NCBI GenBank assembly: GCA_025359085.1
Contig: JANYHL010000065.1
Coordinates: 1-40,577 of the forward strand
Length of the DNA stretch: 40,577 bases
Direction of reading: 5' to 3'
Source: Gammaproteobacteria bacterium
GTDB lineage: Bacteria; Pseudomonadota; Gammaproteobacteria; Burkholderiales; Burkholderiaceae_C
Shown here piece after piece: positions 1-40,577 of this stretch. The position numbers and the translations under genes were made by a program. The notes beneath the pieces were generated by a model. That model saw only the letters and a program-made list of their open reading frames with translations. It did not search any database and had not been told where the DNA came from. The number at the start of each line of letters is the position of its first letter. Position 1 is the stretch's first letter.

Positions 1-1703
1 TCTGCATAGTCGTCCGGGGTCACCGTTTTGCCGTTTATCGCCACCAGCCGACCCCGAATCATGGGATACCAGTCAAATTTGGACACCCCGGCCGCGCGCA
101 AGGCCGCTGCAAACGCATCGCCTTGTTCCGGCATGACGTTGATGACAAAGCGGTTCGGCGCATCGGCCGGCGTGGCCTGGCGCCAGCTGTTGATCAGGTC
201 GGTGCGCAATAACACCAGCAGCACCAGCGCCAGCAATCCGAGCGCCAGCGCACTGACCTGCACCACGGCATACGCCGGACGGGCCGAAATCTGGCGCATC
301 GCCAGAATCACGGCGCGCGGCGCGGTGCGCTCGTTGACCAAACGGCGCAGCAGCATGACGGCGCCCCAGCTCAAAACAGCAAACAGCACACTGGCCGCGG
401 CAAAGCCGCCCACCGCAATCAGACCAAGTTTGACATCGCTGCTGGCGGCCAGCAGCAGCACGGCAAAACCGGCCACGCCCAGACCGAGCACGCCCAGCGA
501 GGCGGGTTTGAGATTGCCCACATCCCGGCGGATCACACGCAGTGGCGGCACCTGGGCCAGTTGCAAGACCGGCGGCAAGCCAAAGGCCAGCAACAAGGTC
601 AAACCCATGCCCAGGCCAAAAATAACCGGCCACAGGCCCGCTGGCGGCAGCGCAGCCGCCACCAGACCCGCCAACAACAACACAAACACGTAATGCACCG
701 CGTAACCAATGGCCACCCCGAGCGAACTGGCCAGCAGGCCAATCAGCGTGAACTCAAAGGCATAACTGGCGGCGATGCTGCGCTGACTCAACCCCAGCAC
801 GCGCAGCATGGCGCAATCGTCGAGGTGCTTGGCCGCAAAACCACGCGCCGCCAGCGCCACCGCCACGGCACTCAACAGCGCCGCCAGCAAGGCAATCAGA
901 TTGAGGAACTTCTCGGCGCGCGCCAAAGTCTGCCCAAGCTCCGGGCGCCCGCCTTGCAGCGACTCCACGCGCACGCCGCGTACCTGGGGCTTTTTGACCT
1001 CAAGCTGCGCCCAGTCGACAAACGCATTGACGCTTTTGTCCGCGCCAGCCACGGCCAGGCGGTAAGTCAGACGGCTGGCGGGCTGGATCAGTCCGGTGGC
1101 CGCAACGTCGGCGCGGTTGATCATGACGCGCGGCGCAAAATTCATGAATCCGGCACCGCGGTCCGGCTCGCTGACAATAATTTTTCCAATGCGCAAACTG
1201 CTGTCACCCAGCAACACAGCATCGCCCATCTGCGCCCGAAGAGCCTCCAGCAAGGGCGCGTCGATCCAGGCCTCACCCGGCGCGGGTATCGTTTGCGTCA
1301 GGCTGCCGGGCTCACCCGGCTGACTGCTGACCTGCAACCGACCGCGCAGCGGATAACCGGGCTCTACCACCTTCAAGGCCACCAGTTTGCTGGCGCCCCC
1401 CAGGGCTTCCGGCGCGCGCGCCATGGTTGGAAAACCCAGCGTTTGCACCACGTCCAACCCCAGCGAGCGCGCTTTCTCGGCAAAAGCAGCGGGGGTGGCG
1501 TTGTCGCTGGAGACCAGCGCATCGCCCCCGAGCAGCTGCCGTGCATCGCGCTGTAGACCGCCCTTGAGCCGATCGGCAAAGAAGCCTACCGCCGTCAAGG
1601 CCGCCACCGCCAAGGTGACCGCCACGATCAGCAAGCGAAGTTCACCGGAGCGCAGGTCGCGCCATAAAGAGCGGGCGCCCAGGCGCCAAAATGTGATGTT
1701 CAT
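1..1703 (-). CDS. ABC transporter permease, YbbP/FtsX family (3' end outside window)
   Basis: The reading frame starts at the ATG at 1703-1701 and stays open to position 1, giving about 567 residues. The C-terminus lies beyond the window; the family is usually about 830 residues. The start MNITFWRLGARSLWRDLRSG followed by a hydrophobic stretch is typical of YbbP (COG3127), the permease partner of the YbbA ATPase. A large extracytoplasmic domain follows (about residues 45-260). Next come several membrane segments: the stretch ending AALLSAVAVALAARGFAAKH, one near ASSLGVAIGYAVHYVFVLLL, and a second bundle near the window edge. The FtsX-like membrane module after the periplasmic domain is what supports the call. 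Family members are MacB/LolC-like exporters whose substrate is not established; the old link to lysophospholipase secretion is only by gene neighbourhood. The ATPase gene is not visible, and would be upstream of 1703 if it were adjacent, which it is not here. Confidence 0.85.
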   Translation of the reverse strand, partial: MNITFWRLGARSLWRDLRSGELRLLIVAVTLAVAALTAVGFFADRLKGGLQRDARQLLGGDALVSSDNATPAAFAEKARSLGLDVVQTLGFPTMARAPEALGGASKLVALKVVEPGYPLRGRLQVSSQPGEPGSLTQTIPAPGEAWIDAPLLEALRAQMGDAVLLGDSSLRIGKIIVSEPDRGAGFMNFAPRVMINRADVAATGLIQPASRLTYRLAVAGADKSVNAFVDWAQLEVKKPQVRGVRVESLQGGRPELGQTLARAEKFLNLIALLAALLSAVAVALAARGFAAKHLDDCAMLRVLGLSQRSIAASYAFEFTLIGLLASSLGVAIGYAVHYVFVLLLAGLVAAALPPAGLWPVIFGLGMGLTLLLAFGLPPVLQLAQVPPLRVIRRDVGNLKPASLGVLGLGVAGFAVLLLAASSDVKLGLIAVGGFAAASVLFAVLSWGAVMLLRRLVNERTAPRAVILAMRQISARPAYAVVQVSALALGLLALVLLVLLRTDLINSWRQATPADAPNRFVINVMPEQGDAFAAALRAAGVSKFDWYPMIRGRLVAINGKTVTPDDYA

Positions 1704-1854
1704 GGCGCTACCTTAGCGCAGTTCGGCGCGGGCTGCAGCGCGCCTGCGGTAGGGGCCTGCGGCAGAAACTAGCGCTTGATCCCGGGGCGCCCCTGCTGTT
1801 ACTCGATGTCTGCGCCTCATTGGCGCGCGCCGCCTTTGAATTTGAGGCTTGGGT

Positions 1855-2610
1855 TCAATACTCGTATTCGACCTGCACACGCACGGTGTTGTTCGCTGTG
1901 TTCGTGTTGTGGCCCAACAGCCATGCCGCGTTGTAGTTGAGTGCACGGCGGCCATCCAGCCGAATTTTTCCGAACACCGCGGGTCCAGCTTTATGCTCTT
2001 GTTGGTCGCTCGGCAACCATTCTCGCCACGGCCCTAAGCTGCCCAAGCCCTGCGCTCCGACCTCAAATTCAGGCTTCCATCGGTACTTGAGTTGCCATTG
2101 ATAGTCCATGCTCATCGACGAGGGCGTCGCGGCGTTGTAGTGACGGCCAAACAATAGATTCACGTTGGCCACCACCTTGGGCGTCAACTCCATCTGAAAC
2201 AGAGGGCCAAAGCGCAATTCCCAACCCTCCGAGCGGTCTTGCGGACGCTCAATTTCCACTACCAAACCGACATCGACCGGATACTTGCCGGTTTCGGTCA
2301 ACTGGAACTTGTTTTCCCATTCAATGGCGTCAAAGCGCCAGCCATCCGGCGTCTGCCGGTTGCCTTTGACATAGACCTCGGTGAACCACCATGAATTCAC
2401 GCCGAATCCAAGCCCCAGGGACAGCGCACTTTCGCGGGTTCCGTCACGAGCGTTGGCCGTTCCAAACTTGAGGTCGACCTCTTTTTCCCCCTCTTCCACA
2501 ATCGGGTTATAGATGTAGTCACTGGGTCCGGCGCGGGCCACTGTCGCGAGTGGTAAAGAGAGTGCGAGGGTCAGCAAAACGCCTGCCCCCGCCTTGGTAG
2601 CGGTATGCAT
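1855..2610 (-). CDS. Outer-membrane beta-barrel-like protein of the iron-uptake operon
   Basis: This is a 251-residue protein with a Sec signal peptide (basic start, hydrophobic core, likely cleavage after ATVARA near residue 27). The mature part alternates polar and aromatic residues, is rich in Trp and Tyr, and ends in VQVEYEY. That pattern with a terminal aromatic residue is typical of outer-membrane beta barrels. I do not recognise a specific family. It is last in the leftward order cupredoxin, FTR1 permease, this gene, so a role in moving a metal or other solute across the outer membrane is inferred. A good ribosome-binding site (AGGAG) lies about 10 bases before the ATG. A hypothetical periplasmic protein is the alternative. 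The 150 bases between its stop and the YbbP start hold no gene. Confidence 0.7.
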   Translation of the reverse strand: MHTATKAGAGVLLTLALSLPLATVARAGPSDYIYNPIVEEGEKEVDLKFGTANARDGTRESALSLGLGFGVNSWWFTEVYVKGNRQTPDGWRFDAIEWENKFQLTETGKYPVDVGLVVEIERPQDRSEGWELRFGPLFQMELTPKVVANVNLLFGRHYNAATPSSMSMDYQWQLKYRWKPEFEVGAQGLGSLGPWREWLPSDQQEHKAGPAVFGKIRLDGRRALNYNAAWLLGHNTNTANNTVRVQVEYEY

Positions 2611-2663
2611 GAAAATTAACTCCTGAGTAAAAAAAGAAAGGGAATGAGGACGCGAGGTGCGGC

Positions 2664-3491
2664 TTAACTGACCGGGCTGGCCCGAGCGCGGGTCTGCGCG
2701 CTTTTTACCCAGTGGGTGCCGCTGATCATGGCCAACAACGCCAGCAGATAGAAGGCAACTTGCAAGCCGGTCGGCTGCGCCTCATAGCCTGCCAAGGCAT
2801 GGGCCACCGTGCCAATCGGGGAATCCACCCGCAGCCACTCCGAGGTATCCCACACGGTCTGCCCCCATTGGTTGAACAGACCGGCCTGTGACAGCGCACG
2901 CGCCAACTGGCTGGCAATGGATGCGGCGAGCAACTGGACCAGTAAATTGGTCACCGCAAACACGCGCCTCACCGGGATACGCGACAGCCCGACGTACAAC
3001 AGCAGCCCCAACGCGGTGCCACCGAGCACGCCTGCTAGCGCACCCGCCACGGTGCCAGTCTGACCCGACCCGTTGGCGAAGCCTGCCACAAACAATACGG
3101 TTTCGGCGCCCTCGCGCAATACCGTCAAAGCAACGACGACCAGCAGCGCCCAAGGCTTGCGCTGGCCGCGCTCGAATGAATTGCCAAGTGCGCGCGCGTC
3201 AGCGGCAGATTGAGCACCCTGATTGGATACCCAAACAGAATGCCACATCAGCATGGCAAGAGCTACGCTCAGAATAGCCGCATTCACCAGGTCTTGGCCA
3301 ATCCCATCGGCCAGTGCACCAATGCGTTCGGCACCCGCTGCCAAGGCCAGTGCGCCGGCCACGCCGACCAGAACGCCGCCCGTCAGGTAGCGACCTCGCC
3401 CCAGCAGGTCGCGGGTTGCCGCGGCGATGATGCCGACAAACAATGCGGCCTCCAGAGTTTCACGAAAGACAATGATTGCAACGCCAAGCAT
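2664..3491 (-). CDS. FTR1-family high-affinity iron permease (EfeU-like)
   Basis: This 275-residue inner-membrane protein has about seven hydrophobic segments. It carries the two REXXE motifs that define the FTR1/EfeU iron permease family: RETLE at residues 10-14 in the first helix and REGAE at residues 126-130. In the family these glutamates bind and translocate ferric or ferrous iron across the membrane. The length matches EfeU. The gene follows the cupredoxin gene by about 30 bases and precedes the outer-membrane protein gene, all on the same strand. The usual EfeB peroxidase is absent, so this is a reduced EfeUO-like system. A Fur-box-like palindrome upstream of the cupredoxin gene probably controls the set. 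Confidence in the family is high; the exact substrate is inferred. Confidence 0.92.
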   Translation of the reverse strand: MLGVAIIVFRETLEAALFVGIIAAATRDLLGRGRYLTGGVLVGVAGALALAAGAERIGALADGIGQDLVNAAILSVALAMLMWHSVWVSNQGAQSAADARALGNSFERGQRKPWALLVVVALTVLREGAETVLFVAGFANGSGQTGTVAGALAGVLGGTALGLLLYVGLSRIPVRRVFAVTNLLVQLLAASIASQLARALSQAGLFNQWGQTVWDTSEWLRVDSPIGTVAHALAGYEAQPTGLQVAFYLLALLAMISGTHWVKSAQTRARASPVS

Positions 3492-3521
3492 GAGTTTTCC
3501 AGTAGGTGTAATAGGTGACCG

Positions 3522-3857
3522 TTATTCCGCGACGACGACGCCTTTGGCGGAGGCTGCGTTGTACTCGCCGTAAAAGCTGTAACGCCCCGGCTTCAGCGGT
3601 CCAATGTAGATCGAGACCTTCGAGCCAGCAGGCATCATCTTTTCACGGTTCAAACTGTGGCTTTCGAACTCTTCGGGCGTCGTGTCCTGGTTATGGACGA
3701 TCAATTTCACACGCTGACCGGCGGGGACTTTCAACTCACTGGGTTCAAACTGATGGTTCTTGATGACCAGCAGTAGCTCGGGTTCACCCGCCAAGGCATT
3801 GCCCGTCATCACGCCGACGGAGAGGAGGCTTAATACAAAAAATCGCAGTCGTGTCAT
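3522..3857 (-). CDS. Periplasmic cupredoxin-domain protein (EfeO N-domain type)
   Basis: This 111-residue protein has a signal peptide (hydrophobic residues 5-23, cleavage near ALAG). The remainder is a single cupredoxin beta-sandwich with the sequences FEPSELKVPAGQRVKL, TPEEFESHSLNREKMMPAG and a C-terminal PGRYSFYGEYN. The position that holds the type-1 copper cysteine in plastocyanins (usually CxxH) is filled by YGEYN. The classical blue-copper site is therefore missing, as in the iron-associated EfeO/P19-type cupredoxins. The likely role is to bind or hand over iron (or copper used in iron oxidation) to the adjacent FTR1 permease in the periplasm. It is the first gene after the Fur-box-like palindrome, 57 bases from it. 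Confidence 0.88.
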   Translation of the reverse strand: MTRLRFFVLSLLSVGVMTGNALAGEPELLLVIKNHQFEPSELKVPAGQRVKLIVHNQDTTPEEFESHSLNREKMMPAGSKVSIYIGPLKPGRYSFYGEYNAASAKGVVVAE

Positions 3858-3913
3858 GGTATGAGGCTTCGCTGGTAAAAAAAGTTAGTAAAACTTAAAC
3901 GCAGACAAATCTT

Positions 3914-3932
3914 AATGCGAATTATTCGCATT
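3914..3932 (-). promoter_or_regulatory. Fur-box-like operator, perfect 9-1-9 inverted repeat
   Basis: AATGCGAATTATTCGCATT is a perfect inverted repeat of nine bases around one central base. It matches the form of betaproteobacterial and gammaproteobacterial Fur boxes (AATGAGAATnATTCGCATT-like). It lies 57 bases before the cupredoxin ATG, in the promoter region of a gene set for iron uptake, which supports iron-dependent repression by Fur. Binding itself cannot be shown from sequence. Confidence 0.8.
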
Positions 3933-4088
3933 GTCAATTAAATCTTTTGAAATCTTTTCATGAGTCGCCTGCTAACTGCAGACGCCGGATCGAAGCGTGC
4001 AGGGCGTGCATTGGCAGTGACACACCATCGGCATCAGACTATTTGCCGCTTTCGACGCGTCGACTCGCCTTAGGGTAAAAACCCGATG

Positions 4089-4934
4089 TCAGGCTGCGGC
4101 ATGCAGCCGTGGGCCCACCAGTTCCGGCTGCAGCAGCAAACGTTCGGTGCCGCTGTAGCAGAGAAAACGCTTGTTGGTCGCGCGGCCAATGGCGCACAAG
4201 CCGAGGCGCTGCGCCACGTCATGGCCCATCTGGGTGATGCCGCTGCGCGACACCACGATCGGCACCCCCATTTGCGCCGACTTGATCACCATCTCGCTGG
4301 TCAGACGTCCGGTGGTGTAAAAAACTTTGTCGTGCCCCGTCTTGGCCGCAGCGGGTTGCAACCACATCCAGCCGGCGATGGTGTCAATCGCGTTGTGGCG
4401 GCCTACATCTTCCACAAAAACCAACATTTCTTCACCTTGAAACAAGGCGCAACCGTGCACGGAGCCCGATGACTTGTAGGTAGTTTCTTGCAGCCGGATG
4501 GCATTGACGATGCCGTACAACTGCTTTTGCGTCAGAGTGGCTGCCGGCAGTACCAAGCTGTCCACCTCTGCCATCAGGTCACCAAACACACTGCCCTGGC
4601 CACAACCGGTGGTAACGACGCGCTTGGCGGTGCGCGCTTCAATATCGGAAATGCCCCGGCGGGTTTTAACAGCAGCGGCGCCCACGTCCCAATCGACGCT
4701 AATGGATTCAACTTCTTGCACCGAATGCACCAACCGCTGATTGCGCAAGAATCCCAGCACCAGTAACTCTGGGTGGGCGCCCAGCGTCATCAGCGTGACC
4801 AGCTCGCGTTTGTCGACATATACGGTGAGCGCGCGCTCAGCCGGGATAGAGACCGTGTCAACGTCGCCCCACTCATTGAGTGCGGTCACTTCACGCGTCA
4901 GCGGCGCGCGAGCCTGGGTCAGAGACGGCAGCAA
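4089..4934 (-). CDS. fdhD: FdhD-family formate dehydrogenase accessory sulfurtransferase
   Basis: FdhD moves sulfur from IscS to the molybdenum cofactor of formate dehydrogenase, which is needed for activity. The 281-residue protein has family hallmarks: the PAERALTVYVDKRELVTLM region, VVTTGCGQGSVFGDL at about residues 106-120, and the C-terminal blocks VHGCALF, DVGRHNAIDTIAG, YTTGRLTSEMV and SRSGIT. In E. coli the reactive loop has two cysteines (CxxC); here only one, Cys111, is present in that loop (CGQG). There is no ATG near the start. TTG at 4934 is used here and CTG at 4943 is the in-frame alternative. The gene is last in the formate dehydrogenase locus, five bases from the stop of the preceding small gene, so it is probably co-transcribed. 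Confidence 0.93.
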   Translation of the reverse strand: MLPSLTQARAPLTREVTALNEWGDVDTVSIPAERALTVYVDKRELVTLMTLGAHPELLVLGFLRNQRLVHSVQEVESISVDWDVGAAAVKTRRGISDIEARTAKRVVTTGCGQGSVFGDLMAEVDSLVLPAATLTQKQLYGIVNAIRLQETTYKSSGSVHGCALFQGEEMLVFVEDVGRHNAIDTIAGWMWLQPAAAKTGHDKVFYTTGRLTSEMVIKSAQMGVPIVVSRSGITQMGHDVAQRLGLCAIGRATNKRFLCYSGTERLLLQPELVGPRLHAAA

Positions 4935-4939
4935 GGCGT

Positions 4940-5341
4940 TCAGGGTTTTTTGGCCGGGGCAATGGCTGCGGCCGGCACATTGCCACTAGGTGGACTGGTG
5001 GCCGTGGCGGGTGGTGAATGCGCACCGGCCGCCTCCAATGGCTTGGCAAGTTCGCCTGGCGTGTAAGAAAAAGCGCCCGGGTCGGCGCAAGGCGGCATGA
5101 CTGTAGCCGGCTTGACGTCCTTGTTTTGGGCTTTAGCCGTCTGGAAGTAATGGGCTGCCACCTTGTCCTGCGCCTTGCAACTCAGGTAGGCGTCGACCTT
5201 GCCGCTCCAAGCAGCCTTGGCCGCCGCCTCGGCCGCTTTCGCTTTGACTTCATCGGATGGAGCGGGCAACTTGGCCATCACTGCGGTGCCCATCACGAGC
5301 AGGATGCTGATCACAACTATTTGTTTCAGAGGTTTTTCCAT
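4940..5341 (-). CDS. Small exported protein of the formate dehydrogenase locus
   Basis: This 133-residue protein is of unrecognised family. The ATG at 5341 is preferred over frame openings further upstream because those would run deep into the cytochrome b gene, and because the sequence then begins with a clear signal peptide (MEKPLKQIVVISILLVMGTA, cleavage near VMA). The mature part has an Ala/Lys-rich helix, two well-spaced cysteines (LSCKAQ and PPCADPGAF) that could form a disulfide, and an Ala/Pro-rich disordered tail. It sits between the cytochrome b subunit gene and fdhD, 19 bases after the former. A periplasmic accessory role in the dehydrogenase complex is inferred from position only. 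Confidence 0.75.
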   Translation of the reverse strand: MEKPLKQIVVISILLVMGTAVMAKLPAPSDEVKAKAAEAAAKAAWSGKVDAYLSCKAQDKVAAHYFQTAKAQNKDVKPATVMPPCADPGAFSYTPGELAKPLEAAGAHSPPATATSPPSGNVPAAAIAPAKKP

Positions 5342-5360
5342 ACAGGCTTTCTCAAACTTC

Positions 5361-6551
5361 TCAAACTTGAACGGGTTGACCGGAAACCGCTGTCGCTGAA
5401 CGCTGGGGCGGTATTTTTCCGCTCTTGACGTCCTCGAGCCAGAGCGCGTGATGCGCCTTGGCCCAGGTCTCGTCCACATAGCCAGTCTTCATGCCCTGGT
5501 AAGCACCCTCGGTGCCCACGGTACCCAGATAGATGTGGGCCATGAACATGACAACCATCAGAATATTGGAGACCGAGTGCACCAAGTGGGCCAACTGCAT
5601 GGTGCCACGCTCGTAGCCCAGGCCGGGAATCAGTTTGTCCATGACCAAGCCGGAGCCGATCACAATCAGCCCGAGCAAAAAGACACCGCCCCAGAACACG
5701 ATCTTCTCACCGGCGTTGAACCGACCCGACTTGACTTCTTCGCCTCCCAACATACCACCGCCCTTGAGGACCCAGCTCAGGTCACCCTTGGCCGGCAGGT
5801 TGTCACGAACGAAGGTGATGATCACAATCAGCAATGAAACAGCAAACACGGGACCGGCAAAATTGTGTGCGTTCTTTAACAAGTACGTCAGCCAACCGAA
5901 CAAGCTGAGGCCCATGACGGGCAGCAAGAAAAACTTGCCAAAAGCCATGATCAGGCCGGAAATAGCCAGGATGCAGAAAGCAATGGCGTTGGCCCAGTGC
6001 GCCGCGCGCTCGAACAAGGTAAAGCGCATGATCATGCGGCCGGTGGGCTTTTCGTGCAGCTTGATGGGGCCGACACGCCAGTAAAACAGCCCAAGGGCAC
6101 CCAGCGCAATCAGCACCAGCGACCCGCCGTAAGGAATGATCCATTGGTTGCGTGTTTGCCGCCAGGCTTCGCCCGCATTGGTCAGGCGCGAGCCGGGGTA
6201 CTGAACAAACGGCTGTATTAGCACACCAGCCTCCGGCGCTTGGTCTTTAGGCAGGCTGCTGTAGCCCGTCACACCAGAGCCAACCTGACGCCACATTGGC
6301 GCGTTGTTACCCGGCTGCACTTTGGCGCGTTCACCATTGGTTTGCGCGGCGTATCCGGGCTCCTGACTGGCGTCGGGCTTCACTTCGAAAATATTTTGAC
6401 TCTTGACGGCTCGTGCATCCGCAGGCGCCGCCTGCACGGCCGGAATCGCAGCCGCTGGCGCCGAGGCAGGTGGGCTTTGCGCCCCAACCTGGCCCGAGGC
6501 CAACACCAGCGTCAGTGCAAAAGCAGAGACAATAGAAAAGACGTTTTTCAT
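5361..6551 (-). CDS. Formate dehydrogenase gamma subunit, cytochrome b556
   Basis: This 396-residue protein is the membrane anchor and quinone reductase part of a respiratory formate dehydrogenase. It takes electrons from the Fe-S subunit through two b haems to the quinone pool. An N-terminal signal-like segment (residues 1-24) and a periplasmic extension of about 100 residues precede the membrane domain. The membrane domain has the family pattern of four to five helices with candidate haem histidines in ERAAHWANA, LLKNAHNFAGP, QLAHLVHSVSN and MFMAHIYLGT. Bare FdnI-type subunits are about 220 residues, so the long N-terminal extension marks the longer FdoI/FdhC subfamily. It is preceded by the small lipoprotein gene with a 13-base gap. 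The start ATG has GAG-rich sequence just upstream. Confidence 0.93.
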   Translation of the reverse strand: MKNVFSIVSAFALTLVLASGQVGAQSPPASAPAAAIPAVQAAPADARAVKSQNIFEVKPDASQEPGYAAQTNGERAKVQPGNNAPMWRQVGSGVTGYSSLPKDQAPEAGVLIQPFVQYPGSRLTNAGEAWRQTRNQWIIPYGGSLVLIALGALGLFYWRVGPIKLHEKPTGRMIMRFTLFERAAHWANAIAFCILAISGLIMAFGKFFLLPVMGLSLFGWLTYLLKNAHNFAGPVFAVSLLIVIITFVRDNLPAKGDLSWVLKGGGMLGGEEVKSGRFNAGEKIVFWGGVFLLGLIVIGSGLVMDKLIPGLGYERGTMQLAHLVHSVSNILMVVMFMAHIYLGTVGTEGAYQGMKTGYVDETWAKAHHALWLEDVKSGKIPPQRSATAVSGQPVQV

Positions 6552-6564
6552 TCGGGCCTCCGAC

Positions 6565-6786
6565 TCAGTTCATGCGGGTGTAGTCGTTTTGACCGTACTG
6601 ATTGCGGGCCTTGAGGTGCGACTCCCAACTGGCTTTGTCGCCCTGCTTCCAATCTTTGTTGACAAACGCCTTGCCGGTGCCGGTATAGGCCGATGCGTCC
6701 CGCTTGCTCGTTTGCAACGCCTGCGGCTTTTCACCGCAGGCGCTCAAGGCAGCCAGCATCGCCATTGCAAACAAGATGTGCTTCAT
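6565..6786 (-). CDS. Small lipoprotein within the formate dehydrogenase operon
   Basis: This 73-residue protein has a hydrophobic leader ending in a lipobox (LSAC, cysteine at residue 17), so it should be a lipid-anchored periplasmic protein. The mature part is short and polar (KAFVNKDWKQGDKASWESHL, ending NDYTRMN). No catalytic motif is visible and I do not know a named function. Its ATG overlaps the fdhB stop as ATGA, showing translational coupling. The adjacency to structural subunits suggests a small accessory part of the membrane complex; that is inference. Confidence 0.8.
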   Translation of the reverse strand: MKHILFAMAMLAALSACGEKPQALQTSKRDASAYTGTGKAFVNKDWKQGDKASWESHLKARNQYGQNDYTRMN

Positions 6787-7415
6787 GATTTCGCTCCTTC
6801 AGGGGCCGCAACGCCAGGTTGACCGGCTTGTTTGGAGCCGTAAGCCGTGCCCCAGCCCCAGACCTCGGCGCCTTTGCCGCGCATGACCACCCGGTTGCGG
6901 AAGATATCGGCAACGACATCGCCGTCACCAGCAATCAAGGCCTTGGTCGAGCACATTTCGGCACACACCGGCAATTTCCCTTCAGCGAGCCGGTTGCGAC
7001 CATATTTTTCAAACTCGGCCTGGCTGCCATTGACTTCGGGGCCACCCGCGCAGAAAGTGCACTTGTCCATTTTGCCGCGCACGCCAAACGTGCCTTGAGA
7101 CGGGAATTGCGGCGCACCAAATGGGCAGGCATAGGCGCAATAGCCGCAGCCAATGCAGACATCCTTGTCGTGCAGCACCACGCCTTCATCGGTGCGGTAG
7201 AAGCAATTCACTGGGCACACCGCCATGCAAGGCGCATCGCTGCAATGCATACAGGCGACCGAGATTGATTTTTCACCGGGTACGCCATCGTTGAGCGTGA
7301 CGACACGGCGCCGGTTCACGCCCCAGGGCACCTCGTGCTCGTTCTTGCAGGCTGTGACGCAACCGTTGCATTCAATGCAACGCTCGGTGTCACAAACAAA
7401 TTTCATACGTGCCAT
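6783..7415 (-). CDS. Formate dehydrogenase beta subunit, four-cluster ferredoxin
   Basis: This 210-residue iron-sulfur subunit passes electrons from the catalytic subunit to cytochrome b. Four cysteine groups for [4Fe-4S] clusters are visible: CIECNGCVTAC near residue 12, CMHCSDAPCMAVCP, CIGCGYCAYACP, and CTFC with the late CAEMC. The start is the ATG at 7415, which has GGAG five bases upstream; an earlier in-frame start at 7448 has no support. Unlike E. coli FdnH there is no C-terminal membrane helix, only a short polar tail. The stop overlaps the lipoprotein start. It follows fdhA after 96 bases that contain a GC hairpin. Confidence 0.95.
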   Translation of the reverse strand: MARMKFVCDTERCIECNGCVTACKNEHEVPWGVNRRRVVTLNDGVPGEKSISVACMHCSDAPCMAVCPVNCFYRTDEGVVLHDKDVCIGCGYCAYACPFGAPQFPSQGTFGVRGKMDKCTFCAGGPEVNGSQAEFEKYGRNRLAEGKLPVCAEMCSTKALIAGDGDVVADIFRNRVVMRGKGAEVWGWGTAYGSKQAGQPGVAAPEGAKS

Positions 7416-7457
7416 GTTTTCTCCATACGCAGCGCAGGGCCGCCCCAAGCAAGTACA

Positions 7458-7472
7458 GCCCCCTCGGGGGGC
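7458..7472. repeat. C-run/G-run hairpin between fdhA and fdhB
   Basis: GCCCCC (7458-7463) and GGGGGC (7467-7472) form a six-base-pair stem with a three-base loop. It sits in the only long gap among the dehydrogenase structural genes. The surrounding sequence (GCCGCCCCAAGC then GCCCCCTCGGGGGGC) resembles a repetitive intergenic element I associate with Comamonadaceae genomes. It could act as a partial terminator or mRNA stabiliser; no T tract follows in the reading direction. Confidence 0.6.
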
Positions 7473-7511
7473 AGGGAATTACACAAAGTGAATAGCGTGG
7501 GGGTCATATAT

Positions 7512-10472
7512 TTATGCCCGCTCGACGTTGCAGACCGTTGTCTTGGTTTCCTGCATCATGGTCACGCTGTCGTAGCCATAGGTGGTGCCGGTATTGATGG
7601 CCTCGCCGCGCACCATCGGTGCCGCGCCATTCGGGTAGTAAGCCAGCATGTCAGCGCCTTGCCAACGGCCCGAGAAATGAAACGGCATGAACACCGTGTC
7701 CGGCCCCACGCGCTCGGTCACCATCGCCTGCACATTCAGGCGCGCACCCGTGGGTGTTGATACCCAGGCCCGATCGCCATTGCGAATGCCTTTGTCAGCC
7801 GCCACCTTGGGGTTGATCTCGATGAACATCTCCTGCTGCAACTCGGCCAGCCAGGGGTTGGATCGGGTTTCTTCGCCACCACCCTCGTACTCGACCAAGC
7901 GGCCCGAGGTCATGATGAAAGGGAACTTCTCATGCACCTTGTCCGCAATGTTTTTGTCCTGAATCGTCTTGTACAAAGTCGGCAGGCGCCAGAACGTCTT
8001 TTTATCGTCGTGGGTCGGGTACTTGGCCACCAGATCGGGGCGGATGCCGTACAAGGGTTCCCGATGCTGCGGAATCGCATCCGGGAAGTTCCACACCACA
8101 GCGCGCGCCTTGGCATTGCCAAACGGGTGGCAACCATGAATTTGCATACACACGCGAATGATGCCGCCGCTGGCATCGATCTTCCAGTTTTTGCCTTCAG
8201 CTGCCAACTTCTCAGCGTCGGTGAGGTCCTCCCACCAACCCAGCTTTTTCATCAGCACATGGTCGAACTCGGGGTAACCGGTGGTGATGTCAGCCCCCAG
8301 TGAATGTGAACCATCTTCGGCCAGCAGATTGACCCCCTCCCGCTCCACGCCGAAATTGGCGCGAAAATTGCCGCCGCCTTCCATCACATGTTTAGAGTTG
8401 TCATAGAGATTGGCTGAGCCAGGGTGTTTGAGCGCGGCCGTGCCGTAACAGGGCCAGGGCAAGCCAAAGTAGTCACCGGTGAAGTCATAGCCGGTTTCCT
8501 TGTCCTTGCCGCCCTTGGCCTTGAGCGTCTTCACGTCAAATAAGTGCATGTTGCGCATGTGGGCTTTGAGTCGCTCTGGACTTTGACCGGTGTAGCCAAT
8601 GGTCCAGACGCTTGCGTTGATTTCACGCAGGATGTCTTCCGGCATAGGTTCATCCATGCCGTGAACTTTTTGCATCTTGTAGTTCTTGGACAGTTCCTTG
8701 CCAAAGCCGAGTTTGTCGGCGAACTGCTGCATGATCATGTGATCGCTGCGACTCTCCCACAGCGGTTCAATCACTTTTTCACGCCACTGCAAGGAACGGT
8801 TGGATGCGGTCACCGAGCCGCTGGTTTCAAACTGGGTGGCCGCTGGCAGCAGGTAGACCGCGCGGTTCGGGTTCAAATCTTCAGGCGTTCCCGGCATGGC
8901 AGCCATCGCCGCCGTGGCCGACGGATACGGGTCCACCACCACCAGCAGATCGAGCTTGTCCATGGCCCGTTTCATCTCCAGGCCACGGGTTTGTGAGTTG
9001 GGAGCATGACCCCAGTAAAACACGCCACGCAGGTTCGAGTCCTGGTCGATCAGTTCGTTCTTTTCGAGCACGCCATCGATCCAGCGCGACACGGTGATAC
9101 CGGGCTTGCTCATCATGGCAGGCGATGCAAACTGCTTTTTGATCCACTCAAAATCAACGCCCCAGACCTTGGCGAAGTGCTTCCAGGAGGCTTCCACAAT
9201 GCCGTAATAACCGGGCAGTGAATCGGGATTGGGGCCGACATCGGTGGCGCCCTGCACGTTGTCGTGGCCCCGGAAAATATTGGTGCCGCCGCCGGATTTG
9301 CCAACGTTGCCCAGCGCGAGTTGCAGGATGCACGAGGCGCGCACCATAGCGTTCCCAATGGTGTGCTGGGTTTGGCCCATGCACCAGACCAGCGTGCTGG
9401 GCCGGTTGTCGCTCATCATTTTGGCGACGCGCAGCACCTGCTCTTCTTTCACGCCACAGGCCTCTTCGACCTTGTCGGGCGTCCACTTGGCCAGCACCTC
9501 GGCCCGGACCTTGTCCATGCCATAAACGCGGTCGTTGATGTACTGCTTGTCTTCCCAGCCGTTTTGAAAGACGTGGTACAGCACGCCAAACAGGAATGGA
9601 ATATCCGAGCCGGAACGAATGCGCACAAACTCATCGGCCTTGGCTGCCGTGCGGGTAAAGCGCGGATCGACCACGATCATCTTGGTACCGGTTTCCTTGG
9701 CGTGCAGCATGTGCAGCATGCTGACCGGGTGCGCCTCGGCCGCGTTGGAGCCGATGTACAACGCGCACTTGCTGTTTTGCATGTCGTTGTATGAATTGGT
9801 CATGGCGCCATAACCCCAGGTATTGGCCACCCCGGCCACCGTGGTGGAGTGGCAAATACGGGCCTGGTGGTCGCAGTTGTTGGTGCCCCAGAAGCTGACA
9901 AACTTGCGCAGCAGGTAAGCCTGCTCATTGTTGTGCTTGGAGGACCCCACAAAGTACACGCTGTCGGGGCCGCTGGCTTTCTTCAACTCCAGCATGCGGG
10001 CGCTGATCTCGCTCAAGGCCGTGTCCCAACTGATGCGCTGGTACTTGCCGTTGACCAGCTTCATCGGGTAACGCAGCCGGAACTCGCCGTGCCCGTGCTC
10101 GCGCAAGGCCGCACCCTTGGCACAATGGGCGCCGAGGTTGATGGGCGAATCAAACACCGGCTCTTGACGCACCCAAACGCCGTTTTCCACCACCGCATCA
10201 ACCGCACAACCGACCGAGCAATGGGTACACACAGTGCGCTTGATCTCGATCTTGCCTTCACCCAGGGCCACCCCACCCTGCGCTGCCTCGGCCTTTTTGA
10301 CCAGGCTCAGCTGCGAGGCTGCCAACCCGACACCCACCCCCATGCCCGAGCGGCGCAAAAAAGCGCGCCGGTCCATGGTGGGCAACGCCTGCGACAAGCC
10401 GCGGCGCAAACTGTGCACAAATAGCGAACGGGCAGCGGGGTCAGAAGGACCGGATTTTCTGGTCAACAACAT
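7512..10472 (-). CDS. Formate dehydrogenase catalytic alpha subunit, Tat-exported, Cys-type
   Basis: This 986-residue molybdopterin oxidoreductase oxidises formate to CO2, probably on the periplasmic side. The start is the ATG at 10472 with GGAGAG upstream; a TTG at 10484 is less likely. A twin-arginine signal (MDRRAFLRRSG, Arg35-Arg36) precedes a hydrophobic stretch. One [4Fe-4S] cluster is bound by CTHCSVGC (Cys82, 85, 89) and Cys117. The metal-ligand position is Cys207 in ARICHSTTV, where E. coli FdnG has selenocysteine, followed by the expected His208. Molybdopterin-binding segments follow, such as VVDPRFTRTAAKADEFVRI, and the C-terminal domain has the usual pattern. Length is close to FdnG (about 1015). 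It follows the Tat-target small gene and precedes fdhB. A nitrate reductase or other DMSO-family enzyme is unlikely given the Cys-His pair and neighbours. Confidence 0.96.
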   Translation of the reverse strand: MLLTRKSGPSDPAARSLFVHSLRRGLSQALPTMDRRAFLRRSGMGVGVGLAASQLSLVKKAEAAQGGVALGEGKIEIKRTVCTHCSVGCAVDAVVENGVWVRQEPVFDSPINLGAHCAKGAALREHGHGEFRLRYPMKLVNGKYQRISWDTALSEISARMLELKKASGPDSVYFVGSSKHNNEQAYLLRKFVSFWGTNNCDHQARICHSTTVAGVANTWGYGAMTNSYNDMQNSKCALYIGSNAAEAHPVSMLHMLHAKETGTKMIVVDPRFTRTAAKADEFVRIRSGSDIPFLFGVLYHVFQNGWEDKQYINDRVYGMDKVRAEVLAKWTPDKVEEACGVKEEQVLRVAKMMSDNRPSTLVWCMGQTQHTIGNAMVRASCILQLALGNVGKSGGGTNIFRGHDNVQGATDVGPNPDSLPGYYGIVEASWKHFAKVWGVDFEWIKKQFASPAMMSKPGITVSRWIDGVLEKNELIDQDSNLRGVFYWGHAPNSQTRGLEMKRAMDKLDLLVVVDPYPSATAAMAAMPGTPEDLNPNRAVYLLPAATQFETSGSVTASNRSLQWREKVIEPLWESRSDHMIMQQFADKLGFGKELSKNYKMQKVHGMDEPMPEDILREINASVWTIGYTGQSPERLKAHMRNMHLFDVKTLKAKGGKDKETGYDFTGDYFGLPWPCYGTAALKHPGSANLYDNSKHVMEGGGNFRANFGVEREGVNLLAEDGSHSLGADITTGYPEFDHVLMKKLGWWEDLTDAEKLAAEGKNWKIDASGGIIRVCMQIHGCHPFGNAKARAVVWNFPDAIPQHREPLYGIRPDLVAKYPTHDDKKTFWRLPTLYKTIQDKNIADKVHEKFPFIMTSGRLVEYEGGGEETRSNPWLAELQQEMFIEINPKVAADKGIRNGDRAWVSTPTGARLNVQAMVTERVGPDTVFMPFHFSGRWQGADMLAYYPNGAAPMVRGEAINTGTTYGYDSVTMMQETKTTVCNVERA

Positions 10473-10535
10473 GGAACTCTCCAAAGTCGGCGTGATTCAG
10501 CACTGAATCAACTTAGGTCGATGCGAGGGGAACGC

Positions 10536-10739
10536 TCAGACCCGCGTGGTCTGGTAGTACTGCTGGACGTGGGCACTCAGGGTATAGCCGCCGCCCTTTT
10601 CAGGCGCTGGTTGGGGCAACGCTGCCACCGATACCGCGGTTGGCGTCTTCAACCAGCCAGCCGACGCGACGGCAGCACCGGCCACCGATGCCGAAATAAA
10701 AAATCCGCGACGGGACGGTTTGGGTTGGCTGTTGGGCAT
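10536..10739 (-). CDS. Formate dehydrogenase region Tat-target small protein
   Basis: This 67-residue protein begins at the ATG at 10739, which has GGAG close upstream; a TTG at 10751 is a less likely start. It is almost entirely a twin-arginine leader (KPSRRGFFISASVAGAAVAS) with a short tail ending QQYYQTTRV. It matches the small Tat-signal proteins always found just before fdhA in many betaproteobacterial clusters (TIGR02811-type). The function is unknown. It may be a membrane-anchored subunit held by an uncleaved Tat helix, or may help export FdhA. It leads fdhA by about 60 bases and is likely first in the structural transcript. Confidence 0.85.
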   Translation of the reverse strand: MPNSQPKPSRRGFFISASVAGAAVASAGWLKTPTAVSVAALPQPAPEKGGGYTLSAHVQQYYQTTRV

Positions 10740-10767
10740 GGTGGTCTCCAAGTAACGCTATTTGTTG

Positions 10768-10781
10768 TGCAATTATTTGCA
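10768..10781. promoter_or_regulatory. Short inverted repeat before the FDH structural genes
   Basis: TGCAATTATTTGCA is a five-base inverted repeat around TTAT, nested within outer GCTAT (10757-10761) and ATAGC (10781-10785) arms. It lies about 30 bases before the start of the Tat-target gene, in the longest gap (159 bases) of the cluster, so it may be an operator for the structural genes. I cannot assign it to a known regulator. Confidence 0.35.
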
Positions 10782-10898
10782 TAGCCTATGTGGTGCAAGA
10801 GAACTTACCATGATCATTCACAAAAAGATACGCCTTAAAGACTAGGGAAAACACCAGCCCCAACCCAAGCCCAAGCGATGTGCACCTGCTGTCGCGCC

Positions 10899-11522
10899 TC
10901 ATTGCAGCATGTCAAATCCTTGCGTCTCTACCGCCATGAAGGCACTGGTCAGCCCGGCCAGCGCCGCATAAAACTGCGCCTTCGGGTGCTGTTGCAGGTC
11001 GTCACACAGCGACAAAACCCAAGGCTGCAGGTAGCTTGTAAAGAACGCGCGCTGGCGCGTCAGGTTGGCCACCGCCACATCCTCGCCTGCAATCAGATAG
11101 CGCATCACCTCGCACAGGTAGGCAATGTGGTCTTCGGTATCAAGCATGGCGTCACCGCGCGCCAGCCCCAGTTGCGCCAACTCGGTGCGCAGCCGCACCA
11201 GCGGCTTTTCGTTGAGAAACCCGCTCAAAAAATGGGACGCGTACAGGTAGACCTCAGGCTTGCCGACACCCCCAAACAGGGCGTTGTATTCATCTTGAAT
11301 GGTGCTATCGCTCATCTCGCGCGCCAACCCCACCAGGACGCGCCAGGGTTCTTCCAGAAAAGCGCCCGCCGCTGGTGCCTCGGTCACGGCCAGGCGCAGT
11401 TTAGCTATTAATTCAGTAGCTGGTGACGCATAGTACACAAGGGCTAGCAGCCCATAGAGTTCAGAACGCGCGGTTTCTTCGTCAAGTGCGCTGCTGCGCA
11501 GTGTGTCAGGGGTTGCGAACAT
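10899..11522 (-). CDS. TorD/DmsD-like molecular chaperone for formate dehydrogenase
   Basis: This 207-residue, mostly helical cytoplasmic protein has TorD-family traits: ARSELYGLLALVYYASP near the start, the loop region LEEPWRVLVGLAREM, DEYNALFGGVGKPEVYLYAS (the family's Y-x-x-LF-x-G-x(n)-P-x-x-S element), and helix LDTEDHIAYLCEVMRYLI carrying the conserved ExDHxxxxL-like motif. TorD relatives bind the Tat signal of a molybdoenzyme and keep it from export until the cofactor is inserted. Position next to a Tat-dependent fdhA fits this role. The ATG at 11522 begins three bases after the polyferredoxin stop, so translation is coupled. Confidence 0.9.
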   Translation of the reverse strand: MFATPDTLRSSALDEETARSELYGLLALVYYASPATELIAKLRLAVTEAPAAGAFLEEPWRVLVGLAREMSDSTIQDEYNALFGGVGKPEVYLYASHFLSGFLNEKPLVRLRTELAQLGLARGDAMLDTEDHIAYLCEVMRYLIAGEDVAVANLTRQRAFFTSYLQPWVLSLCDDLQQHPKAQFYAALAGLTSAFMAVETQGFDMLQ

Positions 11523-11524
11523 GG

Positions 11525-13651
11525 TCAAAGGTCGGTGATTTTGGTTTCGTTGTCGGCCGAATAAATGTCAATGACGCGGCAATCCGCGCACATTTTCAGG
11601 CGTAGCAGCGCCTCGCCCTGGAACATGCTGTGGCTGGCCAGCTTGCCCAACATGGCTTCAATGGCCTTGAGCGTGCCAAACGGTTTGCCGCAGCGCACAC
11701 AGGCGTAGGGCTGCATCGCGTTCAGCACCACGGCTTCCTTGCGTTGTGGACTCAGGCTCAAGCGCGGTAGCAGCGTCAGGGCTTGCTCCGGGCAGGTCTT
11801 GACGCACAAGCCGCATTGCACGCAATTTTTCTCGATGAAACGTAGCTCCAGTGCCTGCGGGTTGTCGAGCAGGGCACTGGACGGGCAGGCATTGACGCAG
11901 CTCAGACACAGGGTGCAAGCGTCTTTGTTGATGACCAGGGCGCCCAGTGGCGAGCCGGCGGCGGGCAGAGCAATCACGTCATTCTTGACCGGGGCGTGTT
12001 GGATCAAATGATCCAGCGCCAATTCCAGCGTGGCGCGCTTGTCCGCCTGCACGGCAAAGCCCGCGGCGCGGCTGACCGTTTGAGCCGGGTTGGCCTGCAA
12101 GTCACGGTCAAGCGCAGCGAGATCGCGTGCATCCTTGACCTGGAGCAGGCGAAAATGCTCGCCCTGGTAGCCCAAACCCGAGAGAATGGCCTGCGCCACC
12201 GCCATCTGGCCCGCCAGCGCGTCGCGGTATTGCGGCGCTTCTTCATCCGTCAGCAGCACCCACAGCTGCGACGCACCATAACAAATAGCAGACAGCCAGA
12301 CCTCCAGCCCGAGCGACGAGGTGTGCCACAGCGCCAGCGGCAACACCCGGGCCGGCACGCCCAGGGTGCCGGCCTTGCTGGCACGCTCCAGTTGCGCGGC
12401 GCGCCCCAGATCGCCCAGCAGGCGCGCTCCCGCCTCCTGACTGTGCAGCAGCAGCGCGGCATTCTTGCCGCCACTGCGGCTGTAGGTTGCCAGCAAGGTC
12501 TTGAGCTTGACGCCTTGATCGCTGGCACGCGGGTAGGCAAAGCTCATGGCGCCGGTCGGACACACCGTGCTGCAGGTGCCGCAGCCAATGCACAAATTCG
12601 GGTTGACCTTGATTTGTTGATGCCTGCGGTCGCTTTCAATCGCCGAGGCCGAGCAGACGTCGATGCACGCGGTGCAACCCGTTTTCTCATTGCGGCTGTG
12701 CGCGCACAACTTGGGCTTGTAGGCAAAAAAGCGGGGTTTCTCGAACTCGCCGACCATGCTGCGTAGCTGTAGTAATGTCTTGAACTCACGCCCATCCCAG
12801 CGCAAATAACCCTGCGGCAAGGCGTGCTGGCTGAAGGCGGGCATGGCGCGCAAATCCAGCACCAAATCGAAGGTTTCGGTGGCAATTTCGGACGTGCGAT
12901 TGAAATCAATCGCCCCGGCCACCTGGCAAACCTTGACGCAGGCGCGGTGCGCCTGGCAGGCTTTCAAATCGACCTGGTAGTCCAGCCCAATGGCGTCTTC
13001 CGGGCAGACCGCCAGACAAGCGTTGCAGCGGGTGCACAAATCCAGATCAATCGGATTGCTGCGCAGCCATTGAAGTTCAAACGCCCCAAGCCAGCCGCGC
13101 AAGGACTGAATCTGCCCACCCAAGACCGGGTAACGCCGCTCCTGCGCCGCGTCCGCGTCGCCTGCGCCTTGCGTGAACAAGGTCACGTCCAGCGCATCGC
13201 CCAACAAGTCGGCGGCCCGCTCGGCCGCGCCCAGTTCGCCAATGATTAGCAGCCGCCCAGTACTTTGGTAGGTGACGGTGGCCACCGGCTCGGGCTCGGG
13301 CAAATGCGCCAACGCCAGCAGCGCGGCAATTTTGGGGCTGGCCTGGGCCGCGTCCCAGCTCCAGCCACCGGTTTCACGAATGTTGACGAAGCGCAACGGC
13401 GCATAGCCGCTGGCCGTGCGCGCGGCACCCGTTTGCGTCGAACTGGCCCCCTCGGCCAGTTCGACAAACAGCCGCTGTTCCTGGGTGCAAGCCACCACCA
13501 AAGCCTCGCCGGTCTGCAGTGCTTTGACAAAAGCACCCGCCTCGCGGCGGCACAGAGTGGAGTGAAGGGTCAGGTTTTCATTCAGCGCCGCGCCCAGGCT
13601 CCGGGCGTCCAGCGGCATGGTTCGGTTGCAGTCGCAAATCAGTGTGGTCAT
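11525..13651 (-). CDS. 708-residue polyferredoxin (multiple [4Fe-4S]) of the FDH locus
   Basis: The start is the ATG at 13651, because family sequence begins MTTLICDCNRTMPLD; the upstream extension of the frame is the shadow of the preceding gene. No signal peptide is seen, so it is probably cytoplasmic. After a unique N-terminal half of about 200 residues (with IIGELGAAE, possibly a nucleotide-binding turn) come cysteine groups. These are CTRCNACLAVCP (206-217), CQAHRACVKVC, CTACIDVC, CIGCGTCSTVCP, CLSCVNACP and CVQCGLCVKTCP. A C-terminal CVRCGKPFG ... CADC pair could bind zinc or iron. Related proteins sit beside formate dehydrogenase genes in many betaproteobacteria. Role as a cytoplasmic electron carrier or maturation factor is inferred. 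Its first 74 bases overlap the 3' end of the DUF3306 gene. Confidence 0.9.
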   Translation of the reverse strand: MTTLICDCNRTMPLDARSLGAALNENLTLHSTLCRREAGAFVKALQTGEALVVACTQEQRLFVELAEGASSTQTGAARTASGYAPLRFVNIRETGGWSWDAAQASPKIAALLALAHLPEPEPVATVTYQSTGRLLIIGELGAAERAADLLGDALDVTLFTQGAGDADAAQERRYPVLGGQIQSLRGWLGAFELQWLRSNPIDLDLCTRCNACLAVCPEDAIGLDYQVDLKACQAHRACVKVCQVAGAIDFNRTSEIATETFDLVLDLRAMPAFSQHALPQGYLRWDGREFKTLLQLRSMVGEFEKPRFFAYKPKLCAHSRNEKTGCTACIDVCSASAIESDRRHQQIKVNPNLCIGCGTCSTVCPTGAMSFAYPRASDQGVKLKTLLATYSRSGGKNAALLLHSQEAGARLLGDLGRAAQLERASKAGTLGVPARVLPLALWHTSSLGLEVWLSAICYGASQLWVLLTDEEAPQYRDALAGQMAVAQAILSGLGYQGEHFRLLQVKDARDLAALDRDLQANPAQTVSRAAGFAVQADKRATLELALDHLIQHAPVKNDVIALPAAGSPLGALVINKDACTLCLSCVNACPSSALLDNPQALELRFIEKNCVQCGLCVKTCPEQALTLLPRLSLSPQRKEAVVLNAMQPYACVRCGKPFGTLKAIEAMLGKLASHSMFQGEALLRLKMCADCRVIDIYSADNETKITDL

Positions 13652-14216
13652 GGTCTGGGCCCGGCGCTTGGAGCGGGTTCTCAATGAGGTTTTCAACACC
13701 GGCGTCAGGCGGCTGGGCCGACTGTGCCACGAAATCGGCGCTACCGGTATCAGCATCATCCCCAGGTGGTGCAGGGTGATTTTTTTCTTCTTTAAACAGA
13801 TTGAGAAACTGGGCGCTGGCCATTTGCCGCAGCATGGACTGCGGCAACGGGTCGGGCTGGGAATAGTCGTCAATGTAGATGTCCAGCCGGTCCATCACGT
13901 TGTAGTGCGGGTCGGTAAACAGCTTCTTCATGGCCGCATTGCGCACCTCAGGGGCGACACCGCGCGCGACAAAGGGCTTGAAGTCGGACTCGGCGGTGAG
14001 GCGCTGCACATCGTCCAGCGACAGCGGCGCAATCGCGGGCGAACTGGCGGGCGCGCCTGGCCCGGCAGCACCGCTCTGATTGATCGGGTCGGCGTCGGGC
14101 GCATCCACCCCAGGAACCGGCTGGGTGGCTGGTTCGTCAAGCGCTTCGTCCAGCGCCTTGCCTGCCCGCTGCGCCTGCTTGCGCTGCGACCAACGCGCCA
14201 GAAAGCCCTCAGCCAT
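13578..14216 (-). CDS. DUF3306-domain protein
   Basis: This 212-residue protein begins at the ATG at 14216 (MAEGFLARWSQRKQAQR, the usual start of this family). The frame's upstream 16 residues are unsupported. The core LSLDDVQRLTAESDFKPFVA, followed by VRNAAMKKLFTDPHYNVMDRLDIYIDDY, is the DUF3306 signature. The C-terminal third is acidic and Pro-rich, ending in about 24 residues coded inside the 5' end of the polyferredoxin gene in another frame. No enzyme motif is visible. The family occurs almost only in formate dehydrogenase clusters with DUF3305, so an assembly role is inferred. It overlaps the DUF3305 gene by eight bases. Confidence 0.88.
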   Translation of the reverse strand: MAEGFLARWSQRKQAQRAGKALDEALDEPATQPVPGVDAPDADPINQSGAAGPGAPASSPAIAPLSLDDVQRLTAESDFKPFVARGVAPEVRNAAMKKLFTDPHYNVMDRLDIYIDDYSQPDPLPQSMLRQMASAQFLNLFKEEKNHPAPPGDDADTGSADFVAQSAQPPDAGVENLIENPLQAPGPDHDHTDLRLQPNHAAGRPEPGRGAE

Positions 14217-14766
14217 GGTCAGCCCCTGATTTTTTCTCGGTACTGATCGAGGCGGGCTGGCCAAAACGGTCGCTCAAGGTGCGAAAGCTCTCCGGCCGCT
14301 TGCGCCGCTTGGGCTCCAGCACAGGGTGCGCGTCGACAAACGCCTGCAGCCAGGCCACCACCGGCGCCGGTGCCGCCACCTGCTCCACTGTTTCTTGCGC
14401 ATCCAGCCAGCGACCGGCGTCGTAGTAGCTCAGGCTCACCGCCTCGGGCTTGGCCAGGGGTTCGTCGCTGAGGCCGGCCTGGTCTTCCATGCGCCACAGC
14501 ACAAACCAGCCCGGTGCCTCGGTGCTCGCGTTGAGCTGGTAGCCCTCGACATCATCTTTGAACAATTCGACCGTGTAGCCCGGATACAGCCAGCGTTCTT
14601 CGCTATCATTTTTATACAGAAGACGGGGTGTGCGGCCAAAACCGTCCTCCTGCAGCACGACATCCGCGAGCTGCCAGCGCCAAGGTTGCCAGCGGCTGGA
14701 CGGGCCCGTAGTTTTGACGTGTTGCATGACGACAGCGACTTCAAGGGAAGGGCGAAGCTTGGGCAT
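14209..14766 (-). CDS. DUF3305-domain protein
   Basis: This 185-residue protein is taken from the ATG at 14766; an in-frame GTG at 14793 is possible and neither start has a strong ribosome-binding site. The N-terminal half (SRWQPWRWQLADVV, then RWLYPGYTVELFKDDVEGYQ and WFVLWRME) matches DUF3305. The C-terminal part ends in a basic KRRKRPESFRTLSDRFG segment. It is the first gene of the leftward formate dehydrogenase locus and overlaps DUF3306 by eight bases, so the two are surely co-translated. Function unknown; co-occurrence with fdh genes suggests an assembly or regulatory role. Confidence 0.87.
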   Translation of the reverse strand: MPKLRPSLEVAVVMQHVKTTGPSSRWQPWRWQLADVVLQEDGFGRTPRLLYKNDSEERWLYPGYTVELFKDDVEGYQLNASTEAPGWFVLWRMEDQAGLSDEPLAKPEAVSLSYYDAGRWLDAQETVEQVAAPAPVVAWLQAFVDAHPVLEPKRRKRPESFRTLSDRFGQPASISTEKKSGADHG

Positions 14767-14967
14767 AAGACTTGCAATGTAACGGATTGGCACTGTAGCA
14801 GCTGGTTCGCGCCGGAACGCCGACGGCGCGGGGCCGACATGACGTCAATCTGAGCTTGGCAAGGCTGGGGCAATCTTGCACGCCATGGCCGCGGGCAAAA
14901 GCGCGCTTACCAAGCAGCTGCGCCCGCAGGGATGCAGCGAGCGAGTGAGGAGCGGGCCCCGTCCAGG

Positions 14968-16887
14968 CTAGCGTCTTTGCTGGCGATCTTCGGCCTCACG
15001 CTGAGGCTGGTCACCGTCATTTGCCCTGTCTCTTGGCCTGCCGGTGCCTGGCCGGGGCTTGGGGCCACGCGGCTGCAAGTCAGCGCCCGCTTCGGTTTGA
15101 GCAGCTGCTGACGGTGGTTTAGGGCTGGCCACCGGCGGCGCAGCTGGTGCGACTTGACGCACCGGTGGGGCGACCGCTGCCGGCAGTGCGACTCTCGGCG
15201 CGGGAACAGGGACCGACTGAGGCGGCGGCGAACGATGCGGCGGTACCGGTAGCGTCGGCACCGATGGCTCAATTTGCGGTGTGATGTGCTTTGTTTCGGG
15301 CGCGAGCACCGCTGCTTCGCTGGGTCGTGCACGCCGTTGCTCATTGCCTTGCGGTTGCGTCCAGCGCCGCGACTCGGGTGGGCGCATGACGGGTGACGGC
15401 GACGTGCCCTGCGGTGGCATGGCCGGGGTCGGCGTCACAGCGGGTGGGCTCACGGGGGCCACGGGCACAGGCGCCACCGGTACGGTGCGGCCACCCCTGG
15501 GCCGCTCGAACACACGAAGCGGCGGTTGATCCCCCGGGCCGCCCGCACCACGCACGCTTCGCTCGGTTGGTGCAACGGGCGGGACCCCGGCCAGCGGCGC
15601 GCGGACAAGAGCGTCCGGCGGCAGCCGAACGACCGCCCGGGACACCGGCTGCGACTGTACAAAGGTGGTCGTCGGCACGGCGATGACGGCACCGGGCACG
15701 CGCCGGTTGATGTAATCCTCGTGCCGCGAGTTGCTACTGTTGTGCTGGTAATGACGGTCGTAGCTGTTGTTGATCACATTGACATTGACCACCGTGTTGT
15801 TGCGGTTGACACGCTCGAAATAGCTGCGGCTCACCGGGAAGGCCGGGCGATAGACCTCGCGCGGCGCCAGCGGGAACCACGCGACACCACCCACCGGCGC
15901 ATTGGAGATGTTCAACTGGAAGTTATCGCCACCGACAAACACCACCAATGCCGGGGCGTAATAGGCGGGAGCGCGCCTGGGGCCCGGCACCCACGCCCAG
16001 GCGCCTCGCAAATGAGCCCAGCGCCCGTAATGGGATACCGCAAAACCCCAGGGCGCGTCGTCCACCCAGGTCCAGCCCCAGGGGTTGATCCAGGCCCAGT
16101 GGCCGTCGCGGTAAGGCGCCCAGCCGCCCACCACGCGACTCGGGATCCAGACCGGGCCATAGCTCGCATCCTCATGCCAAATTCCGTTGGCATCCAGATC
16201 CTGGTAACCGATGACGTCGGACGATACATAGCGCGCGGAGCGCGAGTTGTCGAACACGCGGTCGCGGTTGAGCGCCCATTGGTCGAATTCGTCCAGGGGC
16301 GGCGCGTCCAGAGAGTTATAGGTGCGCAAATCGGGTCGGTTGAAGCGATACGCCTGGCGCGCATCGACCGTGTAGGCGGCGCCTTGTCCCAGCACCTCGG
16401 CCTGGCCTGAGCGCACGATGACATCGGTCGCATGGCCGTCGGGGTCAACGGCTATGCGGTAGTCACCGGCTTGGCGCAGGGTCAAGGCGAGATTGGGCGC
16501 TTTAATTTCGATCAGTTGATCGGGCGCCAGGTGTCGCACCCGCACGCTCAAGCTGCCCTGCGTTAATTGCAATTGTGTGATTCGGTCGTCGAGATTGAGA
16601 ACCGAGACGCCGGTGTTGGCGTTCAAGCGGATCATGCTGCCGCCGAGTTCGACTTCAGCGCGCGCGTGCGCATCCACCCAGAGGCGGTCGCCATTGGCCA
16701 AGGTTCGATTGACCGTGGCTTCAACCCAATCGTTCTCACCGACGGGTGAGAAGCTGACCGCCCCCAGCGTGAAGGCCAGCCGCGCAGCGCGCGACGGCGG
16801 GTCGGCACTGGCGGCGCTGCTGAAAAGCAAAACGGCAATGCCAACGAGGAAAGAAAAAACGCGAATCCCGAGAGAGGGTCTCTTCAT
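14968..16887 (-). CDS. Exported FecR-domain protein with W/Y-rich middle and Pro-rich tail
   Basis: The start is the ATG at 16887 with AGGAG five bases upstream, giving 639 residues. A signal peptide (cleavage near SAASA, residue 30) precedes a FecR-like domain (about residues 35-180: ENDWVEATVNRTLANGDRLW, then VELGGSMIRLN). The middle (about 220-350) is rich in Trp, Tyr and Gly with repeated GxWxxxxPxG-like strings (WAWINPWGWTWVDDAPWG), as in DUF6600 proteins. A Tyr/Asn-rich stretch and a long Pro/Val/Ala-rich tail with many basic residues follow. The product is probably periplasmic or surface-exposed. FecR here is not next to a sigma factor, so a signalling role as in ferric citrate regulation is doubtful; an envelope structural or binding role is more likely. 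Confidence 0.85.
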   Translation of the reverse strand: MKRPSLGIRVFSFLVGIAVLLFSSAASADPPSRAARLAFTLGAVSFSPVGENDWVEATVNRTLANGDRLWVDAHARAEVELGGSMIRLNANTGVSVLNLDDRITQLQLTQGSLSVRVRHLAPDQLIEIKAPNLALTLRQAGDYRIAVDPDGHATDVIVRSGQAEVLGQGAAYTVDARQAYRFNRPDLRTYNSLDAPPLDEFDQWALNRDRVFDNSRSARYVSSDVIGYQDLDANGIWHEDASYGPVWIPSRVVGGWAPYRDGHWAWINPWGWTWVDDAPWGFAVSHYGRWAHLRGAWAWVPGPRRAPAYYAPALVVFVGGDNFQLNISNAPVGGVAWFPLAPREVYRPAFPVSRSYFERVNRNNTVVNVNVINNSYDRHYQHNSSNSRHEDYINRRVPGAVIAVPTTTFVQSQPVSRAVVRLPPDALVRAPLAGVPPVAPTERSVRGAGGPGDQPPLRVFERPRGGRTVPVAPVPVAPVSPPAVTPTPAMPPQGTSPSPVMRPPESRRWTQPQGNEQRRARPSEAAVLAPETKHITPQIEPSVPTLPVPPHRSPPPQSVPVPAPRVALPAAVAPPVRQVAPAAPPVASPKPPSAAAQTEAGADLQPRGPKPRPGTGRPRDRANDGDQPQREAEDRQQRR

Positions 16888-17081
16888 GACGACTCCTAAT
16901 ATGAAACAGCATGCGGGCGCAAGCGCCAAACCGCAACAGGCCGCGCCCCAACCTCTGCGCCAGTCGTTTGCCCTACCGCTATAACGCGGCACCCACCGGT
17001 TTCGCCACGCTCAATTACGATTGCTTGCAATTGTCGGCTACAGTCTGGGCGGCGCTGGCGTCCTCGACATTTCATCAAGTT

Positions 17082-18173
17082 TCAAGTATTTTTTGAAATC
17101 TTGATCGACGGAAACTTGGAAGAAAAGTCCTTGTTCTTGGCCGCAATTGATACCGCCACCTTGCGCGCCACTGCCTTGTAAATGCCAGCGACCTCGCCGT
17201 CGGGGTCGGACACCACGGTCGGGTGGCCGTTATCGGCCTGCAAACGAATCTGCATGTCCAGCGGCAAGGCACCCAGGTAGTCCATGCGGTAGTCAGCCGC
17301 CATCTTCTTGCCCCCATCGGCGCCGAAAATATGCTCTACGTGGCCGCAGTTGCTGCAGACATGCACGGCCATGTTTTCCACAATGCCCAGAATCGGCACG
17401 CCGACTTTCTCGAACATCTTGATGCCCTTTTTGGCATCGAGCAGCGCAATGTCCTGCGGCGTGGTGACGATCACCGCGCCGGTCATGGGCACGCGCTGGC
17501 TGAGCGTGAGTTGAATGTCGCCGGTGCCAGGGGGCATGTCGACGATCAAATAATCGAGATCGCGCCAGTTGGTTTGGCGCAGCAGTTGCTCCAGCGCTTG
17601 CGTCGCCATCGGACCGCGCCAGATCATGGCCTCGTCTTGTGCCACCAGAAAACCGATCGACATGACCTGCACGCCATAGTTTTCCAGCGGGTCCATGGTT
17701 TTGCCGTCGTCGCTCTCGGGCCGACCGTCAACGCCCATCATCATCGGAATGCTGGGGCCGTAAATGTCAGCATCAAGCAAACCGACACTGGCGCCCTCGG
17801 CAGCCAGTGCCAAGGCCAGGTTGACCGCCGTCGTGCTCTTGCCGACGCCGCCTTTGCCGGAGGCCACCGCCACAATGTTCTTGACTTTCGGCAACAATTG
17901 CACGCCGCGCTGCACCGCATGCGCCGCGATTTTCATGGTGATGTTGACCGAAACGTTGTTGACACCGGCCACCGCTTTGGCCGCCGCAATCAGGGCACTG
18001 CGAAAAGCGGGAATCTGGCTTTTGGCCGGGTAGCCCAGTTCCACGTCAAACGCCACATCACCGTCGCTGAGGGTCAGATTTCTGATGGACTTGGAGGCGA
18101 CAAAATCGGCTCCGGTATTGGGATCGAGCACACTCTTGAGAGCGTCCATCAGCGTCTGTTCTGTCACATTCAT
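17082..18173 (-). CDS. apbC: Mrp/ApbC-type iron-sulfur cluster carrier ATPase
   Basis: This 363-residue protein starts at the ATG at 18173, with AGGAG upstream. An N-terminal MIP18/DUF59-like domain (residues 5-80) precedes a P-loop NTPase with the deviant Walker A SGKGGVGKST (residues 105-114), the ADIYGPS switch and the DYLIVDMPPGTGD block. CSNC near the C-terminal third is the pair that holds a bridging [4Fe-4S] cluster in dimers. ApbC delivers clusters to apo-enzymes in the cytoplasm. Many Fe-S proteins are coded in this window, but the gene stands alone between the FecR-domain gene and csbD, so a specific link is not shown. Confidence 0.95.
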   Translation of the reverse strand: MNVTEQTLMDALKSVLDPNTGADFVASKSIRNLTLSDGDVAFDVELGYPAKSQIPAFRSALIAAAKAVAGVNNVSVNITMKIAAHAVQRGVQLLPKVKNIVAVASGKGGVGKSTTAVNLALALAAEGASVGLLDADIYGPSIPMMMGVDGRPESDDGKTMDPLENYGVQVMSIGFLVAQDEAMIWRGPMATQALEQLLRQTNWRDLDYLIVDMPPGTGDIQLTLSQRVPMTGAVIVTTPQDIALLDAKKGIKMFEKVGVPILGIVENMAVHVCSNCGHVEHIFGADGGKKMAADYRMDYLGALPLDMQIRLQADNGHPTVVSDPDGEVAGIYKAVARKVAVSIAAKNKDFSSKFPSIKISKNT

Positions 18174-18424
18174 TAATTTCTCCTGAGCCACATAGTCTAA
18201 CGAAGACAGTGTTGACCTTGTCTGACTGGGAGAATTGGGGTTGACCCCTGTTGCACCGGCACTGGTCTGGTTCTTTGCGCAGGCTGCATGGGGGCGCCAA
18301 AAAAAATACAGCGCTATGTATGCCAGCGTACAGAGAATGTCTGGACGACTGCCTAACATTAAACAGTGAGTCACAAAATGGCTCGCCCGTGTCGATATTC
18401 GTTTAACTCATTTAGGAATTCACC

Positions 18425-18631
18425 ATGAACAAGAATCAAGTCCAGGGTACCGTGAAAGACATCGCAGGCAAGGTCCAGGAAGAAGCTGGCAAATTAGTGG
18501 GCAACAAGGAGCAAGAAGCCAAGGGCATCCATAAGCAAGTCCAAGGCAAGGCAGAAAAGCGTCTCGGTGATGTCAAGGAAGTCGTCAAAGATGCCCACCA
18601 AGCGGTCAGGGATTCTGTCCACAAGCGATAA
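18425..18631 (+). CDS. CsbD-family small stress protein
   Basis: This 68-residue hydrophilic, Lys/Glu/Gln-rich protein has the CsbD pattern: MNKNQVQGTVKDIAGKVQEE near the start, then AGKLVGNKEQEAKG. It is predicted to be disordered or helical and has no catalytic residues. CsbD-like proteins are induced by general stress in many bacteria, but their biochemical action is unknown. AGGA lies nine bases before the ATG. The gene is transcribed away from apbC, with a 250-base shared upstream region. Confidence 0.92.
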   Translation: MNKNQVQGTVKDIAGKVQEEAGKLVGNKEQEAKGIHKQVQGKAEKRLGDVKEVVKDAHQAVRDSVHKR

Positions 18632-18641
18632 GCCAAGGCAG

Positions 18642-18660
18642 CGGGCAGATTGACTGCCCG
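18642..18660 (+). terminator. Hairpin after csbD
   Basis: CGGGCAG and CTGCCCG form a seven-base-pair stem with loop ATTGA, starting 11 bases after the csbD stop. A second six-base-pair hairpin (CGGGGC-AATC-GCCCCG, 18688-18703) follows. Neither is followed by a clear T tract, so termination is possible but not certain. Confidence 0.5.
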
Positions 18661-18808
18661 TCATTCGGAGCTGTCACCTCTATGGGACGGGGCAATCGCC
18701 CCGAACCGCGACGGGGGTGACGGTTATGGCCGTGGTCTGGCTGGGGGGTCGGTGAGCTGAAACTTCACCTGACTAAAATCAGCGACTGTCTTTGAAAGCC
18801 CAGCTGCC

Positions 18809-20911
18809 ATGCCACGCCAACTCTTCGTTACCACCGCCCTGCCCTACGCCAACGGCCACTTCCACATCGGCCACATCATGGAGTACATCCAGGCTGACAT
18901 CTGGGTGCGCTACCAGCGCATGATGGGCAACGCGGTGCACTTTGTCTGCGCTGACGACTGCCACGGGGCGCCGATCATGATTGCGGCCGAAAAAGCAGGC
19001 AAGACGCCGCAGCAGTTTGTGGCCGACATCGCGGCGGGCCGCAAGCCCTATCTGGAGGGTTTTCACATCGGTTTTGACAACTGGCATTCCACCGACGGCG
19101 TGGAAAACCACGAACTGGCGCAAGCGATTTACCTCGACCTGAAAGCTGCTGGCTTGATCGACACACGCGTCATCGCCCAGTTTTTTGACCTTGAGAAGAA
19201 CATGTTTTTGCCGGACCGTTTCATCAAGGGTGAGTGCCCCAAGTGCGGCGCCAAAGACCAGTATGGCGACAACTGTGAAGAATGCGGTGCGGTCTATAGC
19301 CCGACTGAATTGAAAAATCCGTATTCGGCCCTGACCGGTGGTGCACCCGTGCTGCGGGACTCAGAGCATTATTTTTTCAAGCTATCAGACCCGCGCTGTG
19401 TTGAATTTCTGGAACAGTGGACCCAAGACAGCAACCATCAAGGCCAAGCGCATCTGCAAGGCGAGGTCTACAACAAGATCAAGGAATGGCTGCTGCCGGA
19501 TGAAGACGGCAAGCGTGACCTGGGCGACTGGGACATCAGCCGTGATGCGCCTTACTTTGGCATCGAAATTCCCGATGCACCGGGCAAGTATTTTTATGTC
19601 TGGCTGGACGCGCCAATCGGCTACCTGGCCTCGCTGAAAAATCGCTTCGTCAAACTGGCGGCCGACGCTACGTTGGGCGCTCAGAACTACGACGCCTTCA
19701 TGGCCGACCCGGCGACCGAGCAGTACCACTTCATCGGCAAGGACATCATCACTTTTCACACCCTGTTCTGGCCCGCCATGCTGCATTTCAGCGGCCGCAA
19801 GACGCCCAATGCGATCTTTGTGCACGGCTTTTTGACGGTCAATAGCGAGAAAATGAGCAAGAGCCGCGGCACCGGTCTGGACCCGCTCAAGTACCTGAGC
19901 CTGGGCATGAACCCGGAGTGGCTGCGCTACTACCTGGCGACCAAGCTGACCGCACGCAACGAAGACGTGGAGTTCAGCCCGGAAGATTTCATGGCGCGCG
20001 TCAACAGCGACCTGGTCGGCAAATACGTGAACATTGCGTCACGCGCGGCCGGTTTTCTGGCCAAGCGCTTTGACGGCCAGCTGGGTGCCATCTCAAGCGA
20101 TGGAGCGGCGCTGCTGAAACAAATTCAAATTGAGCGCACCAGCATCGAGCAACTGTATGAGGGACGCGAATTTGCCAAGGCGCTGCGCGAGACCATGCTG
20201 CTGGCCGACCGGGTGAATGAGTATGTGGATGCCAACAAACCGTGGGAACTGGCCAAACAGGCCGGCATGGAGCCGCGCCTGCACGATGTGTGCACGGTCT
20301 GCATCGAAACCTTCCGGGCGCTCACGATTTACCTCAAACCGGTGCTGCCCGAACTGGCGGCGCAAGTGGAAGCGTTCTTGCAGATTGAGCCGCTCACTTT
20401 TGCCAGCATCAGCCAGCCCTTGGGCGCGGGCCACCGCATCGGCAACTACCAGCACCTGCTACAGCGCGTTGACATCAAGCAACTTCAAGCATTGTTTGAG
20501 CCTGTAGCCCCCGTGGAACCTGCGCAGACAGCTATTGAATTAATAGTACCAGGCGGTGAAGCCATCGCCCCAGAGATCGGCATGGACGACTTCAGCAAGA
20601 TCGACCTGCGCATTGCCAGGATCGTCAACTGTGAGCCGGTGCCAGGCTCCACCAAGCTGCTGCGTTTGACGCTCGACGTGGGTGAAGCGGCCACCCGCAA
20701 CGTCTTCAGCGGCATCGCCAGTGCCTACCAACCCGAACAACTGATCGGCAAACTCACGGTGTTGGTGGCCAACCTGGCGCCACGCAAGATGAAGTTCGGG
20801 ACCAGCGAAGGCATGGTGCTGTCGGCCAGCCACGCTGACCAGACAACCCACCCGGGCCTGTATGTGCTGGAACCGTTTGCCGGTGCGCAGCCTGGCATGC
20901 GGGTGCATTGA
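18809..20911 (+). CDS. metG: Methionyl-tRNA synthetase
   Basis: This 700-residue enzyme charges tRNA-Met with methionine using ATP. The class I motifs are visible: HIGH at residues 19-22 and KMSKS at 348-352. A zinc knuckle is formed by Cys143, Cys146, Cys156 and Cys159 (CPKCGAKD ... CEEC), as in the long MetG1 group. The anticodon-binding helical domain spans about 390-540. The C-terminal 110 residues form the tRNA-binding OB-fold domain ([20 protein letters not shown]), which also gives dimerisation in this group. The start ATG is supported by the usual family N-terminus ([16 protein letters not shown]). It is single and co-directional with csbD but probably not in its transcript. Confidence 0.98.
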
Positions 20912-21033
20912 CAGCAGGGGGTCACAGGTCCGACGTCGCTGACCAGCGAAGGGCCACAGCGCCGGTCTCTGCAGCCGCCACCGGCGGACACTGTCGGAGC
21001 CGACATCGCCAGGGGGGAGAGGAGTTGGCTCAG

Positions 21034-21360
21034 TCATCGCGCAAGGGCAGCTTCAAGTTGCGCTTTGTTCATCGCGGAACGTCCCGCCAGACCGCGCTGT
21101 CTTGCCTCATTGCGAAGCTGAAGCACGGTTCGCCCGCCTGGTCCTTGGTGGGATCGCAAGCCACCACGCCGACCCGCAGAGATGTCGTTGATCGAAGAGG
21201 CGCTGGCGCTCACTGATTCACCGTGCTGCGCCCGCTCCTTGTTGACGACCCGCGCCGCGATCTCTTGGGCCACAGACTCAGGCTTGCCGCCTTCTAGCAG
21301 ACTATCCTTGATATGTGCGTACTGACGTTCGCGCTTGGCGCTCCAGGCTTTTTGTGGCAT
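21034..21360 (-). CDS. Small basic protein with Rho-N/SAP-like C-terminal helix pair
   Basis: This 108-residue protein starts at the ATG at 21360 (MPQKAWSAKRERQYAHIKDS), with AGGA upstream. The N-terminal half resembles small ChaB- or plasmid-stabilisation-annotated proteins (KRERQYAHIKDSLLEGGKPE, then AARVVNKERAQHGES). The C-terminal half (TVLQLRNEARQRGLAGRSAM followed by NKAQLEAALAR) has the pattern of the Rho N-terminal/SAP helix-extended-helix fold that binds nucleic acid. No toxin partner lies nearby. It is convergent with metG. Function is unknown; nucleic-acid binding is inferred. Confidence 0.75.
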   Translation of the reverse strand: MPQKAWSAKRERQYAHIKDSLLEGGKPESVAQEIAARVVNKERAQHGESVSASASSINDISAGRRGGLRSHQGPGGRTVLQLRNEARQRGLAGRSAMNKAQLEAALAR

Positions 21361-21437
21361 GACAAATCCTTGGGTATTGAAATTGGGTGGGGAAACTCCG
21401 GCCACTTAAGGCATGCTTTGGAAGCGGTCACGGCGGT

Positions 21438-22583
21438 TCACGCCCGCAGGAAGGACAGCAGCGCATCGTTGAACGCCTGCGCGTGCGACACGTTGAGCCC
21501 GTGCGGCGCACCGCTGACCCTTACCAGTTGGCTGTGAGGCACGGCGCGGTGAGTGCGCTGGCCCGAGCCTTCAAGGGGTACGATCGCGTCCGCGTCGCCG
21601 TGGATCACCAGCGTGGGCAATGTCACCTTCTTCAGGTCTTCGCGGAAGTCGGTCGTGCCGAACGAGTCCATGCACGCCAGCGCCGCATGCTGCGCCGACT
21701 GGAGGCACAGGGCGATCGCTTCGCCGCGCTGCGACTCGGTGACCTGAAGCACACCGTTGGCCGAGAAGAAATCCTCGGTGAATTGGTCAAAGAAGGAATT
21801 GCGGTCCTGCTCAAGTGCCCCCTTCATCTGTTGCGCCTTCTCGGGCGTGAGCGGTCCTTCGGGATTGTCGGGCGTCTTCATCAGGTACGGCGGCACAGCC
21901 GCGGCAAACACCACGCTGCGCAGGCGCGATTCGCCGTGCCGTGCGATATAGCGTGCCACTTCGCCCCCGCCCATCGAGAAACCCACCAGCGTCACGTCCT
22001 GCAGTCCGCACTGGTCCATAACGCGTTCCAGGTCGTCTGCCAGCACATCGTAGCTGTAACCTGATTCCGGTTTGTCTGAACGCCCGAAGCCCCGTCGGTC
22101 GTACGCCACCACACGATAGCCAGCGGCTTGAAGTACCGACACCTGCGGCTCCCAGGCCTGAGCTGACAGCGGCCAACCATGGATTAGCACCACCGGTCGA
22201 CCGCCGCCACCGCTGTCGTCAATGTGCAGGCGCACGGAGTTCGCGGGCGCTGTGTCGACGCTGTTCGCATCCTCTGTGCTTACAGTGGCCCCAGCGGCGG
22301 CTCCTCCCATTGCGCCGGCAACGGCACCCAACGTGGCCCCGATCAAAACCCCCACTGGGCCGGCCACCGCGACGCCGATGGCGGCGCCCGTGGCCGCACC
22401 TGCCACCATGCCGCCACCCATCAGCACCGAGTTGGCCTCGCGCTCTGCTTCATGGGGTTCCAGCGCAGTCTGCGCCGCAGTATTCGGATCCTGCGACGGA
22501 ATACCGTGGCCGGGGTTGGCCTGCTCGGCAAGGTCTTCATCGACAGGTTCGGTATTGGACGGCGGGGTGGTCAATGGATCCAT
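21438..22583 (-). CDS. Alpha/beta hydrolase with N-terminal glycine-zipper domain
   Basis: This 381-residue protein starts at the ATG at 22583 with AGGAGA upstream. The C-terminal 270 residues are an alpha/beta hydrolase of the non-haem chloroperoxidase/esterase type. Visible features are the oxyanion HGWPLSA, the nucleophile elbow GFSMGG (Ser203), an acid in HGDADAIVP (Asp330 or Asp332) and His361 in GAPHGLN. The first 115 residues are unlike the family: an acidic linker (1-50) then a long Gly/Ala-rich zipper (GGGMVAGAATGAAIG ... GGAAAGAT, about 55-100). Such zippers usually insert in membranes or oligomerise. The fusion suggests a membrane-associated hydrolase. The substrate is unknown. Confidence 0.88.
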   Translation of the reverse strand: MDPLTTPPSNTEPVDEDLAEQANPGHGIPSQDPNTAAQTALEPHEAEREANSVLMGGGMVAGAATGAAIGVAVAGPVGVLIGATLGAVAGAMGGAAAGATVSTEDANSVDTAPANSVRLHIDDSGGGGRPVVLIHGWPLSAQAWEPQVSVLQAAGYRVVAYDRRGFGRSDKPESGYSYDVLADDLERVMDQCGLQDVTLVGFSMGGGEVARYIARHGESRLRSVVFAAAVPPYLMKTPDNPEGPLTPEKAQQMKGALEQDRNSFFDQFTEDFFSANGVLQVTESQRGEAIALCLQSAQHAALACMDSFGTTDFREDLKKVTLPTLVIHGDADAIVPLEGSGQRTHRAVPHSQLVRVSGAPHGLNVSHAQAFNDALLSFLRA

Positions 22584-22911
22584 ATGTTTCTCCTGGTTCA
22601 GTTGAAGGTGGAATGAGCATGGGGCTCGGTCCGCAAGCTGTTGTGTGATGTTATGCCCTCGATAACGGCCCTGTCAGTGCGGAAGCGTACGGATGCTGAT
22701 CAACGTGCACAGTTCTCAACAGCGAATCCGCAATTCAGCTTTGGAGCTCCGTAGCCATCAGGATGCTCATGGTCATCTGTGCGTATGTGGGCTGGCGCAT
22801 CGACAACTCTAAAAATAAGGGGTGCAATAAAAGCCCGAATGGTGTGGCCTTGTTCCGGCGCGAGATTCGGTCCTTCGACTTTTATCAACTTGAATAAAAG
22901 AGGCACTTTAT
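22584..22911. other. Intergenic stretch without recognised gene
   Basis: Between the hydrolase start and the first recognisable relic of the broken hydrogenase-like complex I see no coding pattern, no strong hairpin with a T tract and no repeat. It holds the hydrolase promoter region and possibly decayed upstream parts of the large-subunit gene. Confidence 0.5.
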
Positions 22912-23063
22912 GAACTGACCGAGACGGCGGGCGACTGCTCGGCGCGCATGCGCGAAGTCGAGGCCTCGGTGGCCTGGCTTTTGCCATGCGCGACAACGCC
23001 ATTTCTGACTTTCCCATCTGCAACAAGAGTTTTGACCTCTCTTACTGCGGCAACGATCTATAA
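22912..23063 (+). pseudogene. Relic C-terminus of a HyfG-like large subunit (frameshifted)
   Basis: Two frames carry recognisable pieces. 22912-22980 reads ELTETAGDCSARMREVEASV, like the helical region before the end of HyfG-type large subunits. In a different frame, 22971-23063 reads GLAFAMRDNAISDFPICNKS and then FDLSYCGNDL before a stop. The latter aligns with the C-terminus of the intact large subunit at 34308-35867 (ISDFPICNKSFDLSY against VPDFPLINKSFNLSY). A frameshift separates the two pieces and everything upstream is lost. The stop is 17 bases before the small-subunit relic, the normal large-then-small order. As in the intact copy, no DPCxxC nickel motif is present. Confidence 0.72.
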
Positions 23064-23080
23064 AAGGCGGCACGCGCACC

Positions 23081-23557
23081 ATGTTCAAGTCCATCGCCGT
23101 TCGCAAGTCCCAGGCCACGCAATACATTGCTGATCTGCGGGCTGCAAAACCGGCGGGCTTTCGCGGCAAGCCCGTCATCGGCGATACCGCCTGCGCCAGC
23201 GGCTGCCAGGCCATTTGCCCGACTCAGGTGATTCAATTGCTGCCGGTGCAGATTGAGGGGTGCTATGGCATCGACATCGTCGCCAGCCCGCGCCACGCTG
23301 ACGGCCTGGTGCTGTCCGGCCCCATCACCCGCAACATGGGGCAAGCCCTGCAAATCTGTTGGGATGCCATTCCCGAACCGAAACTGGTAATTGCCGTGGG
23401 CGCCTGCGCCATCTCGGGCGGCGTGTTTGCCGACAGCGATGCACTCGACCGGGAGTTTCCGGACCGCTTCAAGCCTTCGTTGTACGTGCCGGGCTGCCCG
23501 GCGCATCCGTTGACCTTTATCTCGGGCATCATGGATTTGCTGGGGATTGCGGGGTAG
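23081..23557 (+). pseudogene. Degenerate ferredoxin/small-subunit fusion of a hydrogenase-like complex
   Basis: The frame is open for 158 residues but looks internally deleted. Residues 1-52 resemble the start of a HyfH/HycF-type ferredoxin (AAKPAGFRGKPVIGDTACAS, then GCQAICPTQVIQL). The cluster motif is shortened to Cys38-x3-Cys42-x3-Cys46-Pro instead of CxxCxxCxxxCP. It then jumps at about residue 60 into the C-terminal part of a NuoB/HyfI-like subunit (GIDIVASPRHADGLVLSGPI, then the GAC and VPGCP cysteines 109 and 139). The GSCNGCE segment that supplies two of four cluster ligands is missing. The C-terminal part aligns well with the intact HyfI-like protein at 33793-34311 (IKFVASPRHADMLLVTGPVS). 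It follows the large-subunit relic and could still be translated, but not as a normal electron carrier. Confidence 0.75.
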
Positions 23558-24000
23558 ATCGAGACTTCATTGAGCCATGGCGCCGTTCCGGTCGGGGTCG
23601 ATTCGTTTGGGTGGATGGCTGGAAGACGCAAAGCGGGCGCAGAGATCTCCAATTTGCCTTCTCCAAGCCGGCCAGTCGGCTACACATGACGACCATCTGC
23701 AGCCGGTCATGAACGACCGGTATGGCGCACCCACTTCAGTCAACCGAGATGCCTTGTCTGAGTGGGGGTTTTGGTGGTCATCGTGGCTGGGCGCCATTGA
23801 CTAACTGGCCATAGCGTCTGAGATCCAAGATCGTGTGGCGAGTTCCGGGAATAAACCTGCGTTTCCCTTACGATTTGTGCCATTTGATCGACCCTGTTGC
23901 GGCGTGCCTGGATTCGGCACGCCAAGGTCAATTTAGGCCAAACCAGTTGCAAATTCAAGACCCTCTTGCGCCAGGGGCACTGCCCGCCTCGCACTGCGGG
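23558..24000. other. Intergenic stretch with a GC hairpin, no gene seen
   Basis: No coding pattern is recognised. The stretch has a Comamonadaceae-like CCGG-rich repetitive look (for example GCCGGTCATGAACGACCGG near 23703). It also holds one perfect hairpin, GGCGTGCC-loop-GGCACGCC at 23901-23923, which lies about 78 bases past the methyltransferase stop. Confidence 0.5.
23901..23923 (-). terminator. Perfect 8-bp hairpin downstream of the methyltransferase gene
   Basis: GGCGTGCC (23901-23908) pairs with GGCACGCC (23916-23923) around a seven-base loop. Position past the stop of the leftward methyltransferase gene suits a transcription end. There is no T tract on the minus strand after it, so confidence is limited. 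Confidence 0.45.
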
Positions 24001-24828
24001 TCACCGTCTCGTGATCACGACTTCAAGGTACTCGCCCGGCACGACCATCGTGCCGTCGGTGGCGCGATTGAAGTGTTGCACGAGGCGGATCAAATCGGCG
24101 GCCAGGGTCTGTTGTTGGGCGGCACTCACGGCACCAAACGCCTTTTGCGTCGGACCGTAGTAGGTGCGAAACGTGTCGAGCCAGTGCTGCGGCGTACGGT
24201 AGCGAAACATGAAGTTCTTGTGTGTTGTCTCGATCGTGGCGGTGCGCTCGCCAAACAGCTCGCGCAGGCGCTCGTCCGTGCCCCACAGCGACGGTGGCTT
24301 GAGGCCGGCGGGTGGCGGGATGTAGCGGCCGATGGTCTTGAACAATTCACCGACGAAGCTCGATGGCGTCCAGTTCGCCAGGCCAATCTTGCCGCCGGGC
24401 CTGCATAGGCGAGTGAGTTCGCTCGCCGCTTTTTCCTGGTTCGGGGTGAACATGACACCGAAGGTGGACAGCACCACGTCAAACGATGCATCCGCAAAAG
24501 GAAGGTTCTCGGCGTCAGCTTCTTTGAATTGCACGGCCAGGCCATTGGCGCTCGCCCGTGCACGGCCACGCTCCAGGAGCGCGCCGACATAGTCGGTCGA
24601 GACCACATCGCACCAACGCCTGGCCGCTGCCAGCGTGGCGTTGCCGTTGCCAGCGCAGACGTCCAGCACGCTCGCGCCAGCGCGCAAATCAAGGGCTTCG
24701 CATAGAGTCTCACCGACGATCTGCAGAGTCGTTCCAATCACGGCATAGTCGCCTGCGGACCAGGCCGCTTGCTGCTTTTGCTTGACCGCCACCAAATCAA
24801 CGCCGGGGGGATGAGAAAGGGTTTCCAC
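24001..24828 (-). CDS. Class I SAM-dependent methyltransferase
   Basis: This 275-residue cytoplasmic enzyme has the Rossmann SAM-binding motif VLDVCAGNGNATLAA (about residues 54-68), the acidic end of strand 2 in VVSTDYVGALLERGR, motif DAENLPFADASFDVVLSTFG and the post-motif RLCRPGGKIGLANW. These place it with UbiE/Methyltransf_11 proteins. The substrate is not evident. The start is a GTG at 24828 with AGGAG upstream. It lies 60 bases after the cupin gene on the same strand, and the pair faces away from the large regulator, suggesting a small regulated operon. Confidence 0.92.
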   Translation of the reverse strand: METLSHPPGVDLVAVKQKQQAAWSAGDYAVIGTTLQIVGETLCEALDLRAGASVLDVCAGNGNATLAAARRWCDVVSTDYVGALLERGRARASANGLAVQFKEADAENLPFADASFDVVLSTFGVMFTPNQEKAASELTRLCRPGGKIGLANWTPSSFVGELFKTIGRYIPPPAGLKPPSLWGTDERLRELFGERTATIETTHKNFMFRYRTPQHWLDTFRTYYGPTQKAFGAVSAAQQQTLAADLIRLVQHFNRATDGTMVVPGEYLEVVITRR

Positions 24829-24887
24829 GTTTGTGCTCCTGAATAAGGGTTAACTTTGTCTCGGTTCGCCCAACTTATGACGGGGGC

Positions 24888-25274
24888 TCAGCCTCTGACT
24901 TTTTCAATCATGTGGTTGATGACATGGCTGTGTTCATGCTGAGGGCTGAACATGACAATGTCCGCGTCTGCCTCGACTTTGACGTTGTGCCCGGGGGGCC
25001 AGTAAAACAGATCATTCGCCTTGACGGTCTCTTGCTCGCCGTGCGCGTCGGTGGTGGTAAGTTCGCCGCGCACGACGAAGCCCCAGTGCGGGCACTGGCA
25101 CATATTGCCTTCCAGTCCCTGAAACAAGGGGGTGGTATCGACGCCCGCGGAAAGACTGAAGTACTCGCCGCTGATCTTGCCCAATCCGGTCGCATCGCCA
25201 AAATTCGTTCGCTGACGAATCACGGCACCGGGGATATCCATCTTGATGTCCACGTTATCTTTGGCGATTCGCAT
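24888..25274 (-). CDS. Cupin-domain protein
   Basis: This 128-residue protein starts at the ATG at 25274 with AGGAG upstream; the frame's earlier extension lacks support. It forms one cupin barrel: NMCQCPHWGFVVRGELTT carries the first motif, DLFYWPPGHNVKVEADADIV the second, and a His-rich tail (PQHEHSHVINH) follows. His residues in the barrel could bind a metal. Single-domain cupins of this kind are often of unknown function. It is first of a probable two-gene operon with the methyltransferase, divergent from the XRE-AAA-TPR regulator. Confidence 0.87.
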   Translation of the reverse strand: MRIAKDNVDIKMDIPGAVIRQRTNFGDATGLGKISGEYFSLSAGVDTTPLFQGLEGNMCQCPHWGFVVRGELTTTDAHGEQETVKANDLFYWPPGHNVKVEADADIVMFSPQHEHSHVINHMIEKVRG

Positions 25275-25368
25275 GTTTGATTCTCCTGTTGAGTTGAAAG
25301 ACGCTGCGTGATCGAGGCTTTTGCAATCCAGGACCTCGCAGAGGTATTGCACACCTTTGGCATCGACA

Positions 25369-25381
25369 CCGGGTCACCCGG
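25369..25381. promoter_or_regulatory. Palindrome CCGGGTCACCCGG in a divergent promoter region
   Basis: A perfect 6-1-6 inverted repeat lies in the 197 bases between the cupin gene and the divergent regulator gene. An operator for the neighbouring regulator is plausible, but the match could also be chance in GC-rich DNA. Confidence 0.4.
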
Positions 25382-25393
25382 AAATAGACAAAC

Positions 25394-25416
25394 AGGGGGA
25401 CAAAAAGGGGGACAAA
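25394..25416. repeat. Two direct copies of AGGGGGACAAA, 12-base spacing
   Basis: AGGGGGACAAA occurs at 25394-25404 and 25406-25416, with a weaker GCAGGGACA further right. The copies are one helical turn plus one or two bases apart, 55 bases before the regulator start, so they could be tandem regulator-binding half sites. Confidence 0.45.
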
Positions 25417-25471
25417 TGCAGGGCGCAGGGACATAATTCCTCGACCGGGGCAACAAGGACAGGGGCCGCAG

Positions 25472-28400
25472 ATGAATGAGCAGGGCAACTCTTTCGGATA
25501 CTGGCTGCGACGGCGGCGCAAGGCGCTTGACCTGACGCAGGACGCGCTGGCACAAAAAGTCAGTTGTTCACAGGCCGCCATCAAAAAAATTGAAGCCGAG
25601 GAGCGCCGGCCGTCGCGGGGACTGGCGCAACGCCTGGCCGAGCATCTCGCCATTCCCGCGCAGGAGCGAGCGGCATTTCTGCAAGCCGCGCGCACCCTGC
25701 AAACGTCTGACCGCTTGCCGCTGGCTGATGTGCCCATCGCCGCCATGACCGCTGCTGCTGCCAGCGATGCGCTGGAACTTGCAGGCGATCAGAAGTCCCC
25801 CTTTGTTGGGCGCCACAACGAGTATGGGCAGTTTCTCGGTCTGATCGCCAGGCTCACCACGGGCTGTGGTCATGTGGTGCTGATCGAAGGTGAAGCCGGC
25901 ATCGGCAAGAGCCGACTCATGACCGAGGTGACGGCTTATGCGCAGCAACGGGCTTTGCCCGTTCTGGCCACGAATTGCTACGAAATTGAGCATGCCATTG
26001 CCTATCAACCGGTCATTGACCTTGCCACTCAGGCGTGCCGGACCGCCCCCGAGGAGCGATTGCGCCAGATCACGCCGACGCTGCTGGCTGAGATCGCCGC
26101 GCTGGTGCCGGCCCTGACCGAGCGCCTGCTTGACCTGCAGCCTTTGTCAGCGGACTATCCCGAGGCGCGCCAGGCGCGTTTGTTTCAGGCGCTGGTGCAG
26201 CTCTTTGACGCGCTGGCGCAAGGCCGACAGTTGATGGTCATGATCGACGACATTCAATGGGCCGACGACGCCAGCCTGCAATTTCTGCATTTTCTGGCGC
26301 GCCAGATTGTGAATCGACCGGTTCTCTTTGCCTGCACGTACCGGGACGAGGAACTTGACAACAATCAACGCCTCGCCAGTCTGCTGGAGAGCCTGCGCCG
26401 TGAACCACACACGCGGCACATGGCGCTGGCGCGGCTCGGGCCGGGGGATACCGAAGAATTGCTCGCCAAGTTGAACGACCCGAAACTCAGCGCGCCCCAT
26501 CTCGCGGCCCGACTGCATGATGAATCAGACGGAAATCCGTTCTTTCTGTGGTCGCTCATGCATTCACTGAGAGAAGTCAACGGCGCGGCCAGCGACGCAG
26601 CCAGCCTGCCACTGCCAGACACCTTGCGTGACTCGGTGCGTGTGCGTCTGGCCCGCGTGCCACATGAAGATCGGCCGCTGCTCGATTTGGCAGCAGTGCT
26701 CGGGCGCCGTTTCGACTTCGAAACTTTGCTTGCGCTGACCCACTCACCCGAGGAAACCTTTCTGCACGCCATGGAGTCGCTGGTGAAGCGCCGGCTGCTA
26801 CGCGAAGACCCCGAGTGGGGCTTCTATGATTTCAGTCACGACAAGGTGCGAGAGGTGGTCTACCGCGATATCGGCACGGCCCGACGTGTGTTGCTGCATC
26901 GTGCCGTGGCAGACATGCTGGAGCAGCATTCATCAAGCAATTTGCATGAGCGTGTTGCCCGTCTCGGCGAACACTACGAGCGCGGTCACGTGTGGTCCAA
27001 AGCCGTGCATTACTTTGGCTTGGCTGCCGACCACTCGCAGAAGCTGTTTGCCATGCGCGAGTCGCTGCAATGGTTTGATCGCGCGCTGGCCTTGCTGCAA
27101 GTCCATTCAGAGGCGGCGACGCAAGCGCAACAACTTGCCCTGTACGAGCAGCGCGGCGCGGCGCGTGCGCAGGTCGGTCAGATCGACGGTGCTGTAGCGG
27201 ACTTTCAGCGGGTGATTGATGCGGCGCGCGCGCTGGGCGAGCATGCGCATGCGCGTGATGTCTTGATCCAACTCGGCATGGCCTACCGACGCGCTGATGC
27301 CTACCAGCAGGCCATCGTCTGCCTGGATGAGGCGCTCAAGGCTTCGCGCGCCATGGGCGATGAACGGCATGCGGCCGATACCTTGTACCACTTGGGGACG
27401 GTCGCCTGGAGCAATGGACGCAACGATTTGGCGATTGCGTACCACCAGCGAGCAGTGGATATCTGTGAGCGTTTGGGCCTGACGGACTTGGTTGCCGTGC
27501 AGGCTTTTCATGGCCGGGGGGAGGCCTATTTCGCCAGCGCCGAGCCGACTGCGGCCATCGTGTCATTCTCGCGCTCTCTTGAGCTGGCACGCGGCATCGA
27601 CGACAGGAGTTATGAGTCGGAGAACCTGATGATGATCGCTTGGGCCTGCACCGGTCATACGGGGCTGGCTGACTACCCTCGGGCGTTGTCGTACTTCGAT
27701 GCAGCGCTCAACATTGCCCGCACCGCTGACCTGCAATGGCACCTGGGTCCTACACTGATTGGACGCGCCAATGTGCAAGTGGCACTTGGAAAATTTGGAA
27801 AGGCATGGGTGGATTTGAACGAAGCGCTACCGCGGCTGGAGACACTGCGACTGGTCCGATACCAGATCATGGCGAATGATGCGTTTGGCTGTCTGTTTCT
27901 TGACTTGAATTTGAACGAGCAGGCCTTGCAGCACTTCGAGCGTGGCCTGAAGCTCGCGCACGATACGGGAATCATTTACTGGTTACCCAAGCTGCGGGCC
28001 AATCTGGTGATTGCACAATTGCGGCTCGGTATTCCCATAGATCGTCCTGCTTTGCAGGCGGCCTGGCAATACTCACAAGATCACTGCGAAGTCTGGTCGA
28101 CTTTGCGCTGCCTGGAGGCATTCGCCGAGTTGGCGCTAGTGAATGGCGACACGGATGGATGCGTCACCTATGCGGACCAGTTGCTGGCGCTGGCATCGCG
28201 CGTCGAGCTGCGCGAACTGATGGGTCAGGCGCATCGTCTGCGCGGTCTGGCAAGGCTCACGGTCAACGCGTATGAATCTGCGCGCAAGGAGTTGACGCTG
28301 GCGCTGACGCTGGCGGAACAGATCGGGCGTATCCGACTTGCGTGGGAGTGCCACCGGGCACTCGCTCGGGTTGCCGCGGCACTGGGAGATGGACGTGGCC

Positions 28401-28504
28401 AAAATGATCGACAAGCTCGCGCACGCGCGCTGGCCGATCAAATTGCTGAGAACTTGGGTGGATCGGGGTTGACGTCCAATTTGGGGGCTGATCAATGGGT
28501 GTGA
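25472..28504 (+). CDS. XRE-HTH / AAA ATPase / TPR regulator (STAND-like)
   Basis: This 1010-residue protein has three parts. Residues 5-75 are an XRE-type helix-turn-helix (LRRRRKALDLTQDALAQKVS, then CSQAAIKKIEAEERRPSRGL). Residues 108-480 are an AAA_16/STAND NTPase with FVGRHNEY, Walker A EGEAGIGKSR (about 140-149) and Walker B LMVMIDDIQWADD near residue 255. From about 540 to the end are tetratricopeptide-like helical repeats. This is the layout of large signal-sensing transcription regulators, which hold ATP and switch when a ligand or partner binds the TPR part. Its probable targets are the divergent cupin and methyltransferase genes; this is inferred from position. The inducer is unknown. 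The whole block 24001-28504 lies between two pieces of a broken complex and may be an insertion. Confidence 0.9.
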   Translation: MNEQGNSFGYWLRRRRKALDLTQDALAQKVSCSQAAIKKIEAEERRPSRGLAQRLAEHLAIPAQERAAFLQAARTLQTSDRLPLADVPIAAMTAAAASDALELAGDQKSPFVGRHNEYGQFLGLIARLTTGCGHVVLIEGEAGIGKSRLMTEVTAYAQQRALPVLATNCYEIEHAIAYQPVIDLATQACRTAPEERLRQITPTLLAEIAALVPALTERLLDLQPLSADYPEARQARLFQALVQLFDALAQGRQLMVMIDDIQWADDASLQFLHFLARQIVNRPVLFACTYRDEELDNNQRLASLLESLRREPHTRHMALARLGPGDTEELLAKLNDPKLSAPHLAARLHDESDGNPFFLWSLMHSLREVNGAASDAASLPLPDTLRDSVRVRLARVPHEDRPLLDLAAVLGRRFDFETLLALTHSPEETFLHAMESLVKRRLLREDPEWGFYDFSHDKVREVVYRDIGTARRVLLHRAVADMLEQHSSSNLHERVARLGEHYERGHVWSKAVHYFGLAADHSQKLFAMRESLQWFDRALALLQVHSEAATQAQQLALYEQRGAARAQVGQIDGAVADFQRVIDAARALGEHAHARDVLIQLGMAYRRADAYQQAIVCLDEALKASRAMGDERHAADTLYHLGTVAWSNGRNDLAIAYHQRAVDICERLGLTDLVAVQAFHGRGEAYFASAEPTAAIVSFSRSLELARGIDDRSYESENLMMIAWACTGHTGLADYPRALSYFDAALNIARTADLQWHLGPTLIGRANVQVALGKFGKAWVDLNEALPRLETLRLVRYQIMANDAFGCLFLDLNLNEQALQHFERGLKLAHDTGIIYWLPKLRANLVIAQLRLGIPIDRPALQAAWQYSQDHCEVWSTLRCLEAFAELALVNGDTDGCVTYADQLLALASRVELRELMGQAHRLRGLARLTVNAYESARKELTLALTLAEQIGRIRLAWECHRALARVAAALGDGRGQNDRQARARALADQIAENLGGSGLTSNLGADQWV

Positions 28505-29353
28505 ATGGCGTGCGGCCTCAGTCAATAGGCATGACGGCTTTTGCACTCACATTTTGTGTAACCCAAGGGCCAACAATTCCTGAACAGTCACCTGTCGCAC
28601 TGTTCGTGCCCACCACCAGCAATGCACGATCTAAGCAATCACCGTTGCTCGCTTGAGCATCTGGTGGTGCTACTTCGTAAACAGGGGGTGATTGCCGAGT
28701 TCCCTCAGCCACTGGCCCGATTCCTGATGAACTCAACCGTTTTGACGAGCACATGCTACATGCACGGGGCTATTGCGCCGCGCTGGAATTTATGTCAAAT
28801 CAGCCTGTAGCCCCCGCAGTACATGCGTCACGTGCTATCGCTTTAGATATGAAACGCGTCGCCATGCACCTCGCCACTTTGGGGGGTATGGCCACCGACA
28901 TCGCCTTTTTGCAGGGTGGCGCCACCTACGGACGGCTGCGCACGGCCATCATCAACGCCAGCCAGCGCGTCTGCGGCAACCGCTTTGGCCGCTCGCTCAA
29001 GCTGCGCTCGGTGTCAGCCGGCTGCTGCAATGGAGTCACCGAGCGAAGAAATGCTGATTTCCCTGGCCACTGACTCCAAGACACTTAGCGGTCACCCAGC
29101 TTGCCGAAATGCATCATCCAAACCGGCCGTTCAGAGCTGCCTTTGTAGGTCAACAATACTTCACACAACAGATTTGGACTACCGCAGCCTCTGCGGGCTT
29201 GATCCAATGGACGTAACACGCCTGCGTCAATTCACCAATTACTCGTCCAATCCAAAATTCTTTAGTGAGCAATTCTCAGGTCTGTGTTACCCGAGTTTGA
29301 ACCACCCCACAATTTCGGGATGAACGTCATCATCGCAGGCATAACACGTAACC
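28505..29353. other. Decayed intergenic region around the large-subunit relic
   Basis: Apart from the relic at 28753-29034 nothing is recognised. 28505-28752 and 29035-29353 contain short frames on both strands with no family pattern, repeats or hairpins that I can identify. The stretch separates two oppositely oriented genes (regulator and YcaO fusion) that converge here. Confidence 0.5.
28753..29034 (+). pseudogene. Relic internal fragment of a HyfG-like large subunit
   Basis: One frame reads HARGYCAALEF, then a divergent stretch, then the well-kept piece KRVAMHLATLGGMATDIAF followed by LQGGATYGRLRTAIINASQR and VCGNRFGRS. It aligns with the intact large subunit in the region GYCMALESAS ... 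ERERVANHLGDLGALGNDAAF ... FSRLREDWL ... MFGHRL (35867-34308). After FGRS the similarity stops. There is no proper start, no N-terminal domain and no C-terminal part. The relic is on the plus strand like the pieces at 22912-23557, but 5.7 kb to their right, the reverse of the expected order within the gene. It is probably a displaced part of the same broken paralogue. Confidence 0.75.
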
Positions 29354-31558
29354 CTAGCTGGACGCAGCCGCCACATTGGCCCGCGCCATGTGCAGTTTTT
29401 GGTAGCTGTCGATCAGGCGCTGCTGCCTGTCGAGCCCTTCCAGTTTCATGCTCGTTGGAGTCAAGCCGAAGAAGCGCACACTGCCGTCCACTGACCCCAG
29501 CACCGCATCCATCCGTGGGTTGCCAAACATCCGACGAAAGTTGACCACGTAATCGTCCAGTTCCAGCTCGTCGTCCAGCAGCACCTCGAGCACCACATTT
29601 AAAGCCTGATAAAACAATCCGCGCTCGACCGTGTTGTCGTTGTACTGCAGGAAGGCTCCCACCAGCTCTTGCGCCGCCTCGAATTGCCGCAAAACGAGTT
29701 GAATCAATAGCTTCAACTCCAGAACTGTCAGTTTGCCCCAGGCCGTATTCTCGTCAAATTCGATGCCGATCAAGGTGACGATGTCGGTGTAATCATCCAG
29801 CTCGCTAGCCTCCAATCGTTCAAGCAGTGCTTCCAGGCTTGCATCGTCGAGACGATGCAGGTTCAGGATATCGGCGCGAAACGATAGCGCTTTGTTGGTG
29901 TTATCCCAGATCAAATCCTCGACCGGATAAATTTCCGAATAACCCGGCACCAGGATGCGGCAGGCGGTTGCGCCAAGTTGGTCATACACCGCCATGTACG
30001 CCTCTTTGCCTAAGCCTTCGAGAATACCGAACAAGGTTGCGGCTTCGTCGGCATTGGAGTTTTCACCATGGCCCGAAAAATCCCACTCGACAAAATCGAA
30101 ATCCGCTTTGGCGCTGAAAAAGCGCCACGACACCACGCCGCTGGAATCGATAAAGTGTTCAACAAAGTTATTCGGCTCAGTGACGGCGTTGGACTCGAAG
30201 GTGGGCCGAGGCAAATCGTTCAGACCTTCAAAACTGCGCCCCTGCAGCAACTCGGTCAGACTGCGCTCCAGCGCCACCTCCAAGCTTGGATGCGCCCCGA
30301 ACGACGCAAACACACCGCCGGTACGCGGGTTCATCAAGGTGACGCACATCACCGGAAACTCGCCGCCCAGCGACGCATCCTTCACCAGCACCGGAAAGCC
30401 CTGTTCTTCCAGGCCCTGAATGCCGGCCAGAATGCCGGGGTATTTCGCCAGCACTTCCTGCGGCACGTCCGGCAGCGCGATTTCGCCCTCCAGAATTTCG
30501 CGTTTGATCGCCCGTTCGAAAATTTCCGACAGGCACTGCACCTGCGCCTCGGCCAACGTGTTACCGGCGCTCATGCCATTGCTGAGGAACAGGTTGTCGA
30601 TCAGGTTGGTCGGGAAATACACCACCTCGCCGTCCGACTGACGCACATACGGCAGCGAACAAATGCCACGCTGCACATTGCCGGAGTTGGTGTCGACCAG
30701 ATGCGAGCCACGCAACTCCCCATCGGGGTTGTAAATTTGCAGGCAGTATTCATCGAGAATTTCAGTCGGCAGCGCATCCTTGCGGCCAGGTTTGAACCAG
30801 CGCTCATCCGGGTAATGCACGAAGGCCGCGTTGGCAATCTCTTCGCCCCAGAACTGGTGGTTGTAGAAATGATTGCAATTGAGTCGCTCGATAAATTCGC
30901 CCAACGCCGACGCCAACGCGCTTTCTTTTGTCGATCCCTTGCCATTGGTAAAACACATCGACGAGTGCGCATCGCGGATATGCAGTGACCACACATTGGG
31001 CACAAGATTGCGCCACGAAGCGATTTCAATCTTCATCCCCAAGCCCGCCAAAATGGCCGACATATTGGCGATGGTTTGCTCCAGTGGCAGATCTTTGCCT
31101 GCAATATAGGTACTTGCTTCTGAATCGGTGTTCAGCTTCAGCAATGCCTGCGCATCGGCATCTAAATTTTCCACCTCCTCAATCACAAACTCAGGCCCGG
31201 CTTGCACCACCTTTTTGACCGTACAACGCTCGATGGAGCGCAAAATGCCCTGCCGGTCTTTGGCGGAAATATCGGCCGGCAACTCGACCTGAATCTTGAA
31301 AATCTGCTGGTAGCGGTTTTCCGGATCAACAATATTGTTCTGCGACAGGCGGATGTTGTCGGTGGGGATATTGCGAGTTTCGCAATACAACTTCACAAAG
31401 TAAGCCGCACACAAAGCGGATGAAGCCAGAAAGTAATCAAACGGCCCCGGCGCCGAGCCATCGCCCTTGTAGCGGATAGGCTGATCGGCCACCACCGTGA
31501 AGTCATCGAACTTGGCTTCCAGGCGAAGCTTGTCGAGAAAGTTGACTTTAATTTCCAT
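29354..31558 (-). CDS. OsmC-YcaO fusion protein
   Basis: This 734-residue protein has two domains. Residues 1-130 are OsmC/Ohr-like, with Cys50 in FDYFLASSALCAAYFVKLYC and Cys112 in RSIERCTVKKVV at the positions of the peroxidatic pair. Residues about 150-560 are a YcaO domain with ATP-binding signatures KGSTKESALASALGEFIERL and AGNTLAEAQVQCLSEIFERA. The last 150 residues are helical, as in E. coli YcaO. YcaO proteins activate amide backbones with ATP; the E. coli-type protein is linked to RimO-dependent methylthiolation of ribosomal protein S12, and lacks an azoline-peptide partner. The fused OsmC domain suggests a link to thiol chemistry. No precursor peptide or dehydrogenase gene is nearby, so RiPP synthesis is unlikely. 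Confidence 0.93.
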   Translation of the reverse strand: MEIKVNFLDKLRLEAKFDDFTVVADQPIRYKGDGSAPGPFDYFLASSALCAAYFVKLYCETRNIPTDNIRLSQNNIVDPENRYQQIFKIQVELPADISAKDRQGILRSIERCTVKKVVQAGPEFVIEEVENLDADAQALLKLNTDSEASTYIAGKDLPLEQTIANMSAILAGLGMKIEIASWRNLVPNVWSLHIRDAHSSMCFTNGKGSTKESALASALGEFIERLNCNHFYNHQFWGEEIANAAFVHYPDERWFKPGRKDALPTEILDEYCLQIYNPDGELRGSHLVDTNSGNVQRGICSLPYVRQSDGEVVYFPTNLIDNLFLSNGMSAGNTLAEAQVQCLSEIFERAIKREILEGEIALPDVPQEVLAKYPGILAGIQGLEEQGFPVLVKDASLGGEFPVMCVTLMNPRTGGVFASFGAHPSLEVALERSLTELLQGRSFEGLNDLPRPTFESNAVTEPNNFVEHFIDSSGVVSWRFFSAKADFDFVEWDFSGHGENSNADEAATLFGILEGLGKEAYMAVYDQLGATACRILVPGYSEIYPVEDLIWDNTNKALSFRADILNLHRLDDASLEALLERLEASELDDYTDIVTLIGIEFDENTAWGKLTVLELKLLIQLVLRQFEAAQELVGAFLQYNDNTVERGLFYQALNVVLEVLLDDELELDDYVVNFRRMFGNPRMDAVLGSVDGSVRFFGLTPTSMKLEGLDRQQRLIDSYQKLHMARANVAAASS

Positions 31559-31928
31559 GTGGGCATTCCAAAATAGTGCTCAAGATGATTGGCCTTGCGT
31601 TTCGGTGCCGTCGTCTTTGTCATGAAACCTGACGGCCTGCGCTGACCAACTTGGTGGCTGCGGCCAGGACGCTTTGGACAAATGGTCGTTTACCCTAGGT
31701 GCGCACGATGAAAAGTCGGGGCTGAGGCGACTATTGTCGAGGGTCGGCCGGGATTCATGTAATTCACGGCAAAAAGTGAGTTAAACAAGCGCTTCGTCAA
31801 GCACAGAGCATACCGGGCACTCGTGATGGTCGGCTCCCGTTGCGTACCGGGACTGCGTTTTTCTCCATTGCCGACGCTCAATTTTGTCGGTCGGCTTCGG
31901 AGAAAGTTGGCCGGCTCTTTCAGACACA

Positions 31929-32035
31929 TTGCTGCCGGTCACGGAGAAATTTCGTAAGTCAAATCCGCAGCGTTACCAGTCATAGGATTTCAGACCGTGG
32001 CTGACTCTTGATGGCCAGTTGCTGCCGGTCACGGA
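31929..32035. repeat. Direct repeat TTGCTGCCGGTCACGGA, two copies
   Basis: A perfect 17-base repeat occurs at 31929-31945 and 32019-32035, 90 bases apart. Variant strings such as GTCGGTCGGCTTCGGAGAAAG and GTTGGCCGGCTCTTTC lie just to the left. This resembles the degenerate intergenic repeats scattered in Comamonadaceae genomes rather than a CRISPR array, because there are only two exact copies. Confidence 0.6.
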
Positions 32036-32091
32036 CGCCTGCTGTCTGTAGGCGAAATCTTCGGCGCCAACTCACAGCTAGTCGATTTCTA

Positions 32092-32105
32092 TTGATTCAA
32101 GTCAA
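32092..32105 (+). promoter_or_regulatory. FNR/ANR-like box upstream of the haem-binding lipoprotein gene
   Basis: TTGATTCAAGTCAA differs from the FNR consensus TTGATnnnnATCAA at one conserved base. It lies 117 bases before the ATG at 32223. Anaerobic activation would suit a respiratory haem protein. The match is good but one such site is expected by chance every few tens of kilobases. Confidence 0.45.
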
Positions 32106-32222
32106 ATCATCGGATACAACCCAACCATAGACTGCGTTCATTCGTTATAGCCCCAGCGTTTCGCGCACCGACGCCGAGGTTCACGGGTTTGGCGAAAAGG
32201 CCCCTTTTTTTAACCAAGGAAC

Positions 32223-33295
32223 ATGAGCAGGAAAGCAAAACTTTATACTGCAGTGATGGGTACAGCCTTACTGGCCCTGGCCGGTTGCCAATCGGTGCAA
32301 GACAAGGCATCGCCTGACTCTCTGGTCGCCACATTCACGAACACCGCCCCGACTTGGCGGCCGGTGCGTCTGATCCGGTCTGGTCCAAGGCAAGCCCGCT
32401 GTCGGCGGCCCTGATCGGCGGTGCCAACTTTGGTGCCAAGCCCGGCGAAAAAGGCGAGAGCACCGTCACCCTGAAGGCGGCCTATACCAATGACATGCTG
32501 TACATGCTCATCCAATACAAGGACCCGACCAATTCGGTCCGTCGCGGCCCTTATCAAAAGCAGGCGGATGGCTCCTGGAAGAAACTCAAAGACCCGGCTG
32601 ACAAGGGCGGTGATGACAACGTGTATTACGAGGACAAGTGGGCCATGCTCTGGCCAACCAACGCGGCCACGGCCCAACGGTTTGACAAGGAAGGCTGCGC
32701 CATGGCCTGCCATGAAGGCGAGACCAAGCCCTACGGCAACAAGTACACCAACCTTCCAGGCCAGTTGCTCGACATGTGGCACATGAAAGGCCAGCGCACA
32801 GGACCTTTGGGCTTTGTGGATGACCAGTACACCGACGACACACGTTATGACGCCAAGACGGCACCCAATGCCGGCCGCAAGGGCGATCCGGGGCCAACTG
32901 GCGGCGAATACACCAATGTCGCGCTGGTGAACGGCACACCGGCCTTCATGGCGCGTGACGCCAAGGCCGCCAATGCGGGCGGCACTTACTACATCAAGAA
33001 AGGCGAAGAAGTGCCGTTTGACGACAGCAAGTTCAAAGTTGGTGATGAAGTGGCGTCGATCATCATCAATCCGCTCACGGGTACTGACCGCGGTGACGTG
33101 CGCACTGCCAACACGTATGCCAATGGCATGCACACCTCGGTGGTCAGCCGCAAGCTGGTGACCGGCAGCAAGTTCGACGTGCAGTTCGCCGACATGAGCT
33201 CGCGCTACGGATTTGGCTTTGCCGCGTTTGACAACGCCCAGGTGCGCCACGCCACCTCGGATGATCCGATGTACCTGGTCTTCGGCAAGAAATAA
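32223..33295 (+). pseudogene. Ethylbenzene-dehydrogenase-type haem-binding lipoprotein, one-base frameshift
   Basis: The gene starts at 32223 (MSRKAKLYTAVMG) with a lipoprotein leader ending LALAGC, so the product would be a periplasmic or membrane-anchored lipoprotein. The first frame runs to SLVATFTNTAPT, then a missing base near 32354 shifts it. Reading continues in another frame as LAAGASDPVWSKASPL through to the stop at 33295, giving about 356 residues in all. The main part matches EB_dh haem-binding (gamma-subunit-like) domains: YTNDMLYMLIQYKDPTNSVR, then YYEDKWAMLWP and the late SSRYGFGFAAFD. A CAMACH motif (32696-32713) could attach haem c. Restoring one T (ACTTTGGCG for ACTTGGCG) would join the frames. 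It could be a recent inactivation or a sequencing error. It stands alone between an FNR-like site and a terminator. Confidence 0.82.
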
Positions 33296-33338
33296 GCCAG
33301 TCACTTAGGCCGGACTTATGTCCTGGGCCTTTGAAAAG

Positions 33339-33374
33339 AAGGGCTGTCCGGTTTCGGACAGCCCTTAGTCGTTT
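33339..33374 (+). terminator. Strong rho-independent-type terminator after the lipoprotein gene
   Basis: AAGGGCTGTCCG and CGGACAGCCCTT form a perfect 12-base-pair stem with a GTTT loop (33339-33366), followed by AGTCGTTTT. It begins 43 bases after the lipoprotein stop. The stem is the strongest hairpin in the window. Confidence 0.85.
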
Positions 33375-33792
33375 TGGCAGGACTATCCATATGAATGCAC
33401 TCTCGCTGCCATGATCATCGTGATTGGTACCGGATTGGGTCTTGGTTTGCTTTGCGTTAACCCGCGGTTGTGGCCAGCAACGATGGTCGTGCGTTTGAGC
33501 GGATTCCTGGATGTCGGCAATGGAGCATTGATTTCGGAGGGCGCTATGACTGCAATGGGTCGCATTGAGTGGGCCGCTGCCAGTTTGCGACAGACCGCAA
33601 CGGGTCTTCTGGAGTCGTTCACAGCCAAAAGGTCTATGACTGCAACCGCTGCAGACCCGCCGAAACCCGCTCCTTGAATCTTCACCTTCTCGGTCGACTT
33701 CAAACAACGCCCGCCAACCGGGGATGGGTTGGGGTGGCGGCCGATTTCTGGGCCTTTGACAGCATGAGGCCGCTGCCCCAACCCGTCTCCGG
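33375..33792. other. Intergenic region with imperfect repeats, no gene
   Basis: Between the terminator and the end of the hyf-like operon no gene is recognised. CTATGACTGCAA occurs at 33544-33555 and 33634-33645, and the strings around them (GACAGACCGCAACGGGTC, GACTGCAATGGGTCG) look like diverged copies of one unit. It appears to be decayed repetitive intergenic DNA. Confidence 0.5.
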
Positions 33793-34311
33793 CTACGCAA
33801 TCCGCCGACGCACCGCGCTCAGGATGCCGCGCAAGATATCAAGCGGTGGGGGCGGGCAGCCCGGCACCACCCAATCGACCGGGATCACGTTCGACACGCG
33901 GCCACAACTGGCATAACTCTCGCCAAAAATACCGCCGTCGCAGCCACAGTCGCCCACGGCCACCACCATCTTGGGTCCAGGAATGGCGTCATAGGTGCGT
34001 TTGAGCGCCGTGACCATGTTGCGTGACACCGGGCCGGTCACCAGCAGCATGTCCGCATGGCGCGGGCTGGCAACAAACTTGATGCCCAGGCCCTCGATGT
34101 TGTAGTACGGGTTGCCCAGCGCATTGATTTCAAGCTCGCAGCCGTTGCACGAGCCGGCATCCACCATGCGAATCGCCAGCGACTGGCCCAAAATGGCCAG
34201 CACTTCAGCCTGCAGCCGCCCCATCTCGTTCGCGACTTCCTCCCCGATATCGGGTGCGGGCTCGGTGCGAATGCCGTTCTTGGCAATTTGCTTGACGATG
34301 CGCCAAATCAT
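33793..34311 (-). CDS. HyfI/NuoB-like small subunit, hydrogenase-4-related complex
   Basis: This 172-residue cytoplasmic-side subunit carries the proximal [4Fe-4S] cluster of group-4 hydrogenases and complex I. The ligands are visible: GSCNGCE (Cys55, Cys58), GDCGC (Cys122 or Cys124) and PGCPPPP (Cys152). The segments KFVASPRHADMLLVTGPVSR and AIPGPKMVVAVGDCG are typical of HyfI/HycG. The ATG overlaps the large-subunit stop as ATGA, so a HyfH-type ferredoxin gene is missing between them. It is the last gene of the operon. The cluster ligands being intact while the partner lacks NiFe ligands means electrons can reach it but their use is unclear. Confidence 0.93.
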   Translation of the reverse strand: MIWRIVKQIAKNGIRTEPAPDIGEEVANEMGRLQAEVLAILGQSLAIRMVDAGSCNGCELEINALGNPYYNIEGLGIKFVASPRHADMLLVTGPVSRNMVTALKRTYDAIPGPKMVVAVGDCGCDGGIFGESYASCGRVSNVIPVDWVVPGCPPPPLDILRGILSAVRRRIA

Positions 34312-35867
34312 AAATCGTGGCCCGAGTAGCTGAGGTTGAACGACTTGTTGATGAGCGGAAAGTCCGGCACGATATTGCCGATGATGGCGTGCTCCAGCAC
34401 CGGCCAGTTCTGCCAGGACGGGTCATGCAAATGGCAACGACGAATGCGCTGCTCGCTGCTGGCGCCATTGAGCTCCAACGCCACAAAAATCTCGCCGCGC
34501 CAGCCTTCGACCCAACCCACGCCGCGCGACGCGTGCGCGGGCAAGACCAGCTCCTGGCGCAAGGGGCCGGCCGGCAGACCCGCCAGAATCTGTTTGATCA
34601 AGCGCAGCGACTCCATCACTTCGTCAAAACGCACTGCCACCCGCGCGGCCACATCACCGTTGCGATGCGTGGCCATCTTGACCTGCAAAACGTCATAGGG
34701 CGCGGCCGCATGGTCGCAGCGCAGGTCCCAGGCTTGCGCACTGGCTCTTCCCGCCAGGCCGGTCAGCCCCAGTTGCGCTGCCAGCGCCGGGCTGACGCGA
34801 CCGGTGGTCATGAAGCGGTCCTGCAAGCCCGCATGCTCCTCATAGATTGAGCGCAGGGTCTGCACCTCGTGCGCCACGGCATCACATTGGCGGGTCAGCT
34901 GGTCAATCTGGGCGCCATGAATGTCATGCGTCACACCGCCGGGCAGCACGCAGTCCATCATCAAGCGGTGTCCAAACATGTCCTTGGACCAACGCAGCCA
35001 GTCTTCGCGCAGGCGTGAGAATTGCGCCAGGCCAAAGGCGAAGGCGGCGTCGTTGCCCAAAGCGCCCAGATCGCCTAAGTGATTGGCGACGCGCTCGCGC
35101 TCGAGCATCAGGGCGCGCATCCACAAGGCGCGCGGCGGCACCGCGCAGGCACTGGCCGATTCCAGTGCCATGCAATAGCCCCAGGCATAGGCCACGGTGG
35201 AGTCGCCCGACACCCGGCCGGCCAGGCGATAGGCCAGCAAAGGGTCCAACTGCGTCATGCGCTGTTCAATGCCCTTGTGCGTGTAACCGAGCCGCTGTTC
35301 CAGGCGCAGCACTTTTTCACCGACCACCGAGAAGCGGAAATGCCCCGGCTCGATGATGCCCGCATGCACCGGGCCGACCGCAATTTCATGCACGCCATCG
35401 CCTTCGACGCGCATGAAAGGGTAATTGATCAAGTCAGAATCCGGAAAGGACGCGGGTGCCTCAGCCCCATGGCGCAGCGGGAAATAATCCAGCGGCCAGG
35501 CGCCGTGGTTCAGCCACGGACGCTGGTCTTTGCTGCCCTTGGTCAGAATGCCTGACATGTCAGCGGCGGCGCGCTGCATGCGGGCGGCAGCGGGGAAGAA
35601 AGGCAGCAAGTCGGGGTAAGTCGGTTGCTCACCGTCAAGCGGAAACTCCAGCCAGAGCAAGCCCTCCAGCACCACAAAGGCCGCGCAGGCGACCGGCTGC
35701 GGCCCGTCGCCCAGCCCGGCCCCGCCCCACATGGCCAGCAAGCGCCCGCCGCCCTCGCGCACGGCGGCAGCGCCGGCGCGCCATTCGTCCACGCTGACCT
35801 GCGCATGCCAGATCGGCACCGGGGCCATCAAGCGCAGCAATTCGACATCGAAGCCAGTAATCTTCAT
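34308..35867 (-). CDS. HyfG/NuoCD-like large subunit lacking NiFe-binding cysteines
   Basis: The start is the ATG at 35867 with GGAGG upstream (518 residues). Residues 1-140 resemble the NuoC/HyfG N-domain. From about 160 follow the NuoD/HycE-like segments VGPVHAGIIEPGHFRFSVVG and EQRLGYTHKGIEQRM. At the first nickel motif, where hydrogenases have RVCGICxxxH, this protein has GRVSGDSTVAYAW (217-229). At the C-terminus, in place of DPCxxC, it has VPDFPLINKSFNLSYSGHDL. So neither CxxC pair exists and no NiFe centre can form. It resembles the hydrogenase-related Ehr proteins, not complex I NuoD, given the hyf-type neighbours. It follows HyfF by four bases and overlaps HyfI. What it reduces or whether it still binds quinone is unknown. 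Confidence 0.92.
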   Translation of the reverse strand: MKITGFDVELLRLMAPVPIWHAQVSVDEWRAGAAAVREGGGRLLAMWGGAGLGDGPQPVACAAFVVLEGLLWLEFPLDGEQPTYPDLLPFFPAAARMQRAAADMSGILTKGSKDQRPWLNHGAWPLDYFPLRHGAEAPASFPDSDLINYPFMRVEGDGVHEIAVGPVHAGIIEPGHFRFSVVGEKVLRLEQRLGYTHKGIEQRMTQLDPLLAYRLAGRVSGDSTVAYAWGYCMALESASACAVPPRALWMRALMLERERVANHLGDLGALGNDAAFAFGLAQFSRLREDWLRWSKDMFGHRLMMDCVLPGGVTHDIHGAQIDQLTRQCDAVAHEVQTLRSIYEEHAGLQDRFMTTGRVSPALAAQLGLTGLAGRASAQAWDLRCDHAAAPYDVLQVKMATHRNGDVAARVAVRFDEVMESLRLIKQILAGLPAGPLRQELVLPAHASRGVGWVEGWRGEIFVALELNGASSEQRIRRCHLHDPSWQNWPVLEHAIIGNIVPDFPLINKSFNLSYSGHDL

Positions 35868-35871
35868 CAGC

Positions 35872-37326
35872 TCAACCTCCCAGCATGCGCGCGGCTTCGA
35901 CATACCAGGCGTTCAGATAAGGCGGAATGTACAGGCCCAGCACCAAGCCCAGCCCTAGGTGTACAAACACCGGCACCAGGGCTGGCGGGTGCGCCAGCGG
36001 CTTGAGAGAGGTCTCGCCAAACACCATCGGCAACACCCGGATCAGCATGGAGGCAAAGGCCACACCGAGCGACACAAACAGAAATGGCGCCGCCCAGGGC
36101 TGCTCGCGCATGGCAGTGGTCAAAATCAAAAACTCGCTGGCAAACACGCCAAACGGCGGCATCCCCAGAATCGCCATCACGCCCAGGATCAGGCCCCAGC
36201 CGATGGTTGGATTGACCTTGATCAGGCCGCGAATCTCGCTCATGATCTGCGTACCGGCTTTTTGCGTGGCGTGCCCCACTGCAAAGAAGATCGCCGACTT
36301 GACCAGCGAATGCACCGTCATGTGCAACAGACCGGCAAAGTTGGCCACCGGCCCGCCCATGCCAAAGGCAAAGGTGATCAAGCCCATGTGCTCGATCGAC
36401 GAATAAGAAAACATGCGCTTGACGTCTTTTTGCCGCGAGATGAAGAAGGTCGCCACCACCACCGACAGCAGGCCAAAACCCATCATGAGCTGGCCCGCCA
36501 GTTGGTTATGCAAGGCGCCATCGGTCAGCATCTTGCAACGTAAGAGGGCGTACATCGCCACATTGAGCAACAAGCCCGACAGCACGGCCGACACCGGCGT
36601 CGGGCCTTCGGCATGCGCATCGGGCAACCAGCTGTGCAAGGGCACCATGCCGACCTTGGTGCCGTAACCAATCAGCAAAAAAGCAAACGCCAGCGTGATG
36701 ATGGACGGGTCGAGCTGGCCCTTGATCACATCCAGATTGGTCCACAGCAGCGTGGCACCTTGCGGGCCGAGCACTTTTTCTGCTGCCATGTAGAGCAACA
36801 CGGTGCCAAACAGGGCCTGCGCAATGCCCACGCCGCACAAGATAAAGTATTTCCAGGCCGCTTCCAGACTGGCGGCCGTGCGGTACACGCTGACCAGCAA
36901 CACCGTGGTGAGGGTCGCGGCTTCCATCGCCACCCACAGGATGCCCAGGTTGTTGGTGGTGAAGCCCAGCAGCATGGTGAAGCTGAACAACTGGTACATG
37001 CTGTGGTACAGGCGCATGCGCGGCGGCGTCATCTTGCCGTGGTCCTGCTCGATGCGCATGTACGGACGCGAAAAAATGGCCGTTGTCATGCCGACAAAGG
37101 CGGTGAGCGTGACCATGAACACATTCAGCGGGTCGATGAAAAATTGGTCGTGCCAGACCAGGATCGGACCGTCCGCAATGATCTCGGCGGTGAGCACGCA
37201 GGCCGCCAGAAAGGTGCCCAGGCTGAAGGCCACATTGATATCGCGGGCATAAACCCGGTGCCCGATCAGCGCCAGCACCGCTCCGCCCAGCAAAGGGAAA
37301 CCCAGGACAAAGAACAAGGTGGACAC
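35872..37326 (-). CDS. HyfF-like proton-channel membrane subunit
   Basis: This 484-residue membrane protein of the NuoL/M/N (Mrp antiporter-like) family has about 13-14 hydrophobic segments. The conserved elements are LGILWVAMEAATLTTVLLVS with the key glutamate (Glu before AATL), and GYGTKVGMVPLHSWLPDAHA, EGPTPVSAVLSG with its lysine and following histidines. KRMFSYSSIEHMGLITFA and HMTVHSLVKSAIFFAVGHAT give the second-half charged residues. The start codon is a GTG at 37326, two bases after the HyfE stop. It lies upstream of the large subunit. In the family these subunits move H+ or Na+ during electron transfer. Confidence 0.94.
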   Translation of the reverse strand: MSTLFFVLGFPLLGGAVLALIGHRVYARDINVAFSLGTFLAACVLTAEIIADGPILVWHDQFFIDPLNVFMVTLTAFVGMTTAIFSRPYMRIEQDHGKMTPPRMRLYHSMYQLFSFTMLLGFTTNNLGILWVAMEAATLTTVLLVSVYRTAASLEAAWKYFILCGVGIAQALFGTVLLYMAAEKVLGPQGATLLWTNLDVIKGQLDPSIITLAFAFLLIGYGTKVGMVPLHSWLPDAHAEGPTPVSAVLSGLLLNVAMYALLRCKMLTDGALHNQLAGQLMMGFGLLSVVVATFFISRQKDVKRMFSYSSIEHMGLITFAFGMGGPVANFAGLLHMTVHSLVKSAIFFAVGHATQKAGTQIMSEIRGLIKVNPTIGWGLILGVMAILGMPPFGVFASEFLILTTAMREQPWAAPFLFVSLGVAFASMLIRVLPMVFGETSLKPLAHPPALVPVFVHLGLGLVLGLYIPPYLNAWYVEAARMLGG

Positions 37327-37328
37327 GG

Positions 37329-37988
37329 TCAGTCTTCCTTGAGCGTTTCGAGGTTGTGAATGTCCAGGCTGTCGAACTTCTCCCGAATCTGGAACATGAA
37401 CACACCCAGAATCAGCACGCCCACCAGCACATCGAGCGCAACACCAAATTCAACAATCATCGGCATGCCGTTGGTGACCGTGGTGGCGGCAAAGATCAGC
37501 CCGTTTTCCATCGACAAAAAGCCGATCACCTGTGGCACCGCTTTGGAACGGGTGATCATCATCAGGAACGAGAGCAGCACGCAGGCCAGCGCAATACCCA
37601 GCGAGCCGCCCGCCATCGACGTGGACAGACGCGAGATCGGCAGGGCCAGACTGAAGGAAAAAATCACCAGCGCAATCCCCACCAACATGGTGGTCGGGAT
37701 GTTGATCAGCGTGTCGACGTCCCAGCGCACGTTGAGCTTGCGGATGACGCGGTGCAGCATCCACGGAATGAAAATAACCTTGAGCAGCAGGGTCAGGGCG
37801 GCTGACACGTAAAGGTCCGGTTGATGCGTGACATAAGCGAGCAGCACCGACGCCGCCACCAGCGCGGCGCCCTGGATGGTGAACAGATTGATCAGCGAGA
37901 CAATGCGCCGCTGCGAGATCATGGCGAACGACAGCATCAGGATCAGCGTCGCAAACAAATTGATCAACTGGGGCGCTAACTTGATCAT
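37329..37988 (-). CDS. HyfE-like membrane subunit
   Basis: This 219-residue hydrophobic protein is taken from the ATG at 37988, where the family start MIKLAPQLINLFATLILMLS begins; the longer frame upstream is the shadow of the hyfC-like gene. It has about six to seven membrane helices and ends in a cytoplasmic QIREKFDSLDIHNLETLKED. HyfE resembles NuoK fused to other small subunits, and acts in proton-path coupling (SMENGLIFAATTVTNGMPMI has the family glutamate). The ATG overlaps the HyfC stop as ATGA. The next gene starts two bases after its stop, so all are co-translated. Confidence 0.92.
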   Translation of the reverse strand: MIKLAPQLINLFATLILMLSFAMISQRRIVSLINLFTIQGAALVAASVLLAYVTHQPDLYVSAALTLLLKVIFIPWMLHRVIRKLNVRWDVDTLINIPTTMLVGIALVIFSFSLALPISRLSTSMAGGSLGIALACVLLSFLMMITRSKAVPQVIGFLSMENGLIFAATTVTNGMPMIVEFGVALDVLVGVLILGVFMFQIREKFDSLDIHNLETLKED

Positions 37989-38935
37989 CCGACCCCCAGC
38001 AAGATGTTGACCAGCAGCCCGATCACGGCCAATAAAAAGGCCGTGCCCAGAAACTCCGGCACACGAAAGATCCGCATCTTGGCGCTCAAGGTCTCGATCA
38101 GGGCCAGAAGCACACCGCCCAGGGCCAGCTTGACAATGAGCACGGGCAGCGCCAGCAACAGCGCCAGTGGCGCATGGGCCTCGGCCACCCCCCAGGGGAA
38201 GAACAGCGCCAGGCCGATGCAGGAGTACGCGAACAACTTCAGGCTGGCCGCCCACTCCAGCAGCGCGAGGTGACGCCCCGAATACTCCAGAATCATGGAC
38301 TCGTGAATCATGGTGAGTTCCAGATGGGTGTCCGGGTTGTCCACCGGCACCCGTGCGTTCTCGGCCAGCGACACCATGGTGAACGCCACCCCGGCCACCA
38401 GCAGGCTGGGGTAGATGGCCAACTCCCGATGCGCCAGCGTTTCGACAATGGTGGTGAGCGAGGTCGAACGCGAGATCATGGAGGCACAAAACAGCACCAT
38501 CAGCAAGGCCGGCTCAGCCAGGAAGCCGACCAGCATTTCCCGGCGCGCACCGAGCGAGCCAAAAGCCGTTCCGACATCCATTGCCGCCAGGGAGATGAAC
38601 ACCCGCGCCAGGGCAAACAAGCCCACCAGCGCAATCGCATCGGCGGCGGGCGACAAGGGCAGGTCGGTGGACAAGGTCGGGATGATGGCACTGGCCAGCA
38701 GCATGCAGCCGAAGACAATGTAGGGTGCCATGCGAAACAGCAGTGAGGCGTGCTCGGCCAGCACCGACTCCTTGTTAAACAGCTTGTGCAGCACGCGGTA
38801 GGGCTGGAGCAAGCCCGGCGCCGACTTGTTCTGCAGGCGAGCGCGCCATTGGTTGACCCAGCCTGTCAACAGCGGCGCCATGACCAGCGCCATCACAATC
38901 GCCATCAGTTGCGACAGCAGACCGAGCCAGCTCAT
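37985..38935 (-). CDS. HyfC/NuoH-like membrane subunit
   Basis: This 316-residue integral protein has about eight helices and resembles NuoH/HycD/HyfC: LQNKSAPGLLQPYRVLHKLF near the start, AENARVPVDNPDTHLELTMI in the middle (the conserved charged loop that contacts the large and small subunits), and IHESMILEYSGRHLALLEWA next. It anchors the peripheral arm to the membrane, and in complex I forms part of the quinone cavity. The ATG overlaps the HyfB stop as ATGA, and its stop overlaps the HyfE start. Confidence 0.95.
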   Translation of the reverse strand: MSWLGLLSQLMAIVMALVMAPLLTGWVNQWRARLQNKSAPGLLQPYRVLHKLFNKESVLAEHASLLFRMAPYIVFGCMLLASAIIPTLSTDLPLSPAADAIALVGLFALARVFISLAAMDVGTAFGSLGARREMLVGFLAEPALLMVLFCASMISRSTSLTTIVETLAHRELAIYPSLLVAGVAFTMVSLAENARVPVDNPDTHLELTMIHESMILEYSGRHLALLEWAASLKLFAYSCIGLALFFPWGVAEAHAPLALLLALPVLIVKLALGGVLLALIETLSAKMRIFRVPEFLGTAFLLAVIGLLVNILLGVG

Positions 38936-40577
38936 TGCTTCACCACCAAAAGCACCACAATCAAGGTCACAAAGCTGTACATCAGGTAGACCGCAATGCG
39001 CCCTTGCTGCAACAGGCCCACCACTTTCGAGATGCGTTCCACCAGTCGTGCAATCGGCAGGTAGAGCCAGTACCAGAGCGGGTCTTCAACCGTCACCCGG
39101 TAACTGGGCTGCTCGTCGAAGGGCGAGGGCAACTCGCGCTTCATGCGAAACATGGGGTCGAAAATCTGCCGGATCGGCTGCCCGAAGCCTTCGGCCGAGT
39201 CTTGCATGCGGGCGTCTTGCCAGGGGTAGCCGCAGTCCCACGCGGGTGCGCGCCGCATACGGCCGCTGTAGAGGCGGCGCACCAGCAGGTAGGTCAAGGC
39301 AAAACTGAAAATGACACCCAGCAGGAAGATCGCTGGCGCATAGCTGGCGCGCTCAACGCTCACGGGCACCAGCAGCCAGCCACTGGCCGCCACCGTCTTG
39401 GCCAAACCAGCCGACACCAGCAAGTGGGTCACTGGATCAATCAGGGCAATCACCTGGTTCGGGAACAGCCCGAGCAGCACACAGCCCGCCGTCAGCCAGA
39501 GCATTCCCACGCGCTCCCAGGTGCCGGCGTCGTGCGCCCCGGCGAGTTTTTCTTCCCGCGGTTGCCCCAGGAAGATGACGCCAAAATACTTGACCATGGT
39601 GTAGCCCGACAGCGCGGCAACCAGCGCAATCAAGGCTGCCATCACCGGCACCAGCATATTGAGAACCGAACTCGGCAACCCGGAGGTGAACAAGAAGCTT
39701 TGCAGCAGCAGCCACTCGGCGATGAAGCCCCCAAACGGCGGCAAACCGGCACAGGCCAGCACACCCACCAGAGTCGGCCAGGCGACCCAGGGCATGTAGC
39801 GAATCAACCCGCCCAATTTGCCCAGGCTGCGCTCACCGGTGGCGTGAAGCACGGCACCGGTGCTGCAGAACAGCAGGCTCTTGAAGAACGCGTGGCTAAG
39901 CAGGTGATACAGCGCCGCCGTCAGGGCCAGCGCCGCCAGCGCGTGCATGCCATAGCTTGAGAACAGCAGCGACAAACCGAAACCGGCGCAGATCAAACCG
40001 ACGTTTTCAATCGAGGAATAGGCCAGCAGGCGCTTCATTTCGACCTGGACGGTCGAGAAAACAACGCCGAACAGCGCCGTGGCCAGGCCAGTCGCCATCA
40101 ACATCACCCCCCACCACCAGATTTTGGTTTGCAGCAGGTCAAAGGACACCCGCAGGATGCCGTAGAGCGCAATCTTCAGCATCACGCCGCTCATCAGGGC
40201 CGACAAGGGAGACGGCGCGGCCGGATGCGCCTCCGGCAACCAGGTGTGCAACGGCAAGATACCGGCCTTGGCGCCAAAGCCAAACACCGCCAACACAAAA
40301 GCCACCGAGCCCCAGAATGGCGACAAATGCTGGGCCCGCATGTTGGCAAAAGTGTAGTCCCCGGTATTGGCCTGCAACACGCCAAAACACAGCAGAATGC
40401 CCAAGGCGCCGATATGGGCCACCAGCATGTAGAGGTAACCGGCAAAGCGGATTTCGGGAATGCGGTGGTTGGCAATGACCAGAAAGAACGAGGAAAAGGC
40501 CATGGTCTCCCAGACCACCATGAAGGCATAGGCATCGTCAGCGATCACCACCATGGCCATGCTGGCCAGAAAAATAT
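38932..40577 (-). CDS. HyfB-like proton-channel membrane subunit (5' end outside window)
   Basis: The reading frame is open through the right edge of the window; the ATG at 40560 is internal, since the sequence before it (IFLASMAMVVIADDAYAF) continues the family pattern. HyfB proteins are about 670 residues, so some 120 N-terminal residues are missing. The visible part has the NuoL/M family blocks GFGAKAGILPLHTWLPEAHP, SPLSALMSGVMLKIALYGIL, KRLLAYSSIENVGLICAGFG and HLLSHAFFKSLLFCSTGAVL with their conserved lysines and histidines. The 3' part, about 100 residues after CGYPWQDARMQDSAEGFGQP, matches the HyfB/HycC C-terminal tail. It is the first visible gene of the operon. Confidence 0.94.
   Translation of the reverse strand, partial: IFLASMAMVVIADDAYAFMVVWETMAFSSFFLVIANHRIPEIRFAGYLYMLVAHIGALGILLCFGVLQANTGDYTFANMRAQHLSPFWGSVAFVLAVFGFGAKAGILPLHTWLPEAHPAAPSPLSALMSGVMLKIALYGILRVSFDLLQTKIWWWGVMLMATGLATALFGVVFSTVQVEMKRLLAYSSIENVGLICAGFGLSLLFSSYGMHALAALALTAALYHLLSHAFFKSLLFCSTGAVLHATGERSLGKLGGLIRYMPWVAWPTLVGVLACAGLPPFGGFIAEWLLLQSFLFTSGLPSSVLNMLVPVMAALIALVAALSGYTMVKYFGVIFLGQPREEKLAGAHDAGTWERVGMLWLTAGCVLLGLFPNQVIALIDPVTHLLVSAGLAKTVAASGWLLVPVSVERASYAPAIFLLGVIFSFALTYLLVRRLYSGRMRRAPAWDCGYPWQDARMQDSAEGFGQPIRQIFDPMFRMKRELPSPFDEQPSYRVTVEDPLWYWLYLPIARLVERISKVVGLLQQGRIAVYLMYSFVTLIVVLLVVKQ

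Follow-up and report, generated by a model that had tools for sequence, protein, structure and literature searches.

The window analysed here is the entire contig JANYHL010000065.1 (40,577 nt), from a genome that is 97% complete. It carries a six-gene operon on the minus strand in the order hyfB-C-E-F-G-I, and both the open reading frames and the family profile matches bear out this order as it had been given in the initial annotation. The ATGA overlaps also described there are present at three of the five junctions (B-C, C-E, and G-I), whereas E-F and F-G are separated by gaps of 2 and 4 nt, respectively. The genes and sites are as follows.

38932..40577, minus strand: hyfB, antiporter-like subunit, truncated at the 5' end, open reading frame 38932..40575 (NF005086, 820 bits; cut-off 667)
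37985..38935, minus strand: hyfC, NuoH/HycD-like membrane subunit (PF00146, 129 bits)
38270..38326, minus strand: HyfC segment THLELTMIHE...EYSGRH, with His204, His211, Arg221, and His222
37329..37988, minus strand: hyfE, small membrane subunit (NF008556, 92.6 bits, below the cut-off of 136)
35872..37326, minus strand: hyfF, antiporter-like subunit with a GTG start (NF005045, 893 bits; cut-off 543)
34308..35867, minus strand: hyfG, large subunit of 519 amino acids with NuoC-like and NuoD/HycE-like parts and no NiFe ligand
35199..35210, minus strand: former first CxxC site of HyfG, Ser220-Gly221-Asp222-Ser223
34320..34337, minus strand: former DPCxxC site of HyfG, Asn511-Leu-Ser513-Tyr-Ser-Gly516
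33793..34311, minus strand: hyfI, small subunit with one [4Fe-4S] site (C55, C58, C122, C152) and a hydrogenase-type CxxC

The end of the contig cuts hyfB, the remainder of which lies on contig C99 (79-nt exact overlap), and the joined HyfB comprises 674 amino acids. Upstream of hyfB, where the initial annotation had suggested looking, no hyfA- or hyp-like gene was seen among the C99 open reading frames, the translations of which were read. The operon pairs Mrp/antiporter-like membrane subunits with a small and a large subunit, as Ehr complexes do, and compared with E. coli Hyf it is devoid of HyfA, HyfD, HyfH, and HyfJ.

At the position of the usual first CxxC, HyfG reads GRVSGDSTVAYAW, and its COOH-terminus is NKSFNLSYSG. 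Alignment mapped Cys241, Cys244, Cys531, and Cys534 of E. coli HycE to Ser220, Ser223, Ser513, and Gly516 of HyfG, with none of the four cysteines retained. The whole protein contains seven cysteines and no CxxC, and a cysteine at position 513 or 516 was found in 0 of 175 readable relatives. The earlier description of a large subunit that has lost every NiFe ligand thus holds at all four mapped positions, and the ligands have been lost rather than relocated. HypD (PF01924), the sole maturation gene searched for genome-wide, was absent from the genome, and the only PF00374 match was HyfG itself, below the cut-off, with no other NiFe large subunit being detected. This loss of the ligands, together with the absence of HypD, supports both an Ehr-type identity and the view that hydrogenase chemistry has been given up.

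The small subunit, as previously noted, retains all four [4Fe-4S] ligands, and C55, C58, C122, and C152 were conserved in 178/178, 178/178, 177/177, and 176/176 readable relatives, respectively. The hyfI gene directly follows hyfG, with no NuoI/HyfH-like ferredoxin subunit in the operon. Among the relatives, the hyfG-hyfI gap was smaller than 300 nt in 66 of 68 pairs, and the other two gaps contained no detected ferredoxin motif. Because the operon lacks both HyfA and HyfH, the predicted [4Fe-4S] site of HyfI is its only recognisable redox centre, a feature that is new here. One locus, L026, has a ferredoxin-bearing open reading frame; the gene calling used here yields shadow open reading frames in GC-rich loci and can hide such a frame.

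The region around the former NiFe site shows its own pattern of conservation. In HyfG, Asp222 was present in 176/176, Lys508 in 175/175, and Asn511 in 173/175 readable relatives; in HyfC, His204, His211, Arg221, and His222 were present in 164/164, 165/165, 163/165, and 156/165, respectively. These HyfC residues differ in E. coli HyfC and HycD, so that relative to E. coli Hyf/Hyc the window operon has new His and Arg residues in HyfC, new Asp222 and Lys508 in HyfG, and Asn in place of the canopy residue Asp529. Glu193, His284, Glu437, and Arg478 of HycE are named as a proton path in the available portion of a previous report (PMC9474812). The matching residues of HyfG, Glu173, His263, Glu416, and Arg457, were retained in 175/176, 176/176, 176/176, and 177/177 relatives. 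Judged from these residues, the old NiFe pocket is rebuilt in a fixed pattern with the hydrogenase proton relay retained, which is also new here. The positions of the quinone residues His38 and Tyr87 of Nqo4 correspond to Ile172 (175/176 readable relatives) and Gly221 (173/176) of HyfG, and the initial annotation's suggestion of quinone as a possible acceptor gains no support from these complex I residues; the pocket's own conserved polar set may form a different quinone site. AlphaFold yielded a poor pLDDT of 69 with a narrow alignment (A1) and a good one of 87.6 with a second alignment (A2), and the 50 matches listed in the fold comparison were FHL and complex I chains, with no MBS/MBH chain among them.

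Of the two antiporter-like subunits, HyfB shows the Glu of TM5, the Lys of TM7, the Lys of TM8, the His/Lys of TM11, and the Glu of TM12. The Lys, Glu, and His pattern that had been ascribed to both proteins is thus complete in HyfB but not in HyfF, in which Asn replaces the TM8 Lys, as it does in 45/45 relatives and in E. coli HyfF. An ion-pumping complex, as proposed earlier, is consistent with these conserved antiporter residues, which are the basis of that proposal.

In a tree that set the large subunit against HycE and HyfG, a comparison also proposed in the initial annotation, the 144 Ehr rows including the window formed one separate clade (SH-aLRT 100; quick tree). The tree holds relatives from Nitrospirota, Myxococcota, Acidobacteriota, and Pseudomonadota and no reference Ehr protein such as Geobacter EhrL; among the 183 relatives surveyed in total, a few rows are identical or come from the same genome. 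As far as the accessible parts of the published accounts go, the Ehr complexes of Geobacter (EhrA/C/L/S), comammox Nitrospira, and Margulisbacteria resemble group 4 hydrogenases, lack NiFe-binding residues, and have no assigned function (PMC6349859, PMC10284858, PMC7894505). The window operon is similar in these respects, and we found nothing that would exclude its membership. Respiratory complex I shares with it the membrane and connecting subunits and the fold, whereas the window operon lacks the His38 and Tyr87 equivalents, an NADH module, and NuoI, and HyfI has a CxxC where the complex I small subunit has adjacent cysteines. The sulfane sulfur reductase MBS of Pyrococcus furiosus is likewise derived from a hydrogenase and without a NiFe site. 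According to the part of its description available to us, however, MBS contains MbsN with two clusters, has a proximal cluster with three Cys ligands, and possesses no proton-transfer pathway (PMC7684303), in contrast to the four cysteines, the retained relay, and the missing NuoI-like subunit of the window operon. NDH-1MS and DAB2 have complex I-related membrane subunits in common with it, and some Ehr relatives lie near carbon-fixation genes; the window genome differs from DAB systems in having no DabA (PF10070).

The strongest contextual clue found was this link to carbon genes in relatives. Of the 57 readable loci from the same order, 17 carry a gene for a SulP anion transporter, for a CcmM-like gamma-carbonic anhydrase (gamma-CA), or for both directly upstream of hyfB, in the same orientation and no more than 1 kb away, compared with approximately 1.0 locus expected from the other 9 of the 26 SulP/gamma-CA genes among 561 neighbours. 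For this sample, 6 of 63 loci were set aside because the upstream region was unreadable, and G000 (the window itself) and G010 (a split gene) were outside it. Both gene families were searched with one reference protein each, and divergent members may have escaped (L191 scored just 76 bits). Sixteen of the 17 linked loci come from genomes with RuBisCO, versus 25 of the 40 others (p = 0.022), and in L106 and L112 RuBisCO lies approximately 6 kb beyond hyfG, with a CbbR-like gene in between in L106. No beta-CA was present in any of the six genomes with gamma-CA in the cassette, whereas among the 56 remaining Ehr genomes 16 lacked it (p = 0.0012); overall, beta-CA was missing from 22/62 Ehr genomes and 36/188 others (p = 0.014). 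RuBisCO was associated with Ehr across the order (44/62 versus 48/188 genomes, p = 3e-10), being missing from 18 of the 62, but a test within families (229 genomes) gave no significant association (p = 0.15). Six genomes with a best HyfG match of E 1e-50 to 1e-92 (G004, G086, G131, G163, G176, and G193) were left out of the Ehr set, as were 20 of 112 PF00016 matches, weak and RuBisCO-like, from the RuBisCO count.

The linkage is not phylogenetically independent, with seven changes on the HyfG tree, and an independent-pairs test of slot against RuBisCO comprised only two to three pairs and had no power. Outside the order, 40 of 41 loci were fetched (G297 was left out), nine of which had less than 1.5 kb upstream; SulP was found in 1 and gamma-CA in 0 of the 31 readable loci. 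Outside the order, hyfB is often preceded by an HTH regulator gene and not by a carbon gene; counted across all loci, there were 16 matches to HTH-cupin and 23 to Xre. The linked gamma-CA genes retain a His pattern, which we take to be the metal site. The linked SulP proteins have STAS domains and score higher with a "sulfate permease" model than with the BicA model. In the accessible text of one study, bicarbonate transport and an adjacent carbonic anhydrase are tied to a STAS-free SulP clade, and the STAS-bearing clades include a sulfate transporter (PMC6458275). The linked SulP proteins may therefore carry sulfate.

The window operon itself has no SulP or gamma-CA neighbour, and its genome encodes beta-CA and neither RuBisCO nor DabA. 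With the SulP substrate itself putative, the linkage rare outside the order, and RuBisCO absent from the genome, any assignment of a substrate here would be tentative. The window operon appears to fit the known Ehr family, to which the absence of HyfA and HyfH, the fixed pocket pattern, and the SulP/gamma-CA upstream slot add new features; the pocket signature and the linkage are not described in the available parts of the Ehr accounts cited above (PMC6349859, PMC10284858, PMC7894505). Ehr operons are widespread and often named hydrogenase in databases, and the residue signature, the missing ferredoxin subunit, and the recurring association with SulP, carbonic anhydrase, and RuBisCO genes in relatives translate into testable questions about their function. 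One of these is whether a proton pump of hydrogenase origin came to be used for taking up carbon, for which the SulP/carbonic anhydrase neighbours in some carbon-fixing relatives provide a clue, albeit one that is rare outside the order (1/31).

With moderate confidence, we propose that the operon encodes an Ehr-type, proton-coupled, one-cluster ion pump that does not produce H2 and that, in certain autotrophic relatives, is linked to the supply of inorganic carbon. Electrons would most likely enter directly from a soluble carrier, no gene for which is linked, to the single [4Fe-4S] cluster of HyfI. The residues of the rebuilt NiFe pocket between HyfG and HyfC suggest proton-coupled chemistry there, and by homology this chemistry would drive the passage of protons through HyfC, HyfF, and HyfB or be powered by it. 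In some autotrophic relatives, the complex, SulP, and carbonic anhydrase may together serve inorganic-carbon supply, as the linkage suggests. The donor, the acceptor, and the direction, as well as any carbon link in the window genome, are the conjectural parts of this scheme.

Kinship with complex I and the retained cluster ligands would also suit a ferredoxin:quinone oxidoreductase, or one working in reverse, with a quinone site of its own unlike that of complex I and with carbon neighbours that are incidental to autotrophy. In two loci (L183 and L189), genes resembling those for transhydrogenase and Rnf lie downstream of hyfI, and in a sister type a ferredoxin domain is fused to the small subunit. 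Given the Ile and Gly replacements, the lack of a NuoI-like subunit, the restriction of Rnf linkage to these two loci, and the concentration of SulP/gamma-CA adjacency in one slot, we assign this possibility a minor share of the probability. The pocket might instead hydrate CO2, with Asp222 of HyfG and His204, His211, and His222 of HyfC forming an energised carbonic anhydrase driven by the proton motive force (as in DAB2) or by ferredoxin (as in NDH-1MS). The new conserved His/Asp/Lys set at the old NiFe site, the SulP, gamma-CA, and RuBisCO neighbours in relatives, the presence in L014 of a DabA gene together with NuoM/NuoL-like genes on the downstream side of the operon, and the more frequent absence of beta-CA from Ehr genomes are in line with such an enzyme. 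CO2 hydration, however, needs no conserved Fe-S cluster, a linked gamma-CA with a presumed metal site would make another site for hydration superfluous, and the window genome has beta-CA without RuBisCO, all of which makes this reading unlikely. In a broader version, the Ehr complexes of this clade would join NDH-1MS and DAB as a third kind of energised machine for CO2/bicarbonate, the NiFe pocket having become a CO2-handling site or having been coupled to one; they would work with SulP and gamma-CA in autotrophs and provide bicarbonate for biosynthesis in heterotrophs like the window organism. This version is doubtful as well. We place slightly less weight on both CO2 readings because the linked SulP is of the STAS-bearing kind. 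L014 is the one nearby case of DabA, which we rejected as a general partner given that it showed no co-occurrence with Ehr in the order (12/62 versus 37/188 genomes).

The idea of a formate-linked complex (FDH-Ehr) comes from a proposal on Margulisbacteria and from hints in Geobacter proteomics data, according to the available parts of those reports (PMC6349859, PMC7894505); in A. caldus, the accessible text of another places formate dehydrogenase within a few genes of one hyf cluster (PMC3826726). The window contig does carry an FDH3-like operon (approximately 5.4–13.9 kb), but a distance of about 20 kb separates it from the hyf operon, and it encodes a cytochrome b subunit of its own. With the window FDH as the only query against the fetched flanks, 1 of 183 Ehr loci matched (L049, 67–69 bits), versus 3 of 8 control loci. 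A formate partner is thus unsupported as a general rule, and we regard it as improbable here. The loss of active-site ligands could also indicate a decaying relic, an idea that is scarcely tenable in view of the open reading frames in the window, the pocket and relay residues, which are strictly conserved in relatives from several phyla, and the signs of strict purifying selection. A still-active [NiFe] hydrogenase (formate hydrogenlyase), as implied by database labels of the type "Ni,Fe-hydrogenase III large subunit", is refuted at the sequence level by the lost ligands, the lack of Cys at 513/516 in relatives, and the absence of HypD, and we give it next to no credence; the hydrogenase-type loci L159, L160, L162, and L163, by comparison, show all four cysteines together with HyfH.

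The window, complete contig C119 of a 3.16-Mb genome (149 contigs, 97% complete), ends in 6.8 kb of minus-strand sequence filled by hyfB (5' part missing), hyfC, hyfE, hyfF, hyfG and hyfI. The start of hyfB was located on contig C99, which begins with an exact copy of the final 79 nt of C119, and joining C119 and C99 yielded a HyfB of 674 amino acids. Inspection of ORF translations on C99 revealed no hyfA- or hyp-like ORF upstream of hyfB; the ORFs there presumably encode dCTP deaminase-like and BMP-type lipoprotein-like proteins, names that we took from the translations. ATGA overlaps, which the initial annotation had described between the operon genes, are present at three of the five junctions and absent from the other two. 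C119 also carries an FDH3-like formate dehydrogenase operon, with genes for alpha, beta and gamma cytochrome b subunits, a TorD-like chaperone and a multi-4Fe-4S-domain protein.

Other features of the window
5361-13873, minus strand: FDH3-like operon (beta subunit NF038355, 341 bits)
29354-31558, minus strand: OsmC/YcaO fusion protein (TIGR03549, match over full length)
32354-33295, plus strand: member of the EB_dh (ethylbenzene dehydrogenase) family, encoded next to hyfI, on its downstream side and opposite strand

Energy-converting hydrogenase-related (Ehr) complexes are described as group 4 hydrogenase relatives without NiFe ligands and of unknown function (PMC6349859, PMC10284858, PMC7894505), and the features of the window operon, as read from its sequence, match theirs. 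A protein search at E 0.001 returned at least 8000 similarity matches, not all shown to be Ehr, with identities of at least 68% among the 120 matches listed. A quick tree of 155 rows united 144 Ehr rows, the window's among them, in a single clade (SH-aLRT 100) and grouped the window with Rhodoferax-type sequences (support 98); long-branch warnings arose outside the Ehr clade, and the named Geobacter references were not among the rows. A second Hyf-like type, with the gene order C-E-F-G-I-B (loci L157, L158 and L161), lacks the Asp222 of HyfG and possesses His204 of HyfC; the upstream operon copies in L026 and L039 were assigned to this type as well. Tandem head-to-tail pairs of Hyf-like operons were observed in L019, L039 and L096/L154, and the upstream copy in L039 ends in NKSFELCYSCTDR, so that the C-terminal Cys pair is kept. 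Locus L053 contains a partial Ehr operon (F, G, I) in a MAG record titled Bordetella parapertussis, a title that may be misassigned.

Residues of HycE thought to pass protons to the NiFe site have been named (PMC9474812), and their HyfG equivalents are kept in the readable rows of relatives: Glu193 as Glu173 (175/176), His284 as His263 (176/176), Arg395 as Arg374 (172/176, with Lys in four), Glu437 as Glu416 (176/176) and Arg478 as Arg457 (177/177). The position of the canopy residue Asp529 of HycE, termed strictly conserved in PMC9474812, is occupied by Asn511 in HyfG (173/175). Asp222, flanked by the former cysteine positions, is invariant (176/176), whereas this position is Ile in E. coli HycE and HyfG and Met in the NuoD of the window's genome; Lys508 is likewise invariant (175/175) and is replaced by Gly in all three of these proteins. 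At the positions of the complex I quinone residues His38 and Tyr87, HyfG has Ile172 (175/176) and Gly221 (173/176), respectively. On the HyfC side, His204 (164/164), His211 (165/165), Arg221 (163/165) and His222 (156/165, with Tyr in eight) take the place of Glu, Gln, Ala/Ser and Gly in E. coli HyfC and HycD, and the NuoH of the window's genome has a His aligned at position 211. The alignment suggests that this segment is equivalent to the TM5-6 loop, a contributor to the catalytic chamber of MBS (PMC7684303). Given that both sides of the pocket are rebuilt and strictly conserved, it looks like a working site rather than a product of decay.

The small subunit HyfI retains all four [4Fe-4S] cluster ligands, as had been claimed for the window, and does so in every readable row (178/178, 178/178, 177/177 and 176/176); its CxxC spacing is of the hydrogenase type. 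Among 80 named loci, the hyfG-hyfI gap was shorter than 300 nt in 66 of 68 pairs, which leaves no room for HyfH, and the two longer gaps yielded no ferredoxin motif. When E. coli HyfH and HyfA were compared with every ORF of 191 loci, 3 of 183 Ehr loci gave matches, corresponding to an FDH3-like gene 3 kb from the operon (L049) and to the small subunit of a second, adjoining Hyf-like operon (L026 and L039). The small subunit of this second operon in L026, like those of the sister-type L157 and L161, bears a ferredoxin domain on its NH2-terminal side, and L075 has a ferredoxin-motif gene 4 kb from the operon. The window HyfI (172 amino acids) has no such fused domain. With the HyfI cluster kept, no HyfH in the operon gaps and no fused ferredoxin, the encoded complex contains a single recognisable redox centre. 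The absence of HyfA from a Hyf-like complex of one strain has been remarked on (PMC4136832).

Both antiporter-like subunits had been said to keep their Lys, Glu and His pattern. This holds for HyfB, which retains Glu in TM5 and TM12, Lys in TM7 and TM8 (the latter being Asn in 4 of 45 relatives) and His/Lys in TM11, but not for TM8 of HyfF, where Asn replaces Lys in 45 of 45 relatives and in E. coli HyfF, the remaining antiporter residues being kept. Our preferred reading, to which we give roughly even chances, is that the Ehr complex is a one-cluster, proton-coupled pump, in which electrons would arrive at the HyfI cluster, chemistry would occur at the pocket formed by Asp222, Asn511, Glu173 and Arg457, and coupling would proceed from the pocket via HyfC to HyfF and HyfB.

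Ehr, called at E 1e-137, was found in 62 of 250 sampled genomes of the order Burkholderiales. We fetched 63 loci of the order, 57 of which were readable upstream of hyfB, and 17 of these have genes for SulP and/or gamma-carbonic anhydrase (gamma-CA), each detected by similarity to one reference protein, within 1 kb upstream of hyfB on the same strand (gaps of 14-844 bp). The 561 neighbours include 26 SulP/gamma-CA genes, 17 of them in this slot, with about 1.0 expected from background. The 17 loci are spread over 5 of 22 families; with named loci, 22 of 112 labelled rows have SulP/gamma-CA, and the seven state changes on the tree indicate that linkage events were few, yet repeated. Outside the order, SulP occupied the slot at one (L191) and gamma-CA at none of the 31 loci, out of 40 fetched, with at least 1.5 kb upstream of hyfB. 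SulP with STAS was confirmed by Pfam (L106, L143, L148), by NCBIfam (L104) and, among named loci, by family models (L033, L054, L062, L087). The nearest models for the gamma-CA proteins were CcmM and carbonic anhydrase, with scores below cut-offs, and all seven aligned proteins share the pattern VVIH...AHRSIVH, which we take to be the metal site. In L106 and L112, the order SulP-B-C-E-F-G-I is followed by three opposite-strand genes and by RuBisCO approximately 6 kb past hyfG; the intervening genes, family-tested in L106 only, encode a protein that weakly matches a carboxysome-CA-like domain (29.8 bits against a cut-off of 21.5), an EAL/GGDEF protein and a regulator resembling CbbR (272 bits, short of the cut-off of 450).

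RuBisCO (match E below 1e-118) was present in 44 of 62 Ehr genomes versus 48 of 188 others in the unstratified order sample (p 3e-10); stratification by family (229 genomes), the one co-occurrence test that accounted for kinship, gave p 0.15. DabA showed no association with Ehr (12/62 versus 37/188). Without accounting for kinship, beta-CA was missing from 22 of 62 Ehr genomes versus 36 of 188 others (p 0.014), from 6 of 6 with a gamma-CA beside the operon versus 16 of the 56 remaining Ehr genomes (p 0.0012) and, among RuBisCO genomes only, from 6 of 6 versus 8 of 38 (p 0.0004). The window's own genome has beta-CA; RuBisCO and DabA are absent from it, and neither SulP nor gamma-CA lies beside its operon. 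Given these absences and the rarity of the linkage outside the order, the carbon link belongs to some autotrophic relatives and is hypothetical for the window's genome.

SulP adjoining carbonic anhydrase has been argued to carry bicarbonate, but for a STAS-free clade; among the clades with STAS are BicA, YchM and a transporter proven to carry sulfate (PMC6458275). Given that the Ehr-linked SulP is STAS-bearing and that a 'sulfate permease' model outscores the BicA model, its substrate could be either. In Acidithiobacillus caldus, one hyfBCEFG cluster lies beside a beta-CA gene and another has carbon-fixation genes and formate dehydrogenase a few genes upstream, both being interpreted as hydrogenase by the authors (PMC3826726). 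For autotrophs we favour, by analogy, a partnership like that of NDH-1MS, a ferredoxin-driven complex I relative powering CO2 hydration (PMC13144422), with the difference that gamma-CA and SulP would act as proteins separate from Ehr. The boldest reading, that the pocket itself handles carbon, beyond a partnership with gamma-CA and SulP, seems unlikely to us. The literature searched, with subscription journals mostly outside coverage, yielded no proposal of Ehr as a carbon-uptake complex.

HTH regulators are frequent before hyfB outside the order. A small Xre or HTH-cupin gene, often abutting, directly precedes hyfB in L077, L079, L080, L083, L084 and many of L165-L204, and is probably the operon regulator; most of these loci are from outside Burkholderiales. 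A CitMHS/TrkA_C-domain transporter gene lies between SulP and hyfB in L059 and between SulP and gamma-CA in L143. Downstream of the Ehr operon in L014 (13565-21337), we observed a DabA gene with NuoM/NuoL-like genes on the same strand, and SthA-like transhydrogenase and Rnf-like genes follow hyfI in L189 (1628-5967) and L183 (12570-17788).
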